Source: Rhodococcus sp. 105337
Lineage (GTDB): Bacteria; Actinomycetota; Actinomycetes; Mycobacteriales; Mycobacteriaceae
Direction: 5' to 3'
DNA length: 64,000 nucleotides
Assembly (NCBI RefSeq): GCF_012844225.1
Contig: NZ_JABAGQ010000001.1
Coordinates: forward strand, 1 to 64,000
Part shown: in pieces, positions 1 through 64,000 of the stretch
Position numbering within the stretch: the stretch's first letter is position 1
Layout: each line of letters begins with the position of its first letter
Notes under the pieces: model-generated
The model's database searches: none
What the model was told of the DNA's origin: nothing
What the model saw: the letters and a program-made list of their open reading frames with translations, nothing else
Position numbers and translations under genes: made by a program

Positions 1-3000
1 GATCGGCACATAGGCGCCGCCCGCCCGCACGATCGCATACATCCCCACCAGCAGATCCAACGACCGGCGCACCGCCAACCCCACCGTCGTCTCCGGACCC
101 ACACCCCGCGAGATCAGATACCGCGCAAGCTGATTGACCCGCGCATCGAACTGCGCATACGTCAACGACTCGCCCTCGAATACCACCGCGACCGCGTCCG
201 GCGACGCAGCGACCTGCGCATCGAACCGATCCAGCAACGTCGACTCCGGCACCGGATGCGACGTATCGTTCCACCGCTCGAGCACCCTCACCCGCTCATC
301 GGCGCCCAGCAGATCGATATCGCCCACCCGCCGCGCCGGATCAGCCACCACCGCCTCGAGGATCCGCACGAACCGCTCCGCAAAGCCCTCGACCGTCGAA
401 GCATCGAAGAGCTCGGTCGCATAGGTGAACTCCGCACGGAGACCGTCCGGCGAACCGTCCTCCGCGAAGCCCTCCGACAACGTCAATTGCAGATCGAACT
501 TGGCGACCGCGGTGTTGATCTCGAGCAGGTCGAGGGTCAGACCGCGAAGTTCGACGTGCGCTGCACCTAGATTCTCGAACGAGAGCATGACCTGGAACAG
601 CGGGTGCCGAGCCGTGGACCGAGTGGGGTTGAGAACCTCGACCAGACGCTCGAAGGGGACATCCGCGTGCCCGAAGGCACCCAGTGCTGCTTCGCGTGCC
701 CGTGCGAGATGGTCGGTGAACTGCGCGTCCGGATCGACGTCGGTGCGGAGCACCAGAGTGTTGACGAACATACCGATAAGGTCGTCGAGCGACTGCTCGC
801 CACGTCCGGCCACCGGCGTACCGATCGTGATGTCGCGCTGACCGGACAATCGTGCCAGCAATATGCTCAAGGCCGCGTGCACGACCATGAACAGGGAAGC
901 GTTGCGCGTGCGAGCGAACGCCACGAGGTCTCGATGCAAGCTCGGATCGATCGAGAAATCCACGGTCGCGCCGGCGAACGACTGCGTCGCCGGGCGGGGA
1001 CGATCAGCCGGAAGATCCAACTGGTCGGGAACGTCGGCGAGCGCGCGACGCCAGTAGTCGAGCTGACCGGAGATCAGCGACTGCGCATCGTCCTCGGAAC
1101 CGAGGACTTCCCGCTGCCACAGGGTGTAGTCGGCGTACTGAACGGGAAGCGGTGCCCACGAGGGCTCTTCCCACTCGGTGCGTGCGGCGTACGCGACCAT
1201 GATGTCGCGTGCCATCGGTCCGGTGGACCATCCGTCTGCGGCAATGTGGTGGACCACGAGCGCGAGAATGTGCTCGTTGCGGTCGAGTTCGTAGAGTTCG
1301 GCGTGGATCGGCACCTCGGAGGTGACGTCGAACCCGGTGGACGCGAGTCGGCGCATCGCACCGGCCAACCCGTCCCGGTCGATCCGGAGCGGGGTCAGAT
1401 TGGGCACGACTTCCGCGGCCGCCCGTACGACCTGGTGGGGTCCCTCCGGCGAATCGGGGAAGACGGTGCGCAGCGACTCGTGACGGTCGATCACATCCAT
1501 GATCGACACCTGAAGTGCCGCTACGTCGAGGGCTCCGGTCAGCCGCAACGCCATCGGGAGGTTGTACGTCGCCGAGCGGGAATCGAAGCGGTTGAGGAAC
1601 CACATGCGCTGTTGCGCCAAGGACAGCGGAACACGCTCGGGCCGCGGCATTTTCGCCAGTGCCGCTCGGGCACCGCGCCCGGCCTCCTGCTCGACGCGAA
1701 CTGCCAGGGCGGCGACGGTGCTCGATTCGAACAGCGCACGCACGGGAACCTGTGCGTCGAGTGCCACACCCAGCCGGGACACCACCTGGGTGGCGAGGAG
1801 CGAGTTTCCGCCCAGTTCGAAGAAGTCGTCGTCGAGTCCGACACGTTGCACGCCGAGCACCTCGGCGAAGACGGCAGCGACGGTTCCCTCGATGGGCGTC
1901 GTCGGCGCGCGGAATTCGCGGTAGCTGATCCCTAGTTCGGGCTCCGGCAGGGCTCGGCGGTCGAGCTTTCCGACGGGCGTCAGCGGGATCTCGTCGAGCA
2001 CGACGATCTGCGAGGGCACCATGTACGACGGCAACGACCGGGCCACGTGGTCGGACAACGCCGACGGGTCGATACCCGGAGCGCCGTGCACGTACGACAC
2101 GAGTGCGGTCTGTCCCGAAGGCATGTCGTGGCCCACGGTGGTTGCGAAGTCGACGAGCGAATGCGTCTGCAACGCAGCGTCGATCTCGCCCAGTTCGATC
2201 CGGAATCCGCGGACCTTGACCTGAAAGTCGGATCGGCCGGCGAACACGAGGCGGCGCTGATCGTCCCAGCGCACCACGTCACCGGTCCGGTACATGCGGG
2301 TACCCGGCGCTCCGAAGGGGTTCGCGACGAACCGATCCGAGGTGAGCGCAGCACGTCGGTGATAGCCCCGCGCGAGAGCGTCGCCGGCGAGATACAGCTC
2401 TCCCGACACTCCTGCGGGGACCGGACGAAGACGGCCGTCGAGCACGAGTGCCTGGACGCCCGCGGTCGGGCCGCCGATGGTGATCGGCCCCGAGGCATCG
2501 AGCAGAGCGCGGGTCGACACGATCGTGGTCTCGGTCGGTCCGTACGCGTTGAAGAATCGGCGGCCGGGCGCCCACCGGGCCACGAGTTCCGTCGTGGAGA
2601 CGTCTCCACCGACGTTGAGGCTCTGGAGCGAGTCGAGGCCCGCGGGATCCACGGAGCCCAGCACCGCAGGCGTGATGGTCGCGTGGGTGACACCGGTCTG
2701 CTGGATCAGCGCCCGCAGTTCGGCACCGCCGTAGATCGTCGGCGGAGTGATCACCAGTTCGGCACCGGTGTAGCCGGCCATAGCCCAGTCGAGAACCGAG
2801 GGGTCGAAACTCGGCGAACAGATCTGCAGAATCCGCGACTCGGAAGTCACCCCGTAGAGGTCGACACAGTCGCGGACGAGGCCGGCGAGACCACGGTGGG
2901 TGACCGCGACGCCCTTCGGGCGCCCGGTGGACCCGGAGGTGTAGATGACGTATGCGAGGTGATCGACCCGGAGCGGAGCGCACCGCTCCTCGTCGGTGAC

Positions 3001-6000
3001 CGGAGCTCCCGAGTGGGCCAAGCACGCGGCCACGAACGCCGGGTCGTCGAAGCGAACCCATTCGACGGCGGGCGACAGACCGGCGGCGTGTTCCTCCGTC
3101 GTCAGGCCCAGCAGAGCCGACGAGTCCTCGAGCATGTGGGTGACTCGGTCGACCGGGTATTCCGGGTCGACCGGGACGTAGGCTGCTCCCGTCTTCGCAA
3201 CGGACCACACACCGAGCACCATCTCCCACGAGCGAGGGAAGGCAAGCGCGACAATGCCGCCGGGCCCTACGCCACGCTCGATCAGGTAACGCGCGATCCA
3301 GCTCGACCACGCGTCGAGATCGCGATACGTCAGCACGATGTCACCGTCGCGAACGGCGGGCCGCTCGGGGTGGGCGGCGACACCCGCGGTGAGCAGGTCC
3401 ACGAGCGTGGCCGGTTCACCCGCATCGGGACCCGTCGTGGTGAGTAGCAGCTCGGCTTCGCCGGGAGAAAGGATGGACAGGTCGCCCACACATGCCGACG
3501 TGTCCGCGACGATGCCGTCGAGGATCCGCACGAAACGTTCTGCGAAGACGGCGACCGTACCGGCGTCGAAGAGATCCGTCGCGTACTCGAAGGTGGCACC
3601 CAGGCCGGCGGGTTCATCGTCGCTGCCGGTCTTTTCGGTCAGCCACAGCTGGATGTCGAACTTCGAGATCGGCATCTCCAGTTCGGTGCCCACGGCGCGG
3701 ACTCCGGCGAAGGACACCTCACGTGCTGAACCGGGCTCGAGCGACAGCGCCGCCTGGAACAGCGGATGACGCGCTGTCGATCGAGCCGGGTTGAGCACCT
3801 CGACGAGACGCTCGAACGGCACGTCCGCGTTCGAGAATGCGGTCAGGTCGACTTCACGGACCACGTCGAGGAATTCACCGAACGAGAGGCCGGGATCGAC
3901 CCGCGTGCGCAGCACCAGCGTGTTCACGAACATGCCGATGAGATCGTCGAGTTCCTTTTCGCCGCGTCCCGCGACGGCGGTGCCGACGGCGATATCGTTC
4001 GATCCGCTCAGTCGTGACAGGAGGACCGCGTAGGCGGCGTGGACGACCATGAACAGCGAGGCGCTGTGTCCGCGAGCAAGTTCGACGAGTCCACGGTGTG
4101 TCTCGGCGCCGATCTCGAATCGGTGCTTGGCACCGTGGTAGCTTGCGACGGCAGGGCGCATCCGGTCCGCCGGCAGGTCCAGCTGATCCGGGAGGCCGTC
4201 GAGCTCCCGAACCCAGAAAGAGATTTGTTGCGCAGCAGCCGAACCCGGATCGGACTCACTTCCGAGAGCCTGTCGTTGCCACAGGGCGTAGTCGGCGTAC
4301 TGGATCGGCAGGGGCGACCAGCGCGGTTCGTGTCCCTCGGCGCGCGCCGTGTAGGCGGTGACGACATCCTGCGCGAACGGTCCGAACGAGGATCCGTCGG
4401 CTGCGATGTGGTGCAGCACCATCGCGAGCACATAGGTGTCGGGAGCGAGCCGGAACAGCGCGACTCGGAACGGAACCTCGATCGCGACGTCGAAACCGCG
4501 TCCTGCTAGTTCGACGACCGCTGCCCGCAGACCGACCTCGTCCACATCGATCGGTTCGAGCGGGGAGACGGCCTGCTCGAGCGGCAGGATCACCTGATGG
4601 GGGTCGCCGTCCACTTCGGGATAGACGGTGCGCAAGCTCTCGTGCCGAGCCACCACGTCCGAGAACGCATCGGACACGACACGCGGATCCACCGCACCTG
4701 TCATCCGCACGGTGAAGGGCAGGTTGTACGCCGCAGTGGTGACGTCGAACCGATTGAGGAACCAGATCCGTTGTTGCGCAGTGGAAAGCGGCAGCACATC
4801 GGGTCGGACGGTTGCGGTGAGCGGAGCTCGGGCACCGGAACCGACCTGCTTCGCGATGCGTGTGGCGAGTCCCCCTACGGTGGATGCCTCGAACAGCGCG
4901 CGTACAGGAACCTGGGTATCGAGGGCCGCGCCGATGCGTGAGACGACCTGGGTCGCGACCAGCGAATTGCCGCCGAGCTCGAAAAAGTCGTCGTCGAGAC
5001 CGACCCGCTCCGCGCCGAGTACGTCGCCGAAGGCTGCGGCCACCACGCGTTCGGCAGGGCTGCAGGGCTCGCGAAAGGTACGGGTGCTGCTGAAGACAGG
5101 TTCCGGCAGGGCTTTCCGATCGAGCTTTCCGCTGGTGTTGAGCGGGAGCGCGTCGAGCACCATGAGCGATGCGGGCACCATGTACGACGGAAGCGAGCGA
5201 CCCGCGTGATCTGCAAGGTCGGTGACGTCGATCGTCTGCGCGGGCGCGGCCACCAGGTAACCGACGAGCTGGTCGCCCGTGGGGGTGGAGACCACTAGAA
5301 CGACTGCCTGCGAGACGGCGGGATGAGCGAGCAGCACCGCTTCGATTTCACCGAGTTCGATGCGCTGTCCGCGGAACTTGATCTGGAAGTCGGTTCGGCC
5401 GATGTACTCGAGGATTCCGGTGCCGTCGGGCCCGGCTTCCCAGCGCACGAGGTCGCCCGTGCGGTACATCCGTTCGCCGGGTGCACCGAACGGGTCCGCG
5501 AGGAAGCGATCGGAGGTCAGGTCAGGACGATCGAGGTAGCCACGTGCGAGTTGAACGCCCGCCAAGTAGAGCTCGCCCGGTCGCCCGACCGGCACCGGGC
5601 GAAGCCGCCGGTCGAGAACGTACGCGCGGCTGTTCCATTGGGGGACACCGATCGGGACGCTGTGCACGTCGGCAGGGCCCGCGCGGTGGTAGGTGATGGA
5701 CACCGCCGCCTCGGTGGGTCCGTACAGGTTGTGCAAGCCCGCCGGACACAGCCGGGCAAACTCGGCTGCCGTCTCGGACGGCAGTGCCTCGCCGATGACG
5801 AAGACGTGCCGCAGGGAGTCGCAGCTCCCGTCGGCGGCGTTGGCCACGAAGACGGTGAGCATCGACGGCACGAAATCGGTGATCGTCACACGGTGTTCGG
5901 CGATCTTGTTCGCCACGTAGACCGGGTCGCGGTGCCCGTCGGGCGTCGCGATCACGAGGGTCGCGCCGACACGCAGCGGCATGAAGAATCCCCACAGCGA

Positions 6001-8013
6001 CACGTCGAACGTCGTTGCGGTCTTCTGCAGGTACACATCCTGGGACGTCACGCCGTATTGGTCGTTCATCCACTGGATCTGGTTGTCGATGGCGGCATGG
6101 CTCACAGCCACGCCCTTGGGCCGACCGGTCGAACCCGAGGTGAAGATGACGTACGCGGTGGTATCGGGCAGGATCGGACCATGCCGCTCCGCGTCGGAGA
6201 TCGGACGTGCGTCACCGCGCGAGTAGTCGAAGGTGTCGATCTCGAGCGTGACGGTGCCGTCCGGCAGGTCCACGTCGTCGCGCGCCGTGGTCAGTACTGC
6301 GGCCGGTTTCGCCGTGTCGAGGATGTAGCCGGTCCGGTCGGCCGGATGGTCGGGATCGATCGGCACCCACGCACCGCCGGCCTCGACGATGGCGTACATG
6401 CCGACGACGAGGTCGAGCGAGCGCCGGATGCACAGCCCGACAAGCGATTCGGGTCCGACTCCGAGACCGATCAGTGTGCGCGCGAGAGTGTTGACACGGG
6501 AAGTGAATTCGCCGTAGGTCAGCGACTCGCCTTCGAAGATCAGCGCCGTGGCGTCAGGGGTTTCGGCAGCCTGTTCACGGAACTGGGCGAGCATATCGCG
6601 CTGCCGGACGGGATGGTCGGTGCGGTTCCACTCGATGACCGCATCGTCGAGTTCGGCGCGTCCCGCAAGAGGGATATCCCACACGCACCGTTCCGGATCC
6701 GATCCGACGAACCGGTCGAAGAACTCGATGAAACGAGCGTGGTCGGCGCGGGACTGCTCCGAGCGGTACAGATTGGGATTGGACTCGAAGTCGATGTGCG
6801 TGTGAGCGCCGCCGCTGCGGTAGACATTGACACCGAGATCCTCGATCAGGCCGGTCGACAGAATGTTGATTCCGCCGACCATGTCCCCGAGACGGACCTC
6901 GTTGTCGAACAGCATGATGTTGACCCACGGGCCGAAGAACGTCGCCTGTCCCGCCGATCCGGCGTCGCGGTCGCGGACGATGTCCTCGTGCCGGTAACGC
7001 TGATGGCGAAGTGCACCCGAGACGGCCGCGCCCGACGCGGCGATCAGATCGCGGACGGTCGTCTCGTCGGTGACGCTCAGGCGCAGCGGCACCACATTCG
7101 AGACCATGCTGCCCGAGCGTCGGAGCACCGCAGTGGTGCGCGCCGCGACGGGCAAGCTCAGCACGACGTCGGTTCGGCCGGTCATCTGTGCGAGATACGC
7201 GGCGAAGGCAGCGACGACGGCGGTGGCCAGACTCGCACCCTCGCGCTCGGCGAGTTCGTCGACTCGCCGTTCGGTCTCCTCGGACAGCGCGGCGGTGTCG
7301 ATGCGGCTGACCGGCGCGGGCGCGGCGGTCCGGCCGGAGAGGCTGGTGGGTTCCTCGATCCCGTCGATCTGCCGGGCCCAGTATTCACGGTCGTCGAGGA
7401 ATCGCTTCGAACCGCGGTACTCCATCTCGACGTCGTAGACCTTGTGCAGATCCGACGCGCGGTTCGGGGACGGCTCGACGCCCTCGACCGCTGCCGTGTA
7501 CAACTCGGCGATGCGGGTCATGAACGTGGCGGCGGCGAAACCGTCGAGTGCCAGATGGTGCACGCGGTTGTACCAGAAGTAGCGGTGTTCGCCGATCCGG
7601 AGCACGGTTGCGGCGATGAGACGGTCGCGCAGTACATCGACGGGACGGCTGCGGTCGTCGCGCATCCAGTCGAGCGCAGCCTGGCGGGGGTCGTCGACAC
7701 CGCTCAGATCGACGAAACCGAGCGGCGCTTCGAGCGAGGGATCGACGAGTTGGTAGGGCTGTGCCCCGACCTCGATGAACCGGAGGAACCCGGATCCCAT
7801 TTCGAGCGCAGCGCGGGCACTGGATTCGCGGAGGAGATCGACGTCGAGGTCACCCTCGAGCTCGACGTATTGAGCGATGTTGGCGGGCACTGTCGGGTCG
7901 ACGTGCTGGGCGAACCACATGCCCAACTGCGCAGGCGAGAGCGGGAACGCTCCGGGCGGTACCGCGCCCCCCGCGTTCTGCGCCTGCGATCCGCCTTTCC
8001 CGAGCGAGTCCAA
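1..8013 (-). CDS. Multimodular nonribosomal peptide synthetase, 3' end outside window
   Basis: A peptide synthetase of which the first 2,671 residues are visible. Domains in order are C1 (HHLALDG near residue 152), A1 (FTSGSTGRPKG near 624), T1 (LGGNS, phosphopantetheine Ser near 1017, codon 4963-4965), C2 (HHIAADG near 1200), A2 (YTSGSTGRPKG near 1691), T2 (Ser near 2071, codon 1801-1803), C3 (HHIAADG near 2254) and the first part of A3. No epimerase, methyltransferase or thioesterase is seen in this part. Specificity residues read by eye are D-V-W-D-F-I-L-V-S for A1, a serine-like pocket altered at three positions, and D-P-L-T-N-G-A-I-V for A2, which I cannot assign. A leading C domain suggests acylation of the first residue or docking with another protein. 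I chose TTG 8013 because AGGAAGG lies at 8029-8023; GTG 8073 is the alternative. The product is unknown. Confidence 0.95.
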   Translation of the reverse strand, partial: MDSLGKGGSQAQNAGGAVPPGAFPLSPAQLGMWFAQHVDPTVPANIAQYVELEGDLDVDLLRESSARAALEMGSGFLRFIEVGAQPYQLVDPSLEAPLGFVDLSGVDDPRQAALDWMRDDRSRPVDVLRDRLIAATVLRIGEHRYFWYNRVHHLALDGFAAATFMTRIAELYTAAVEGVEPSPNRASDLHKVYDVEMEYRGSKRFLDDREYWARQIDGIEEPTSLSGRTAAPAPVSRIDTAALSEETERRVDELAEREGASLATAVVAAFAAYLAQMTGRTDVVLSLPVAARTTAVLRRSGSMVSNVVPLRLSVTDETTVRDLIAASGAAVSGALRHQRYRHEDIVRDRDAGSAGQATFFGPWVNIMLFDNEVRLGDMVGGINILSTGLIEDLGVNVYRSGGAHTHIDFESNPNLYRSEQSRADHARFIEFFDRFVGSDPERCVWDIPLAGRAELDDAVIEWNRTDHPVRQRDMLAQFREQAAETPDATALIFEGESLTYGEFTSRVNTLARTLIGLGVGPESLVGLCIRRSLDLVVGMYAIVEAGGAWVPIDPDHPADRTGYILDTAKPAAVLTTARDDVDLPDGTVTLEIDTFDYSRGDARPISDAERHGPILPDTTAYVIFTSGSTGRPKGVAVSHAAIDNQIQWMNDQYGVTSQDVYLQKTATTFDVSLWGFFMPLRVGATLVIATPDGHRDPVYVANKIAEHRVTITDFVPSMLTVFVANAADGSCDSLRHVFVIGEALPSETAAEFARLCPAGLHNLYGPTEAAVSITYHRAGPADVHSVPIGVPQWNSRAYVLDRRLRPVPVGRPGELYLAGVQLARGYLDRPDLTSDRFLADPFGAPGERMYRTGDLVRWEAGPDGTGILEYIGRTDFQIKFRGQRIELGEIEAVLLAHPAVSQAVVLVVSTPTGDQLVGYLVAAPAQTIDVTDLADHAGRSLPSYMVPASLMVLDALPLNTSGKLDRKALPEPVFSSTRTFREPCSPAERVVAAAFGDVLGAERVGLDDDFFELGGNSLVATQVVSRIGAALDTQVPVRALFEASTVGGLATRIAKQVGSGARAPLTATVRPDVLPLSTAQQRIWFLNRFDVTTAAYNLPFTVRMTGAVDPRVVSDAFSDVVARHESLRTVYPEVDGDPHQVILPLEQAVSPLEPIDVDEVGLRAAVVELAGRGFDVAIEVPFRVALFRLAPDTYVLAMVLHHIAADGSSFGPFAQDVVTAYTARAEGHEPRWSPLPIQYADYALWQRQALGSESDPGSAAAQQISFWVRELDGLPDQLDLPADRMRPAVASYHGAKHRFEIGAETHRGLVELARGHSASLFMVVHAAYAVLLSRLSGSNDIAVGTAVAGRGEKELDDLIGMFVNTLVLRTRVDPGLSFGEFLDVVREVDLTAFSNADVPFERLVEVLNPARSTARHPLFQAALSLEPGSAREVSFAGVRAVGTELEMPISKFDIQLWLTEKTGSDDEPAGLGATFEYATDLFDAGTVAVFAERFVRILDGIVADTSACVGDLSILSPGEAELLLTTTGPDAGEPATLVDLLTAGVAAHPERPAVRDGDIVLTYRDLDAWSSWIARYLIERGVGPGGIVALAFPRSWEMVLGVWSVAKTGAAYVPVDPEYPVDRVTHMLEDSSALLGLTTEEHAAGLSPAVEWVRFDDPAFVAACLAHSGAPVTDEERCAPLRVDHLAYVIYTSGSTGRPKGVAVTHRGLAGLVRDCVDLYGVTSESRILQICSPSFDPSVLDWAMAGYTGAELVITPPTIYGGAELRALIQQTGVTHATITPAVLGSVDPAGLDSLQSLNVGGDVSTTELVARWAPGRRFFNAYGPTETTIVSTRALLDASGPITIGGPTAGVQALVLDGRLRPVPAGVSGELYLAGDALARGYHRRAALTSDRFVANPFGAPGTRMYRTGDVVRWDDQRRLVFAGRSDFQVKVRGFRIELGEIDAALQTHSLVDFATTVGHDMPSGQTALVSYVHGAPGIDPSALSDHVARSLPSYMVPSQIVVLDEIPLTPVGKLDRRALPEPELGISYREFRAPTTPIEGTVAAVFAEVLGVQRVGLDDDFFELGGNSLLATQVVSRLGVALDAQVPVRALFESSTVAALAVRVEQEAGRGARAALAKMPRPERVPLSLAQQRMWFLNRFDSRSATYNLPMALRLTGALDVAALQVSIMDVIDRHESLRTVFPDSPEGPHQVVRAAAEVVPNLTPLRIDRDGLAGAMRRLASTGFDVTSEVPIHAELYELDRNEHILALVVHHIAADGWSTGPMARDIMVAYAARTEWEEPSWAPLPVQYADYTLWQREVLGSEDDAQSLISGQLDYWRRALADVPDQLDLPADRPRPATQSFAGATVDFSIDPSLHRDLVAFARTRNASLFMVVHAALSILLARLSGQRDITIGTPVAGRGEQSLDDLIGMFVNTLVLRTDVDPDAQFTDHLARAREAALGAFGHADVPFERLVEVLNPTRSTARHPLFQVMLSFENLGAAHVELRGLTLDLLEINTAVAKFDLQLTLSEGFAEDGSPDGLRAEFTYATELFDASTVEGFAERFVRILEAVVADPARRVGDIDLLGADERVRVLERWNDTSHPVPESTLLDRFDAQVAASPDAVAVVFEGESLTYAQFDARVNQLARYLISRGVGPETTVGLAVRRSLDLLVGMYAIVRAGGAYVPI

Positions 8014-8203
8014 ATCCCCCAACCTTCCTCTCAGCACCGGGCAGTTGCCCGCGCTCCCGACACGAACATGCACGCAACCTCTAGGGGTATCTGCGCATCA
8101 GGGGGAGATCGTTACGGCGTGGCCGGGCGGTGAGACATTCCGCAGGACCGGACGCAGTAGCGGACCCCCGCCTGACGGGCCGAGGCGCCCGAAGCAGCTT
8201 ACT

Positions 8204-8215
8204 TACCGGTCGGTA
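8204..8215. promoter_or_regulatory. Possible TetR-type operator
   Basis: The sequence TACCG-GT-CGGTA is a perfect inverted repeat with 5-base arms. It resembles the half-sites of many TetR-family operators. It lies in the 287-base gap upstream of the synthetase, about 190 bases before its start codon. No regulator gene is adjacent, so the assignment is weak. Confidence 0.3.
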
Positions 8216-8300
8216 CCGGAGCCCATGTCGTACACACCCGGAACAATCTACAGGGTTCCGACACAGGCCCCGGCTCACCGAGGGAACGAGCCGTCGAAGG

Positions 8301-8651
8301 TCACCAGGACACGGCGATGATCACGTTCACGATGGCGAGGATGCCGGCCGTGTGCGCCAGAACTGCGGTCGAACCCGGGTTCTTCTTCTCCTTCTTCAGG
8401 CCGATGATCGCGACGACGAGAATGACCAGGGCGATCAGCAGCTTGATGCCGATCTTCATGTGGTTCACCTCGACGACGTCCTGAGCTTCGCGGAGACCCA
8501 CGAGCGCGATACCGGTCACCACCTGAAGGATCGCGCCGTGCAGCATGCCGACGACGACGCGCGGCTGCTTGAGCACCGTGAGCCAAGAGCCGATGATGCT
8601 GGCGAGACCGATGAAGTGCAGGATGAGAAAAATCTTGATGGCGATGTCCAT
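8301..8651 (-). CDS. Small four-helix membrane protein, unknown function
   Basis: The 116-residue product is almost entirely hydrophobic, with four predicted membrane segments (about residues 3-25, 35-52, 66-84 and 96-115) and a short charged loop KKEKKN between the third and fourth. I do not recognise a named family with certainty; short conserved membrane proteins of this form are common in actinobacteria. It stands alone between the peptide synthetase and acetoacetyl-CoA synthetase, all on the same strand. A TATAAG box about 48 bases upstream (8699-8704) could be its -10 element. No catalytic motif is visible. Confidence 0.75.
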   Translation of the reverse strand: MDIAIKIFLILHFIGLASIIGSWLTVLKQPRVVVGMLHGAILQVVTGIALVGLREAQDVVEVNHMKIGIKLLIALVILVVAIIGLKKEKKNPGSTAVLAHTAGILAIVNVIIAVSW

Positions 8652-8715
8652 ACCGGCAATCCGACCATTCCGGACCTGCAGAGTCCAGTTAGGTCACGCT
8701 TATAAGTGGTGTGCA

Positions 8716-10671
8716 TCACCGCTGGTCGTGGTACCAGTCGATCAGTTCCGGTGCGTCGATTGCGGCGCGATCCACGGCAGTTGACGGGTCGGCTCCCTGC
8801 AGAATTCGTTTGAGCGGCACCTCGAGTTTCTTCCCGGTGCGGGTGTGCGGGACCCCCGGCGCGGCGACGATCTCGTCGGGCACGTGCCGCGGGGACAGTT
8901 GCGCGCGAATCGCCGAACGGATCCGTTCCGCCACGCGGTCGTCGAGTTCCGTGCCGTCTGCAAGCACGACGAACAGCGGCATCCGGTACGAGCCGTCGGG
9001 CTGTTCGATTCCCAGGACCAGCGATTCGGTGACTTCGGGCAGACTCTCCACGACCTGATAGATGTCGGCGCTGCCCATCCGGACTCCCTGACGGTTCAGG
9101 GTGGAGTCGGAGCGTCCGTGCATGAGGAACGTGCCCCGGTCGGTGACGGTGATCCAGTCACCGTGACGCCAGACGCCCGGGTAGACCGAGAAGTACGACT
9201 CGCGGTACCGGCTGCCGTCCGGGTCATCCCAGAACCGGACGGGCATCGACGGCATGGGAGCGGTCACCACCAGTTCTCCGACACGGCCGCGCACGGGACG
9301 GCCGTGCTCGTCGTACGCGTCCACGGCGACGCCGAGGCACGGCGCAGAGATTTCGCCCGGCCACACGGGCACTGTCGGCGCGGCTCCGACGAACGCCGAC
9401 ACCACGTCGGTGCCACCGGAGATCGACATGACCTGCACATCGGAGCCGACGTTCTCCGACAGCCACAGCGACCCCGACGCGGACAGCGTCGAGCCCGTGA
9501 CGCCCACGGCGCGCAGGGCGGACAGATCGTGGTCGACGCGGGGCACCACCCCCGCCTCGGCGCAGGCCGCGATGTAGGCGGGACTGGTCCCGAGAACCGT
9601 GACGTGTTCGTCGGCAGCGGTCCGCCAGAGGCGGTCGATCTCGGGATGCGACGGCGCACCGTCGTAACAGACGATGGTCGCGCCCACGAGAAGTCCGGAG
9701 ACGAGGAAGTTCCACATCATCCAGCTCGGACTCGTGTACCAGAAGTAGCGGTCGTGCGGACCGAGGTCGAGGTGGAGTGACAGTGCTTTGAGATGCTCGA
9801 GCAGGACCCCGCCGTGACCGTGGACGATGCCCTTGGGTGGTCCTGTCGTACCCGAGGAGAACACCACCCACAACGGGTGGTCGAAGGGAACCGCGACGGT
9901 GTCGAGGGTTGCGTCCTGCCTCAGGGCCGCCTCTTCCCAGTTCAGCACCGACGGGGACGTCGCGGTGGGTGGGGAGATCTCTCGGGCCGGCGCGCTGGGG
10001 ACGACGACTGTCAGGCCGAGACCGGGTAGTCGGTCGCGCAGCCATGTCATTTCGTTCGTCCGGTCGTGCCACGTGCCCGCGTAGGCGTATCCGGTCGCTG
10101 TGACGAGGACTTTCGGCTCGAGTCGACCCAGCCGGTCGAGCGCAGCCGGAGCGGCATAGTCCTGCCCGCACGCGGCCCAGACAGCCCCGATACTCGCGGT
10201 CGCGAGCAGTGCGACGACGGCCTCCGGGATGTTGGGAAGGTAGCCGACGACCCGGTCCCCCGGTCCGACTCCGTGCTCCCGGAGCGTGGCGGCGAACGCG
10301 GCTGTCCGGCTACGGAGTTCCGACCACGTCATCTCGCTGCGGTGCCCGGCCTCGTCGAGGTGGACGACGGCTGGCCCTTGCGGCGGCCGATCACGGAAGA
10401 CGTGCTCGACGAGGTTCAGCCGCGCACCGGGAAACCACACGGCTCCGGGCATGGCCGTGTCGGCGAGAGCCGGTCCGGGGTCGGTGTGCGACACCACCTC
10501 GAACCGGTCCCACACCGCTTTCCAGAAGTCTCCCGGGGCGTCGACCGACCATCGCCACAGCGACCCGTAATCGGGCAGGCTCAGTCCGTGACGCCGTTCG
10601 GCGAACCGCGCGAACTCCGTGATGTTCGCTCGCGCAACGGCGGCGTCGTGGGGAATCCACTGCGGCTGCAC
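8716..10671 (-). CDS. Acetoacetyl-CoA synthetase
   Basis: This 651-residue enzyme belongs to the acyl-adenylate-forming family and most resembles acetoacetyl-CoA synthetases, which activate acetoacetate with ATP and CoA in the cytosol. The ATP-binding motif FSSGTTGPPKGIVH is near residue 290 and the C-terminal lysine motif TRTGKKLEVP is near residue 610. The N-terminal part, with FWKAVWDRFEV and WFPGARLNLVEH, is typical of the acetyl/acetoacetyl-CoA synthetase subgroup, and the length is usual for it. The start is GTG at 10671. The enzyme would feed ketone-body or leucine-derived acetoacetate into acetoacetyl-CoA. It has no obvious operon partner; a hairpin separates it from the upstream stress gene. 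Confidence 0.9.
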   Translation of the reverse strand: MQPQWIPHDAAVARANITEFARFAERRHGLSLPDYGSLWRWSVDAPGDFWKAVWDRFEVVSHTDPGPALADTAMPGAVWFPGARLNLVEHVFRDRPPQGPAVVHLDEAGHRSEMTWSELRSRTAAFAATLREHGVGPGDRVVGYLPNIPEAVVALLATASIGAVWAACGQDYAAPAALDRLGRLEPKVLVTATGYAYAGTWHDRTNEMTWLRDRLPGLGLTVVVPSAPAREISPPTATSPSVLNWEEAALRQDATLDTVAVPFDHPLWVVFSSGTTGPPKGIVHGHGGVLLEHLKALSLHLDLGPHDRYFWYTSPSWMMWNFLVSGLLVGATIVCYDGAPSHPEIDRLWRTAADEHVTVLGTSPAYIAACAEAGVVPRVDHDLSALRAVGVTGSTLSASGSLWLSENVGSDVQVMSISGGTDVVSAFVGAAPTVPVWPGEISAPCLGVAVDAYDEHGRPVRGRVGELVVTAPMPSMPVRFWDDPDGSRYRESYFSVYPGVWRHGDWITVTDRGTFLMHGRSDSTLNRQGVRMGSADIYQVVESLPEVTESLVLGIEQPDGSYRMPLFVVLADGTELDDRVAERIRSAIRAQLSPRHVPDEIVAAPGVPHTRTGKKLEVPLKRILQGADPSTAVDRAAIDAPELIDWYHDQR

Positions 10672-10709
10672 GGCAACTCACTTTCGGGGCCGAGGCGGAG
10701 ACACGTCTG

Positions 10710-10736
10710 GCCCCGCCCGGTGTGGCCGGGCGGGGC
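10710..10736 (-). terminator. GC-rich terminator hairpin after the GlsB-type gene
   Basis: A perfect 11-base-pair stem (GCCCCGCCCGG / CCGGGCGGGGC) with a 5-base loop lies 12 bases downstream of the stop of the stress-protein gene at 10749 and upstream of the acetoacetyl-CoA synthetase start at 10671. There is no clear U-tract, as is common in actinobacteria. Confidence 0.7.
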
Positions 10737-10748
10737 ACCTCGAACGGG

Positions 10749-11021
10749 TTACCGACTCCGCTCGCGGGTAGCGCCGGTGTAGATCAGGGTGAGGACCACG
10801 GCCACGATGATGCTGATGATCCATCGGATCCAGTCGATGCCGCTGGTGTTCTCGTTGCCCTCGGAGGAGATCAGGCCCCACAGCCAGTAGCCGATCAGCG
10901 CGCCGATGATGCCGATGACGATCGTGATGATCATGCCCATGGCCTGCTTGCCCGGGATCACCAATCTGGCCAGGATCCCGATGACCGCACCGAAAATGAT
11001 CGTGCCGATGATTTGTCCCAT
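10749..11021 (-). CDS. GlsB/YeaQ/YmgE-family stress membrane protein
   Basis: A 90-residue membrane protein of the transglycosylase-associated (GlsB/YeaQ/YmgE) family. It opens with MGQIIGTIIFGAVIGILARL and carries the family's glycine-rich PGKQAMGMIITIVIGIIGALIGYWL stretch in its first half (only the ends are quoted as landmarks), then a third helix before a short basic tail. Members are small, highly expressed in general stress and of unclear biochemical role. The ATG at 11021 follows GAGGGG at good distance. A SigF/SigB-like promoter 56 bases upstream fits the stress role. Confidence 0.88.
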   Translation of the reverse strand: MGQIIGTIIFGAVIGILARLVIPGKQAMGMIITIVIGIIGALIGYWLWGLISSEGNENTSGIDWIRWIISIIVAVVLTLIYTGATRERSR

Positions 11022-11074
11022 GGTGAGCCCCTCTGCTGCGGCGCCGCCCGGTGGCTGCGCATCGTCGACGACTC

Positions 11075-11103
11075 TTTACCCCTTCAGTGTCTGCCTTGAA
11101 ACC
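11075..11103 (-). promoter_or_regulatory. SigF/SigB-type promoter of the GlsB-like gene
   Basis: Read on the minus strand, GGTTT (11103-11099) is followed after exactly 17 bases by GGGTAAA (11081-11075). This matches the GGTTT-N15-17-GGGTA pattern known for mycobacterial SigF and related SigB promoters. The -10 element lies about 56 bases before the ATG at 11021. Confidence 0.7.
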
Positions 11104-11167
11104 GACGAAAGTGACCGGTTCGGGGCGGGTACGGCCGAATTACTCGCCCATGCGTGCCGAAGGGCCG

Positions 11168-12835
11168 TCAGTTGTGCTCGGTCACGGTGGCCTCGATGAT
11201 CGCCCGAGCCTGTTCACGCATCTCGACCTTTCGCACTTTGCCGGTGACCGTCATCGGGAACTCGTCGACCACGTGCACATAGCGCGGGATCTTGTAGTGG
11301 GCGAGCTTCCCGTCGCAGAACGCCCTGAGGCTCGCCGCGTCGAGGGGCCGCTCCGAGCCTTCGCGCATCCGGACCCAGGCCATGAGTTCCTCCCCGTATT
11401 TCACGTCGGGTACCCCCACCACCTGAGCGTCGAGAATGTCCGGGTGGGTGTAGAGGAACTCTTCGATCTCGCGGGGGTAGATGTTCTCTCCCCCGCGGAT
11501 CACCATGTCCTTGATACGGCCCGTGATGGATACGTAGCCGTCCTCGTCCATGACTCCGATGTCCCCGGTGTGCATCCACCGGGCCACGTCGATCGCCTCG
11601 GCCGTCTTCTCCGGCTGGTCCCAGTACCCCAGCATCACCGAGTATCCGCGGGTGCACAGTTCGCCCGGCACGCCGCGCGGGACCGTCAGACCTGTACCGG
11701 GATCGACGATCTTCACCTCGAGGTGAGGACCCACCCGACCGACCGTGGCCACCCGCCGCTCGATGCTGTCGTCGCTGCGGGTCTGCGTCGACACCGGCGA
11801 AGTTTCGGTCATGCCGTAGCAGATCGACACCTCGTTCATCCCCATCCGATCGATGACCTGTTTCATCACCTCGACCGGGCACGGCGAGCCCGCCATGATT
11901 CCGGTGCGCAGGCTCGCCAGGTCGTACCGTGCGAAATCGGGTTCCGCCAGCGCGGCGATGAACATCGTCGGCACGCCGTAGAGCGAGGTGCATCGCTCCT
12001 CCGCCACTGCGGTGAGTGTGGCCGCGGGATCGAAGGCCGGAGACGGCAGCACCATGGTCGCGCCGTGGCTGGTGCACGCGAGATTGCCCATCGTCATACC
12101 GAAACAGTGGTACAGCGGAACGGGGATACATACCCGATCCAATTCCGTGTAGTGGCAGAGTTCGCCGACGAAGAACCCGTTGTTGAGCACATTGTGGTGA
12201 CTGAGCGTGGCGCCTTTGGGGAACCCGGTGGTCCCCGAGGTGTACTGGATGTTGATGGGATCGTCGGGAGAGAGCTGAGACTGCGCCTCGGTGAGCACCC
12301 GACGGTCGTCGGCGAGTGCGGCCCGTCCCACCTCGACGAGCTCGTCCCACCGCGGGGAGCCGAGCAGAACGACATCCTCGAGGTCGGGGCAGTTCGCCCG
12401 TACGGTCGCGATCATCTGCGCATAGTCGGATGTTTTGAATGCGGACGCGGACACCAGCATCCGGACGCCCGCCTGCTCGAGGACGTACTGCAATTCGTGC
12501 GAGCGGTACGCGGGATTGATATTGACGAGAATCGCGCCGATCTTCGCGGTTGCATACTGGACGAGAACCCATTCCCAGCAGTTCGGGGCCCAGATCCCCA
12601 CCCGGTCACCCTTCGCGATGCCCGACCGGAGCATGCCGACAGCGACTGCGTCGACATCCGCTACGAATTCGGTGTAGTTCCAACGTTTCCCCGCGGCGCG
12701 GTCGACGAGCGCCTCACGGTCACCGAAACGCGCGGCGGTGCGGTCGAGGTTGTCGCCGACGGTGTCGCCGAGAAGTGGAACGTTCCAGGCGCCCTGGGAG
12801 TAGCTCGGCAGAGGATCGACGTTGGTGCCGGACAT
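11168..12835 (-). CDS. Fatty-acyl-CoA synthetase (AMP-forming, FadD-type)
   Basis: An AMP-forming acyl-CoA ligase of 555 residues that activates a fatty or aryl acid as an adenylate and then a CoA thioester. The motif [11 protein letters not shown] lies near residue 190, YGMTETSP near 320, the hinge region [21 protein letters not shown] near 425-445, and the catalytic lysine motif [12 protein letters not shown] near 535. The acyl chain length cannot be told from sequence alone. I chose ATG 12835 because GGAG sits 6 bases upstream; an ATG directly before it (12838) and an in-frame start at 12889 are less well spaced. A palindrome 40 bases upstream may be its operator. Confidence 0.9.
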
Positions 12836-12874
12836 CATGGTCTCCTTCGTGGCAGTGGATACGAAGGAAACGGT

Positions 12875-12890
12875 AGTGACACCGGTCACT
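12875..12890. promoter_or_regulatory. Palindromic operator candidate upstream of the acyl-CoA synthetase
   Basis: AGTGAC-ACCG-GTCACT is an inverted repeat with perfect 6-base arms and a 4-base centre. It lies about 40 bases upstream of the start at 12835, where a repressor would block transcription. A further C5-GAAAA-G5 hairpin follows at 12899-12913. Confidence 0.5.
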
Positions 12891-12953
12891 CACGACCACC
12901 CCCGAAAAGGGGGAAATGATGACTGCGGTCACACCCTCACAACGAGTGCCAGG

Positions 12954-13502
12954 TCAGCGACCCGCGGCGCCCCTGAGTTCCTCCCGCATCTCGTCCCACA
13001 CCGCGGAGTAGGAATCGATGTTGCCCGCGGTGGCCCATGCCAGCGCGCCCCCCTTGACCTTCTCGAGAGCTTCCGCGAAAAGGTCCTGGTATCGCGACAG
13101 GCGGGGAACGAACGCGGACACGTCGTCGAACAGCGCCTGCGCACGCCGGTCGAAATCGAGCAGTGCGTCGATGAACCCGTCCGCCTCCGGCTCGGCGAGT
13201 AGCTCCGCGAGTTCATCGTCCAGCGGCAGGAATTGATCGTGCAGGTCCGCGATCGAATCCTCGTCGATCGATACGCGTTCCGCCTCGAGTTGGCCGGTCA
13301 GCTCGTGAACCCCCTCGTCGGTGAGCTCGATGCCCTCGCCGGCCGCTCGGGCCTTGCCCTGCCGGACGAGCGCATCCACTGCGGCCTGGCCGGCCGACAC
13401 CGTCACTCCCAGGTGCGCAGCAACCACTTCCGCGGTGACCTGGTTCTTCAGGCGCACCGTCTGCAGCAGGGCCAGCTCATCCACGTTGCCCGCGAAGGCC
13501 AT
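12954..13502 (-). CDS. Winged-helix-like protein of unknown function
   Basis: The 182-residue product starts MAFAGNVDELALLQTVRL and has a putative helix-turn-helix in its first 65 residues (TAEVVAAHLGVTVSAGQAAVDALV) followed by a short beta-wing-like segment. The rest is acidic and helical and contains the phrase WATAGNIDSYSAVWDEMREEL at the C terminus. I chose ATG 13502 because GAGGAG lies a few bases upstream; the longer open frame upstream has non-coding composition. It may be a transcriptional regulator or an adaptor, but no family was recognised with certainty. It lies alone between the acyl-CoA ligase and a TetR gene. Confidence 0.75.
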   Translation of the reverse strand: MAFAGNVDELALLQTVRLKNQVTAEVVAAHLGVTVSAGQAAVDALVRQGKARAAGEGIELTDEGVHELTGQLEAERVSIDEDSIADLHDQFLPLDDELAELLAEPEADGFIDALLDFDRRAQALFDDVSAFVPRLSRYQDLFAEALEKVKGGALAWATAGNIDSYSAVWDEMREELRGAAGR

Positions 13503-13659
13503 CGTCCACTCCTCACCGCCCGACGGGCGCCGAACATGGGGGGCCGATGCCCCGCGTACCGCGGAATCCGGACGGATCCCGGTCCGATTCTGGCGTACCG
13601 GGGACGCGCGTGGGCGCGTGGGCATCGGTGGGAATTCGGCACCGGGTGACAAGGGGCCG

Positions 13660-14244
13660 TCAGGCCAGCGAATCGATATGCGCGGCGAGCGCCGCCTCGG
13701 CGGACCTCGGGGTGTCACCGGCACCGACGAGCAGGTGCATTGCAAGACCGTCGACGACGGCATGCAGACGCTCGGCTTCCAACCCGAGATCACGGTCCGG
13801 CGCGACGAGCCCCTCCGCGGCCAGACCTGCCAGTACGAGCTCACACCCTTCCCGCAGTGCGCGCTGCGCGCCGACCGCGATCTGCCGCAGTTCGTCATGT
13901 CCGGGAGATTCCGCGATCAGCGCGAGATTGACCAGCATTTCGCAACGTCGGACCTCGTCGAGCGGAAGGAGTTCACCGAGCACGGCCCGCGCGCGTTCCT
14001 TGACATCGGCAATGCCGAGTTGGGCGGACACGCGCTCTGCGGCGCGGTCGTGAACCAAACGCATCGAATAGCCGAGCAGTTCCGACTTGCTGCCGAAGAC
14101 GTGCCGCACGGAACCCGTAGACAGGCCCGCCTCGGCCGCGACCTCCCGTATCGAGACAGCGCCGACCCCTTCGCGCAGGATCAGCCGCCAGACGGCCTCT
14201 GCTATTTCCTGCTGTCTCGCATCGTGATCGATCAGTTTCGGCAC
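13660..14244 (-). CDS. TetR-family repressor, divergent from DUF418 gene
   Basis: A 194-residue TetR-type regulator. The N-terminal DNA-binding helix-turn-helix lies at residues 12-55 (VSIREVAAEAGLSTGSVRHVF followed by KSELL), and the C-terminal part is the helical ligand domain. It starts at ATG 14244 and is transcribed away from the DUF418 gene at 14333. The 88-base gap holds two copies of the same palindrome, one of them 8 bases from this start codon, so it very probably represses itself and the neighbour. The ligand is not known. Confidence 0.9.
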   Translation of the reverse strand: MPKLIDHDARQQEIAEAVWRLILREGVGAVSIREVAAEAGLSTGSVRHVFGSKSELLGYSMRLVHDRAAERVSAQLGIADVKERARAVLGELLPLDEVRRCEMLVNLALIAESPGHDELRQIAVGAQRALREGCELVLAGLAAEGLVAPDRDLGLEAERLHAVVDGLAMHLLVGAGDTPRSAEAALAAHIDSLA

Positions 14245-14251
14245 TGGACCA

Positions 14252-14273
14252 TGCTAACACGGTCGTGCTAGCA
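14252..14273. promoter_or_regulatory. Operator 1 of the TetR/DUF418 pair
   Basis: Arms TGCTAACACG and CGTGCTAGCA, separated by GT, form a 22-base palindrome with a single mismatch. It lies immediately upstream of the TetR start codon and shares its core with the second copy 13 bases away. Confidence 0.75.
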
Positions 14274-14285
14274 TCACTTTTTGTA

Positions 14286-14299
14286 AGCACGACCGTGCT
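14286..14299. promoter_or_regulatory. Operator 2 of the TetR/DUF418 pair
   Basis: AGCACG-AC-CGTGCT is a palindrome with perfect 6-base arms, the same core as operator 1 in reverse orientation. It is 33 bases upstream of the DUF418 start codon. Confidence 0.72.
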
Positions 14300-14332
14300 A
14301 CTTACGCTCTGCGTCCCCCGGAAGGGATCACC

Positions 14333-15529
14333 GTGAGCACCACACCTCGATACGCCGCACTCGACGTACTACGAGGGGTCGCGATTCTCGGCACCCTCGG
14401 TACCAACATCTGGATCTTCACCAACGTGGAAGGATTGGTCGGCTATATCAACGGCACCGGACGAGCGACCGGAAGCTGGTCTTTCGTCCAAGACGTGCTC
14501 CAACAGGTGACGCAGGGAAAGTTCCTCGGGCTCCTCACGATCATGTTCGGCATCGGACTCGCCATCCAGCAGCGTTCGGCGACCGGACGGGGACTTCCGT
14601 GGCCGGGTAAATACCCTTGGCGGGCAGGACTTCTCATGATCGACGGGATACTGCACTACTTCCTGTTCACCGAGTTCGACGTGCTCACCGGATACGCCGT
14701 CACCGGACTCGTCGTCGCGTTCGTCCTGGCTACCGGCATCCGCTCCCAGCGGATCTGGATCGCCTGCGCACTCGCTCTGCACGCCGCGATGCTCGCCGTC
14801 GTGGTAGCCGCACTCGCTGCGCTGCCTGCGAATCCGGGCAACCGGACGCTGTCCCCCAATCCTTATGCGGACGGCTCATTCTGGGATCTGGTGGTCTTCC
14901 GTGCCGAGAACATCGCGCTGTTCCGGCTGGAAACAATCTTCATCCTGCCGCTGTCGATAGCTCTTTTCCTCATCGGCGCACGGCTGTACCTCCGCGGCAT
15001 CCTCGACCCGGAACAGGCCCGGCTCCGACGCATTCTCATGATCGTCGGGTTCGGTGCCGCGCTCCCGATCGACTTCGCGCTGGGCCTGTCCGGGACGGAC
15101 GCGGGTCTCGTCCTGGGCCGCTACGGCACAGCCCCGATCGTGGCTTTCGCACTCCTCGCAGCCGTCGCACACCGCTATGCCGACGGCCGTGCACCCGGCG
15201 CAGTCGGCACCGCTCTCAGCCCTGTGGGGCGAATGGCATTGAGCTGCTACATATTGCAGAACATCCTGTGTTCGACAGTGTGCTACGGCTGGGGATTCGG
15301 CATGGCCGCTCGCCTGGACGGGGACACGATCGTGCCGGCCACCGTAGCGCTGTTCGCCGCCGTCTGCGCGACACTCATGATCGTCGCGCGCCTGTGGCTG
15401 GCCCGATTCGAGCGGGGTCCCGTCGAATGGCTGTGGAACGTGAGCTACCAGGCACTCGCGGGTGGACCGACCTCTCCGGCGACAGCATCCGGGCCGGCAC
15501 CGGTCTCGTCGTCACGGTCTGGCCACTGA
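14333..15529 (+). CDS. DUF418-family multi-pass membrane protein
   Basis: The 398-residue protein begins MSTTPRYAALDVLRGVAILGTL, the typical N terminus of DUF418 membrane proteins, and contains about eight to ten membrane helices. The C-terminal DUF418 region carries GRMALSCYILQNILCS near residue 300 and ends in the conserved FERGPVEWLWNVSYQ. Family members are related to acyltransferase-3-like membrane proteins, but no biochemical role is established. It is divergent from a TetR gene with two shared operators, which suggests induction by a small molecule. Its last 85 bases overlap antisense with the DUF779 gene. Confidence 0.88.
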   Translation: MSTTPRYAALDVLRGVAILGTLGTNIWIFTNVEGLVGYINGTGRATGSWSFVQDVLQQVTQGKFLGLLTIMFGIGLAIQQRSATGRGLPWPGKYPWRAGLLMIDGILHYFLFTEFDVLTGYAVTGLVVAFVLATGIRSQRIWIACALALHAAMLAVVVAALAALPANPGNRTLSPNPYADGSFWDLVVFRAENIALFRLETIFILPLSIALFLIGARLYLRGILDPEQARLRRILMIVGFGAALPIDFALGLSGTDAGLVLGRYGTAPIVAFALLAAVAHRYADGRAPGAVGTALSPVGRMALSCYILQNILCSTVCYGWGFGMAARLDGDTIVPATVALFAAVCATLMIVARLWLARFERGPVEWLWNVSYQALAGGPTSPATASGPAPVSSSRSGH

Positions 15530-16041
15530 GGCACGGCGCATCCGGCCTCGGCATCGGCCACCACGAGTGGCACCCGCGAGGCGCCCGGCCTGACGCCGCT
15601 CTCCCACTCCTTCCCGAGCACGACCGCGGATTTCGCAAGTGCGGCGTTCTCCTGCTCTGTGAATACACGTCCCCGAGCGAGGAATCGGACGCCCTCGGGC
15701 GTTTCGAGACTGAAACCCGCTCCCCTACCCGGAACCACGTCGAGCACCAGACAGGTGTGCTTCCAGACCTCGAACTGCGACCCCGAGATCCACACGGGAA
15801 CGGAGTGGGCACCGGAAGGCGGATCGGGGAGCGTGCGCCCCACGTCGAGACGGAGGTCGAGCACACCGAGGAGCACATCCCGATCGCCCACCAGAAACTC
15901 GCCTTCGGGAAAGCACATCGGCGACGACCCGTCGCAACATCCTCCCGACTGGTGGATCATCAGCGATCCGTTGCGATCAGCCAAGCGGCGCAGAAGATCC
16001 ACGGCCGCGACCGTGGCCGAAACCCTGGCAGGGACTGACAC
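15445..16041 (-). CDS. DUF779 protein, aldehyde-dehydrogenase partner
   Basis: A DUF779 protein, a family found next to acetaldehyde dehydrogenases. The conserved cysteine-rich segment HQSGGCCDGSSPMC is near residues 30-43 and VWKHTCLVLDVVPGRG near 93-108; the cysteines suggest metal binding. The family core is about 120-130 residues, while this product is 198, so about 60 residues form a C-terminal tail read antisense to the end of the DUF418 gene. I chose GTG 16041 with AGAGG 6 bases upstream; GTG 16059 is possible. It lies 75 bases downstream of the aldehyde dehydrogenase on the same strand, behind a strong hairpin. Confidence 0.82.
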   Translation of the reverse strand: MSVPARVSATVAAVDLLRRLADRNGSLMIHQSGGCCDGSSPMCFPEGEFLVGDRDVLLGVLDLRLDVGRTLPDPPSGAHSVPVWISGSQFEVWKHTCLVLDVVPGRGAGFSLETPEGVRFLARGRVFTEQENAALAKSAVVLGKEWESGVRPGASRVPLVVADAEAGCAVPQWPDRDDETGAGPDAVAGEVGPPASAW

Positions 16042-16069
16042 GGCATACCTCTCTTTCACACAAACCTGT

Positions 16070-16108
16070 CGGCGCCCGCACCTCCCGGTACGAAAGGTGC
16101 GGGCGCCG
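16070..16108 (-). terminator. Hairpin between aldehyde dehydrogenase and DUF779 genes
   Basis: A perfect 14-base-pair stem (CGGCGCCCGCACCT / AGGTGCGGGCGCCG) with an 11-base loop begins 8 bases after the aldehyde dehydrogenase stop codon. No U-tract follows. It may end most transcripts or set the ratio of the two products. Confidence 0.7.
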
Positions 16109-16116
16109 AGAGTGAC

Positions 16117-17640
<1,524 letters not shown>

Positions 17641-17659
17641 CGTGTTCTCCTGCGCGTCG

Positions 17660-17671
17660 GGGTGATCACCC
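17660..17671. promoter_or_regulatory. Palindrome upstream of aldehyde dehydrogenase
   Basis: GGGTGATCACCC is a perfect 12-base palindrome 20 bases before the aldehyde dehydrogenase start codon. It may be a binding site of the adjacent GAF regulator or of another factor. Confidence 0.4.
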
Positions 17672-17714
17672 GTCGAGGGTGTGACCCCGGACACTACAAA
17701 CGCCGGGGTTGCAA

Positions 17715-19034
17715 CTAGGTTGCGAAGTTCCGGTCGAGTATCCGGATCTTCGCCTCGACCTGTGCGAACACGGTGGAGTCCGGGTCCAGGCATCCGAGAT
17801 ACGCACTCCACGCCGGCAGGTCTTCGCGGCCGTGAATCGATGCCGTCCAGCGGGCGAGCAGCGGCGCCGCACCCCGGCGCAGGAGCGCACCCCGGATTCC
17901 GGCATCCAACTCGTCGCCCACGTCGATCACTCCCGGCGCGCCCGAGCCGGGAAGCACCCTGCCGGTGTAGAGGCGCACCGCGGTGTCGAGGTCCCCGCGA
18001 TCCAGCGCCGCACGTACGTTCGCAACATCGGTGCGCAGCGCGCTCTGCACTCGATACGGCCGGGACGCGATCGTGTCCGGCCCGAGTACCCTACGCAGAC
18101 GGGATATCTCGGCGCGCACCGTCACGGCATCGAGTTCGTTCTCGTCGAGCAGGACCGCAAGCCTCCGAGCGCCGACCCCTTCCGGATGCTCGCTGAGAAT
18201 GAGCAGAATCTCGGCATGCCGTTGCGACAGCGCGAGCCGGTCGCGTCCGCGAACGAGCGTCGCACGTCCCGGGCCGAACGTTTCGAGCATGCAGGCGGCA
18301 GAAGACTGGGCACTCGCACCCTCGAGCATGGACAGGCGCAGTTCGGCTTCGGCAGCGGCAGCCGTCGCCCGCACCAGTTGTAAAACCTCCGGCACCGCGA
18401 CGCGCGGTCCGCCGGTGATGTCGAGTGCTCCGAGGATGCGGCCGCTGATGGGGTCGTGGACGGGGGCCGCCGAGCAACTCCACTCGTGCACGGCACGGTT
18501 GTAGTGCTCGGCACCGAAGATCTGCACGCACCGATCGAGTGTGAGAGCCGTGCCGGGAGCGTTGGTCCCGACGTGCTCCTCACTCCAATCCGCGCCCTCG
18601 GCGAAGTTCATCGCCAGCGCCCGGTCGCGGGCGTCGTGGTCTCCCTCGATCCACAGCAGTCGTCCCCGCTCGTCGCTGATCGCGATCAGCAGTCCGCTGT
18701 CGGCCGCATCTTCCACGAGAAGCTTGCGCACGACCGGACGGATCATCGCCATCGGGTGTCCCGCGCGGTAGTCCTCGAGATCCTTGCCGGTCAGCAACAG
18801 GGGTTGCTCGATGACGTCGGGATCGATCGCCCTGCCGAGGCTACGGAGCCACGAGTCGCGCACTACGGGGCGTACCGCCGCGGGGGACGCAAGCGCAGCA
18901 GACCGCTCTCTGCTCGACGCCGATCCCACCACAGCCGTATGGACTTCCGACAGTCGACGGGCGTGCGCTTCCGCGTCGTCCCCAGGATGCAGCGCCATCC
19001 ACGAAAGGGCTTTCGCTCCCGCACGGTCGATCAT
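17715..19034 (-). CDS. GAF-domain transcriptional regulator of the aldehyde dehydrogenase module
   Basis: A 439-residue regulator with an N-terminal helical region resembling AcoR-type activators ([15 protein letters not shown] near residue 60), a GAF sensory domain at about 95-250 ([27 protein letters not shown]) and a C-terminal winged helix at about 275-350 ([34 protein letters not shown]). It lacks the AAA+ domain of sigma-54 activators, so it should act with ordinary sigma factors. Such proteins commonly sit beside aldehyde dehydrogenases. ATG 19034 follows GAGGAGG. It lies 74 bases upstream of the dehydrogenase, on the same strand. Confidence 0.85.
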
Positions 19035-19070
19035 CTACCGATGTCCTCCTCGCGTTCCGCCGGGGGCCAC

Positions 19071-19086
19071 TGTAGTGCAGATCACA
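19071..19086. promoter_or_regulatory. CRP/GlxR-like site upstream of the GAF regulator
   Basis: TGTAGTGCAGATCACA matches the TGTGA-N6-TCACA consensus at 8 of 10 defined positions. It lies about 40 bases upstream of the regulator start at 19034, which is a plausible promoter position. Confidence 0.4.
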
Positions 19087-19137
19087 GCGGGTCGGTGTCA
19101 TCGCACTCGGGGGCACCCTGGCGGACGCCTGCCGGAT

Positions 19138-20598
19138 TCAGAGGGCGTCCGCGACACGCCTCGCCAGCATCACGACCGTGGCATGCGGGCCCCGGCTGGG
19201 CACCTGCGGGAACACGGAGGTGTCGGCGACGAAGAGACGCTCGGCGCCGTGCACCCGGCACCGGTCGTCGACGACCGCCGAATCGTCCGAACCCATCCTG
19301 CACGAGCCCGACAAGTGCTGGGACGTACCGAGATGCGCCGCGAGCCACTCGTCGTCCACGTCCGCTGCGCCCGTCGGAACACTGTGCGGGTCCACGACCT
19401 CGTCCATCGCCGCGAGCAGGTGGACCGCCGATGCGACCCCGTGCCGGAGCGCTGCACGATCGCGAGGGTCGTCCAGGTATCCGTAGTCCAGGAGAGGCGC
19501 GGCGTACGGGTCGCGTGCGTCGAAGATCAGGCGCCCGCGACTGCGCGGCCGGGTGAGGACGACGCCCAGCACAGGTACGGCAGCGCCACTGCCCGGTACG
19601 GAGTCGGCGAACGGAGCCGTGTAGGGACGCAGTTCGAGTTCGTCTGTGTGCAGGACAGTTTCGAGTACAGCCGTACCGAGAGGCAGATCGCTGCGGTACC
19701 GGTACGGAACGGCAACTTCCGGATGGTCGGTAAATCCCGTACCGACCCCGGGAAGGTCGACGACGGGCGCGACGCCGAGCGTGGCGAGTTCGTCCGCGGG
19801 CCCGATGCCGGAGAGCAGGAGAAGGCGGGGACTCTCGACCGCACCGGCGCACAGCACGACACTTCCCGCCTCGATGAACGTGACGCCGTCACCGCCGTCC
19901 ACCTCCACCCCTACCGCCTCGGCACCGGACATCACCACCCTCCGCGCCCGCGTACCGGAGCACACGGTCAGATTCGGGGAGGCGAGCGCGGGCATCAACG
20001 ACGAGAGTGCCGGTCCCATGCGTACCCCGTTCGCGATGTTGAGGGGAACGCGTCCCACCCCGACCGGACCGGGCGCGTTGAGGTCCTCCACCGGAAGATG
20101 GCCCGCCGCCACAGCGGCATCGTGGAACGCGCGCGCCACGGGGTGCAGACGGGACCACGGGGTTCGCGACACCGGTACCGGTCCGGCGGCGCCGTGCCAC
20201 TCGTCGCCGAAGTCCGAGTCGTGCTCGATGAGCCGGAAGTACGGCAGCACGTGGTCGAACGACCACGACGGGGGCCAGGCGTCGAAATCTCCCGGGCGCC
20301 CGCGGACGAAGTAGCCGCCGTTGACCGCGCCGGATCCTCCGAGCACCCGGCCCCGGGCAATCGTGCCGGGCCTCCCGGCCAGGAGCACCGGATATTGCGC
20401 AGTCCAACGACTTTCAGGCCCGACGGGAAGCCTCGAGGCGTCCAGCAGTTCCGGTGGCGCGGTACCGGTGCTCGCGTAGCCGGGACCGCTCTCGAGCAGC
20501 ACGACGGTGCGGCCCGGGCGTCCGGCGAGGGTGGCGGCAAGTGTGCATCCGGCGCTCCCACCCCCGACCACCACGATGTCGGCGCGCGCCGGAATCAC
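19138..20598 (-). CDS. mftG: Mycofactocin-system GMC oxidoreductase MftG
   Basis: A glucose-methanol-choline flavoprotein of 486 residues with the FAD dinucleotide motif VVVGGGSAGCTLAATLAG at the N terminus, the GMC signature GRVLGGSGAVNGGYFVRG near residue 83 and the active-site His region LGTSQHLSGSCRMG near 430. MftG is the known partner of mycofactocin that links reduced cofactor to the respiratory chain in mycobacteria. It is the last gene of the mftE-F-G unit and starts at GTG 20598, one base after the mftF stop. Confidence 0.92.
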   Translation of the reverse strand: MIPARADIVVVGGGSAGCTLAATLAGRPGRTVVLLESGPGYASTGTAPPELLDASRLPVGPESRWTAQYPVLLAGRPGTIARGRVLGGSGAVNGGYFVRGRPGDFDAWPPSWSFDHVLPYFRLIEHDSDFGDEWHGAAGPVPVSRTPWSRLHPVARAFHDAAVAAGHLPVEDLNAPGPVGVGRVPLNIANGVRMGPALSSLMPALASPNLTVCSGTRARRVVMSGAEAVGVEVDGGDGVTFIEAGSVVLCAGAVESPRLLLLSGIGPADELATLGVAPVVDLPGVGTGFTDHPEVAVPYRYRSDLPLGTAVLETVLHTDELELRPYTAPFADSVPGSGAAVPVLGVVLTRPRSRGRLIFDARDPYAAPLLDYGYLDDPRDRAALRHGVASAVHLLAAMDEVVDPHSVPTGAADVDDEWLAAHLGTSQHLSGSCRMGSDDSAVVDDRCRVHGAERLFVADTSVFPQVPSRGPHATVVMLARRVADAL

Positions 20599-20599
20599 G

Positions 20600-22018
20600 T
20601 CAGGACCGGATATCGGGCATCAGCGCCGCGGGATCGCGGGCGTCGACGACCCCTTTCCAGAGCCCGGCGCCGTAGGCGAGGTCGTCGAGGCGCTTGAAGA
20701 AGACGTACCGCACCGGGTCGAGGCCACCGCCCTCGCGGTGCGAATACCAGTCCCACATGCCTTCTGCCACAGCGAAAGCCACCACCGCGCGCCGCACTTT
20801 CGACGACAGCACCGCCGCAACGAATGTGAGCGGCCAGTAGTGCCGGCAGACGGCGGACGCGACCTGCCACATACCGCCCGCGAAGCTCTGACCGGTCAGC
20901 ACCGCTGCGATGCGCGTCGGCCGGTCGAGTTCGGCGAACATGCGGCGCAACCGCACGAGCGTGACGAATTGGGTCAGTACCGCGACGACGACGCCGAACC
21001 GGGTCATCGTGGCGACGGCCGAGCACGCGAGAAGGGTCCAGACGGACATCGCCATCGGGGGCACGGTGCCGGGATGTCTCGCTTCCAGCGGCGCCGCCCC
21101 GGTTCCGTAGAAGACCTTGCGGGAGAACCATTCCGGGAAACTCACACGATGATCGTGGGCAACCCGCGCAACCGGTTCGTACCGGAGTCGCCATCCCTCG
21201 CTCCGGAGGCGGCGGCACACGTCGACATCCTCCGCGACGTGCATCGACTCGTCGAAACCCCCGCACCCGGCAAGTGCCTCGCGGCGGACCACCATGGCGG
21301 CGCTGGGGACGTAGGACACCGGGCTACCTGCCACAACGGGGGCTTCCCGGCGGCCGAGGTCCAACGACGAGCGGGCGTGCTCGTAGCGTGCCAGCGCTCC
21401 GTTGTCGGGATCGAGAGCCACGATGCGGGGCGCGACGAGCGCCACGGCCGGATCGCTGAAATGGCCGAGCGACGCCTCGAGCCACCCGATGCGCGGAACG
21501 ACATCGGAGTCGAGGAATGCCACGAATTCTGTTTGTGCTTCCCGCAATCCGATGTTTCGTGCTGCGGAGGGTCCGCGCGATGCCTCGAATCGGACCACGC
21601 GGACCCGCGGGTTGTCCGGCCAGTCGATCGGCATGTCGGAGCCGTCGTCGACCACGATGACCTCGAGGCCGGGAAGCGCTTGCAGCAACCGCCGCACTCC
21701 CGCCGCATTGTTCCGGACGGGAACGACCACCGTGACGTCCGCGGTGGAGGGCAGTCGCGTGGGACGCGGATTACCGACACCGGAGTCGAGCAGCCGCCGG
21801 GCGACCACCGCGGTTCGGGAGTCGACGACCTCGAGGTGATCGCCGTCGATCATCGCCGCGGCGGCGGGCGCCAGTTTGAGCATCCGGGTGGGCGAGCCTC
21901 CGATGAGTACGCGCCCGCCGGCGAACCGCCGGACCCGCGGATCGATGCGCACCCCGAATCCGTCGGGTAGCCGTCCACCGGGAGTCTGCGCCAGTTCGGG
22001 TGTTGTCGCCTGACTCAC
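20600..22018 (-). CDS. mftF: Mycofactocin glycosyltransferase MftF
   Basis: A 472-residue family-2 glycosyltransferase that attaches beta-1,4-glucose chains to the premycofactocin core. The nucleotide-sugar motifs VIVVDDGSD (near residue 125) and [10 protein letters not shown] (near 170), and the acceptor-region motif [20 protein letters not shown] (near 260) are present. Two hydrophobic segments at about 310-345 suggest membrane association. The start is GTG 22018, overlapping the mftE stop codon in the sequence GTGA, with GGAGGGGG upstream. Tight coupling to mftE and mftG supports the assignment. Confidence 0.93.
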
Positions 22019-22734
22019 CGAAGTCCCCCCTCCGTGCCCGGTTCCCACCGAGCGACCTGCGATGCTGCACGTTCCGTCAGGTGTGCGAACAAGCGGGCCC
22101 CCTGCGCTGCAGTTGCGGTGGTGGGATCGCCGAGAACCCCGTTCGCCGACACCGAAACCATACCGGCTTCACGCAGTTGTGGCATCAAAGTGGAGATCGG
22201 ATCTGTGTTCCCGGCAACCGCGCTCGCCATCTCCACCGCGTTCGGGAACAGGTGCAACATCAGACTCGTTTCAGTCACCCCCGCGTGGGCGTCGGCGCCC
22301 GGCACCGCGCACGGGAGCCAGGCCACGTCGCGCCCCTCGTAGCGCAGCAGCGACACGGCTTCGGCCAGGGCATATGCGTTTCCGCCGTGCCCGTTGACGA
22401 ACAGCACCCGGGAAGCCCAGCGGCAGATAGAGCGCCCGTACTCCACGAACACGGTGCGCAGCGCCTCTGCTCCGATGGACACTGTTCCCGGAAAGTCCTC
22501 GTGCTCGCCGCTCGCGCCGTACGCGAGCGGCGGAGCCACGAGGACGTCGGGAAGTGCCTCGGCAACGGCCGTGGCGATCCGGGTATCGGTATCGAGGGGC
22601 AGATGCGGGCCGTGTTGTTCGAGCGATCCCACCGGTACCGCGACGGTCCACCGCTCCGGTTCGACGTGGGTCCAATAGGCGCCGGCAAGATCCCGTATCA
22701 CCGGTCCGATGCTAGTGCGTCGGACAGCCCGCAC
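22015..22734 (-). CDS. mftE: Mycofactocin creatininase-family peptidase MftE
   Basis: A creatininase-family metallopeptidase that releases the C-terminal Val-Tyr-derived dipeptide unit from the modified MftA precursor. The metal-binding motifs [13 protein letters not shown] (near residue 40) and [12 protein letters not shown] (near 112), and the later [10 protein letters not shown] are intact. The length is 239 residues from GTG 22734; GTG 22701 would give 228 and neither has a strong ribosome site. It follows the hydrolase gene by 15 bases and overlaps mftF by 4 bases. Confidence 0.92.
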
Positions 22735-22749
22735 CGCGAGCGCGTGGTG

Positions 22750-24795
22750 TCACACCAGCAAGCGAGGTATTTCCCGATTCCAGTTCTCGGAGTAGACGCG
22801 CCGCTTGCCGTGGATCTCGTCGGACTCGTACGCATCCAACTGTGCTGTGATCACGAACTCGTCCGGTGTCGATGTCAGCACCGTCCGGGTCCGCACCTCC
22901 GTCTGCCAGTCCCCTCGACCGAGATAGCGCACGGTCTGGGTCTCGCCGCGCGCCGACTCCACGTCGTTCCCCTGGAAGCTGAACCACTCGGTCGTTGCGC
23001 TCCGCATCGTGGTGCCGGTGTCTTCGACGAAGAGTTCTCCCTGGTCGTCCTTGATCTCGAGTGTGGTCACGCCGGTTTCGAGATCGCGCGAAGTCCGCCA
23101 GTGGTGTTCGCCCGGCTCGACCCGTGTGACGGCGGAGGATTCCGCACCTTCGGGCTCACCGAATGCGGGTAGCGCCGAGTCCTCGGCGTCGCGTCGCGGA
23201 CGCACGGGCAGGCTCAGACGACTTTCGCCGGTGGTCACCGTGAGGGTCGCGAGTTCGGGCGCCGGCCACACCAGCGGAAAGTACGAGGTGGACAACGACA
23301 AGCGGATGCGATGGCCTGCCGGGAACTCCTGCGCCATCCCGTTGAGCTTGACGCGCACGCGATACTTTCGCCCCGGTTCGAGCGGCTGCGGGTCCGCGCT
23401 GCCGTCACGATGCGTGAGGTTCAGCAGACCGTAGGTCACTCGCGTCGCCTGGCCGTCCGGAGCGACATCGCTGAGCCTGGCCGCGACCATCGCCACCGGC
23501 TTGTCGGCACTGATCTCGAGATCGAGCTTCGGCAGGCCGACCACGTCGAGCGGTTCGTCGAGGGCTTCGGTTTCGAAAACGAGTGCGCCGCCGTCCTCTT
23601 CCCGCTGATCGGAGGGCAGGTCGGGAGTGGCCGCGTACGAGGCCCACTTGCCACCCGCCATCCCCAGGCTCAGCGGTGAACACACCGCCAGGTCCCGGCG
23701 CTCCACGGCGTCCGGATCGGCGTCCTGGTCCAGTCCGAAGCGCGTGAGCGAGTACTCGCGGCTCTCGATGCCCGGCGCGGGCCACGACGGCTCGGAGATC
23801 CATGTACCCGGCCGCTCGGGGTAGCGCGGGTGCGGCGGGACGCTGCCCTGCTTCCACATGCGGAGCATGGGTTCGTCCATGATGCCGTTGTCGATCCCCT
23901 TGAGCCAGTAGTCCCACCACCGGACGACCTCCTGCAGGAACCCGATCTCCGGACCGGGCACTCCCTGGTGCGGGTACTTGTGACCCCACGGTCCGATGAG
24001 TCCCTTACGAGGGACGTCGAGGTTCTCCATCAGCCGGAAGATCGCGTTGGTGTAACCGTCGGCCCAGCCGCCCACCGCGAACACGGGACATTGCACGTCC
24101 GCGTAGTTCTCGTTGACGGAGGCACGCTTCCAGTAGTCGTCCCGATGTTGATGCTCGAGCCACTTCTCGACCCACAGTCCGCTGCCCTGCAATCGTTCGT
24201 GCCACATCTCGCGCCACCGGTCGCCGACGATCGCCGGGTCCGGCGCCATGCTGTTGAAGGCGAACATCACGGTGGCTTCGGACAGGTTGTCCGACAGCAG
24301 GCATCCACCCATGTAGTGCATGTTGTCGACGTACAGATCGTCGGTGGCGGACGCGCTGATGATCGCTTTGAGTGCCGGTGGCCGCTTCGCGGCAACATGG
24401 AGGCTGTTGAAGCCTCCCCACGAGATACCCATCATGCCGACGTTGCCGTCGCACCAGGGTTGCTGCGCAGCCCACTCGATCACGGCGCACGCATCGTCCT
24501 GCTCGGTAGGGAGGTACTCGTCCTCGAGTACCCCGTCGGAGTTGCCGCTGCCGCGCAGGTCCACCCGGATACAGGCGTATCCGTGGCCGGCGATGTACGG
24601 GTGGTTGAGCTCGTCTCGCGCTCGGGTGGTATCCCGGTGCCGATACGGAATATATTCCAGCACAGCGGGAACCGGGTTGCTCTCGGCTCCGTCCGGAAGC
24701 CAGATGCGAGCCGACAGCCGACAGCCGTCGGGCATCGTGATGAAGGTGTTCTCGATGACGCGAACACTGTGGGGAAAGGATGTCACTGTCTGCAC
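22750..24795 (-). CDS. CocE/NonD-family alpha/beta hydrolase inside the mycofactocin locus
   Basis: A 681-residue serine hydrolase of the CocE/NonD (X-Pro dipeptidyl-peptidase S15) family. The nucleophile is in GISWGGF near residue 127, the acid probably in GGWADGY near 250, and the His in GPWGHKYPHQ near 275; the C-terminal third is the jelly-roll X-Pro dipeptidase domain. Such enzymes cleave acyl esters, amides or dipeptides. I chose GTG 24795 because AGGAAGG lies 5 bases upstream; the open frame continues upstream without coding character. It sits between an ATP-grasp gene (47-base gap) and mftE (15-base gap), which suggests one transcript and a possible role in cofactor processing. The substrate is unknown. 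Confidence 0.9.
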   Translation of the reverse strand: MQTVTSFPHSVRVIENTFITMPDGCRLSARIWLPDGAESNPVPAVLEYIPYRHRDTTRARDELNHPYIAGHGYACIRVDLRGSGNSDGVLEDEYLPTEQDDACAVIEWAAQQPWCDGNVGMMGISWGGFNSLHVAAKRPPALKAIISASATDDLYVDNMHYMGGCLLSDNLSEATVMFAFNSMAPDPAIVGDRWREMWHERLQGSGLWVEKWLEHQHRDDYWKRASVNENYADVQCPVFAVGGWADGYTNAIFRLMENLDVPRKGLIGPWGHKYPHQGVPGPEIGFLQEVVRWWDYWLKGIDNGIMDEPMLRMWKQGSVPPHPRYPERPGTWISEPSWPAPGIESREYSLTRFGLDQDADPDAVERRDLAVCSPLSLGMAGGKWASYAATPDLPSDQREEDGGALVFETEALDEPLDVVGLPKLDLEISADKPVAMVAARLSDVAPDGQATRVTYGLLNLTHRDGSADPQPLEPGRKYRVRVKLNGMAQEFPAGHRIRLSLSTSYFPLVWPAPELATLTVTTGESRLSLPVRPRRDAEDSALPAFGEPEGAESSAVTRVEPGEHHWRTSRDLETGVTTLEIKDDQGELFVEDTGTTMRSATTEWFSFQGNDVESARGETQTVRYLGRGDWQTEVRTRTVLTSTPDEFVITAQLDAYESDEIHGKRRVYSENWNREIPRLLV

Positions 24796-24842
24796 GAGTA
24801 CCTTCCTGTCGATCGGTTGAACAAGTCGCAGGCAGGAAGGCC

Positions 24843-26168
24843 CTAGTCGGAGATTTCGTCGATCCCGAACGGCAGCAACTCGGTCGCACGATCGAAGTAC
24901 TTCTCGAGCCCGCCCACGTCGTCGGCACCGATGTACAGGGTCGCGAGGACCGTCCGGTAGCCGTCCTGGTTGGGCAGTTCGGAGAGCCGGTCGCCTACCC
25001 GAACCTTGATGTCCACCACCGTATCCGGGATCTCCTCGCAGACTCGGGCGAGATCGTCGGCGCTGGGGACGCTGCGCACGATACCGTCGGAGTAGTAACC
25101 GACGTGGCACTGAGCCGCGTGGCGGAACTTGCCCTTGCGCGGTTCGATGCGCGGTTCCACGCCGAGCGCGATATCGATCGCCACCTCGTGGTTCGACGTT
25201 CCGTCGACCTTGACGAAAAGGTCACTGTGCGACTGCGAGATGCGGGTGTTGACCTCGATGAGCGACAGCTTTCCCGTCTTCTCGTCCCACATGAACTCCG
25301 TGTTGAAGCAACCGTTGTCGAAACCGACGTGACGCAGGTACCGCTCCGTCAGATCGATCATGCTTTGCTGCACATCCTCGGGGACCGACTGTGCCGGGTA
25401 GTCGAGCCTGTCGAAGCTGTGCCCTGCCGCATCCTTACGCATGTCGAAGAAGCCGTGAATGCGGTACTCGCCGTTGAACATCGTGCCTTCGGGCGCGACC
25501 TGGATACCCGTGATGATGTCTTCGGCGAGGCACATGTTGCCGCCGACTCCTTCGAGTTCGGGCGGCAGTTCCACCAGGGACAGCACTTCGTCGAACGCGT
25601 CCCCGACCCGGCCGATCTCGGCACGGATCTGCTCGAGTGCAGCGGCGAACTCCTCGGCGCTGTTGATCTCGAATCCGAGTTGCGACGAGTGGGACTTGAT
25701 CGGCTTGACCCAGAACGGGAAGGAAAGGTCGATCGAATCGAGCGCGTTGTCGTCGAAAGGATCGAAAACCGCGAAGCCCGGGACACATTCGGGAATGCTC
25801 TTCCGCTGCTCGATTCGGCTCCACGCCTTGTGCTCGCACTGGAGAATACTGCGGAGTGTCGGCGCGGGCAGGCCCCGTTCGGCGGCGAGAATCGGAGCGA
25901 GCACGCTCGTCGGGAAATCCCAGTGCGCGACGATCCCGTCCACGCTGCCGTCGAACTCGTCGAGTTCGCGGCGTGCCCGGTCGAGCAGGTCTCGGAACAC
26001 ATAGGTCTCGGGCTCGACCAGTGACTCGTAATCCAGAAGGCCGTGGAACCGGAGTTCGTCGGCGTTCGAAAGAGTGTCGAGCTTGTCACGCTGCTGATCG
26101 GTCAGGGCCGGGATGAATATGTTCTTGTGCATCACCAGTGGGTGCCCATGCAACGATTCGATAAACAT
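24843..26168 (-). CDS. ATP-grasp enzyme inside the mycofactocin locus
   Basis: A cytosolic ATP-grasp protein of about 441 residues, probably a carboxylate-amine or carboxylate-thiol ligase. Landmarks are PFWVKPIKSHSSQLGFEI near residue 153 (ATP-binding Lys), a central grasp region with EYRIHGFFDMRKD near 245, and the metal-binding FNTEFMWDEKTGKLSLIEVNTR near 305-325 with its paired acidic and Asn residues. The family is related to carbamoyl-phosphate-synthase-like ligases, but no substrate can be read. ATG 26168 has GGGAG directly adjacent, so a later start (ATG 26132) is possible. It heads the leftward unit containing the hydrolase and mftE-F-G. Confidence 0.88.
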   Translation of the reverse strand: MFIESLHGHPLVMHKNIFIPALTDQQRDKLDTLSNADELRFHGLLDYESLVEPETYVFRDLLDRARRELDEFDGSVDGIVAHWDFPTSVLAPILAAERGLPAPTLRSILQCEHKAWSRIEQRKSIPECVPGFAVFDPFDDNALDSIDLSFPFWVKPIKSHSSQLGFEINSAEEFAAALEQIRAEIGRVGDAFDEVLSLVELPPELEGVGGNMCLAEDIITGIQVAPEGTMFNGEYRIHGFFDMRKDAAGHSFDRLDYPAQSVPEDVQQSMIDLTERYLRHVGFDNGCFNTEFMWDEKTGKLSLIEVNTRISQSHSDLFVKVDGTSNHEVAIDIALGVEPRIEPRKGKFRHAAQCHVGYYSDGIVRSVPSADDLARVCEEIPDTVVDIKVRVGDRLSELPNQDGYRTVLATLYIGADDVGGLEKYFDRATELLPFGIDEISD

Positions 26169-26309
26169 CTCCCGCAAATGCCCAGCAATACCGCCGAGTG
26201 TGTTTATCCGGTTGTCCGCCGGGCGAGTCCCGTCGGAGGATCGTGGGCCCGAGGGACAGGCGGGAGGATCGGCGCCGGTCGCGCCACGGCCGGCACGTAC
26301 TCTCGTCTG

Positions 26310-27293
26310 GTGCAGATCGAACCTCGTCCCTTGGACGACCCGGACGTGCAGGCCCTCATCGACGAGGTTCAACTCGAGTACGTGCGTCGCTACGGCGGGC
26401 CCGACCACACCGAACTTCATCCGGAACAGTTCGCACCCCCACGCGGGCTGTTCCTGCTCGCACATTCCGGAACTGCGCCGCTGGGCATCGGGGGCTGGCG
26501 CGCGTACGACGCGGGGCATCCCGGTCTGCGCGACGGCGACGCGGAGATCAAGAGGATGTACGTGCGTGCGGATTCGCGGCGACGCGGAATCGCGCGGCGC
26601 CTGCTCGACGCGCTGGAGCGAACCGCAGCGGACGCGGGACGTCGCCGGATGGTGCTCGAAACCGGCACTGCGCAACCGGAAGCCATCGCGATGTACACCG
26701 CAGCCGGGTACGCCCCGATGCACGAGCGGTTCGGCGTCTGGGCCGACTCGGAGTCTTCGCTGTACTTCGCCAAGGGATTGCCTCGCATCCGGCTCGCGGC
26801 GGAGGCAGAACTACCGTTGCTCCAGGACATCGAACGGGCGGCGGGCGAACAGTTCGCCGAACTGGGCATGACCTTCGTCGCGGACGACGCCCCGCCGACG
26901 GTCGCGGAATTGCACCGTTATCTCGCCGCGGGCCGGAACTGGGTGGCGTTCGACGAAGGCGGTGCGCCGGTGGCGTACCTGATCGCCGAACCGGTCGACG
27001 ACGCGCTCCACATCGAGCAGGTCTCGGTGCATCCCGGTCACGCTCGGCGCGGCGTCGGTCGCGACCTGCTCGCCCACGCCGCCGGGTGGGCTCGCGATCA
27101 CGGGTACAACGCCGTGACGCTCACGACCTACCGCGACGTTCCCTGGAACGCGCCCTATTACGAACGCCTCGGCTTCCGCATTCTCGGCGACGGAGAACTC
27201 ACCCCGGGGCTGCGCCGGATTCGCGCACACGAAACGGAGCTGGGACTCGACTACCGTCCACGCGTTGCGATGCGACGCGAACTCGGTTCGTAG
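26310..27293 (+). CDS. Double-domain GNAT acetyltransferase
   Basis: A 327-residue protein with two GNAT N-acyltransferase domains in tandem. The first (about residues 1-155) has the acetyl-CoA motif MYVRADSRRRGIARRLLDAL and the second (about 160-320) has VSVHPGHARRGVGRDLLAHA. Tandem GNATs include mycothiol synthase, but this is longer in the first half and lies in a different context. The start is GTG 26310; no ribosome site is visible, so it may be leaderless. It is divergent from the ATP-grasp gene and ends 23 bases from the end of an OYE-like gene, so it lies alone on the plus strand within the mycofactocin island. Confidence 0.88.
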   Translation: MQIEPRPLDDPDVQALIDEVQLEYVRRYGGPDHTELHPEQFAPPRGLFLLAHSGTAPLGIGGWRAYDAGHPGLRDGDAEIKRMYVRADSRRRGIARRLLDALERTAADAGRRRMVLETGTAQPEAIAMYTAAGYAPMHERFGVWADSESSLYFAKGLPRIRLAAEAELPLLQDIERAAGEQFAELGMTFVADDAPPTVAELHRYLAAGRNWVAFDEGGAPVAYLIAEPVDDALHIEQVSVHPGHARRGVGRDLLAHAAGWARDHGYNAVTLTTYRDVPWNAPYYERLGFRILGDGELTPGLRRIRAHETELGLDYRPRVAMRRELGS

Positions 27294-27316
27294 GCACCGC
27301 ACACTCGGACGCGGTG

Positions 27317-29278
27317 TCACACCGCGATCGCTGCGGCATCCCCCTCGAGGATCGCGTTGTGCGCACGGCGCGGGGTCACCGCGTCGCCGACGCGGAACAC
27401 AGGAATGCTGCTGTCGCACAGTTGTTTCCAGAGTTCGTCCACGGGTTCCTGATGGGCGACGACCACCACGGCGTCGGCCACGAAGGGCCGGGCCGTGCCG
27501 GTCCGGTGATCGACGAGCGACACGACCGTCGCGTCGTCGGCGTCCACGACTCCCGTGACCATCACGTCGGTGATCTGCATGATCCCCGCAGCATGGGCGC
27601 GACGCGTCCATCCGTCCATATCGAGGGTGAGGCCGAGATCCTGTCCGACGATCATGCCGCCGGTGCACACCGTCACGGTGCAGCCACGTCCGGCGAGAAG
27701 TTCGGCCACCGACGTCGCCTGATGAAAACCCAGATCGTCGACCACGAGCACCCTCCCCTCCGGATCGCCGCGACCCTCGAGCACGTCGCGGACGTCCACG
27801 ACCTTCGCGGAGTCTCCGGCCCAGACCGGCCGCTGAGGCCGGGCACCTGTCGCCACGATCACGGCGTCGGGCCGGTAGGCGCGGACGAAGTCGGCATCGA
27901 CCTCGAATCCGGTCCTGATCTCGACACCGGCCCGAGCGCATTCCGCCTCGAGGCTCGTCACCATCCCTGCCAGTTCGCCGCGGTGCGGTGCGGTCGCCGC
28001 GGCGCGAATCTGCCCACCCGTCCACGGCTCTCGCTCACACAGCGTCACGGAGTGCCCGCGACGAGCGGACGTAGCGGCAGCCTGTAGTCCGGCCGGTCCA
28101 CCACCGACCACGAGCACCCGGCGGCCCGGCATCCGCGGCGCAGGCAGGGGCGTGGATTCGCGGCCCGCGCGCGGGTTCACCGTGCACCCGATCCACCGGC
28201 CCAGACCGACCCGCCCGATGCATTCCTGGTTGCAACCGATACACGGCCGCACCTCCGCGTCGCGTCCACCGAGAGTCTTCCCCGCGAAGTCGGGGTCGGC
28301 GATCTGTGCCCGCACCGCACCGACGAGGTCGCAGACCCCCTCTGCCAGCGCGGAGCGGACCTGGCCGGGTGTCGTGAACCGTCCGACGCCCACAACGGGT
28401 AGCGACACAACCGCGCGGAACGCAGCGGGCACGAACAAGGAGTATCCGTGCGGCGTGGACATCGGCGCTTCGACGAGATGGAGCGTTTCGGTGGCCACAC
28501 CGACCGACGTGCTGAGGTAGTCGACGGCATCCGTCGCATCCAGCATGCGCGCGACCTGCACCGCATCGTCGATGCCGATCCCGCCGGCGGTGCCGTCGTG
28601 GCCGCTCAGACGCACCCCCACGATGTACTCGTGCCCCAGCACGGACCTGACCGCGGCCACGACCTCGAGGAGCAACCGGGCACGACCGGTCGGATCGCCA
28701 CCGTAGCGGTCGGTGCGGCGGTTGGTCCCCGGTGCGAGGAAGGCGCGCAGGATCGACGCCTGCGAGCACTGGATCTCGACACCGTCGAATCCGCCGTCGG
28801 CACACCGCCGCGCGACCGCCGCGTAGCCGGCGATCAGTTCGGCGATCTCGTCGCCACCGATCGCCACGGGCACTTCCCGGAACAACGCGTCGGGTTCCGG
28901 TCCCGGTGCCCACAGCGGCCGGCCCGTGTACATGGAGCTTCCTTGTGCACCGTTGTGGTTGAGCTGAGCCAGGATTCGTGTGCCGTGCGCGTGCACTGCG
29001 TCGGTGAGGCGGCGGTACCCGGGTAGCACCGCGGGATCCCAGCCCCGTATCAGCTTCTCGTACGGCCGATCCGAGCGATGCACCGTGTGTTCCTCGGTGA
29101 CGATCATCGCTGCCCCGCCGCGTGCCCGCGCCGTGTAATACGCGATGTGCTGGTCGGTGATCTCCCCGTCCACCGCGAAGTTCGTCAGGTGGGCCGGGAA
29201 AATGATCCGGTTGCGCAACGTGGCCGGACCGATCCTGAGGCTGTCCGCGGGATCGGGACCGGCCGTGTTGCGCGGCAC
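27317..29278 (-). CDS. Mycofactocin-system FadH/OYE-family oxidoreductase (second copy)
   Basis: A 653-residue flavoenzyme of the 2,4-dienoyl-CoA reductase/old-yellow-enzyme type. It has an N-terminal FMN barrel (residues 1-350), an iron-sulphur cysteine cluster PCIGCNQECIGRVGLG with a following Cys (near 350-370) and a C-terminal FAD/NAD half starting VLVVGGGPAGLQAAATSARR near 395. This family is known from mycofactocin neighbourhoods, as pairs of OYE-like proteins. The start is GTG 29278, 3 bases after the SDR stop, so it is cotranscribed. The native substrate is unknown. Confidence 0.88.
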   Translation of the reverse strand: MPRNTAGPDPADSLRIGPATLRNRIIFPAHLTNFAVDGEITDQHIAYYTARARGGAAMIVTEEHTVHRSDRPYEKLIRGWDPAVLPGYRRLTDAVHAHGTRILAQLNHNGAQGSSMYTGRPLWAPGPEPDALFREVPVAIGGDEIAELIAGYAAVARRCADGGFDGVEIQCSQASILRAFLAPGTNRRTDRYGGDPTGRARLLLEVVAAVRSVLGHEYIVGVRLSGHDGTAGGIGIDDAVQVARMLDATDAVDYLSTSVGVATETLHLVEAPMSTPHGYSLFVPAAFRAVVSLPVVGVGRFTTPGQVRSALAEGVCDLVGAVRAQIADPDFAGKTLGGRDAEVRPCIGCNQECIGRVGLGRWIGCTVNPRAGRESTPLPAPRMPGRRVLVVGGGPAGLQAAATSARRGHSVTLCEREPWTGGQIRAAATAPHRGELAGMVTSLEAECARAGVEIRTGFEVDADFVRAYRPDAVIVATGARPQRPVWAGDSAKVVDVRDVLEGRGDPEGRVLVVDDLGFHQATSVAELLAGRGCTVTVCTGGMIVGQDLGLTLDMDGWTRRAHAAGIMQITDVMVTGVVDADDATVVSLVDHRTGTARPFVADAVVVVAHQEPVDELWKQLCDSSIPVFRVGDAVTPRRAHNAILEGDAAAIAV

Positions 29279-29281
29279 CGG

Positions 29282-30094
29282 CTAGACCTTGGAGTTGCCC
29301 TGGTCGAGGGCCATCTGGCTGCCCGTGATCGTCTTCGCACGATCGCTCGCGAGGAACAGCACCGCGTCGGACGTGTCGTCGGGATCGGCGATCGGCTTCT
29401 CGGTGAGGATGGGTGCGAAGTTGGGCAGCCAGGCCGGGAAGCGCTCGAACATCTTCAGCGATCCCTGATCGGTGCCCATCGGGGTCTTCACGCCGTAGGG
29501 GTGGATCGAATTGACGCGGATGTTGAACTCGCCCAGTTCTTTCGCAGCAGCCTGGGTGATGCCGACGAGACCGAACTTGGCAGCGCCGTAATGTGCCTGT
29601 CCGGGCATCGCCTTCAGTCCGGCGACGGAACTGACGACGATGATCGAACCGCCGTTCCCGGCTTCGATCATGGCGGGCGCCGCCGCCTTCAACGTCTTGA
29701 ACACGCCCGTGAGGTTGATGTCGACGAGTTCTTCGAACTGCTCGTCGGGCATTTCCCAGAATCGGTTCCAACTGCAGATGCCGGCGTTCGCGACAACGAC
29801 ATCGAGCCGTCCGAACTGCGCGACACCCTCGTCCACCGCAGCCCGCAGGGCGGCACTGTCGCGGACGTCGGCGATGCGAGCGACGATCTTGCCCCCGGCC
29901 TCCTCGACGAGTCGGACGGTCTCGCGGAAGTCGTCTTCGGTCGCCTGCTCGTAGGTGATGTACTCCGATACCGGCTTCGCGACGTCGATACCGATGATCG
30001 ACGCTCCCTCCCGGGCGAACCTCAGGGCGTGGTTACGTCCTTGGCCTCGCGCGATACCGGTGATGAAGACAACCTTGCCGTCGAACTCGCCCAT
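29282..30094 (-). CDS. Mycofactocin-coupled SDR oxidoreductase
   Basis: A 270-residue short-chain dehydrogenase with the Rossmann motif TGIARGQGRNHALRFAREGA near residue 13 and the catalytic YGAAK near 170. The segment GIDVAKPVSEYITYEQATED shows the insertion after the second beta strand that marks mycofactocin-coupled SDRs; known members hold their nicotinamide tightly and pass electrons to mycofactocin. ATG 30094 has GGAAGGA well placed. It lies between the two OYE-like genes in one unit, so the three are probably an oxidoreductase set that uses this cofactor. Confidence 0.92.
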   Translation of the reverse strand: MGEFDGKVVFITGIARGQGRNHALRFAREGASIIGIDVAKPVSEYITYEQATEDDFRETVRLVEEAGGKIVARIADVRDSAALRAAVDEGVAQFGRLDVVVANAGICSWNRFWEMPDEQFEELVDINLTGVFKTLKAAAPAMIEAGNGGSIIVVSSVAGLKAMPGQAHYGAAKFGLVGITQAAAKELGEFNIRVNSIHPYGVKTPMGTDQGSLKMFERFPAWLPNFAPILTEKPIADPDDTSDAVLFLASDRAKTITGSQMALDQGNSKV

Positions 30095-30126
30095 GGAGAT
30101 CCTTCCAGATCGGTCTATGCAACAGG

Positions 30127-32031
30127 TTACAGTTCCGAGGCGAGACGGTGCCCCTCCCGGATCGCGTCCCGCACCGTCCGAGGAGCGATGCAGTCACCGA
30201 TCTCATCCAGCCCCGGACGGCGCGATCTGTCATCCGGCAGTCCCACTGAGCAGTCCACGAGTGCGGCCGCACGCACGGTGACCTCGGATTCCGTTACTCG
30301 ATGGACGAGACGCACCCCCGACGAGTCGACCGCGCGCACCCCGACGCCGAGGTGCCGCCGCACGCCCGCACGCTGCAACCGGACGTTCGCCGCGACCAGA
30401 TCGCCGGTGGGCGCCAGCCTCGATCCCGGTATGGGGTCCGGCGTGGCGTAGTGGACCGCGCGCCCCGGCGCAACGAGGTGCTCCGCGACCGCGACACCGA
30501 GCCGGCCGCCTGCCGGATCCCAGACGACGACATCATCGGGGACCGTGTCCGGGTGGTCGAGGGCATACGCGGCCGTGACGTAGCGGCCACCCCGGTGGAC
30601 CGGGAATCCGGGTGGGCGGGGGCGGCTGCCGGTGGCCAGCACCACCGTGGTGCCGGCCCCCATCGCGGCGTCGAGGTCGTCCGAGGTGACGGTGACGCCG
30701 GTGCGGACGACGACACCGAGGTCCCGGCAGCGGTCCTCGAGCCAGTGCGCAAGCAGTCCGAAGTCGGGAGCACCCGTGCCGCGTGCCGCGGTGTGCAGCA
30801 TCCCTCCGACGCGATCGGTGCGCTCCGCGACGGTCACACGGTGGCCACGTCCCGCGAGACCGCGTGCCGCTTCCAGCCCGGCAGGCCCCCCGCCGACGAC
30901 GAGCACGTCACGCGCAGCGGTCGCCGCAGGGGCTGCCGGACGATCTTCCTGACCCGCCTCCGGGTTGGCGATACATCCGACTTCCGGATTGCGGAAGTCG
31001 CGCACGGGGCACGCCTGGTTGCAGCGCACACACGGCCGCGGATCGCGGTGGTCGCGGATCGAGTCGACGAGGTCGGGGTCGGCGATCTGCGCACGGGTCA
31101 TCTCCACCGCATCGCACACCCCCCGATCGAGAGCGTGCCGCGCGGACGAAGGGTGGACGACGCTGCCCTGCAACACCACCGGCACGGTGCCCGTGACGGC
31201 CGCGCGGACCTGGTTGCACAGGTCTCGGTTGAAGTCCGCCGGCGTGTGCGCGTCGGGCCGGTACGTTTCCGGCGTGAACAAGCCCCCACGGACGACGGTG
31301 AGCAAGTCGAGCGAGGGTGCGAATTCCCGCGCGTAGCCGACGGCGACGTCCGGCGTGAGGCCGGCCCACGGGGCGTTCTCGTCGCAACTCAGGCGCAGCG
31401 CCACGACCCGGCCGGGTCCGAGTTCGGCGCGCACGGCGGCGATCACCTCCCGGAGGAGACGTGTCCGGTCGGAGCCGAATCGGTCGGTGCGGTGGTTCGT
31501 CAGGGCGGACAGGAACTGCCGGAGCAGGGCGGTCGGTCCGGCATCGAGTTCGACGCCGTCGGCGTCGGCATCGACCGCGACGGCCGCCGCAGCACGGAAT
31601 CCGGCGATCACGGATTCGATGTCGCCGGGAGTCATCTCTGCCGGGAGTTCACGGGTCGCGGGGTCGGGTACGCGCGACGGGGCCCACAGCGGCGCTCGGG
31701 TCCAGGCGCTGGAGCCCTGGAGTCCGCAGTGCCCGAGTCCGGCCAGGACGAGTGCGCCGTGCGGTCGGCACGCCGAGACGATATCCGCCCAGCCTTCCCC
31801 TGATTCGGCTGCGAGAGGGGCCCGTTCGTAGGGACGGTCGCCGGCGAGAACCGACGCCACTTCGGTGATCACGATGCCCGCACCGCCGCGGGCCCGACGC
31901 TCGTAGTACGCGCGGTGGCGACCCGAGAAACGCCGGCCCGCAGCGAGATTGGTCTCGTGCGGACCGAAGATCACCCTCGACGGCGCAGTGCGGCCGGCGA
32001 GGGTGATCGGATCGGTGAGGGCAAAGCTCAT
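30127..32031 (-). CDS. Mycofactocin-system FadH/OYE-family oxidoreductase (first copy)
   Basis: A 634-residue homologue of the other OYE-like protein in the locus. It has an FMN barrel, the iron-sulphur cluster motif PCVRCNQACPVRDFRNPEVG near residue 325 followed by Cys-Ile-Ala-Asn-Pro, and the FAD/NAD part beginning VLVVGGGPAGLEAARGLAGR near 365. It begins 11 bases after the mftD stop codon at ATG 32031 and is followed after 32 bases by the SDR gene. The two paralogues are clearly different in sequence, so they probably act on different substrates. Confidence 0.88.
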   Translation of the reverse strand: MSFALTDPITLAGRTAPSRVIFGPHETNLAAGRRFSGRHRAYYERRARGGAGIVITEVASVLAGDRPYERAPLAAESGEGWADIVSACRPHGALVLAGLGHCGLQGSSAWTRAPLWAPSRVPDPATRELPAEMTPGDIESVIAGFRAAAAVAVDADADGVELDAGPTALLRQFLSALTNHRTDRFGSDRTRLLREVIAAVRAELGPGRVVALRLSCDENAPWAGLTPDVAVGYAREFAPSLDLLTVVRGGLFTPETYRPDAHTPADFNRDLCNQVRAAVTGTVPVVLQGSVVHPSSARHALDRGVCDAVEMTRAQIADPDLVDSIRDHRDPRPCVRCNQACPVRDFRNPEVGCIANPEAGQEDRPAAPAATAARDVLVVGGGPAGLEAARGLAGRGHRVTVAERTDRVGGMLHTAARGTGAPDFGLLAHWLEDRCRDLGVVVRTGVTVTSDDLDAAMGAGTTVVLATGSRPRPPGFPVHRGGRYVTAAYALDHPDTVPDDVVVWDPAGGRLGVAVAEHLVAPGRAVHYATPDPIPGSRLAPTGDLVAANVRLQRAGVRRHLGVGVRAVDSSGVRLVHRVTESEVTVRAAALVDCSVGLPDDRSRRPGLDEIGDCIAPRTVRDAIREGHRLASEL

Positions 32032-32042
32032 ACCGGTAGGAG

Positions 32043-33254
32043 CTACTCGACTCCCAGATCGCGACGGAATCCGGGCGGGACGACGACGTCACCGGGTGTG
32101 AGGTCGTGGATCGAATCACGGCCGAGGCCCAAGAGGGCGGAACCTATTCCGCCGCCGAGGATGTCGAGGACGTTCTCGACACCCGCCTGGCCGTTGGCCG
32201 CGAGACCCCACAGGTAGGCGCGGCCGATCATGACGGCGTCGGCACCGAGCGCAACGGCCTTGACGACGTCGCTGCCGCGCCGGATGCCACCGTCGAGCAG
32301 CACCTCGATGTCGTTGCCGACCGCCTCCGCGATAGCCGGGAGCGCGCGGATGGGGGCCGGGGTGCCGTCGAGGTTGTTGCCGCCGTGGTTCGACACCGAG
32401 ATCGCCGTGACGCCGGCGTCGACGGCGCGCTTGGCGTCGTCGACGCGCATGACGCCCTTGAGCATGAACGGGGCGTCGCCCCACTGTTCACGCAGCCACG
32501 CCACGTCTTCCCAGGTGGGCAGCGGGGTGCTCATCCACTCGCCGTACGCGCCGAAGAACGTCGGCGTGTCACCGCCGGGCGGGGTGAGATTCGGGGTGGT
32601 GAGGTCCGGGACGCCGCCGGTGCGGGCCCAGTCCAGAAGCCACTTGGGCCGGATGATGCCCTCGGGTGCGAACTTCACCATCGCGTCCAGGCTCATCCGC
32701 TCGGGGATAGCGGGACTCCCCCAGTCGCGGCCGTTGGAGAAGGACCAGTCCAGGGTCATGATGAGACCCTTGGCACCGGCCGCGCGGGCGCGTTCCATGC
32801 GCTGGACGAGCACGTCGCGGCTGCCGACCCAGTACATCTGGAAGAAGGTCTTGTCGTTGGCCGCGGCCACATCCTCGATGGATTTGCTCGCGAACGAGCT
32901 GAGACCCATCGCGATTCCCCGTGCGGCGGCCGCGCGGGCGACGGCTACCTCGCCGTCCGGGTGGACGGCCTGGACACCGGTCGGCGAGATGAGGACGGGC
33001 ATGGCCACGTCCTGTCCCATGACCCTGGTGCCCATGTCGCGCTTCTCCGACAGTCCTGCGACGTGCGGGGCGAAACCGAGCTCGCGGAACGCCGCGAGAT
33101 TGTCGTCGACGGTGATGCCGGCTTCGGACCCCGCCACGAGCGCGCCGTACACCGACTTCGGCAGCCGCTTGCGTGCACGCTCCTGCGCCACGGCGACCGT
33201 TTCGAACCAGTCGCTCTGCTTCCAGGGATTCTTCAGCCACGAGAACTTGGCCAT
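32043..33254 (-). CDS. mftD: Mycofactocin system dehydrogenase MftD
   Basis: An FMN-dependent alpha-hydroxyacid-dehydrogenase-like enzyme of 403 residues, the family of lactate dehydrogenase LldD. In mycofactocin biosynthesis it oxidatively deaminates AHDP to form the redox-active premycofactocin. The motif ISVSNHGGNNLDGTPAPI near residue 290 carries the active-site His, and VLLDGGIRRGSDVVKAVALG near 320 binds FMN phosphate. I chose ATG 33254 (MAKFSWLKNP) with GGAGAG upstream; the longer open frame overlaps mftC and is not coding. It follows mftC by 22 bases. Confidence 0.94.
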   Translation of the reverse strand: MAKFSWLKNPWKQSDWFETVAVAQERARKRLPKSVYGALVAGSEAGITVDDNLAAFRELGFAPHVAGLSEKRDMGTRVMGQDVAMPVLISPTGVQAVHPDGEVAVARAAAARGIAMGLSSFASKSIEDVAAANDKTFFQMYWVGSRDVLVQRMERARAAGAKGLIMTLDWSFSNGRDWGSPAIPERMSLDAMVKFAPEGIIRPKWLLDWARTGGVPDLTTPNLTPPGGDTPTFFGAYGEWMSTPLPTWEDVAWLREQWGDAPFMLKGVMRVDDAKRAVDAGVTAISVSNHGGNNLDGTPAPIRALPAIAEAVGNDIEVLLDGGIRRGSDVVKAVALGADAVMIGRAYLWGLAANGQAGVENVLDILGGGIGSALLGLGRDSIHDLTPGDVVVPPGFRRDLGVE

Positions 33255-33276
33255 CGTGAACTTCTCTCCTCGAGAT

Positions 33277-34545
33277 CTACAGGCCTGCGAGAGGGTTCTC
33301 GTCGCAGAATTTGGCAGGCGGCTTGGCGAGCAGCGTGAGTGGCACCGGTGCTGCCGGGGTGCGACGCTCGGCCCGCTTGCCGGTACGCGAGTGGTCCACG
33401 CTCGACTGCGGCACCGTCCGTTCGGCCTCGAGGGCCGACTGTCCGTATCCCTGAACACATTCCGGGTCGGGTCCGTCCATCGGAAGGCCGGTGAAGAACT
33501 TCGCCGCCATGCAGCCGCCGCGGCACGAGTCGTAGAAGTTGCACGAGGCGCACGCGCCGGCGGACTGCGGTTCGCGCAGTTCCCGGAACAGGTCGGAGTT
33601 CTTCCACACCTCGGCGAAACCGCCGTCGGTGAGGATGTTCCCGGCGTGGAAGTTCTCGTGGATCGCGAACGGGCACGCGTAGACGTCACCGATCGGATCG
33701 ATCAGGCACACGACACGGCCCGCACCACAGAGGTTCAGGCCGGGCAGAGCCCCGCCGCCGCTGTCGCCGCCGAAGGCGGACAGGTGGAAGAACGAGTCGC
33801 CGGTCAGGACGCCTTCGCCGTGTGCGACGAGCCAGTCGTAGAGTTGCCGCTGCTGGTCGTGGGTGGGGTGCAGGTCGTCCCAGACGTCCACGGCGCGGCC
33901 CGACGGACGCAGCCGGGTGATGCGCAGTGTCGCGTCGTAACGGTCGGCGAGCGCCTTGAAGTCGTCGAGCTGACCGACGTTGTGGCGCGTGACCACGACG
34001 GAGATCTTCGCGTCGCGGAAGCCCGCCTCGGACAGGTTCTCGAGAGCGCGCACAGCCATCGCGAAGGAACCGGGGCCGCGTACGGCATCGTTGACCTCGG
34101 CGGTCGCGCCGTCGAGGGAGATCTGCACGTCCACGTAGTCGGACGCTGCCAGCCGCGCCGCGACCTTCTTGTCGATGCGCACGCCGTTGGTGGAGAACTT
34201 CACGCCGACCTGGTGCTCGGTGGCGTAGTCGACGAGTTCCCAGAAGTCCGAGCGCACGGTGGGCTCACCGCCACCGATGTTGACGTAGAACACCTGCATG
34301 CGTTGCAGTTCGTCGATGATGGCCTTGCACTGTTCCGTGGACAGCTCACGCGGGTCGCGCTTGCCCGACGAGGACAGGCAGTGCACACACGAGAGGTTGC
34401 AGGCGTAGGTCAGTTCCCACGTCAGGCAGATCGGAGCGTCGAGGCCCTTCTCGAACTGGTCGACGAGTCGACCGACCGCGGGCGGGAGGGAGGGAGCCGG
34501 TGCAGCCGGCGTGCTGGTGACGGGGGGTTCGAGCAGAGACGTCAT
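33277..34545 (-). CDS. mftC: Mycofactocin radical SAM maturase MftC
   Basis: A radical SAM/SPASM enzyme of 422 residues that decarboxylates and cross-links the C-terminal Val-Tyr of MftA. The iron-sulphur Cys triad is C49-x3-C53-x2-C56 in YACNLSCVHC, GGGEPT is near residue 91, and the SPASM cysteines include LNLCGAGRVVC, DVYACPF and CASCNFYDSCRGGC. The first 30 residues are Pro/Ala rich. It begins 25 bases after mftB. Its length is typical of the family. Confidence 0.95.
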   Translation of the reverse strand: MTSLLEPPVTSTPAAPAPSLPPAVGRLVDQFEKGLDAPICLTWELTYACNLSCVHCLSSSGKRDPRELSTEQCKAIIDELQRMQVFYVNIGGGEPTVRSDFWELVDYATEHQVGVKFSTNGVRIDKKVAARLAASDYVDVQISLDGATAEVNDAVRGPGSFAMAVRALENLSEAGFRDAKISVVVTRHNVGQLDDFKALADRYDATLRITRLRPSGRAVDVWDDLHPTHDQQRQLYDWLVAHGEGVLTGDSFFHLSAFGGDSGGGALPGLNLCGAGRVVCLIDPIGDVYACPFAIHENFHAGNILTDGGFAEVWKNSDLFRELREPQSAGACASCNFYDSCRGGCMAAKFFTGLPMDGPDPECVQGYGQSALEAERTVPQSSVDHSRTGKRAERRTPAAPVPLTLLAKPPAKFCDENPLAGL

Positions 34546-34570
34546 AGCGGGTCCTTGCTGGGTCGGGGCG

Positions 34571-34870
34571 TCAGGCGGGCACGATCATGTGCGAGTCGGC
34601 CAGCGTGCCGAGGGCACGCACATAGGGCCGCTCGGCGCTCTCGTCGATTCCATGGGCGCGCAAGGCCTCCCGCACCGACGCGTGGTGGTCGAGGGACCGG
34701 ACGACGTCGACGATGACGGTGTTCTTCAGGAACGACAGTTTGCGGGTGCCGAAGTGGTAGAGCAACGCCCCGAAAGGCTCGGGGCGAAGCGCTACCTGCG
34801 GGTGGAGCCGCCACGTGGCGCCCGGGTCGAACTGTGTGGTCGCCACGGCGGTGGCTCCGGGGGCGGACAT
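34571..34870 (-). CDS. mftB: Mycofactocin precursor-recognition chaperone MftB
   Basis: A 99-residue PqqD-like RRE protein that binds the MftA leader and delivers it to MftC. The central part, WRLHPQVALRPEPFGALLYH followed by FGTRKLSFLKN, is the conserved RRE core of the family. ATG 34870 lies 2 bases after the mftA stop codon, so the two are translated together. The open frame extends upstream through mftA in another reading frame, but that part is not coding. Confidence 0.93.
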   Translation of the reverse strand: MSAPGATAVATTQFDPGATWRLHPQVALRPEPFGALLYHFGTRKLSFLKNTVIVDVVRSLDHHASVREALRAHGIDESAERPYVRALGTLADSHMIVPA

Positions 34871-34872
34871 GA

Positions 34873-34968
34873 TCAGTAGACGCCGCACATGCCGTCGATC
34901 GAGACCTCTTCCACGAGGGACTCCTCGATCAGCTCGGACTCGATCACCGCGTTGTCGCGATCGGACAT
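34873..34968 (-). CDS. mftA: Mycofactocin precursor peptide MftA
   Basis: A 31-residue peptide beginning MSDRDNAVIESEL, followed by an acidic leader and ending in the conserved core IDGMCGVY. The final Val-Tyr pair is what MftC joins and MftE releases to make the cofactor. A strong ribosome site AGGAGGA lies 5 bases before ATG 34968. It is the first gene of the mftA-B-C-D unit and is divergent from mftR, with a perfect 16-base palindrome 20 bases upstream. Confidence 0.96.
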   Translation of the reverse strand: MSDRDNAVIESELIEESLVEEVSIDGMCGVY

Positions 34969-34987
34969 GATTCCTCCTCGAATTTTC

Positions 34988-35003
34988 ACTCCACATGTGG
35001 AGT
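34988..35003. promoter_or_regulatory. Palindrome in the mftA-mftR gap, probable MftR operator
   Basis: ACTCCACATGTGGAGT is a perfect 16-base palindrome, 20 bases upstream of the mftA start codon and 88 bases before mftR. MftR is known to repress its own locus in mycobacteria and to respond to long-chain acyl-CoA. Confidence 0.7.
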
Positions 35004-35007
35004 CCAC

Positions 35008-35032
35008 GTCACAACAGGGCTAGCGTTGTGAC
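35008..35032. promoter_or_regulatory. Second inverted repeat in the mftA-mftR gap
   Basis: GTCACAAC-N9-GTTGTGAC has perfect 8-base arms and starts 4 bases after the 16-base palindrome. A TGTAAT box at 35045-35050 could be the -10 element of mftR. Either repeat, or both, could bind MftR. Confidence 0.6.
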
Positions 35033-35090
35033 TCGGTTCACCACTGTAATGGCATCGAGTGCAGAATGTCATCCATGGATCGAGGGAAAT

Positions 35091-35714
35091 ATGCCTGACC
35101 GCCGAGAGCCGTCCACCCGGACCGGCCGGCGCCCCTCCACCACGAGAGAATCGCTGGCGGCGGTCGGCATCGAACTCTTCCGCACCCGCGGCTTCGACGA
35201 GACCAGCGTCGACGACATCGCCGAGGCGGCGGGCATCGCGCGGCGCACCTTCTTCCGGTACTTCCCCTCGAAGAATGCGGTCGCGTGGGGTGACTTCGAC
35301 GGCCAGCTCGAACAGATGCGCCGACGACTCGCAGAGGTCCCGCCGGACGATTCGCTCGCGGACGCGCTCACCGCCGCACTACTCGACTTCAACACCTTTC
35401 CGGCATCCGAGAACGAGCGGCATCGCGCCCGCATGGAACTGATCCTGCGCACTCCCGCCCTCCAGGGGTACTCGTCGGTGATGTACCAGGGGTGGCGCGC
35501 GGCAATCGCCGAGTTCGTCGCGCGCCACACCGGTGCCCGCGCCGACGACCACATCCCGAGGACCGTCGCCTACCTCGTGCTGGGCGTCGCGGTCGCGTCC
35601 TACGAGCAGTGGCTCACCGACGCCGACTCGGACCTGCGTGACCTGCTCGGAACAGGAATGCTCACACTCTCCGAAGGACTCGGCCCGAGCACTCCCCCAC
35701 TCGAAAGAGGTTGA
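35091..35714 (+). CDS. mftR: Mycofactocin-locus TetR regulator MftR
   Basis: A 207-residue TetR-family regulator. The DNA-binding region is at about residues 15-65 (TSVDDIAEAAGIARRTFFRYF followed by PSKNAVAWGDF), and the rest is the ligand domain. ATG 35091 follows GAGGG by 5 bases; the longer open frame upstream runs across the operator and is not used. It is divergent from mftA. In mycobacteria MftR represses the mft genes and is released by long-chain acyl-CoA, so this gene probably does the same. Confidence 0.93.
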   Translation: MPDRREPSTRTGRRPSTTRESLAAVGIELFRTRGFDETSVDDIAEAAGIARRTFFRYFPSKNAVAWGDFDGQLEQMRRRLAEVPPDDSLADALTAALLDFNTFPASENERHRARMELILRTPALQGYSSVMYQGWRAAIAEFVARHTGARADDHIPRTVAYLVLGVAVASYEQWLTDADSDLRDLLGTGMLTLSEGLGPSTPPLERG

Positions 35715-35720
35715 CAGACA

Positions 35721-36530
35721 ATGGCTGTGCTGGATTCTCTCGCGCCATGTCCACCGGGCCGGTGGACACACGACCACGTGACCGTCGAGCGGGTGCCCTC
35801 CGGCCCGATCAGGTTGCGCCGCACCATCGACGGACTGCACGTGACGCACGCGCTCACTCCCGACCTGCTCAGTGAACGCCTCGTCGCCGACGTGACCGCA
35901 TCTGTCCAGGACGCCGAGTTCGGGCAGAACGAGTTCGAGTTGACGATGGTCGGCCTCGTCCGCTCGACGGTCCCCGGAGCTCTCGAGTCGTGGGTCACCT
36001 ATTACCGCAACTCGTTGAACGAACTGCTCGACGGCACAGCAGCGTTCGCCCCGATCCACGACAAGGCCGCCACGTTGGCACGAGGCCGCGTGCTCGATCT
36101 CGGGTCGTGTTTCGGGTTCCTGCCGTTGCGGCTCGCAGGAGCGGGCTTCGACGTGGTCGCCACCGACATCCTCCCCGGCACGATGCGACTGCTCGACGCG
36201 GTCGCACCCCGTTTGGGCCTGGCTGTGGACACCCTCGTCTGCAACGCGGCCGGAGTGCCCGTTCCCGACGACAGCGCGGACACCGTCACGGCGATCCACC
36301 TGCTCGAGCACGTCGACCACGAGACGGGAGCCGCCGTTCTCGCCGAAGCGCTGCGCATCGCGCGTGCACGCGTGGTGGTCGCGGTGCCGTTCGAGGACGA
36401 GGCAACCGCGTGTCACGGGCACATCCGGACATTCGATCTCGCGTCGCTCGACGCGCTCGGACGCACGACAGGTTTTCGGTACGAGGTATTCGAACACCAC
36501 GGCGGGTGGCTGATCGTCGATCTCGTGTGA
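35721..36530 (+). CDS. mftM: Mycofactocin oligosaccharide methyltransferase MftM
   Basis: A 269-residue SAM-dependent methyltransferase with the glycine-rich motif VLDLGSCFGFLPLRLAGAGF near residue 113, an acidic end of strand two in VVATD and HLLEHVDHETG near 195. MftM is known to methylate the second glucose of the mycofactocin oligosaccharide and lies beside mftR in other genomes. It starts 6 bases after the mftR stop with AAAGAGG upstream, so it is cotranscribed. A 17-base tandem duplication covers its last codons and stop. Confidence 0.9.
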   Translation: MAVLDSLAPCPPGRWTHDHVTVERVPSGPIRLRRTIDGLHVTHALTPDLLSERLVADVTASVQDAEFGQNEFELTMVGLVRSTVPGALESWVTYYRNSLNELLDGTAAFAPIHDKAATLARGRVLDLGSCFGFLPLRLAGAGFDVVATDILPGTMRLLDAVAPRLGLAVDTLVCNAAGVPVPDDSADTVTAIHLLEHVDHETGAAVLAEALRIARARVVVAVPFEDEATACHGHIRTFDLASLDALGRTTGFRYEVFEHHGGWLIVDLV

Positions 36531-36549
36531 CTGTCGATCTCGTGTGACT
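36516..36549. repeat. 17-base tandem duplication spanning the mftM stop codon
   Basis: The unit GTCGATCTCGTGTGACT occurs at 36516-36532 and again, identical, at 36533-36549. The first copy holds the last mftM codons and its stop; the second repeats the stop in the same phase of the unit and its last base is part of the stop codon of the convergent hydrolase gene. It looks like a recent slippage event. Confidence 0.95.
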
Positions 36550-37388
36550 TACGAGCGCTCCGCGACGAGAAACGTCGTCATCGCCTGTGCGATCGTCTCG
36601 GGCCGGTCGAGCATCGACAGCACATAGGCGTCGTCGACCTCGACGAGTGTCCCGTTCGGCAGCAGATTTGCGAGCCGTCGCCCGTGGCCGCGCGGCATGA
36701 CCTTGCCGGCCGACGACCACAGCACCAGCGCCGGACCGGCGAAATGCTGCAGCGCTTCGGTATCGGCGACGAGTTCGGTTGCGGTGAAGCGGGTCGCGAC
36801 GTACTTGCGCAGATCACGGCGTATGTCCTTGCTGCGGAGTCCGGGTTCGGTCCAGGTACGGACGAGGTCGTCGGGCAGGGGCGTGCGGGCCATCCAGCCG
36901 AGCAACGGCGGCGTGTTGCGCAGCCACGAAACCCTGAGTTGCCGCAGCGCGAGTGCCAGGCCACCCGGGATACGCGTGGCAAGGACCGCCATCTTGCCCG
37001 GCAGGCCCGGCGGGAAGTTGTCGAAGGCCTCGCACGGCAGCAGGATCAGACGGCCGAGGCGGTCGTCCAGTCCGTACGCGGTGAGGAACAGAGCCCCGCC
37101 CCAATCACTGTGCACCAGCGTGACGTCGTTCAGGTCGAGCGCGTCGAGAAAGTCCGCCACGATCCGGTTCAGACCGCGCAAGCTCAGATCCGCGTCGGGA
37201 CGCATCGGTTCGGGGTGCGCACCGAGCGGTAGATCCGGTCGCACATAACGGAACCCGGCGGGTAACCGGTCGATCACCTCGTCCCACACCGTGTGGTTCA
37301 TGAGCAGGCCGTGCAAGAAGACCACGGCCGGTCCGTCACCGTGTTCGACGTAGTGAATCGGCCCTGCAGCGAGATCGACGGTGGGCAT
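36549..37388 (-). CDS. Alpha/beta hydrolase, dehalogenase-like, atypical catalytic set
   Basis: A 279-residue alpha/beta hydrolase. The oxyanion segment FLHGLLMNHTVWDEVIDRLP is near residue 23. The nucleophile elbow reads VHSDWGGALF near 92, with Asp in the place used by haloalkane dehalogenases. In the C-terminal stretch where these enzymes have the catalytic His before an acidic-Pro turn, this protein reads DDAYVLSMLDRPETIAQAM, with no His. It may be inactive, use another base or have another role. It is convergent with mftM, 18 bases away. Confidence 0.85.
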   Translation of the reverse strand: MPTVDLAAGPIHYVEHGDGPAVVFLHGLLMNHTVWDEVIDRLPAGFRYVRPDLPLGAHPEPMRPDADLSLRGLNRIVADFLDALDLNDVTLVHSDWGGALFLTAYGLDDRLGRLILLPCEAFDNFPPGLPGKMAVLATRIPGGLALALRQLRVSWLRNTPPLLGWMARTPLPDDLVRTWTEPGLRSKDIRRDLRKYVATRFTATELVADTEALQHFAGPALVLWSSAGKVMPRGHGRRLANLLPNGTLVEVDDAYVLSMLDRPETIAQAMTTFLVAERS

Positions 37389-37543
37389 GGACGCACCTTT
37401 CGGTGGGTGAACACTCCGGAGCGTTGGCTCCAGCGTGGCGGCGAGGACCGAAGGGTGTCAACCGTGGCGCGGGTCCGGGTGGCGCCCGACGGCCGGTTTC
37501 GCGCCGGTCTGCCGTACTCGGCGTACCGCCTCGACGTATTCCG

Positions 37544-38305
37544 TCACTGCCGGCCACGTCCGCGCTGCACCAGCCAGGTCGCGAGCGCTACGAAGATCAC
37601 CGCCCACACCGACAGGTTCAGGATCGGAACCCACAGCGGCTCGGACGGCAGCGGGTTTCCGCTGCGGTCGATCAGCACACCTTCGGTCACGGGGTAGCGC
37701 GCCAGCGACACATAGCCGTAGAGCGGAGTGAACTTGGCGATGGTGAGCAGCGTGCCCGACAGCGGAATGAAGATGTTGCCGAGGAACGCGAGGATTACCA
37801 GGCTGCCGCCGGCAGCGCCGACGGCGGCTTCCGATCGGAAGGCCAGACCGAAGACCAAACCGTAGACGGAAAACACTGCGGCACCGACGAGCACGGCCAC
37901 CGCGCTGAGGATCCACGCACTCGAGTCGCCGGACGCACCGGTGAAGACTCCGAGGACGAAGATCAGCCCGATCGGAATGGCCGCGACCACGAGGGCCACC
38001 GTTGCTTTCATCGCCACATACGAGGCGTCGGTGAGCGGGGTCAGCCCCAACTGTCTGCCCCAGCCCTGCATCCGCTCGACCGCTGCCGTGCCGCCCACGC
38101 CGGTGGTAGCGGTCACCGCGCCGTACGCAGCCATCGAAATCATGATGTACATCGCCACGTTGCCGTTGCCGGCCGACTCGGTCGCGAACGACTGGGACGC
38201 ACCGAAGATCAGGTAGAAGAACGCGGGCAGCACCGCGATGAAGAAGACATTGACGTAGTCGCGGAAGGTCCTCCGCAATTCCAGCCCGACGAAAGTGGTG
38301 TTCAT
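37544..38305 (-). CDS. ABC-2 type exporter permease
   Basis: A 253-residue membrane protein with six predicted helices, of the ABC-2 family (helices near residues 18-38, 50-70, 98-120, 130-152, 160-180 and 220-242). It starts MNTTFVGLELRRTFRDYVNV. The start ATG 38305 overlaps the ATPase stop in ATGA, so the two are translationally coupled and form one exporter. The substrate is unknown; such small exporters often confer drug or lipid efflux. Confidence 0.88.
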   Translation of the reverse strand: MNTTFVGLELRRTFRDYVNVFFIAVLPAFFYLIFGASQSFATESAGNGNVAMYIMISMAAYGAVTATTGVGGTAAVERMQGWGRQLGLTPLTDASYVAMKATVALVVAAIPIGLIFVLGVFTGASGDSSAWILSAVAVLVGAAVFSVYGLVFGLAFRSEAAVGAAGGSLVILAFLGNIFIPLSGTLLTIAKFTPLYGYVSLARYPVTEGVLIDRSGNPLPSEPLWVPILNLSVWAVIFVALATWLVQRGRGRQ

Positions 38306-39228
38306 GCCGTTGCTTTCTGTGTCAGCGCGAGGAAGGCGGTTTCGAGCGAGCCACTGACGATGTCGAGGTCGCGGGCGTCGAAGCGTACGAGGAGAATACG
38401 GGCCACCGAATCGGAATCCGTTGTCCGGACCTCGATTCTCGGTCCGACCCAGGAGATATCGGCGACACCCGGGGTCGACGCGAGGACCGCCTGCGCGTCG
38501 TCTCGGGACTCCGGTGGTAGTTCTGCGGAGACCAGCCTTCCGGTGGCCCGAGCCCGTATCTCGGCAGTGGGCCCGTCGGCCACGACCCGCCCTCCGGCCA
38601 TCATGACGATCCGACCGGCGAAGGCGTCCGCTTCTTCGAGATAGTGGGTTGCGAACACGATCGTGCGGCCCCGGTCGGCCTCGGCATGCATGGTGGCCCA
38701 GAACTCGCGGCGGGCGGCCACATCCATTCCCGCGGTCGGTTCGTCGAGAACGAGCAGGTCGGGGTCCGGGAGCAGCGCGAGTGCGAAACGAAGCCGCTGT
38801 TGTTCTCCGCCCGAGCACTTCGACACCATCCGGCGGGAGAGTGCCGAGAGCCCGGCGCTGTCGAGAACGTCGTCGATGTCGCGGTGGGTGTCGAAAGTCG
38901 AAGCGATGATGCGCACGGTTTCACGCACCGTGAGATCGCGTAGCAGTCCGCCGGTCTGCAGGACGGCGGAGACTCGGCCATCGCGGACGGCCTGCCGCGG
39001 AGGTGCACCGAACACGGCAACCGATCCCGAGGTCGGAGTCGTCAGCCCGAGAACCATGTCGAGCGTCGTCGTCTTCCCTGCGCCGTTGGGTCCGAGCAGA
39101 GCCATGACCTCACCGCGCCGGACGGTGAGGTCGAGGCCCGACACCGCATGCGCCTCCTCCCCTCCCCGCGCACGGAAGGTCTTGACGACGTCGCGCAGTT
39201 CGAGTGCCGGGGCACCTGTGTGTTCCAT
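38302..39228 (-). CDS. ABC exporter ATP-binding protein
   Basis: A 308-residue ATPase with Walker A LLGPNGAGKTTTLDMVLGL near residue 40, Q-loop VLQTGGLLRDLTV, signature CSGGEQQRLRFALALL near 133, Walker B LLVLDEPTAGMD and the switch His in FATHYLEEAD. The C-terminal 90 residues are the extra domain usual in drug-export ATPases. The start ATG 39228 has no strong ribosome site; in-frame starts further upstream (39276) are possible. It is coupled to the permease by a 4-base overlap. Confidence 0.88.
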   Translation of the reverse strand: MEHTGAPALELRDVVKTFRARGGEEAHAVSGLDLTVRRGEVMALLGPNGAGKTTTLDMVLGLTTPTSGSVAVFGAPPRQAVRDGRVSAVLQTGGLLRDLTVRETVRIIASTFDTHRDIDDVLDSAGLSALSRRMVSKCSGGEQQRLRFALALLPDPDLLVLDEPTAGMDVAARREFWATMHAEADRGRTIVFATHYLEEADAFAGRIVMMAGGRVVADGPTAEIRARATGRLVSAELPPESRDDAQAVLASTPGVADISWVGPRIEVRTTDSDSVARILLVRFDARDLDIVSGSLETAFLALTQKATA

Positions 39229-39333
39229 GGTCGAAGTGTGCACGCAACCGGGCCCGAGCGACATACCCGCTCTCACGAGTCCGAGACGACGGATGTCATG
39301 TTCTCGGGGCTCGCTCCTGGTGGACGAGCGCAG

Positions 39334-41307
39334 TCACGGTGCCGGATCGCCCATCACCGCCCCCTCGCGCCGAGGATCGGCTCCTCCGATCCAACCCGTC
39401 TCTTCGCGCTGCAGCGCGCTCAACCCGCTCGACTGCGGCGCGACGGAGACCTCGTGCCCCTTGTCCCGAAGCTGTTGCACGAGCGGGTCCTTCGCGCCGT
39501 CGTCGGACGCGTCGACGGCGGGATGTTCACCCCCGACGCCGGTGGCCGGGGTGTTTGCCGCGCCGAACGACACGGCCGAGATCGCTTGCTGCGGGTCGAG
39601 CCCCCAGTCCAGCATCCCGACCAGCGTTTTGACGACGAACTGGATGATCACCGATCCACCGGGCGACCCCACAACCATCTGCAGGTCGCCTCGTCGGCCG
39701 TCGGATGTCCTGTCGAACACCAGCGTCGGCGCCATCGAACTGCGCGGACGCTTTCCCGGCTCGACCCGATTGGCGGTCGGCAACCCGTCCTTGCCCGTGG
39801 GTTCCGCCGAGAAGTCGGTGAGCTGGTTGTTGAGGAGAAAGCCGTCGACCATGTGGAACGACCCGAACGCCGATTCGATGGTCGTCGTCATGGCGGCCAC
39901 GTTGCCGTAACTGTCGGCGACCGAGATGTGGCTGGTGCCGTGCTCGGGACTCTGCGGCGGCACCCCGAGCGGTACCGGTCCGAAATCGCCCGGCTGCGCG
40001 GTGCCCATGCTCTTGCCCGGGTCGATCAGTGCCGCCCGCTGAGAGAGGTACTCGGGGTCGACCAAGGTGTCGAGCGATCCCCCGGGCAGCGGAACGAAGT
40101 CCGAATCCGCGACGTACTTGTCGCGGTCGGCGTACGCGAGACGCTCGGCCTCGGAAATCAGGTGCACCGCTTCGGCATTCGGCACTCCCCCGTTCGCGTC
40201 GACCTCGGACGGTCCCAGTGCGGCGAGGTCGAAGTTCTCCAGGATGCCCAGAGTGGCCGCGACGGCGGTGCCGCCGGACGACGGGTTCGGCATCCCGCAA
40301 ATCTCGTGGTCACGGTAGGGCGTGCACAGCGGCGTGCGCTCCTTCGCCTCGTACGAGGCGAGGTCGTCGAGCGTGAGCATTCCCGGTGTTCGCCCACCGG
40401 ATGTACTTCCGGTCGCCTCGACGATCGACTGTGCGATGCCACCGGTATAGAACGCGTCGGCGCCGTCGGTGGCAATTGCGCCGAGGGTCTTCGCCATCGC
40501 CGGATTGGTCAGCGTCGAGCCTACGGCCTTGGGGCTGCCGTCCGGCTCGAGGAAGTACGCGCGAGCCTCGTCGTCGACCGCGAGTTGCTGGGCGGAATCG
40601 GCAATGGATTGCGCCATCCGGTCGCTGACGGTCACGCCTCTGTCGGCCAGATCGATGGCGGGAGCGAACAGACTCCGCCACTCCCGGTCTCCGTACTCGG
40701 CATGCACCGACTCGAGCATGCGCAGGACACCGGGTACGCCGATCGACCGTCCGCTCGCGCGAGCGTCGGGTTTGGGCTCGGTGCGGTCGGTGTCGCTGAT
40801 CCAGCGAAGATAGTTCTCGTCGGCCGCACTCGGGGCGGTTTCCCTCCCGTCGAACGCCTGCACCGCACCGGATTCGGCGTCGTAGTACATCAGGAACGCT
40901 CCGCCGCCGATACCGGACGACTGCGGTTCGACGAGTCCGAGCACCATCTGTGCCGCGACGAGCGCATCGGCCGCCGTCCCGCCGTCGCGGAGGACCTCGC
41001 ACGCCACCTCGGTGGAGACCGGGTTGGCGGTGGAGACCGCGAACGATTCGGTACTCACAGCGGTCATGTCGCTGCGGTAGCCGGTGGCGATTTCCGGGTT
41101 GGTGGAAATGTCGCCACCCCCGGTCTCCGGCGGCGCTCCACCGGTCAACGGCGTGCCGTTGGGCGTCGCTCCACACACCGCCCCGGGCGCGGCGGTGTTC
41201 TCCGAATCACCGTCCGTGCTCGACGCACATCCGCCCACGAGTACGAGTGCCGCCGTCGCAGCCACAGCGGCACGTATTCCCGACCGATTTCTCCCCACCG
41301 AGATCAT
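39334..41307 (-). CDS. ggt: Gamma-glutamyltransferase, lipoprotein form
   Basis: A 657-residue gamma-glutamyltranspeptidase. The N terminus is a lipoprotein signal (hydrophobic segment, then LVGGC with the lipidated Cys near residue 27), so the enzyme is likely anchored outside the membrane. The two-subunit cleavage site is GTSHISVAD near 455, with the catalytic Thr; SSGIGGGAFLMYYD near 130 and SPGGSVIIQFV near 545 are other conserved parts. It cleaves glutathione-like gamma-glutamyl amides. Its usual length is about 580, and the extra is mostly N-terminal linker. It starts at ATG 41307 without a clear ribosome site. Confidence 0.92.
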   Translation of the reverse strand: MISVGRNRSGIRAAVAATAALVLVGGCASSTDGDSENTAAPGAVCGATPNGTPLTGGAPPETGGGDISTNPEIATGYRSDMTAVSTESFAVSTANPVSTEVACEVLRDGGTAADALVAAQMVLGLVEPQSSGIGGGAFLMYYDAESGAVQAFDGRETAPSAADENYLRWISDTDRTEPKPDARASGRSIGVPGVLRMLESVHAEYGDREWRSLFAPAIDLADRGVTVSDRMAQSIADSAQQLAVDDEARAYFLEPDGSPKAVGSTLTNPAMAKTLGAIATDGADAFYTGGIAQSIVEATGSTSGGRTPGMLTLDDLASYEAKERTPLCTPYRDHEICGMPNPSSGGTAVAATLGILENFDLAALGPSEVDANGGVPNAEAVHLISEAERLAYADRDKYVADSDFVPLPGGSLDTLVDPEYLSQRAALIDPGKSMGTAQPGDFGPVPLGVPPQSPEHGTSHISVADSYGNVAAMTTTIESAFGSFHMVDGFLLNNQLTDFSAEPTGKDGLPTANRVEPGKRPRSSMAPTLVFDRTSDGRRGDLQMVVGSPGGSVIIQFVVKTLVGMLDWGLDPQQAISAVSFGAANTPATGVGGEHPAVDASDDGAKDPLVQQLRDKGHEVSVAPQSSGLSALQREETGWIGGADPRREGAVMGDPAP

Positions 41308-41424
41308 CTTGACGACGGTAGCCGGGGGTCGCGGGATTCACCGGGCAAACGCGACATCCATTTGTCGGCACCGGGAGTCTGCCCGGAAGGGTCTTGACAG
41401 GGCTGTTCCCTGCGGAGGATGGTG

Positions 41425-41446
41425 TATTCAACCGAAAGGTTGAATA
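41425..41446. promoter_or_regulatory. ArsR-type operator
   Basis: TATTCAACC-GAAA-GGTTGAATA is a perfect inverted repeat with 9-base arms, ending 13 bases before the start codon of the ArsR gene. A TTGACA box at 41394-41399 lies upstream, so repressor binding would cover the promoter start. Confidence 0.82.
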
Positions 41447-41459
41447 AGGATGGTGGCAG

Positions 41460-41822
41460 GTGAACGGTGCCGACGCGGACGACGAACTACTCGACCGGGC
41501 CTTCATGGCCCTTTCCGATCCGATCCGCCGACGCATCGTCGCCCGGCTCAGCCGGGGTCCCGCCACTGTCAACGAACTCGCGGAACCCTTCGCGATCACC
41601 ACCCAGGCGATCTCGAAGCACATTCAGGTACTCGAGCAAGCCGGGCTCGTCACGCGCACCCGCGATGCCCAGCGCCGCCCCGTTCACCTGAATCCCGCAC
41701 AGTTGGAGGCGCTGACTTCCTGGATCGACCGGTATCGGTTGACCAAGGAACAGCAGTTCCGCAGCCTCGACTCTGTGCTGGCCGGGGACACGGCCGACAC
41801 CACAGACCCCCCACCGGGGTGA
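41460..41822 (+). CDS. ArsR-family repressor
   Basis: A 120-residue ArsR-type winged helix protein with MALSDPIRRRIVARLSRGPA near residue 16 and the recognition helix ITTQAISKHIQVLEQAGLV near 47. It lacks the metal-binding cysteines of the ArsR/SmtB metal sensors and belongs to the group that is paired with SRPBCC proteins. It starts at GTG 41460. A perfect operator lies just upstream and the SRPBCC gene follows after 26 bases, so it probably represses itself and that gene. Confidence 0.9.
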   Translation: MNGADADDELLDRAFMALSDPIRRRIVARLSRGPATVNELAEPFAITTQAISKHIQVLEQAGLVTRTRDAQRRPVHLNPAQLEALTSWIDRYRLTKEQQFRSLDSVLAGDTADTTDPPPG

Positions 41823-41848
41823 TCCCGCTCCCTGCGAGAGGCATCGTC

Positions 41849-42328
41849 ATGAGCAACCCACTGCACATCAACGTTCCGGACGGCGTTCCGTTCATCGACT
41901 ACGAGCGCGAGTTCGACTATCCCGTCTCCGAAATCTTCCGGGCGCATCAGGATCCGGCTCTCGTCGCCCAGTGGCTGGGGCCGCGCGGGGTGTCCATGGA
42001 CATCGACCACTACGACTTCCGTAGCGGTGGCTCGTATCGGTACACCCACAGCGACGACAGCGGTTCGTACACCTTCTCGGGCGTGTTCCACACCGTGCGG
42101 GAGAACGAATTCGCCATCCAGACCTTCGAATTCGATCAATTCCGCGACATCGTGAGCATCGAGTTCATGACCTTCGAGGATCTCGGCAACGGCCGCAGCA
42201 AGCTCAGCGGCCACAGCGTGTATCCGAGCCTCGAAGCACGCGACGGGATGGCGTCCTCCGGATGGGAGGAGGGCACGCGCGACTGTTACGACCGGATCGA
42301 AGAGCTTCTCGCGAAGGCCAGCGCCTGA
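41849..42328 (+). CDS. SRPBCC (AHSA1-like) protein
   Basis: A 159-residue START/SRPBCC-fold protein. The pattern YEREFDYPVSEIFRAHQDP, then VAQWLGPRGVSMD and SGGSYRYTH, is the AHSA1-like ligand-binding form, and SSGWEEGTRDCYDRIEELL near the C terminus is also conserved. Members bind hydrophobic small molecules or, in some cases, act with ArsR repressors in unknown stress responses. ATG 41849 has GAGAGG upstream. The long open frame that begins at 41450 overlaps the ArsR gene and is not coding there. Confidence 0.88.
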   Translation: MSNPLHINVPDGVPFIDYEREFDYPVSEIFRAHQDPALVAQWLGPRGVSMDIDHYDFRSGGSYRYTHSDDSGSYTFSGVFHTVRENEFAIQTFEFDQFRDIVSIEFMTFEDLGNGRSKLSGHSVYPSLEARDGMASSGWEEGTRDCYDRIEELLAKASA

Positions 42329-42643
42329 TCATCCGCCCGATGCGGCCGCACTCGCCGCCGGGTGCGGCCGCATCGGGCCGGATCGAGAGCCGTGCACGAC
42401 GCGCAGGACCAACGCGGCAGCGGAAGGCCTCGGGACACCCGGTCGAGGCAGAAGTGCCCACTGTGCGGGACAGGCGGGGGTGCCCTCGGGCGCACCCGGT
42501 ACCGTTTCTGGGGCTACAACAGGCTGCTACCCTTAACTAGAACGGGTTCTAGATTTCGGGGTGTTCCAGAACATCCCGGAACGGGAACACCCGGGGTGGC
42601 GCCACTGCTCCCGCACGGTATGCACGAGAGGACGACACACGCC
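42329..42643. other. 315-base gap upstream of kshB holding regulatory sites
   Basis: No gene is seen here. The gap contains a KstR-type box at 42537-42552 and an inverted repeat GTGTTCC / GGAACAC at 42561-42567 and 42584-42590. The rest is GC-rich non-coding sequence. Confidence 0.6.
42537..42552. promoter_or_regulatory. KstR-type operator upstream of kshB
   Basis: CTAGAAC-GG-GTTCTAG is a palindrome with perfect 7-base arms and matches the TnnAACnnGTTnnA pattern bound by the cholesterol-catabolism repressor KstR. It lies 91 bases before the kshB start, as expected for a KstR target. Confidence 0.82.
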
Positions 42644-43699
42644 ATGACGACTGTCGAGGTGCCCCACGGCTCGCGATCGGTGGTACTCACCGTCTCCGCC
42701 GTCGTCGAGGAAACCGCCGACGCGAAGTCGATCGTCTTCGCCGTCCCCGACGAACTCCGCGACAAGTTCGCGTACAAGCCGGGCCAGTTCCTCACCCTGC
42801 GGATTCCCAGCGAGCGCACCGGCTCGGTGGCGCGCTGCTACTCCCTCGCGAGTTCACCGCACACCGACGATGCCCCCAAGGTCACCGTCAAGCGCACGTC
42901 CGACGGCTACGGGTCGAACTGGCTCTGCGACACCGTCGCGGTGGGCGACACCCTCGAGGTTCTGCCGCCCGCCGGGGTGTTCACCCCCAAGTCCTTCGAC
43001 CACGACTTCGTGCTGTTCGGGGCAGGCAGCGGTATCACCCCCGTCATCGCGATCCTCAAGTCCGCGCTGACGCAGGGATCGGGCAAGGTCGCGCTGATCT
43101 ACGCCAACCGTGACGAAGCATCGGTCATCTTCGCCGAGGAACTGCGGATGCTCGCCGAGAAGTACCCGACCCGATTGACCGTCGTCCACTGGCTCGAATC
43201 CGTGCAGGGTCTTCCCAGCGCCGACCAGCTCGCAACACTCGCAGCGCCGTACTCCGATCGTGAGGCGTTCATGTGCGGGCCGGGACCGTTCATGGACACC
43301 GTGCATCAGGCGCTCTCGAGCATCGGGATGGCGCGGACTCAGGTCCACGCCGAAGTGTTCAACTCGTTGTCCGGCGATCCCTTCGCCGACCACGCGCCCG
43401 TCGAGGTCAGCGACGAAGAAGCCGCGGACGCGGCGACCGTCGAGGTCGAACTCGACGGTGAGGTCCACAACCTGACCTGGCCCCGCAAGCAGACGCTCGT
43501 CGACATCATGCTCGCCAAGGGCATCGACGTTCCCTACTCCTGCCAGGAGGGCGAGTGCGGATCGTGCGCGTGCACCGTCCTCGAAGGCAAGGTCGAGATG
43601 GAGAACTGCGACGTGCTCGACCCGGAGGACATCGAGGCGGGCTACATCCTGGGATGCCAGGCACGTCCGGTCACCGACCACCTCAAGATCGAGTTCTGA
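42644..43699 (+). CDS. kshB: 3-ketosteroid 9-alpha-hydroxylase reductase KshB-like
   Basis: A 351-residue oxidoreductase with FAD, NAD and 2Fe-2S domains in that order, which passes electrons from NADH to the Rieske oxygenase KshA in sterol ring cleavage. The FAD motif is RCYSLASSP near residue 65, the NAD motif GAGSGITPVIAILKSAL near 125, and the plant-type ferredoxin cluster is CQEGECGSCACTVLEG with a further Cys in YILGCQARP. ATG 42644 is preceded by AGAGGAC; ATG 42620 is the alternative. The upstream KstR box supports the steroid assignment over other ring-hydroxylase reductases. Confidence 0.9.
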   Translation: MTTVEVPHGSRSVVLTVSAVVEETADAKSIVFAVPDELRDKFAYKPGQFLTLRIPSERTGSVARCYSLASSPHTDDAPKVTVKRTSDGYGSNWLCDTVAVGDTLEVLPPAGVFTPKSFDHDFVLFGAGSGITPVIAILKSALTQGSGKVALIYANRDEASVIFAEELRMLAEKYPTRLTVVHWLESVQGLPSADQLATLAAPYSDREAFMCGPGPFMDTVHQALSSIGMARTQVHAEVFNSLSGDPFADHAPVEVSDEEAADAATVEVELDGEVHNLTWPRKQTLVDIMLAKGIDVPYSCQEGECGSCACTVLEGKVEMENCDVLDPEDIEAGYILGCQARPVTDHLKIEF

Positions 43700-43748
43700 G
43701 CCGCACGTCGAGGCGTGGCCGGCATCGCCGGGTGCCGCTCACGTCTCG

Positions 43749-44474
<726 letters not shown>

Positions 44475-44544
44475 GGCCCGAGCCTACGGTCTCGCCGGCG
44501 CCGCACGTGTCCGGACGGCCCACGTAGTGCGGAACCTGATGCTT

Positions 44545-45345
44545 CTACCTCGCAGTCGCGGCAGCGAGCAGTTCCCGTCCAGCGGCGAACGCCTCCGCTC
44601 CGGGCGGGAGCGCTCCGCGCTTACCGCTGAGGTACACCTCGACGCGCCCGGAGGCTCCGGAACGGTCGCCGAACTCGCGGGTGCCCGGCTCGTCCGCATC
44701 GAGGTCGGCGATACGACGCAGCGTCTGCCTGGCGACCGCTTCGGCGCTGTCGAACAAGCGCACACCCTCCGGAAACCGGGCGAGGATCGAGTCCGCCACC
44801 AGGGGGTAGTGGGTGCAGCCGAGGACGATGCCCTCGACGTCGTCCGGAGTGCGCGCCGCGGCATCGGCGATCGCCCGGTCGGCGCCTTCCCGGTCACCCC
44901 GGTCGATGGCGTCGGCGAGTCCGTGACATGCGACGCCCACGACCTCGCTGCCGTTCCCGAACTTCTCGATGAGGTCGGCCTGGTAACGACTCGCGGTCGT
45001 CGCGGCCGTCGCCCAGATCGCCACCGACGTGCACACGGCCGCGGCAGGCTTGATCGCGGGCACGGTTCCGATCACGGGAACATCGTCACCGAGCGCGGCG
45101 CGCACGTCGTCCAGCGCGGTCACCGACGCCGTGTTGCACGGCAGCACCACCGCGTCGGCGCCGCGGTCGACGGCGCGCCGGGCGGTGGTCACCACCCGGT
45201 CGGACACCCAGTCGGCCGGTTTCGGCCCCCAGGGAGCGCACTCCGGGTCCATCGACAGCAGCAAGTCGAGATCCGGACGCATCCGGCGCAGCCACGCAGC
45301 AGTCGGCAGCAGACCGAATCCCGAGTCGATGAGCGCAACGATCAC
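44545..45345 (-). CDS. Glutamate-racemase-like protein
   Basis: A 266-residue aspartate/glutamate racemase superfamily protein. The paired active-site cysteines are in VVLPCNTASV near residue 70 and IVLGCTHYPLVADS near 178, with IDSGFGLLPT at the N terminus in place of the DSGxGGLTV of MurI, and ECAPWGPK where MurI has PYG. It could be a second or the only glutamate racemase, or a racemase for another amino acid. It lies between the AlkD and flavin reductase genes, neither of which helps to define it. The start is at 45345. Confidence 0.82.
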   Translation of the reverse strand: MIVALIDSGFGLLPTAAWLRRMRPDLDLLLSMDPECAPWGPKPADWVSDRVVTTARRAVDRGADAVVLPCNTASVTALDDVRAALGDDVPVIGTVPAIKPAAAVCTSVAIWATAATTASRYQADLIEKFGNGSEVVGVACHGLADAIDRGDREGADRAIADAAARTPDDVEGIVLGCTHYPLVADSILARFPEGVRLFDSAEAVARQTLRRIADLDADEPGTREFGDRSGASGRVEVYLSGKRGALPPGAEAFAAGRELLAAATAR

Positions 45346-45402
45346 CCTACGAATCTAGCCCTTCCCGGTCGCGGCGGTGTTCAGGCATACGGCTTCGAGT
45401 GC

Positions 45403-46581
45403 TCACACGGCCGCGAGCAACTCCTCGATGGGCGCGCCGGCGGCGATCTTCATCCGGGTCTTCATCACCTGCGCGGGCAGCCCGCCACCGACGACACCGA
45501 CGAGGCGGCCCTCACGCTCGTAGTACGCGAGGAACTTCCGTCCGTCGTCGCGCACCACGTGCACGGTGTCGTCGGCGCGAACCGCACCCAGGCCCTGGAT
45601 CTTGATGTCGTACTGGTCGCTCCAGAAGTAGGGCACCTGGCGGGCGCCCCCGGACTCCCCCGTGACGATCTTCTTCGCGAGCACGGTGGCCTGCTCGCCC
45701 GCACTGGTCCAGTGCTCGACACGTTTGCGGGCACCACCGGGAACCTGCCACGACGCGACGTCGCCGACGGCCCAGACGTGCGGCGCGGACGCCTTGCCCG
45801 TGTCGTCGCACACGACCCCGTTGTCCAGTTCGATCCCCGAGCCCTCGAGCCACTCGGTGACAGGCACCGATCCGATACCCAGCACGACGAGATCCACGTC
45901 GATCTCGGTGCCGTCCCCGAGCACGGCAGAGGTGACGTGGCCGTCGCCGCGCAGTTCGGCGAGCCCGACTCCTGCACGCAGGTCGACTCCGGCGTCGGTA
46001 TGCAGTCGTGCCACGAGGGAACCGACCTCGGTGCCGAGCACCGACGCGAGCGGCGTCGGCTGCGGCTCGAGCAGGACGACGTCGACGCCCAGTGCCCGCA
46101 GGCTGGCGGTGACCTCGCATCCGATGAATCCGGCGCCGACGACCAATGCCCGCACGCCGGGGACGATCGCGGCCCGCAAGGCGCGGCTGTCGTCCACCGA
46201 CCGCAGGACGTGGACGCCGTCGAGATCGGGCAGGCCCGGGATGCGCCGTGCTCGCAGACCCGTGGCGACGACCAGCTCGTCGTAGGCGAGTTCGGTGCCG
46301 TCGGCGAGTGTCACGGTGCGGGCGTCGGTGTCGACCGAGCGTGCGGCGGCGCCGAGCCGCAGGTCGATGCGCTGCTCGTCGAAGAACTCGGCCGGGCGCA
46401 GCGTGGTGTCCTCCCGCTCGCCGCGGATGACATCCTTCGACAGCGGGGGCCGGTCGTAGGGCAGGTGGCCCTCGTCGTCGAGCAGAACGATCTCGCCCTC
46501 GTACCCCGCGCGTCGCAACTCCTCCGCGGTTCGCACACCCGCGAGTCCGGCTCCTGCTATTACGATCCGTTCGACTGCCAC
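45403..46581 (-). CDS. NAD(P)/FAD-dependent ferredoxin-reductase-type oxidoreductase
   Basis: A 392-residue flavoprotein with the FAD motif IVIAGAGLAGVRTAEELRRA at the N terminus, PYDRPPLSKD near residue 45, the NAD(P) motif ALVVGAGFIGCEVTASLRAL near 145 and the FAD end motif VWAVGDVASW near 270. It resembles the reductase components of oxygenase and P450 systems. I chose GTG 46581 because AGGAGG ends 9 bases upstream; the ATG overlapping that site is too close. No ferredoxin or oxygenase is adjacent, so its partner is unknown. Confidence 0.86.
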   Translation of the reverse strand: MAVERIVIAGAGLAGVRTAEELRRAGYEGEIVLLDDEGHLPYDRPPLSKDVIRGEREDTTLRPAEFFDEQRIDLRLGAAARSVDTDARTVTLADGTELAYDELVVATGLRARRIPGLPDLDGVHVLRSVDDSRALRAAIVPGVRALVVGAGFIGCEVTASLRALGVDVVLLEPQPTPLASVLGTEVGSLVARLHTDAGVDLRAGVGLAELRGDGHVTSAVLGDGTEIDVDLVVLGIGSVPVTEWLEGSGIELDNGVVCDDTGKASAPHVWAVGDVASWQVPGGARKRVEHWTSAGEQATVLAKKIVTGESGGARQVPYFWSDQYDIKIQGLGAVRADDTVHVVRDDGRKFLAYYEREGRLVGVVGGGLPAQVMKTRMKIAAGAPIEELLAAV

Positions 46582-46811
46582 CTGGTACATCCTCCTCATC
46601 GCGGCGTGACCTCTGCCACCCGTGTGCGTGCACTCTTCATACCAAACGCACGTACAGGGCTGAACAGCGCGCCGATCCCGGCAACACCGAAATACCCCGC
46701 AGCACAACACGGTGGCGGTCCTGCCCGGCATATCACCCTCACCGGGCGGATAATGATGGACAACGCACGGCCCGCACGTTCCCCACGACCCACACGGCAC
46801 GAGGAGCACTC

Positions 46812-47270
46812 ATGACCAGCGACAGCGGCGCAGGAATCAGCCGCATCCAGTTCGGTACCGGTTCGTTCTCCGGTCCCCTCGACAGCCAGGGTCGGACGAT
46901 CATCGCCGACGCGGTGGTCGCCAAGATCGCAGGCATCGCGACACGCGAGGTCAGCGGCGTGTTCGACGTCGGGGCAGGGACCGCCCGGGTGGTGGGCGCC
47001 TTGCGCGACCGCATCCCGGGAGCACGAATCAACCACGGGCAGGGCGTCGCGGTCGAGGTCGGCGAGAAACAGGCGGCGATCGACATCGGCATCGTCGCGG
47101 AATACGGCGTGGCGCTCCACGAGCTGGCGATCGCGATCCGGCACAACGTGATCACGGCCGTCGAACGGATGACCGGTCTCGAGGTCACGGAAGTCAACAT
47201 CACCGTCTTCGACGTGGTGCTGTACGACGAGGCGGCAGCAGCCGACGAGCTCAAGCCTCGAGTGCAGTGA
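46812..47270 (+). CDS. Asp23/Gls24-family envelope stress protein
   Basis: A 152-residue Asp23/Gls24 family protein. The core runs from GRTIIADAVVAKIAGIATREV near residue 28 through GVFDVG and GVAVEVGEKQAAIDIGIVAEYG to VTEVNITVFDVVL near 137. In Firmicutes Asp23 is a membrane-recruited protein that shapes envelope homeostasis through its anchor AmaP. It starts at ATG 46812 with GAGGAG upstream, and is first in a coupled five-gene operon that ends with an AmaP-like protein. Confidence 0.92.
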   Translation: MTSDSGAGISRIQFGTGSFSGPLDSQGRTIIADAVVAKIAGIATREVSGVFDVGAGTARVVGALRDRIPGARINHGQGVAVEVGEKQAAIDIGIVAEYGVALHELAIAIRHNVITAVERMTGLEVTEVNITVFDVVLYDEAAAADELKPRVQ

Positions 47271-47593
47271 CCTCGTCTCCCGGCGCGGACCCCCGTACGC
47301 ATCCCGACCCCGAGGTCGCAGACCTCGTCGCCGAGATCGTCAGGGGTGTCGCAGGCGTCGCCGGGCTCAACAGCGGCCCGTTCGGATCGGTCGCGACCTA
47401 CCTGCCGGGACGCCGGATCCCCGGGATCCGGCTAGCACCCGAGGGGTGCGCCGTGCACATCACCGCGGAATACCCCGCCGATCTGCCGGCCCTCGCCGAC
47501 ACCGTGCGAGCGCTCGTCGAAGCGGTCGTCGGCCCTCCGGTGCATGTGACGATCGAAGACGTCCACCTCGAACAGAAACAGGTGTCCCCGTGA
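47267..47593 (+). CDS. Asp23-operon protein, unknown
   Basis: A 108-residue soluble protein. It has no recognised family, but its course (VADLVAEIVRGVAGVAGLN, then VHITAEYPADLPALADTVRAL and VHVTIEDVHLE) follows the pattern of an Asp23 domain, so it is probably a diverged paralogue. The start GTG 47267 overlaps the stop of the first Asp23 gene in GTGA, which is direct evidence for coupling. Confidence 0.82.
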   Translation: MTSSPGADPRTHPDPEVADLVAEIVRGVAGVAGLNSGPFGSVATYLPGRRIPGIRLAPEGCAVHITAEYPADLPALADTVRALVEAVVGPPVHVTIEDVHLEQKQVSP

Positions 47594-47784
47594 ACCACAC
47601 TCCCACCGGCAACACCGCGGTCGGCCTGATCGCCGGTCTCCTCCTCGCTCTTGCCGGGATATTCGGGGGCGTCAGCGGACTGCTGTTCGCGGTCCTTCTC
47701 GGCGCGCTCGGTGCCGCAATCGGTGCACACCGGGACGGTCTGCTCGACCTCGGTGCGATTCTGCGGAGCCGCGGCCGTGGCTGA
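47590..47784 (+). CDS. DUF2273-like small membrane protein
   Basis: A 64-residue protein with two membrane helices (about residues 10-28 and 30-47) and a polar tail GAHRDGLLDLGAILRSRG. Its place between Asp23 paralogues and its form fit the DUF2273 small membrane protein of Asp23/AmaP operons in Firmicutes. It starts at GTG 47590, overlapping the upstream stop by 4 bases. Confidence 0.8.
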   Translation: MNHTPTGNTAVGLIAGLLLALAGIFGGVSGLLFAVLLGALGAAIGAHRDGLLDLGAILRSRGRG

Positions 47785-48820
47785 TGGCGTCCCCACGGAG
47801 ACCGGGCCACTGCCGGGCTCCACGCTCGACGACATCGACACGGTCGGGAACCGCGGCACCCTCGTCATCAAGGACCGCGCAGTCGAACGCATCGCCGCGT
47901 CGGCCGCACTCCAGGTTCCCGGCGTGGTCCGGCACACCGGCAACCTGAGTCTGCTCACGGGCCGGGAACTTCCTCGTGCCGATGTGACCACCGGCGGACG
48001 GGCGGTCGCGGTGAATCTCTTCATCGCCGCCGAATGGCCTTACGACGCAGCGGCACTGACGCGGAGGGTGCACGACGCCGTCGCGCGTCACCTGCACGAC
48101 TACACGGGCCTGCACGTCACCGAACTGAACGTCCTCGTCGCCGCGACGCCCCAGGCACACGACGACGAACCGGCCGAGCAATCCGTGCCTGTCGAGTACC
48201 TCGAATCGGACATCGTCGCTCACACCGAATCCCGCGCACGGATACCGGTCGTGCAACCGCTGCCCCCGCTCGCGACCCCGGCGGCGGCGCCGGCCGCGGC
48301 GCTCATCGCGATCGGTGCGCTCGGACTCTCGTTCGTCGCCGCCCGCGAGCTTCTCATCGTGCGCGGCACCTACGCCGGAGCGCCGTGGCTCCGCAACGCG
48401 TTCGAGTGGTTCGGCAGGCTGCACTGGGAACCGTGGATCGGTCCGGTGGCCGCGGTGCTCGTGCTGCTCGGTGCCGCGCTGCTGTTCGCGGCGATCAAGC
48501 CACGGCGACGCACCCACCTGCCGCTCCGAGTCTCCGGTCCCGTCGACACGGTGTGGATGCGGCGTACCGACGTCGCCCGCATGTGCAGTGCCCGGGCGTC
48601 GGCGCTCCCCGGTGTACGCACCGCGCGGACTGTGGTCGATCGCCGGCGCGCGGTGGTACGGATAGTCGCCGACCCCGAAGTACCGGTCGCCGAACTCACC
48701 GCGACCGTGCGTGCCGAGGTCGAACCGAATCTCTCGCTGCTCGCCGATCCCCTTCCACTGATCGTGAAGATCACCCCCGCAGAGACGCGGGCGAACGCCG
48801 TGGGAGGAACGCGCCGATGA
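47777..48820 (+). CDS. Asp23-domain membrane protein with DUF6286-like C-terminal part
   Basis: A 347-residue protein with an N-terminal Asp23-like domain (residues 15-125, VIKDRAVERIAASAALQVPG to LHVTELNVLVAA), a linker, two membrane helices (about 180-200 and 220-245) and a C-terminal domain resembling DUF6286. The start GTG 47777 overlaps the upstream gene by 8 bases. It joins in one chain the soluble Asp23 part and a membrane anchor, which are separate proteins in Firmicutes. The family name of the last domain is from memory and is moderately sure. Confidence 0.8.
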   Translation: MADGVPTETGPLPGSTLDDIDTVGNRGTLVIKDRAVERIAASAALQVPGVVRHTGNLSLLTGRELPRADVTTGGRAVAVNLFIAAEWPYDAAALTRRVHDAVARHLHDYTGLHVTELNVLVAATPQAHDDEPAEQSVPVEYLESDIVAHTESRARIPVVQPLPPLATPAAAPAAALIAIGALGLSFVAARELLIVRGTYAGAPWLRNAFEWFGRLHWEPWIGPVAAVLVLLGAALLFAAIKPRRRTHLPLRVSGPVDTVWMRRTDVARMCSARASALPGVRTARTVVDRRRAVVRIVADPEVPVAELTATVRAEVEPNLSLLADPLPLIVKITPAETRANAVGGTRR

Positions 48821-49383
48821 AACTCCGTACGGTGCTGGCCAACCGTTTCTTCGCGCTTGTGACGGGCTTCGCCCTGCTCGGAATCGGCGCCTTCGCGCTC
48901 GCCTGGCTGTGGGAAGTGCCCCTCGCGCGGGACCGGCTCTCGCAACTCGACCGGCCACGCGTCATCGACGTTCCCGATCAGGACTGGTGGACGCCCGCAC
49001 TGTGGACCGTGTTCGCCGTGGGAGCCGCGATCGGCATCGTCCTGCTCGTGGTGAATCTGTCGCGCCGTCGCACCTCGACGGTGCAACTGTTCGACGAGGT
49101 GACGGACGCGACGCTCGGTGTGGAACTGGGCCCGGTCGCGGAGGGCGTGGCACGCGAACTCGCCGGGCTTCCGGGCGTGCGGTCGGCGCGCGGCCGCGCG
49201 GTGGTGGAACGTCACCTGCCCACGCTGTCGGTGGTCGTGCATGCCGAGCCGGGAATCGACGTCGCCGAGTTCACCGCGCACGCCGAGGACACCGCGGAAC
49301 GCGCCGCGTGCGCACTCGGCGGTGCCAGGGTGGCGACGCAGGTGCTGCTGCATCTCGATCCGCCGCATTCCGAACACGACTGA
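48817..49383 (+). CDS. amaP: AmaP-like alkaline shock membrane anchor
   Basis: A 188-residue protein with two N-terminal membrane helices (about residues 12-34 and 60-80) followed by a soluble domain of alternating strands and helices (VTDATLGVELGPVAEGVARELAGLPGVRS is its first part, only landmarks given). This matches the AmaP anchor that recruits Asp23 to the membrane. ATG 48817 overlaps the upstream stop in ATGA. It is last in the operon and is followed by a strong hairpin shared with tuf. Confidence 0.82.
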   Translation: MKLRTVLANRFFALVTGFALLGIGAFALAWLWEVPLARDRLSQLDRPRVIDVPDQDWWTPALWTVFAVGAAIGIVLLVVNLSRRRTSTVQLFDEVTDATLGVELGPVAEGVARELAGLPGVRSARGRAVVERHLPTLSVVVHAEPGIDVAEFTAHAEDTAERAACALGGARVATQVLLHLDPPHSEHD

Positions 49384-49425
49384 CGGCACCCGCCGGCCGC
49401 ATCGCCCACCGGTCCTGAAACGCCG

Positions 49426-49457
49426 AACGGCGTCCACCCCGAAGGGTGGACGCCGTT
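49426..49457. terminator. Bidirectional terminator between amaP-like gene and tuf
   Basis: A perfect 14-base-pair stem (AACGGCGTCCACCC / GGGTGGACGCCGTT) with a CGAA tetraloop lies between the convergent ends of the Asp23 operon and tuf. It could end transcripts from both sides. No long T-run follows on either strand. Confidence 0.85.
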
Positions 49458-49476
49458 GGCGTCAGTGAGAACTAGC

Positions 49477-50667
49477 TCACTTGATGATCTTCGTGACGCG
49501 ACCGGCGCCGACGGTACGACCACCCTCGCGGATAGCGAAGCGAAGGCCCTCGTCCATGGCGATCGGCTGGATCAGCTTGACGGACATCTCGGTGTTGTCA
49601 CCGGGCATAACCATCTCGGTGCCCTCGGGAAGGGTAACAACGCCCGTCACGTCCGTGGTACGGAAGTAGAACTGCGGACGGTAGTTGTTGAAGAACGGCG
49701 TGTGGCGGCCGCCCTCTTCCTTGTTGAGGATGTAAGCCTGGCCCTCGAACTCCGTGTGGGGAGTCGTGGTGCCGGGCTTGACGACGACCTGGCCACGCTC
49801 GACGTCCTCGCGCTTGATGCCGCGGACGAGGAGGCCGACGTTGTCGCCCGCCTGGCCCTGATCGAGCAGCTTGCGGAACATCTCGATACCGGTGACCGTG
49901 GTCTTGGTCGAGGTCTCCTTGATGCCGACGATCTCGACCTCTTCGTTGACGTTGACAACGCCACGCTCGATACGGCCGGTGACGACCGTGCCGCGGCCGG
50001 TGATCGTGAAGACGTCCTCGACGGGCATGAGGAACGGCTTGTCGGTCTCGCGGACCGGGTCCGGGATGGAGTCGTCGACGGCCTGCATGAGGTCGACGAT
50101 CGACTGAACCCACTTCTCGTCACCCTCGAGTGCCTTGAGAGCAGAGATCGGGACGACGGGAGCGTTCTCGTCGAACTCCTGCGAAGCGAGGAGCTCGCGG
50201 ACCTCCATCTCGACGAGCTCGAGGATTTCCTCGTCGTCGACCATGTCGGCCTTGTTCAGCGCGACGAGGATGTACGGCACGCCGACCTGGCGAGCGAGCA
50301 GCACGTGCTCACGCGTCTGGGGCATCGGGCCGTCGGTTGCAGCCACGACCAGGATTGCGCCGTCCATCTGGGCGGCACCCGTGATCATGTTCTTGATGTA
50401 GTCCGCGTGACCCGGGGCGTCGACGTGCGCGTAGTGACGCTTCTCGGTCTGGTACTCCACGTGGGAGATGTTGATCGTGATGCCACGAGCCTTCTCCTCG
50501 GGAGCCTTGTCGATCTGGTCGAACGCGAAGCTCTCGTTCAGGTCCGGGAATTTGTCTGCCAGCACCTTGGTGATGGCGGCCGTCGTGGTGGTCTTGCCAT
50601 GGTCGACGTGACCGATGGTGCCGATGTTCACGTGCGGCTTGGTCCGCTCGAACTTCGCCTTAGCCAC
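49477..50667 (-). CDS. tuf: Elongation factor Tu
   Basis: A 396-residue EF-Tu, the GTPase that brings aminoacyl-tRNA to the ribosome. The GTP motifs are [10 protein letters not shown] near residue 19, [12 protein letters not shown] near 81, and NKADMVDD near 136, with the effector region [18 protein letters not shown] near 53-70. All three domains are present. The start is GTG 50667 with AGGAGG 8 bases upstream. It is the last gene of the str operon, 94 bases after fusA. Confidence 0.98.
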
Positions 50668-50761
50668 TGGAATGTCCTCCTGGACTGTTGTTGCTTGCAG
50701 TATGCAGCAGTGCGGTTTGTATTACTTGGTCGTGCAGGTGACCGAGGGGATAACCCGAAGG

Positions 50762-52864
50762 CTACTCGCCGGTCGCCTTGGCGATGATTTCCTTCGAGAC
50801 GTTCGACGGAACCTCTGCGTAGGAATCGAACACCATGGAGAAGTTCGCGCGGCCCTGGGTCTTCGACCGAAGGTCACCGATGTAACCGAACATCTCCGAG
50901 AGCGGAACCAGCGCCTTCACGACACGGGCACCACTGCGTTCCTCCATGGCCTGAATCTGGCCACGGCGGGAGTTGAGGTCGCCGATCACTTCACCCATGT
51001 AATCCTCGGGGGTGGTGACCTCGACAGCCATGAGCGGTTCGAGGATGACCGGAGCAGCCTTGCGAGCCGCTTCCTTCAGGGCCTGCGAGCCGGCGATCTT
51101 GAACGCCATTTCGGACGAGTCGACGTCGTGGTACGCACCGTCGAGGAGCGTGACCTTGACGTTCACCAGCGGGTAGCCGGCGAGCACGCCGTACTGCATC
51201 GCGTCCTGTGCACCCGCGTCGACCGACGGGATGTACTCGCGGGGCACACGACCGCCGGAGACCTTGTTCTCGAACTCGTAGGTCGCGCCGTCTTCGCCGC
51301 GGAACGGCGCGAGGGCGATGATGACCTTCGCGAACTGGCCCGAGCCACCGGTCTGCTTCTTGTGCGTGAACTCGAGCTTCTCGACCGGCTTGGTGATCGT
51401 CTCGCGGTACGCGACCTGCGGCTTGCCGACGTTCGCCTCGACCTTGAACTCGCGACGCATGCGGTCGACGAGGATGTCGAGGTGGAGCTCGCCCATACCG
51501 CCGATGACGGTCTGGCCGGTCTCCTCGTCGAGCTCGACCGAGAAGGTCGGGTCCTCTTCGGCGAGCTTCTGGATCGCGGTGCCCAGCTTCTCCTGGTCGG
51601 ACTTGGTCTTCGGCTCGATCGAGACCTGGATGACCGGGTCCGGGAACGTCATCGACTCGAGGACGATCGGGTTCGCCTGGTCGCACAGGGTGTCACCGGT
51701 CGTGGTGTCCTTCAGGCCGATCATCGCGTAGATGTGGCCGGCCACGGCCTCGTCGACCGGGTTCTCCTTGTTGGCGTGCATCTGGAAGAGCTTGCCGATG
51801 CGCTCCTTCTTGCCCTTGGTGGCGTTGAGCACCTGGGCACCCGGATCGATACGACCCGAGTAGACGCGCACGAAGGTGAGCTTGCCGAAGAACGGGTGCG
51901 CCGCGATCTTGAACGCGAGAGCCGAGAACGGCTCGTCCTTGCTCGGCTTACGAGTGAGGATGGTCTCCTCGTCGTTCAGCTTGTGACCCTCGACCTCGCC
52001 GATGTCCAGCGGAGTCGGCAGGTAGTCGATGACAGCGTCGAGCATGGGCTGGATGCCCTTGTTCTTGAACGCGGTGCCACAGATGACCGGGTACAGCTCG
52101 GAGGCCACGGTGAGCTTGCGGATGGCGCCCTTGATCTCGTCGACCGTGAGCTCTTCACCGCCGAAGTACTTCTCCATGAGCTCTTCGTCGGACTCGGCAA
52201 CCGTCTCGAGAAGCTTCTCGCGGTATTCCGCAGCCAGCTCGACGAGATCGGCGGGGATCTCCTCGATCGTCGGCGGAGTGCCGATCTCGGTGACGCCACG
52301 CCAGGTCAGCGCACGCATCTCGACCAGGTCGACGACGCCGTCGAAGGCATCCTCGGCACCGATCGGGAGCTGCAGGACCAGCGGCTTCGCGCCGAGACGG
52401 TCGATGATGGTCTGCACGGTGAAGAAGAAGTCCGCGCCCATCTTGTCCATCTTGTTGACGAAGCAGATGCGCGGAACGTCGTACTTGGCAGCCTGGCGCC
52501 AGACCTGCTCGGACTGGGGCTCGACGCCTTCCTTGCCGTCGAAGACGGCAACGGCGCCGTCGAGGACGCGCAGGGACCGCTCGACCTCGACCGTGAAGTC
52601 GACGTGGCCGGGCGTATCGATGATGTTGATCTGGTTGTTGTTCCAGAAACAGGTGACGGCGGCGGAGGTGATGGTGATACCACGCTCCTTCTCCTGCTCC
52701 ATCCAGTCGGTGGTCGAAGCACCGTCGTGGGTTTCACCGATCTTGTAGTTCACACCGGTGTAGAAGAGGATGCGCTCTGTCGTGGTGGTCTTGCCGGCAT
52801 CGATGTGCGCCATGATGCCGATGTTGCGGACCTTGTTCAGGTCGGTCAGCACTTCCTGTGCCAC
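50762..52864 (-). CDS. fusA: Elongation factor G
   Basis: A 700-residue EF-G, the translocase of the ribosome and target of fusidic acid. The GTP motifs [19 protein letters not shown] near residue 19, [16 protein letters not shown] near 88 and [10 protein letters not shown] near 142 are intact, and domains II-V follow in usual order. It starts at GTG 52864 with a weak ribosome site (GCGGGG). Its 144-base leader after rpsG holds a 13-base-pair stem and a second, 10-base inverted repeat near the start, which may control its translation. Confidence 0.98.
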
Positions 52865-52885
52865 AGGTAACCCCGCTCGTAGCTA

Positions 52886-53002
52886 GTGTCGGTCCTTTTG
52901 TGCGGACCCATGTTCTTGTGTTGTCAGCCGGCCTTTACGGGACCGACACAGTTGTGCGAGCAGCCGATCGGGAGGTCCGGATCACGGTGCCTCCCGATCG
53001 GC
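52886..53002 (-). promoter_or_regulatory. Structured rpsG-fusA intercistronic region
   Basis: A perfect 13-base-pair stem (GCCGATCGGGAGG at 52963-52975 with CCTCCCGATCGGC at 52990-53002) begins 7 bases after the rpsG stop. A second repeat pairs GTGTCGGTCC (52886-52895) with GGACCGACAC (52940-52949); the GGTCC part of the first can instead pair with GGACC at 52904-52908. These alternative pairings sit 20-85 bases before the fusA start. Confidence 0.6.
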
Positions 53003-53008
53003 CTCGAC

Positions 53009-53479
53009 TCACCAGCGGTAGTGCGCGAACGCCTTGTTGGCTTCAGCCATCTTGTGCGTGTCTTCGCGACGCTTCACAGCGGCACCGAGGCCGTTGCTCG
53101 CATCGAGGAGCTCGTTGGCGAGGCGCTCCACCATGGTCTTTTCACGACGCTGACGTGCGAACGTGACCAGCCACCGAAGTGCGAGGGTGGTGGAACGGCC
53201 GGGGCGAACCTCGACCGGCACCTGGTAGGTGGCACCACCGACGCGGCGGCTACGAACCTCGAGGGCGGGCTTGACGTTGTCGAGCGCGCGCTTGAGGGTG
53301 ACGACCGGATCGGTACCGGTCTTCTCACGTGCCTGCTCGAGCGCCTGGTAGACGATGCGCTCTGCAGTGGACTTCTTGCCGTCCATCAGGATCTTGTTGA
53401 CCAGCTGGGTGACCAGCGGGGACCCGTAAACCGGGTCGGCGATCAGTGGACGCTTGGGAGCGGGACCCTTACGTGGCAT
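53009..53479 (-). CDS. rpsG: Ribosomal protein S7
   Basis: The 156-residue S7 protein of the small ribosomal subunit, which nucleates the head domain of 16S rRNA. It begins [20 protein letters not shown] and keeps the conserved [20 protein letters not shown] and [18 protein letters not shown] 53479 overlaps the rpsL stop codon by one base (TGATG). There is therefore no rpsL-rpsG spacer of the kind S7 binds in E. coli for feedback control. Confidence 0.98.
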
Positions 53480-53853
53480 CAGGCCTTCTCCTTCTTCGCT
53501 CCGTAGCGGCTACGGGCCTGCTTGCGGTTCTTGACACCCTGGGTGTCGAGCGAGCCGCGGATGATCTTGTAGCGGACACCGGGAAGGTCCTTCACACGAC
53601 CGCCACGCACGAGCACCATCGAGTGCTCCTGGAGGTTGTGGCCTTCACCCGGGATGTACGCGGTGACCTCGACAGAGCTGGTGAGGCGCACGCGGGCGAC
53701 CTTACGAAGAGCCGAGTTCGGCTTCTTCGGGGTGGTGGTGTACACGCGAGTGCACACGCCGCGACGCTGCGGGCTGCCCTTGAGGGCCGCGCTCTTGACC
53801 TTGACGGTCTTGTCGCGGCGGCCCTTACGGACCAGCTGATTGATGGTTGGCAT
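53479..53853 (-). CDS. rpsL: Ribosomal protein S12
   Basis: The 124-residue S12 protein, which controls decoding accuracy. The conserved loop [18 protein letters not shown] and [20 protein letters not shown] are present. Lys43 and Lys88, the positions where streptomycin-resistance changes occur in mycobacteria, are both the wild-type lysine. It is the first gene of the str operon. The ribosome site before ATG 53853 is weak (GAAGAAAG). Confidence 0.98.
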
Positions 53854-54189
53854 TAACCGGCTTTCTTCGTTGTCTGGAGCTGCTCACACGAGCAACACTG
53901 GCTGTTCTGAAATTAGGGATCCATCGGTTGGGACAAGAGAGCTAGCTGCCCCTCACTCGCCCCTCGTGTGCACACGAGGTCGGGTGTGTCGCGTACCCCC
54001 ACACAGGCAGCCGGGAACTCGTAACTGCAGACTTCTACAGACGACGCGCACGGCACTACCTCGCATAGGCACACAGACCGGTCCGGGCTTGCCGGACACG
54101 ACCCACAACGATACCCGGCTGGCGAGCATCAGGTCAAAGTGAGGTAGGCAACCGAGGACCCGCTCGACCCTGGTCGGCCCCAGCCACGG
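53854..54189. other. 336-base gap upstream of rpsL, str operon promoter region
   Basis: No gene is seen. The leader just before rpsL has a small hairpin TGCTC-ACAC-GAGCA at 53881-53894, and a perfect 18-base palindrome lies at 53962-53979. The promoter of the str operon must lie here, but I could not place its -10 and -35 elements with confidence. Confidence 0.6.
53962..53979. promoter_or_regulatory. 18-base perfect palindrome upstream of rpsL
   Basis: CCTCGTGTG joined to CACACGAGG makes a gap-free 18-base palindrome 109 bases upstream of the rpsL start. Without a loop it is a better protein-binding site than a terminator. Confidence 0.5.
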
Positions 54190-54747
54190 TCAGCTGCTGA
54201 GGTTCAAGGTGAGCCGTGCCAAGGTAGCAGCGGCCTCGCAGGGGTCCGGCCCACCGCCCTGGTACTGCACCCACCAGCCGAAGATACCGGTCGTCGAGGC
54301 ACCCGAACTCACCCCGCACGACGACGGGTCGTCGGGCCGGCGCATCTGCAGGGCCCGTCGTCCCTCCACCGTGGTGTTCTCCACCGTGTACCCGAGGTGT
54401 TCGGCAGCGGAGCGCTCGTGGTCGAGCGAGCCCGTCTCGAACCAGTTGAAGGTGACCTTCACGACGCCGCCGGGCCCGTCGCCCTCCCACCGGCAGATCG
54501 CTCCGAAGAACCCCCGGTACACCGCTTCGGCTCCGACCGCCTCGGCGATCTGCGGGTCCGCGACCGCGTCGCACTCGGTGAGCAGCCGGGTGAATTCCTC
54601 GGTGTTTCCGCCGCCACCCGCACCTTCCTGCACCGCGCGGCCCTCGATCGTCCGGGAGCATCCGGTGAGCACCGTGGCGCATACCGCCAGCGCTGCCATG
54701 CCGGCGCCGAGACGACGACCGGCCGGCCGGAGCGGGACCCGGCGCAT
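54190..54747 (-). CDS. DUF3558-family lipoprotein (second of two)
   Basis: A 185-residue secreted lipoprotein. The signal ends in ATVLTGC with the lipidated Cys near residue 30. The domain beyond has paired cysteines (LLTECDAVADP, GAICRWEG, SSCGVSSG, DPCEAAATL), the pattern of DUF3558 proteins that are common in mycobacteria and rhodococci and of unknown role. ATG 54747 overlaps the stop codon of the upstream paralogue by one base, so the two are made together. Confidence 0.85.
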   Translation of the reverse strand: MRRVPLRPAGRRLGAGMAALAVCATVLTGCSRTIEGRAVQEGAGGGGNTEEFTRLLTECDAVADPQIAEAVGAEAVYRGFFGAICRWEGDGPGGVVKVTFNWFETGSLDHERSAAEHLGYTVENTTVEGRRALQMRRPDDPSSCGVSSGASTTGIFGWWVQYQGGGPDPCEAAATLARLTLNLSS

Positions 54748-55301
54748 CACTGCTGCGCCCTGTCGACGCTGGTCTCCGCGAGGCTGCGAGCGACGGCACA
54801 TGCGTCGGCCGCGGGCGGGAAGTTCCCGTAGGAGACGGACCAATGGATGAAGTCGCCGCCGAACTGCACCCCGATCTCGCACAGGGTCGTCTGCCCGTCC
54901 AGCGACTGGGACGAACCCAGGAAGCCGGGATTGCCCCCGACCTCGACATCCGTTGCAGGACGGCCGATCAGATCGGACCCGGCCCGTTCCCTGCCGATCG
55001 GGCTTCCCCGGTACCAGCTGAAACTCACGCTCGGCCCACCCACGAAGAGTTCCCACTCACAGCCGACGGAGTTGCGTGTGACGGACGAGAACGGACCGAG
55101 CGCGAACGCATTCGCCACCTCGTCGTCGGTCAGCGACCCGCACTCCCCGAAAAGCGGGCCCGGCTCGGTCACAGCCGATGTCGTCGAGGTCTGCCCCTGG
55201 TCTGCGGCATCGTCGCCGGAGCCGCATCCGGCCGCGACGAGCATCGCCAGGAATGCCAGGGCCGCCGTCGCCGCTCTGCTACCGGTCCGCTCGAAGGACA
55301 T
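54747..55301 (-). CDS. DUF3558-family lipoprotein (first of two)
   Basis: A 184-residue secreted lipoprotein with signal ending in MLVAAGC (lipidated Cys near residue 26), a Ser/Thr-rich linker and a domain with cysteines in FGECGSLTDDEV, SVGCEWELF, TTLCEIGV and ADACAVARS. The layout matches the second gene, so they are paralogues from a duplication. ATG 55301 follows GAAGGAC-like sequence. The function is unknown. Confidence 0.85.
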   Translation of the reverse strand: MSFERTGSRAATAALAFLAMLVAAGCGSGDDAADQGQTSTTSAVTEPGPLFGECGSLTDDEVANAFALGPFSSVTRNSVGCEWELFVGGPSVSFSWYRGSPIGRERAGSDLIGRPATDVEVGGNPGFLGSSQSLDGQTTLCEIGVQFGGDFIHWSVSYGNFPPAADACAVARSLAETSVDRAQQ

Positions 55302-55311
55302 GGCCGAGACA

Positions 55312-55941
55312 CTACCGAGCCGCAGGGCCTGCTGCGCGCCGACGCCGGGCGTCTTCCAGCACGGTGTCGAGCTGGGCCGCCCAGTGCCTGACGATCTCGC
55401 GGCGTCGCACCGAGTCGTCGGTGAGGACGTCGGCCAGGCCGAGGCCACGGGCGAGGTCCAGAGTCGCCTGCACCATGCGGTGCACCACCGGATCGGAGTC
55501 GTCCGCGCCGAGTTGTTCGACAGCCACCTTGTGCGCGACCCGGCCGAAACGCTCCTCGAGCGGGAGAAGGCGTTCGCGCAGCGCGGGATCCGCCGCCGCG
55601 GCGGTCCAGACCTGCAACGCCGCGTTGAACAGATTGCCGGTGTACTGCTCGACGAGACGCGACACGACCGCCTCGGTGCGAGCGCTGCCGGGCGGCACGT
55701 CGGGCGTCTCGTTCCGGGCGCGTTCCATCCGGCTGTCGAACATGAAATCGAGAGCAGCCGTGATGAGATCCTCACGGGTGGGGAAATGGTGCTGGGTCGC
55801 CCCGCGCGACACTCCGGCGCGTTCCGCGACGACGCCGACGGTGGTCGCCGCCCAGCCGAACTCGGCCAGGCAATCTATCGTGGATTCGAGCAGGCGCAGA
55901 CGCGTCGCTCGACTGCGGTCCTGCTTGGGTTCGCGCGTCAC
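55312..55941 (-). CDS. TetR-family regulator
   Basis: A 209-residue TetR-type regulator. The DNA-binding part is VGVVAERAGVSRGATQHHFP followed by TREDLITAAL (residues 35-65), and the C-terminal domain ends in RRREIVRHWAAQLDTVLEDA. It is divergent from another TetR gene at 56109 across 167 bases, and is followed after 10 bases by the first DUF3558 gene. The target and ligand are unknown. Confidence 0.9.
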   Translation of the reverse strand: MTREPKQDRSRATRLRLLESTIDCLAEFGWAATTVGVVAERAGVSRGATQHHFPTREDLITAALDFMFDSRMERARNETPDVPPGSARTEAVVSRLVEQYTGNLFNAALQVWTAAAADPALRERLLPLEERFGRVAHKVAVEQLGADDSDPVVHRMVQATLDLARGLGLADVLTDDSVRRREIVRHWAAQLDTVLEDARRRRAAGPAAR

Positions 55942-56108
55942 CCGTCCTCCTCGATCCTCGCCCCGCAGGGATGCCCGCCGGAGAGCATTCGGCGCCCGGA
56001 ACGCCGCCTCGATGTCCCACGACCCGACGGAATGAGATCACGTCGAGACCGTACGAACGTAGCCTGCCCGAACAGCGGGACGACGCACCGGACGAAAGGG
56101 GAACCCAC

Positions 56109-56663
56109 GTGGCGACGATTGTCAGGCGCGAAGACTATTTCACCGCCGCCCTCGACATTCTTGCGACGCACGCCCACGCGGGACTCAAGCAGGCACGCCT
56201 GTGCGCACACCTCGAGGTCACCACCGGGTCGTTCTACAACTACTTCGCGAGCTGGGCCGACTTCGAGAAAGAGTTCCTTCAGAACTGGCTCGACAGGCAG
56301 ACCCTGCAACTGGCCGAGACCGCACGGCTCGAAGGTTCTCCCCGGCGCCGGCTCGAGATGCTCATCGACTTCGCGTGCAAGCTTCCGCATCCCGCCGAAT
56401 CGGCGATCCGGGGCTGGGCGTACAGCGATCACGCCGTGCGCGACATCCAGGCCCTCGTGGACCGGCAGCGATTCGACGTGGTGGCCGAGTCCACCGCCGC
56501 GATCCTCGGCCCGGGGGACGACGCGCACAGATTCGCGCATCTCGCGATGTTCGCCCTGATCGGTTATCAGCAAACTCTTCCCGCTCAGGACGTCTCCGTC
56601 CTGCGATGGTCGCTGAACCGGGTGTTGTCGCAGGTACTCGAGGATGTCGTCGACACCCGGTGA
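56109..56663 (+). CDS. TetR-family regulator
   Basis: A 184-residue TetR-type regulator starting at GTG 56109 with AAAGGGG upstream. The DNA-binding helices are at ARLCAHLEVTTGSFYNYFAS followed by WADFEKEFL. It is a short member, with the C-terminal domain ending SLNRVLSQVLEDV. It is divergent from the TetR gene at 55312-55941 and convergent with the one at 56668, 4 bases away. No clear palindrome was found in the divergent gap. Confidence 0.88.
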   Translation: MATIVRREDYFTAALDILATHAHAGLKQARLCAHLEVTTGSFYNYFASWADFEKEFLQNWLDRQTLQLAETARLEGSPRRRLEMLIDFACKLPHPAESAIRGWAYSDHAVRDIQALVDRQRFDVVAESTAAILGPGDDAHRFAHLAMFALIGYQQTLPAQDVSVLRWSLNRVLSQVLEDVVDTR

Positions 56664-56667
56664 CGGA

Positions 56668-57309
56668 TCACCGCCGCAGAAGATCCTCGAACTGTTCACG
56701 CCACACCACGAGATTCGGGTCCGCGTCCGGATCGCGGGGATCGATCGCATAACCGAGGGCGATCCCCCGCATGCTGCTGTAGACGAGATCGCGCACCACG
56801 CGGTAGCGCGGGAGCCCGATGAAGTCGCTGCCGAAGAACCGATCGGTCTGCGCCTTGATCATCCCGCCGAGAGTCCGTTCGAGCGGTATCAATTCGCGGC
56901 GGAGTTCTTCGTGGGAGCGGGCCGCGAGCCACAGTTCCATCGAGGCCCAGAAATACGGCTGCCGGAAGTGCAGCCACATCAGGTCCACCGCCAGCGCGAC
57001 CCGCGCGACCGGGTCGTCGGGCCACTCCTGGTCGTGCCCGAGATCCTGGACGCGCTGCGCCGCAAGGTGATGCACCGACGCGACCAGAAGCGAATCGCGA
57101 CTGGGGAAATGGTGCAGGAGCCGACCGCGCGAGACACCCGCCGCGGCCTGGATACGGACGGTGGTGGCGTTCGAGTATCCGTGCTCGACCAGCACGGACA
57201 CAGCGGCATCCAGGATGGTGACACGGGTGGCACGGCCGCGTTGCTGCTCCGCGCGTCGACGGGGCTCGCTCGGCGCACTCATCATGCCGACCAGCGTAGG
57301 GGCCGGCAT
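56668..57309 (-). CDS. TetR-family regulator at the end of the acyl-CoA carboxylase cluster
   Basis: A 213-residue TetR-type regulator with the DNA-binding stretch TTVRIQAAAGVSRGRLLHHF followed by PSRDSLLVAS (residues 48-80). It begins 3 bases after the stop of the enoyl-CoA hydratase gene, so it is probably part of the same transcript; ATG 57309 has GAGGG directly adjacent, and ATG 57285 is the alternative start. It is a likely local regulator of the acyl-CoA cluster. Confidence 0.88.
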   Translation of the reverse strand: MPAPTLVGMMSAPSEPRRRAEQQRGRATRVTILDAAVSVLVEHGYSNATTVRIQAAAGVSRGRLLHHFPSRDSLLVASVHHLAAQRVQDLGHDQEWPDDPVARVALAVDLMWLHFRQPYFWASMELWLAARSHEELRRELIPLERTLGGMIKAQTDRFFGSDFIGLPRYRVVRDLVYSSMRGIALGYAIDPRDPDADPNLVVWREQFEDLLRR

Positions 57310-57312
57310 CCC

Positions 57313-58113
57313 TCACCGTCCCGGGGACCACGACGGGGGCCGTTTCTGCAGAAAGGCGGTGACGCCCTCCACCGCTTCGGCCGATCCGAACAACCGCGCG
57401 GACTGCGCGGCCAGTCCCTCGGCGTATCGATCGAAATCGTCGAGCATCCGCATGGTGAGCAAGTGCTTCGACTCCGCGAGGCCCTGCGGGGAGCACCCCC
57501 GCAGATCCGCGATCACGTCTGCTGCCCGCGTCGCCGGATCCTCGGACACGAGCGTGACGAGTCCGTGTGCCGCCGCGTCCTCCGGCCCGAAGCGTTCTCC
57601 GGTGAGGAAGTAACGGCCCGCGGCGCGCGGCGTCATTTTCGGCAGAACGGTGAGCGAGACGATCGACGCCGCCAGGCCGAGCCGGGCCTCGGTGAGTGCG
57701 AACGTCGCGCGGGACCCCGCGACGACGATGTCGCATGCTGCAACAAGACCCATTCCGCCGGCACGGACATGGCCGTCGATCACACCGACCACCGGCTTGG
57801 GCAGTTCGAGGATGCCGCGCAGCAGACCCACCATGTCGTGGGTCCGCTGCGCGGCCGCCTCGTCCGGACTCCCCGAGGACTCGCCGAGATCGGCGCCGGC
57901 ACAGAAGGTTCCACCCGTATGGGTGAGAACCACCGCCCGCACGGCGGTGTCACTCGCGGCCGCATCGAGGCCGGCGCGTAGCTGGTGCACCATCGCGGAC
58001 GAGATCGCGTTGCGGTTGTGCGGCGAATCGAGCGTGAGCGTCGCTGCGCCCTCCGCCACCGAGTACCGCACGACCGGGGCCGACGCGTGCCCGGCGATAT
58101 CGGGGTCCGGCAT
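57313..58113 (-). CDS. echA7: Enoyl-CoA hydratase, EchA7-like
   Basis: A 266-residue crotonase-fold protein. The oxyanion strands are in FCAGADLGE near residue 70 and HVRAGGMGLVAACDIVVAG near 115. The first catalytic Glu of classical hydratases is replaced by Gly in GGMGLV, but the second is kept in FALTEARLGL. That pattern also occurs in LiuC/AtuE-type methylglutaconyl-CoA hydratases, as far as I recall. It follows fadE12 by 8 bases on the same strand. Confidence 0.85.
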   Translation of the reverse strand: MPDPDIAGHASAPVVRYSVAEGAATLTLDSPHNRNAISSAMVHQLRAGLDAAASDTAVRAVVLTHTGGTFCAGADLGESSGSPDEAAAQRTHDMVGLLRGILELPKPVVGVIDGHVRAGGMGLVAACDIVVAGSRATFALTEARLGLAASIVSLTVLPKMTPRAAGRYFLTGERFGPEDAAAHGLVTLVSEDPATRAADVIADLRGCSPQGLAESKHLLTMRMLDDFDRYAEGLAAQSARLFGSAEAVEGVTAFLQKRPPSWSPGR

Positions 58114-58121
58114 CTCGCCTC

Positions 58122-59282
58122 CTAGTACGACCGCGGCAGCCCGAGCGAATGCTGGGACACGAAGTTGAGGATCATCTCCCGGCTCACCGGCGCGATCCGC
58201 GCGATGCGTGCCGCCCCGAGCATGGCGGACAGTCCGTACTCGCGGGTCAGGCCGGCACCACCGTGCGTCTGGATCGCCTGGTCGAGCGAGCCGATCGCCG
58301 CTTCCGCCGCGGCGTACTTGGCCATGTTCGCGGCTTCGGCAGCACCGAAATCGTCACCGTTGTCGTAGAGCACGGCGGCCTTCTGCATCATCAGTTTGGC
58401 GAGTTCGATCTCGATCTTGCGCTGCGCCAGCGGATGCGCGATGCCCTGGTGCGCACCGATCGGAGCCTTCCAGACGGTGCGTTCCTTCGCGTACCGCACC
58501 GCCGAGTCGATCGCGAAGCGGCCCATTCCCACAGCCATCGCCGCACCCATGATGCGTTCGGGGTTCAGGCCCGCGAACAACTGCATCAGTGCCGCTTCCG
58601 GCTCGCCGACCAGTGCCGTCGACGGCAGCCGCACCTGGTCGAAGAACAGGCTGAACTGGTAGTCCGGCTCGATGATGTCCATCTCCATCGGGGTCTTGAC
58701 GAACCCCGGAGTATCGGTCGGCACGATGAACAGTGCGGGCCGCAGTTTGCCGGTCTTGGCGTCCTCGGTGCGGGCGACCACCAGCACCGCGTCGGCCTGG
58801 TCGACGCCCGAGATGTAGACCTTGCTGCCCGAGAGAATCCAGTCGTCCCCGTCGCGCGCCGCGACGGTGGTGATCTTGTGCGAGTTCGATCCGGCGTCGG
58901 CTTCGGTGATACCGAATGCCATGATCCTCGAGCCGTCGGCGAGACCCGGTAGCCACTCCTGCTTCTGGTCGTCGGTGCCGTACTTGGAGATGATCGTGCC
59001 GCAGATGGCGGGCGAAACCACGACCAGCAACAGACCGGCGCCCTTCGCCGACAGTTCTTCCTGCACGAGCGCCAACTCGTAGATCCCGGCACCGCCGCCG
59101 CCGTATTCCTCGGGAAGGTTGACGCCGAGGAACCCGAGCTTGGCCGCTTCGTTCCACAGTTCGGTGAGCGGCTCGTGCCGGCGCGACTTGGGCAGCACGT
59201 AGTCGACGTAGTTGTAACGCTCGGCGAGTGCGGCGACGGAGGCGCGCAGTTCCTTCTGTTCTTCGGTTTCGATGACGCTCAT
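58122..59282 (-). CDS. fadE12: Acyl-CoA dehydrogenase, FadE12-like
   Basis: A 386-residue flavin-dependent acyl-CoA dehydrogenase. FAD-binding motifs are FGITEADAGSNSHKITT near residue 120 and QTHGGAGLTREYG near 345. The Glu of the medium-chain enzymes near the C terminus is replaced (RIAPVSREMI), while LNPERIMGAAMAVG near 240 has Glu in the place used by isovaleryl- and long-chain enzymes. ATG 59282 overlaps the accA2 stop in ATGA; the longer open frame upstream is not coding. The substrate is probably a branched acyl-CoA. Confidence 0.9.
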   Translation of the reverse strand: MSVIETEEQKELRASVAALAERYNYVDYVLPKSRRHEPLTELWNEAAKLGFLGVNLPEEYGGGGAGIYELALVQEELSAKGAGLLLVVVSPAICGTIISKYGTDDQKQEWLPGLADGSRIMAFGITEADAGSNSHKITTVAARDGDDWILSGSKVYISGVDQADAVLVVARTEDAKTGKLRPALFIVPTDTPGFVKTPMEMDIIEPDYQFSLFFDQVRLPSTALVGEPEAALMQLFAGLNPERIMGAAMAVGMGRFAIDSAVRYAKERTVWKAPIGAHQGIAHPLAQRKIEIELAKLMMQKAAVLYDNGDDFGAAEAANMAKYAAAEAAIGSLDQAIQTHGGAGLTREYGLSAMLGAARIARIAPVSREMILNFVSQHSLGLPRSY

Positions 59283-61369
59283 GAGATCTCTCCGGGGGTA
59301 CGAGGGTGTTCGGACGGGGCTGGAATTGTGGATATTTCGGACGGGTCTGTGGCGGGTCGCGCGGGTGCGTCGCCGGTCGTGACGACGGCGAGGACCGATC
59401 CCATCGCCACCTGGGTGCCGATGTCGACCTCCAGGACGGTGAGGGTTCCCGCGACGGGGGCAGTGACGGTGTGTTCCATCTTCATGGCTTCGAGCCACAG
59501 CACCGGCTGTCCGGCGGTGACGGTGTCGCCCACGGCAGCGCCGAGCCGTATCACCGAGCCGGGCATCGGTGCCAGCAACGATCCGGTCGGCACCACGGCC
59601 GCAGCGTCGGTGAATCGCGGAATCGCGCGCAGGCAGACCGGGCCCAGCGACGAGTCGACGTGCACGACGTCGCCGTACCGCGCGACCTCGAACTCGCGAC
59701 GGAGTCCGTCGATGTCGAGGACCACGCGGTGCGGGTCGTATGCGAGAACCCGGACGTCGTCGACGGCATCGGTCACGAGTCCGTCGCGACCGAACCGGTA
59801 GCGGATCTCGTGCTCGTCCCGGTCGCCCGCGTACGTCTTCACCTGGAACGACGACGCGAGATTACGCCACCCTCCGGGCAACGTCCTTGCGACGGTAGCA
59901 GATTCGCGATTGGCCGCTGCGTCGGCGAGGGCGGCGACGAGGGCCCCGACCCGTTCGGACCCGGCATCGGCCAGCGGCGCGGCGAGCACCGCCAGATCAT
60001 GGGTATCGAAGAATGCGGTGTCGGTGTCTCCGGCGAGGAATGCGGGGTGCCTGAGCACGCGTACCAGGAGATCACGGTTCGTCCTCGGTCCGTGCAGCCG
60101 CGCATCGGCCACGGCGCGCGCGAGCATGCGTGCCGCGGCAGCCCGCGTCGGCGCCCAGGAGATCACTTTCGCGAGCATCGGGTCGTAGTGCACTCCGATA
60201 TCGGAGCCGTCGACCACGCCCGCATCGACCCGAATCCCCGGTGTACGCAGCGGTGCGAACTCCTCGGTCGCGGCCGGCACGGCGAACCGGTGCAACACGC
60301 CGGACTGGGGTTGCCAGTCGTGGGCGGGGTCCTCCGCGTAGAGACGGACCTCGATCGAATGACCCGAGGGCAGAGGCGGTTCGGATGCGAGTTCCCCACC
60401 GGATGCGACATCGATCTGCAGCCCCACCAGATCCACACCGGTCGTGCATTCGGTGACCGGATGTTCGACTTGCAGGCGGGTGTTCATCTCGAGGAAGTAG
60501 AACTCTCCCGTGTCGGATCCCTGTGCGGGACCGGACGCAAGGAATTCGACGGTTCCGGCACCTTCGTACCCGATCGCCGTGGCCGCGCGCCGGGCTGCGT
60601 CGAACACTGCGTCGCGCATGCCCTCGGTCGCCTCGACCAGTGGCGACGGTGCCTCTTCGACGACCTTCTGATGGCGTCGCTGTACCGAGCATTCGCGTTC
60701 GCCGAGCGTCCATACGGTGCCGTGCCGGTCGGCGAGAATTTGCACTTCGATGTGGCGGCCGTGTTCCAGATACCGTTCGCAGAACACTGTGGGATCACCG
60801 AAGGCCGCACCCGCCTCGCGACTCGCCGCGGCGAGTTGGGCGGGCAGTTCGTCGAGCGTACGCACGACACGCATGCCCCGTCCGCCGCCTCCCGACGAGG
60901 CTTTCACGAGCACCGGCAGGTCGTCGGTGGTGACCGCGCCGGGCTCGAGTTCGGGAAGGACCGGCACGCCGGCCGCGGCCATGATCTTCTTCGCCTCGAT
61001 CTTCGAACCCATCCGGGCGATCGAGTCGGGCGACGGACCGACCCAGATGAGACCCGCCTCGATCACCTGCCTCGCGAACTCGGCGTTCTCGGAGAGGAAT
61101 CCGTACCCGGGATGCACAGCATCCGCACCTGCGGCGAGCGCGGCGGCGACGATCGCGTCACCGCGCAGATAGGTGTCGGACGGGCTCGTGCCGGGCAACC
61201 GGACCGCGACGTCGGCTTCGCGGACGTGGGGGCTGTGTGCGTCCGCGTCGGAATAGACCGCCACCGTGCCGAGTCCGGCACGACGGCACGTCGCGAACAC
61301 TCTTCGGGCGATCTCTCCGCGGTTGGCGACCAATACGGTCGTCACGGTGGCGCCGGGGTTGTCGGTCAC
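59279..61369 (-). CDS. accA2: Acyl-CoA carboxylase alpha subunit, AccA2-like
   Basis: A 696-residue biotin carboxylase with a C-terminal biotin carrier domain. The carboxylase part starts VLVANRGEIARRVFATCRRA, with HPGYGFLSENAEFARQ near residue 82, the ATP loop KASSGGGGRGMRVVR near 155 and EMNTRLQVEHPVTE near 295. The biotin is attached to the Lys in EAMKMEH near 640. It loads CO2 for the AccD2 subunit. GTG 61369 has GAGGA 5 bases upstream and lies 7 bases after accD2. Confidence 0.92.
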   Translation of the reverse strand: MTDNPGATVTTVLVANRGEIARRVFATCRRAGLGTVAVYSDADAHSPHVREADVAVRLPGTSPSDTYLRGDAIVAAALAAGADAVHPGYGFLSENAEFARQVIEAGLIWVGPSPDSIARMGSKIEAKKIMAAAGVPVLPELEPGAVTTDDLPVLVKASSGGGGRGMRVVRTLDELPAQLAAASREAGAAFGDPTVFCERYLEHGRHIEVQILADRHGTVWTLGERECSVQRRHQKVVEEAPSPLVEATEGMRDAVFDAARRAATAIGYEGAGTVEFLASGPAQGSDTGEFYFLEMNTRLQVEHPVTECTTGVDLVGLQIDVASGGELASEPPLPSGHSIEVRLYAEDPAHDWQPQSGVLHRFAVPAATEEFAPLRTPGIRVDAGVVDGSDIGVHYDPMLAKVISWAPTRAAAARMLARAVADARLHGPRTNRDLLVRVLRHPAFLAGDTDTAFFDTHDLAVLAAPLADAGSERVGALVAALADAAANRESATVARTLPGGWRNLASSFQVKTYAGDRDEHEIRYRFGRDGLVTDAVDDVRVLAYDPHRVVLDIDGLRREFEVARYGDVVHVDSSLGPVCLRAIPRFTDAAAVVPTGSLLAPMPGSVIRLGAAVGDTVTAGQPVLWLEAMKMEHTVTAPVAGTLTVLEVDIGTQVAMGSVLAVVTTGDAPARPATDPSEISTIPAPSEHPRTPGEIS

Positions 61370-61376
61370 GGTGTCC

Positions 61377-62975
61377 TCACATCCGGAAGACGCCGAAGTC
61401 ACCGGCGCCCTCGATCGGTCCCGATGCGGCTGCGGACAGGCAGAATCCGACCACGTCGCGAGTGTCACGCGGGTCGATGACACCGTCGTCGTAGAGCCTG
61501 CCGGACAGGAACATCGGCAGGGACTCGGCCTCGATCTGGTTCTCCACGGCGGCACGCATCGCCTCGTCCGCGGCCTCGTCGACCCCTTGGCCGCGCGCCT
61601 GCGCCGCAGCGCGCCCGACAATCGAGATGACCCCCGCGAGCTGGGCACCGCCCATCACCGCGGATTTCGCACTGGGCCAGGCGAACAGGAAACGCGGATC
61701 GAATGCGCGGCCGCACATCCCGTAGTGCCCGGCACCGTACGAGGCACCGAGGAGAACAGAGATGTGGGGGACACGAGAATTCGATACGGCGTTGATCATC
61801 ATCGAGCCGTGCTTGATCATGCCGCGTTCCTCGTACTCGCGCCCCACCATGTATCCGGTCGTGTTGTGCAGGAACAACAACGGCGTGTTCGATCGATTTG
61901 CGAGCTGGATGAACTGCGCGGCCTTCTGGGATTCCTCGTTGAACAGCACGCCCCGCGCGTTGGCGAGTATGCCCACGGGATACCCGTGTATCTGTGCCCA
62001 CCCCGTCACGAGTGACGATCCGTAGAGCGGCTTGAACTCGTCGAAGTCGGAATCGTCGACCACGCGTGCGATCACCTCACGGGGATCGAACGGGATCCGC
62101 AGATCGCCGGGAACGATGCCGATCAGGTCCTCCGGCCCGTAGCGGGGATCTCTCACATCAGGTTTCGGGTCCGGTCCGAGCCGCGCCCACTCGAGCCGCC
62201 GGACGATGTCGCGGCCCAGTCGGATGGCGTCTTCCTCGTCGACCGCCAGGTAGTCGGCCAGGCCGCTGACGCGGGCATGCATCTCGGCGCCACCGAGCGT
62301 CTCGTCGTCGGATTCCTCGCCGGTGGCCATCTTCACCAGTGGGGGTCCGGCGAGGAAGACCTTGGATCGTTCCTTGATCATCACGACGTGGTCGGACATG
62401 CCCGGCACGTACGCACCCCCGGCGGTGGAGTTGCCGAATACCAGCGCGATCGTGGGGATGCCCGCCGCGGACAGGCGCGTGAGGTCGCGGAACAACCGCC
62501 CGCCGGGAATGAAAACCTCCTTCTGCGTCGGCAGGTCCGCACCCCCCGACTCGACGAGGTTGATCATGGGAAGTCGATTCTGGAGCGCGATATCGTTGGC
62601 GCGCAGAGTTTTCCGCAGCGTCCAGGGGTTGCTCGTACCGCCGCGGACGGTGGGGTCGTTCGCCACGATCACGCACTGCACGCCGTGGACGACACCGATG
62701 CCGGTCACCGTACTGGCGCCGACGGGGAACTCGGTGCCCCAGGCAGCGAGCGGTGAGAGCTCGAGGAAGGGCGAGTCGGGGTCGATCAGCAGTTCGATGC
62801 GCTCACGCGGCAGCAGTTTGCCGCGCTCGTGGTGGCGGCGCACGTACTTCTCCCCGCCCCCGCCGAGTGCTTTTGTGTGCTCGGCGTCGAGTTCGGCGAG
62901 CTTGGTGCGCATCGCCTCCGCTGCCGCGCCGTACTGCGACGACGCCACGTCGAGAGTCGACTTCAGGATGCTCAC
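61377..62975 (-). CDS. accD2: Acyl-CoA carboxylase beta subunit, AccD2-like
   Basis: A 532-residue carboxyltransferase, the catalytic partner of AccA2. Two crotonase-like halves are seen; the oxyanion sites are at FGNSTAGGAYVPGM near residue 175 and LGASYGAGHYGMCGRAF near 420. Its length and GREYEERGMIKHGSMMI are like the methylcrotonyl-CoA carboxylase subgroup rather than propionyl- or acetyl-CoA carboxylases. It starts at GTG 62975 in GTGA overlap with fadE13. The substrate is inferred only. Confidence 0.92.
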   Translation of the reverse strand: MSILKSTLDVASSQYGAAAEAMRTKLAELDAEHTKALGGGGEKYVRRHHERGKLLPRERIELLIDPDSPFLELSPLAAWGTEFPVGASTVTGIGVVHGVQCVIVANDPTVRGGTSNPWTLRKTLRANDIALQNRLPMINLVESGGADLPTQKEVFIPGGRLFRDLTRLSAAGIPTIALVFGNSTAGGAYVPGMSDHVVMIKERSKVFLAGPPLVKMATGEESDDETLGGAEMHARVSGLADYLAVDEEDAIRLGRDIVRRLEWARLGPDPKPDVRDPRYGPEDLIGIVPGDLRIPFDPREVIARVVDDSDFDEFKPLYGSSLVTGWAQIHGYPVGILANARGVLFNEESQKAAQFIQLANRSNTPLLFLHNTTGYMVGREYEERGMIKHGSMMINAVSNSRVPHISVLLGASYGAGHYGMCGRAFDPRFLFAWPSAKSAVMGGAQLAGVISIVGRAAAQARGQGVDEAADEAMRAAVENQIEAESLPMFLSGRLYDDGVIDPRDTRDVVGFCLSAAASGPIEGAGDFGVFRM

Positions 62976-64000
62976 GCGCCGTACCCCAGACGCTTCGCGG
63001 CGAGTTCGGTGAGGATTTCGGTGGTGCCTCCCCCGATGCCCAGAATGCGCATGTCGCGGTACTGGCGCTCGACCTCCGATTCGGCCATGTATCCGAGGCC
63101 GCCGAACAGTTGCACGGCCTGGTGTGCGACCCACTCCCCCGCCTCGACCGCGGTGTTCTTGGCGAAACACACCTCGGCGATGAGATCGGTGTCGCCCGCC
63201 ACGGACCGTTCGACGACGTGCCGCGAGTACACCCGCGCGACGTCGATCCGGCGGGCCATCTCGGCAAGGGTGCGCTGCACGGCTTGACGCGTGATGAGCG
63301 CACGGCCGAAGGTCTCCCGGTCACGGCACCACGCGACGGTCAGGTCGAGGCAGCGCTGCGCGCTCGCGTACGCCTGCACTGCCAAGCCGATGCGCTCGGA
63401 CACGAAAGCCTGTGCGATCTGCATGAACCCGGAGTTCTCGGCGCCGACGAGGTTGGCCACCGGAACCCGGGCGTCGACGAAGGACAACTCGGCGGTGTCG
63501 GAGGCGCGCCAGCCCATCTTGTCGAGTTTGCGGGAGACGGTGAACCCGGGGGTGTCCTTCTCGATCACCAGGAGCGACACGCCGCCGGCACCGGGACCTC
63601 CTGTGCGGACGGCGGTGACGACGAAGTCTGCGCGGCACCCGGACGTGATGTAGGTCTTCGCGCCGTTGACTACGAAATCGTCGCCGTCGCGCACTGCGGT
63701 GGTGGTGAGGTGCCCGACGTCGGACCCGCCTCCCGGTTCGGTGATCGCGAGCGAACCGATCATCTCGCCCGCGAGGGTGGGACGCACCCACCGGTCGATC
63801 TGCTCCGGGTCTCCGGCAGCGATCAGGTGCGGCAGTGCGATTCCGCACGTGAACAAGGAGGAGAACGCGCCACCGGACGCACCGGCCTCGTGGAACGCTT
63901 CGCACACGGTCACCACGTCGGCACCGTCACCACCGGACCCGCCGACGGATTCCGGGAAACCGATACCGAGCAGCCCGACGTCGGCCGCCTTCTTGTGAAG
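62972..64000 (-). CDS. fadE13: Acyl-CoA dehydrogenase, FadE13-like, 5' end outside window
   Basis: The last 342 residues of an acyl-CoA dehydrogenase; the N terminus is beyond the right edge. The frame is open to 64000 and begins in the window with HKKAADVGLLGIGFPES. The FAD motifs are SLAITEPGGGSDVGHL and QLFGGLGYMAESEVE. As in fadE12, the medium-chain Glu near the C terminus is absent (RILGIGGGTTEIL), and SERIGLAVQAY carries Glu in the isovaleryl-type place. It is coupled to accD2 by a 4-base overlap. Confidence 0.92.
   Translation of the reverse strand, partial: LHKKAADVGLLGIGFPESVGGSGGDGADVVTVCEAFHEAGASGGAFSSLFTCGIALPHLIAAGDPEQIDRWVRPTLAGEMIGSLAITEPGGGSDVGHLTTTAVRDGDDFVVNGAKTYITSGCRADFVVTAVRTGGPGAGGVSLLVIEKDTPGFTVSRKLDKMGWRASDTAELSFVDARVPVANLVGAENSGFMQIAQAFVSERIGLAVQAYASAQRCLDLTVAWCRDRETFGRALITRQAVQRTLAEMARRIDVARVYSRHVVERSVAGDTDLIAEVCFAKNTAVEAGEWVAHQAVQLFGGLGYMAESEVERQYRDMRILGIGGGTTEILTELAAKRLGYGA

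Follow-up and report, generated by a model that had tools for sequence, protein, structure and literature searches.

The actinobacterial mycofactocin locus consists of mftR, mftA-F, mftG and mftM. MftG is described in PMC11778925 as nearly exclusive to genomes with mft genes, and in the main text of Haft 2011 (PMC3023750) "ATP-grasp", "hydrolase" and "acetyltransferase" are absent at word starts. The closest described relatives of the two enzymes considered here are the L-amino acid ligases BL00235 and BacD, and the CocE/NonD hydrolases, which include cocaine esterase and alpha-amino acid ester hydrolase. Literature searches found no published account of this ligase-hydrolase module.

The 64,000 nucleotides analysed here, referred to as the window, come from a Rhodococcus close to R. 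coprophilus; the closest named relative found was R. coprophilus NBRC 100603. The window contains a full mycofactocin locus: mftA, mftB to mftG, mftR, mftM, two OYE family oxidoreductase genes and an SDR dehydrogenase gene. In a profile scan of the window ORFs, the products of mftB to mftG, mftR and mftM, both OYE proteins and the SDR exceeded their NCBIfam cut-offs (for MftE, 337.4 bits against a cut-off of 172 with TIGR03964, scanned with a longer start). The genes by which a mycofactocin biosynthetic locus is recognized are therefore present: mftB to mftF, each above its family cut-off, together with a 31-aa peptide, read by eye, which we take to be the precursor MftA. The locus matches the described one at the family level for mftB-G, mftR and mftM and differs from it in being split by a GNAT acetyltransferase gene plus a ligase-hydrolase pair (Table 1). 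One leftward unit runs from mftA to the OYE 2 gene; the second holds the genes for an ATP-grasp ligase and a CocE-type hydrolase, followed by mftE, mftF and mftG, and the rightward GNAT gene separates the two. The gene set and order of the second unit, and the two units with the GNAT gene between them, are as an earlier note on this DNA had described. The remaining genomes of the genus that were compared show the same mftE-mftF-mftG order; mftG is followed in the window by a GAF-domain gene, an ExaC-type aldehyde dehydrogenase gene and a DUF779 gene.

Table 1. Features of the mycofactocin locus and of the inserted genes, in window positions.
Feature	Position	Strand	Basis
mftG	19138..20598	-	TIGR03970 over cut-off
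mftF, ORF limits, start not refined	20600..22048	-	TIGR03965 over cut-off
mftE, corrected start	22015..22701	-	TIGR03964; start from genus alignment
48-bp gap with the conserved TAGCAT-N7-GTG element of mftE	22702..22749	-	Genus comparison
CocE/NonD (S15) serine hydrolase, 681 aa	22750..24795	-	TIGR00976 over cut-off; aligned catalytic residues
ATP-grasp ligase (predicted), 429 aa (441 aa if start 26168)	24843..26132	-	PF13535; 3vot profile match; conserved start
Two-domain GNAT acetyltransferase, 327 aa	26310..27293	+	Two Acetyltransf_1 stretches
Mycofactocin-system OYE family oxidoreductase 2	27317..29278	-	TIGR03997 over cut-off
Mycofactocin-coupled SDR dehydrogenase	29282..30094	-	TIGR03971 over cut-off
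Mycofactocin-system OYE family oxidoreductase 1	30127..32031	-	TIGR03996 over cut-off
mftD, approximate start	32043..33218	-	TIGR03966 over cut-off
mftC, ORF limits	33277..34545	-	TIGR03962 over cut-off
mftB, approximate start	34571..34850	-	TIGR03967 over cut-off
mftA precursor peptide (presumed), 31 aa, C-terminal IDGMCGVY	34873..34968	-	Translation read by eye
mftR	34995..35714	+	TIGR03968 over cut-off
mftM	35721..36530	+	NF041255 over cut-off

The product of the ATP-grasp gene scored 39.6 with PF13535 (cut-off 27; scanned as a 626-aa ORF). Because orthologues share the start MHKNIFI, the comparison suggests that translation begins at ATG 26132 instead of 26168. Residues K114, K155, E291, E305 and N307 (441-aa numbering) were invariant in 27 aligned proteins; the lysines and acidic residues are presumably those expected of an active ATP-grasp enzyme. 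The best match among profiles of solved structures was 3vot, the L-amino acid ligase BL00235 (E 2.3e-15), and BacD chains matched the ligase profile at 4e-4 to 9e-4. The alignment with L-amino acid ligases is partial, covering ligase profile positions 63-300 of 428, and the activity of the window protein is a predicted one.

The neighbouring hydrolase reached 249.3 bits with TIGR00976 (CocE_NonD), against a curated cut-off of 66.3, when scanned as a 786-aa ORF (22750-25110). Residues S125, D246, H272 and Y51 were kept in all 51 aligned proteins; the first three, which we take to be the catalytic triad, align with that of cocaine esterase, and Y51 is presumably the oxyanion tyrosine. Cocaine esterase also provides the nearest solved structures. 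The S15 and PepX_C domains are common to the window hydrolase and to the CocE/NonD enzymes, whereas the window protein is longer than the cocaine esterase chains listed (571-587 aa), the match stopping at residue 507, and its kind, unlike the cocaine esterase type, is usually paired with an ATP-grasp gene. A cycle in which one enzyme forms an amide and the other cleaves an amide or ester would be the most economical interpretation of the pair: in the manner of L-amino acid ligases, the ATP-grasp enzyme would activate a small carboxylate as acyl phosphate and couple it with an amine that is most likely an amino acid, and the serine hydrolase would cleave either the amide or ester so formed or an ester that precedes it.

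The short gaps in the second unit had been read as evidence of cotranscription. Two of them stand as given, 47 bp between the ATP-grasp and hydrolase genes (hydrolase start GTG 24795) and 1 bp between mftF and mftG; the 15 bp assigned to the hydrolase-mftE gap do not. Genomes of the genus carried mftE over the cut-off in 18 of 18 cases, and in 17 of these, the window organism included, the gene is preceded by a common TANCAT-N7-GTG element, the exception (G011) having an insert at that place. The start at 22734 was rejected, since the shared element puts it at GTG 22701; this widens the gap to 48 bp and leaves a conserved -10-like element inside it. Both in the window and in R. coprophilus the element sits between the hydrolase stop and mftE. 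The sequence TAGCATCGG was found once in the window when both strands were scanned. Upstream of the element the sequence varies among lineages with different inserts, the element itself being kept.

In Mycobacterium tuberculosis 73% of primary start sites were found to have a TANNNT motif whose centre lies 7-12 bp upstream, and no -35 motif was conserved (PMC3898074); in M. smegmatis translation is initiated from an ATG or GTG with which the transcript begins (PMC4633059). The spacing of the element and the GTG codon suggests that the mftE transcript is leaderless or nearly so. As the -10-like element and the GTG survive between hydrolase and mftE, mftEFG probably keep their own promoter despite the upstream insertion; conservation of the sequence upstream of the element does not extend across the insertion, and the promoter is here a predicted one, of unproven strength. 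Transcription of mftE-F-G would then start from this promoter, with read-through from the pair possible. Cotranscription of the pair with mftE is compatible with the common strand and the 48-bp gap, but mftE, having kept the element and GTG, does not have to rely on transcription of the pair.

The distribution of the pair was analysed in other genomes. The ATP-grasp gene was found in 8/18 genomes of the genus (E 1e-10), in 49/397 genomes of the order and 23/396 of the phylum (E 1e-30; the samples overlap), and in 163/390 genomes in a search of family f14. The complete pair was present in the same number of genus genomes, 8/18, and only in two of the eight, the window organism and R. coprophilus, did it lie at the mft genes. 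Of the six others, three carry it on a different contig from the mft genes (G003, G007, G015) and three at a distance of 0.55-0.62 Mb from mftE (G006, G009, G013). Conversely, the mftE locus is free of the pair in 16/18 genus genomes, and 10/18 have no ATP-grasp gene at all.

Outside the lineage of the window, 106 loci from about 98 genomes were collected: 6 from the genus, 40 of the 54 order matches listed, 20 of the 28 phylum matches listed, and 40 from family f14, the last mostly from the top of the match list. A hydrolase gene occurred in the stretch in 83 of the 106 (49/66 in the first set, 34/40 in the f14 set). Among the first 66 loci it was a same-strand neighbour at less than 150 bp in 45 (43 with the ligase first, 2 with the hydrolase first); several of the 34 hydrolase genes in the f14 set lie on the opposite strand or some kb off. 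In most cases, then, the pair forms a unit of two genes in the same orientation; the 23 loci without a hydrolase gene in the stretch indicate that the two enzymes are not strictly bound to each other.

No mft genes were found in 104/106 of these other stretches (6.9-19.9 kb). Of 56 genus and order genomes with the ATP-grasp gene, mftC exceeded its cut-off in 34 and did not in 22; weaker radical-SAM matches were present in genomes without mftC over the cut-off, and in 14/14 controls. A dedicated mycofactocin accessory gene would be expected almost only in mftC genomes, and the ATP-grasp gene had mftC for company in 34/56; it would also be expected in tight linkage with mft genes, and such linkage was found in 2/8 genus genomes and 2/106 other stretches. 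The outcome named in the earlier note as running against its proposal, a pair no rarer away from the mft genes than beside them, is thus largely what was found.

We favour the reading, to which we give a probability of roughly 0.6, that the pair is an independent, conserved ligase-hydrolase module, amide- or ester-forming and -cleaving, that entered the gap between GNAT gene and mftE earlier than the split from R. coprophilus, with mycofactocin itself probably not its substrate.

R. coprophilus carries the pair at the same place, with protein identities of 93% (ATP-grasp) and 95% (hydrolase). Comparison of the two species gave dN/dS values of 0.061 and 0.087, indicating purifying selection, and a dS of 0.52 for the pair, against 0.30-0.92 in ten neighbour genes tested. 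Since the dS lies within the range of the neighbours, the insertion is probably older than the species split; the shared site, the high identity and the low dN/dS likewise argue that the arrangement is not due to chance. In trees of 18 rows chosen from the collected loci the pair grouped with five other Rhodococcus pairs with moderate support (90/90 and 84/88, below the program's starred level; the ATP-grasp tree carried a long-branch warning), and the G007 copy grouped with another genus. Recent transfer from outside the genus is not favoured by this placement. Five distant ATP-grasp relatives are on plasmids (best identity 34.7%); in the two of these examined no CocE gene was annotated nearby, the gene table being incomplete.

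The two-domain GNAT gene had been grouped with the pair in the original proposal. It was found near mftE, in the stretch around that gene, in 16/17 other genus genomes, the exception being G001: less than 200 bp away in ten, at 1.0-4.2 kb in five, and with the pair between in one (G002, probably the R. coprophilus strain). In the five, other inserts occupy the gap (1.0-1.5 kb in G014, G017, G004 and G011; 4.2 kb in G007). A sample of 151 genomes of the family gave, among the matches listed, full-length GNAT only in 10 genomes of this genus and partial matches in 55 others; in the 30 of these 55 that were tested, where both genes are on one contig, no partial match was beside mftE. The GNAT gene looks like a genus-level fusion and mftE neighbour that is independent of the pair. 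Its membership in the pair's module was rejected, as it sits near mftE also in genomes without the pair there.

In five of the six other genus loci the pair is preceded by a Mn-catalase gene. The motif GTTT-N15-GGGTA, which we take to resemble SigF/SigB-type promoters, was present upstream of the Mn-catalase gene in all five, compared with 19/652 control ORFs, and in 5/7 Mn-catalase genes overall, the two without it being in other loci; the pattern was chosen after looking, a stricter one matched 0/7, and the five positive sequences are related. A still looser pattern occurred upstream of 12/67 ATP-grasp genes and 36/652 controls. Upstream of the window's ATP-grasp gene neither the strict nor the loose pattern was found, the window has no Mn-catalase gene, and G002 gave no Mn-catalase match. 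A search of G000 for a former home of the pair gave no clear site: the Bac_transf flank occurs there but lacks the pair, and the two Mn-catalase genes are elsewhere. The island is present without the pair in G008, and in G005 an otherwise similar island has apparently lost both the Mn-catalase gene and the pair. Where it usually lies in Rhodococcus, the module may belong to the general or oxidative stress response, an assignment drawn from the neighbouring genes and from a motif picked post hoc.

Two of the 106 other loci, G330 and G1093, lie directly beside mft genes, in different genera. G330 has the pair in divergent orientation; the end of its hydrolase gene is about 1 kb away from mftE, and a single ORF lies in between. 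In G1093, mftR, the ATP-grasp gene and the hydrolase gene follow each other in the same orientation, separated by 39 bp and 1 bp, an order found also in G1092, of the same genus but outside the 106 loci. In four genomes of genus g58 the pair is 11.8-14.2 kb from mftE; in two further g58 genomes with mftC, pair and mft genes are on different contigs. Under uniform placement (16.4-kb target, 7-Mb genome) 0.25 such loci would be expected among 106, with a probability of 0.026 for two or more; for 5 Mb the values are 0.35 and 0.048. The model credits all genomes with mft genes, an assumption that makes the expected number larger; it further assumes independence of related loci and uniform placement, which may flatter the result.

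A loose link between the pair and mycofactocin is possible in view of this adjacency, the chief result that speaks against dismissing one. The pair could be a loosely attached mycofactocin partner that reached mft genes on three or more independent occasions (before mftE, behind mftR and beyond mftE), whose making or cleaving of an amide or ester would be tied to mycofactocin-dependent alcohol oxidation or would tune the cofactor; we consider this doubtful. One form of such a link, to which we give similarly low credence, lies outside cofactor biosynthesis: the hydrolase would free an alcohol or acid from an ester or amide, mycofactocin-dependent dehydrogenases would oxidize the alcohol, and the ligase would recapture the acid, so that a position near mft genes would be favoured. 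The ExaC-type aldehyde dehydrogenase and mycofactocin-coupled SDR genes within the locus fit this scheme, as does the adjacency in two further lineages (P about 0.03 under uniform placement); the mft-free stretches and the carriers without mftC over the cut-off speak against it. The suggestion in the earlier note that the pair handles a substrate of mycofactocin's partner enzymes accordingly keeps some ground from an adjacency exceeding uniform placement, but loses some to the pair's usual location away from mft genes.

Improbable, in our estimation, is the alternative that the gap between the mft units merely tolerates inserts, the pair being there by accident and its nearness elsewhere a coincidence. 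The other inserts in the GNAT-mftE gap agree with it, and so does G1093, where the gene that follows the pair shares 73-77% identity with its counterpart in G378, G385 and G244, three genomes without mftC over the cut-off; in G1093, then, it may have been the mft cluster that came to the pair and not the reverse. Against it, adjacency to mft genes recurs in separate lineages, and purifying selection denotes a working pair, though it is silent on the pair's place. Least probable of all is a modification of mycofactocin in which an amino-acid or acyl group would be attached by the ligase and taken off by the hydrolase, the GNAT serving as acyltransferase: that two species have the pair beside mftE, and two genomes of another genus have it behind mftR, would suit this idea, but a dedicated modification is unlikely for a pair that is mostly elsewhere as a standalone two-gene unit, that lacks mftC over the cut-off in 22/56 carriers, that is missing beside mftE in most of the genus, and whose supposed GNAT partner stays near mftE without it, and the claim that the pair acts on mycofactocin is not supported.

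The independent module favoured here brings to light a widespread association of a ligase with a hydrolase. Its position in this Rhodococcus illustrates that an inserted module can appear cotranscribed although the downstream gene retains its own start signal, and comparison among genomes separates a tempting operon argument from the actual arrangement. It also raises a testable question: whether the repeated position of the pair beside mycofactocin genes is selected.

The ligase and hydrolase genes found between the two-domain GNAT gene and mftE in the window were also present in two genomes of another, single genus, in the gene order mftR-ligase-hydrolase (stretches L201, L202 and L166). In these stretches the three genes apparently form one operon, and mftA-B-C are divergent from this unit. 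In the window, the mftA precursor peptide is below the length covered by the initial ORF list.

The two acetyltransferase parts of the window GNAT match separate genes in other genera, and their union in one protein seems to be a fusion specific to the genus.

Features located in the window
Feature	Length	Position
mftA precursor peptide	31 aa	34873-34968
Two-domain GNAT		26310-27293

A gene for a CGNR/ABATE-type regulator (Pfam comparison made for the G017 copy only) was found upstream of mftE in the Rhodococcus genomes G014, G017, G004 and G001 (stretches L108, L106, L109 and L119). G001 carries, besides the regulator, an additional small gene of 147 aa ahead of mftE, for which a Pfam search with a threshold of 1e-5 yielded no match. 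These varied genes indicate that the junction accepts differing inserts. In G011 (L110), an insert of 1.5 kb precedes mftE at the position expected for TANCAT, the -10-like element; read by eye, the end of this insert reads like the C-terminus of transposon TnpB.

G005 (L148) seems to have lost the genes for the Mn-catalase, the ligase and the hydrolase in a deletion, with truncated YetF (DUF421) and DUF6098 genes flanking the site. Where the Mn-catalase gene precedes the pair (L011-L015), GTTT-N15-GGGTA, a pattern picked post hoc, occurs upstream of it in all five loci, which suggests that catalase, ligase and hydrolase belong to a stress sigma factor regulon.
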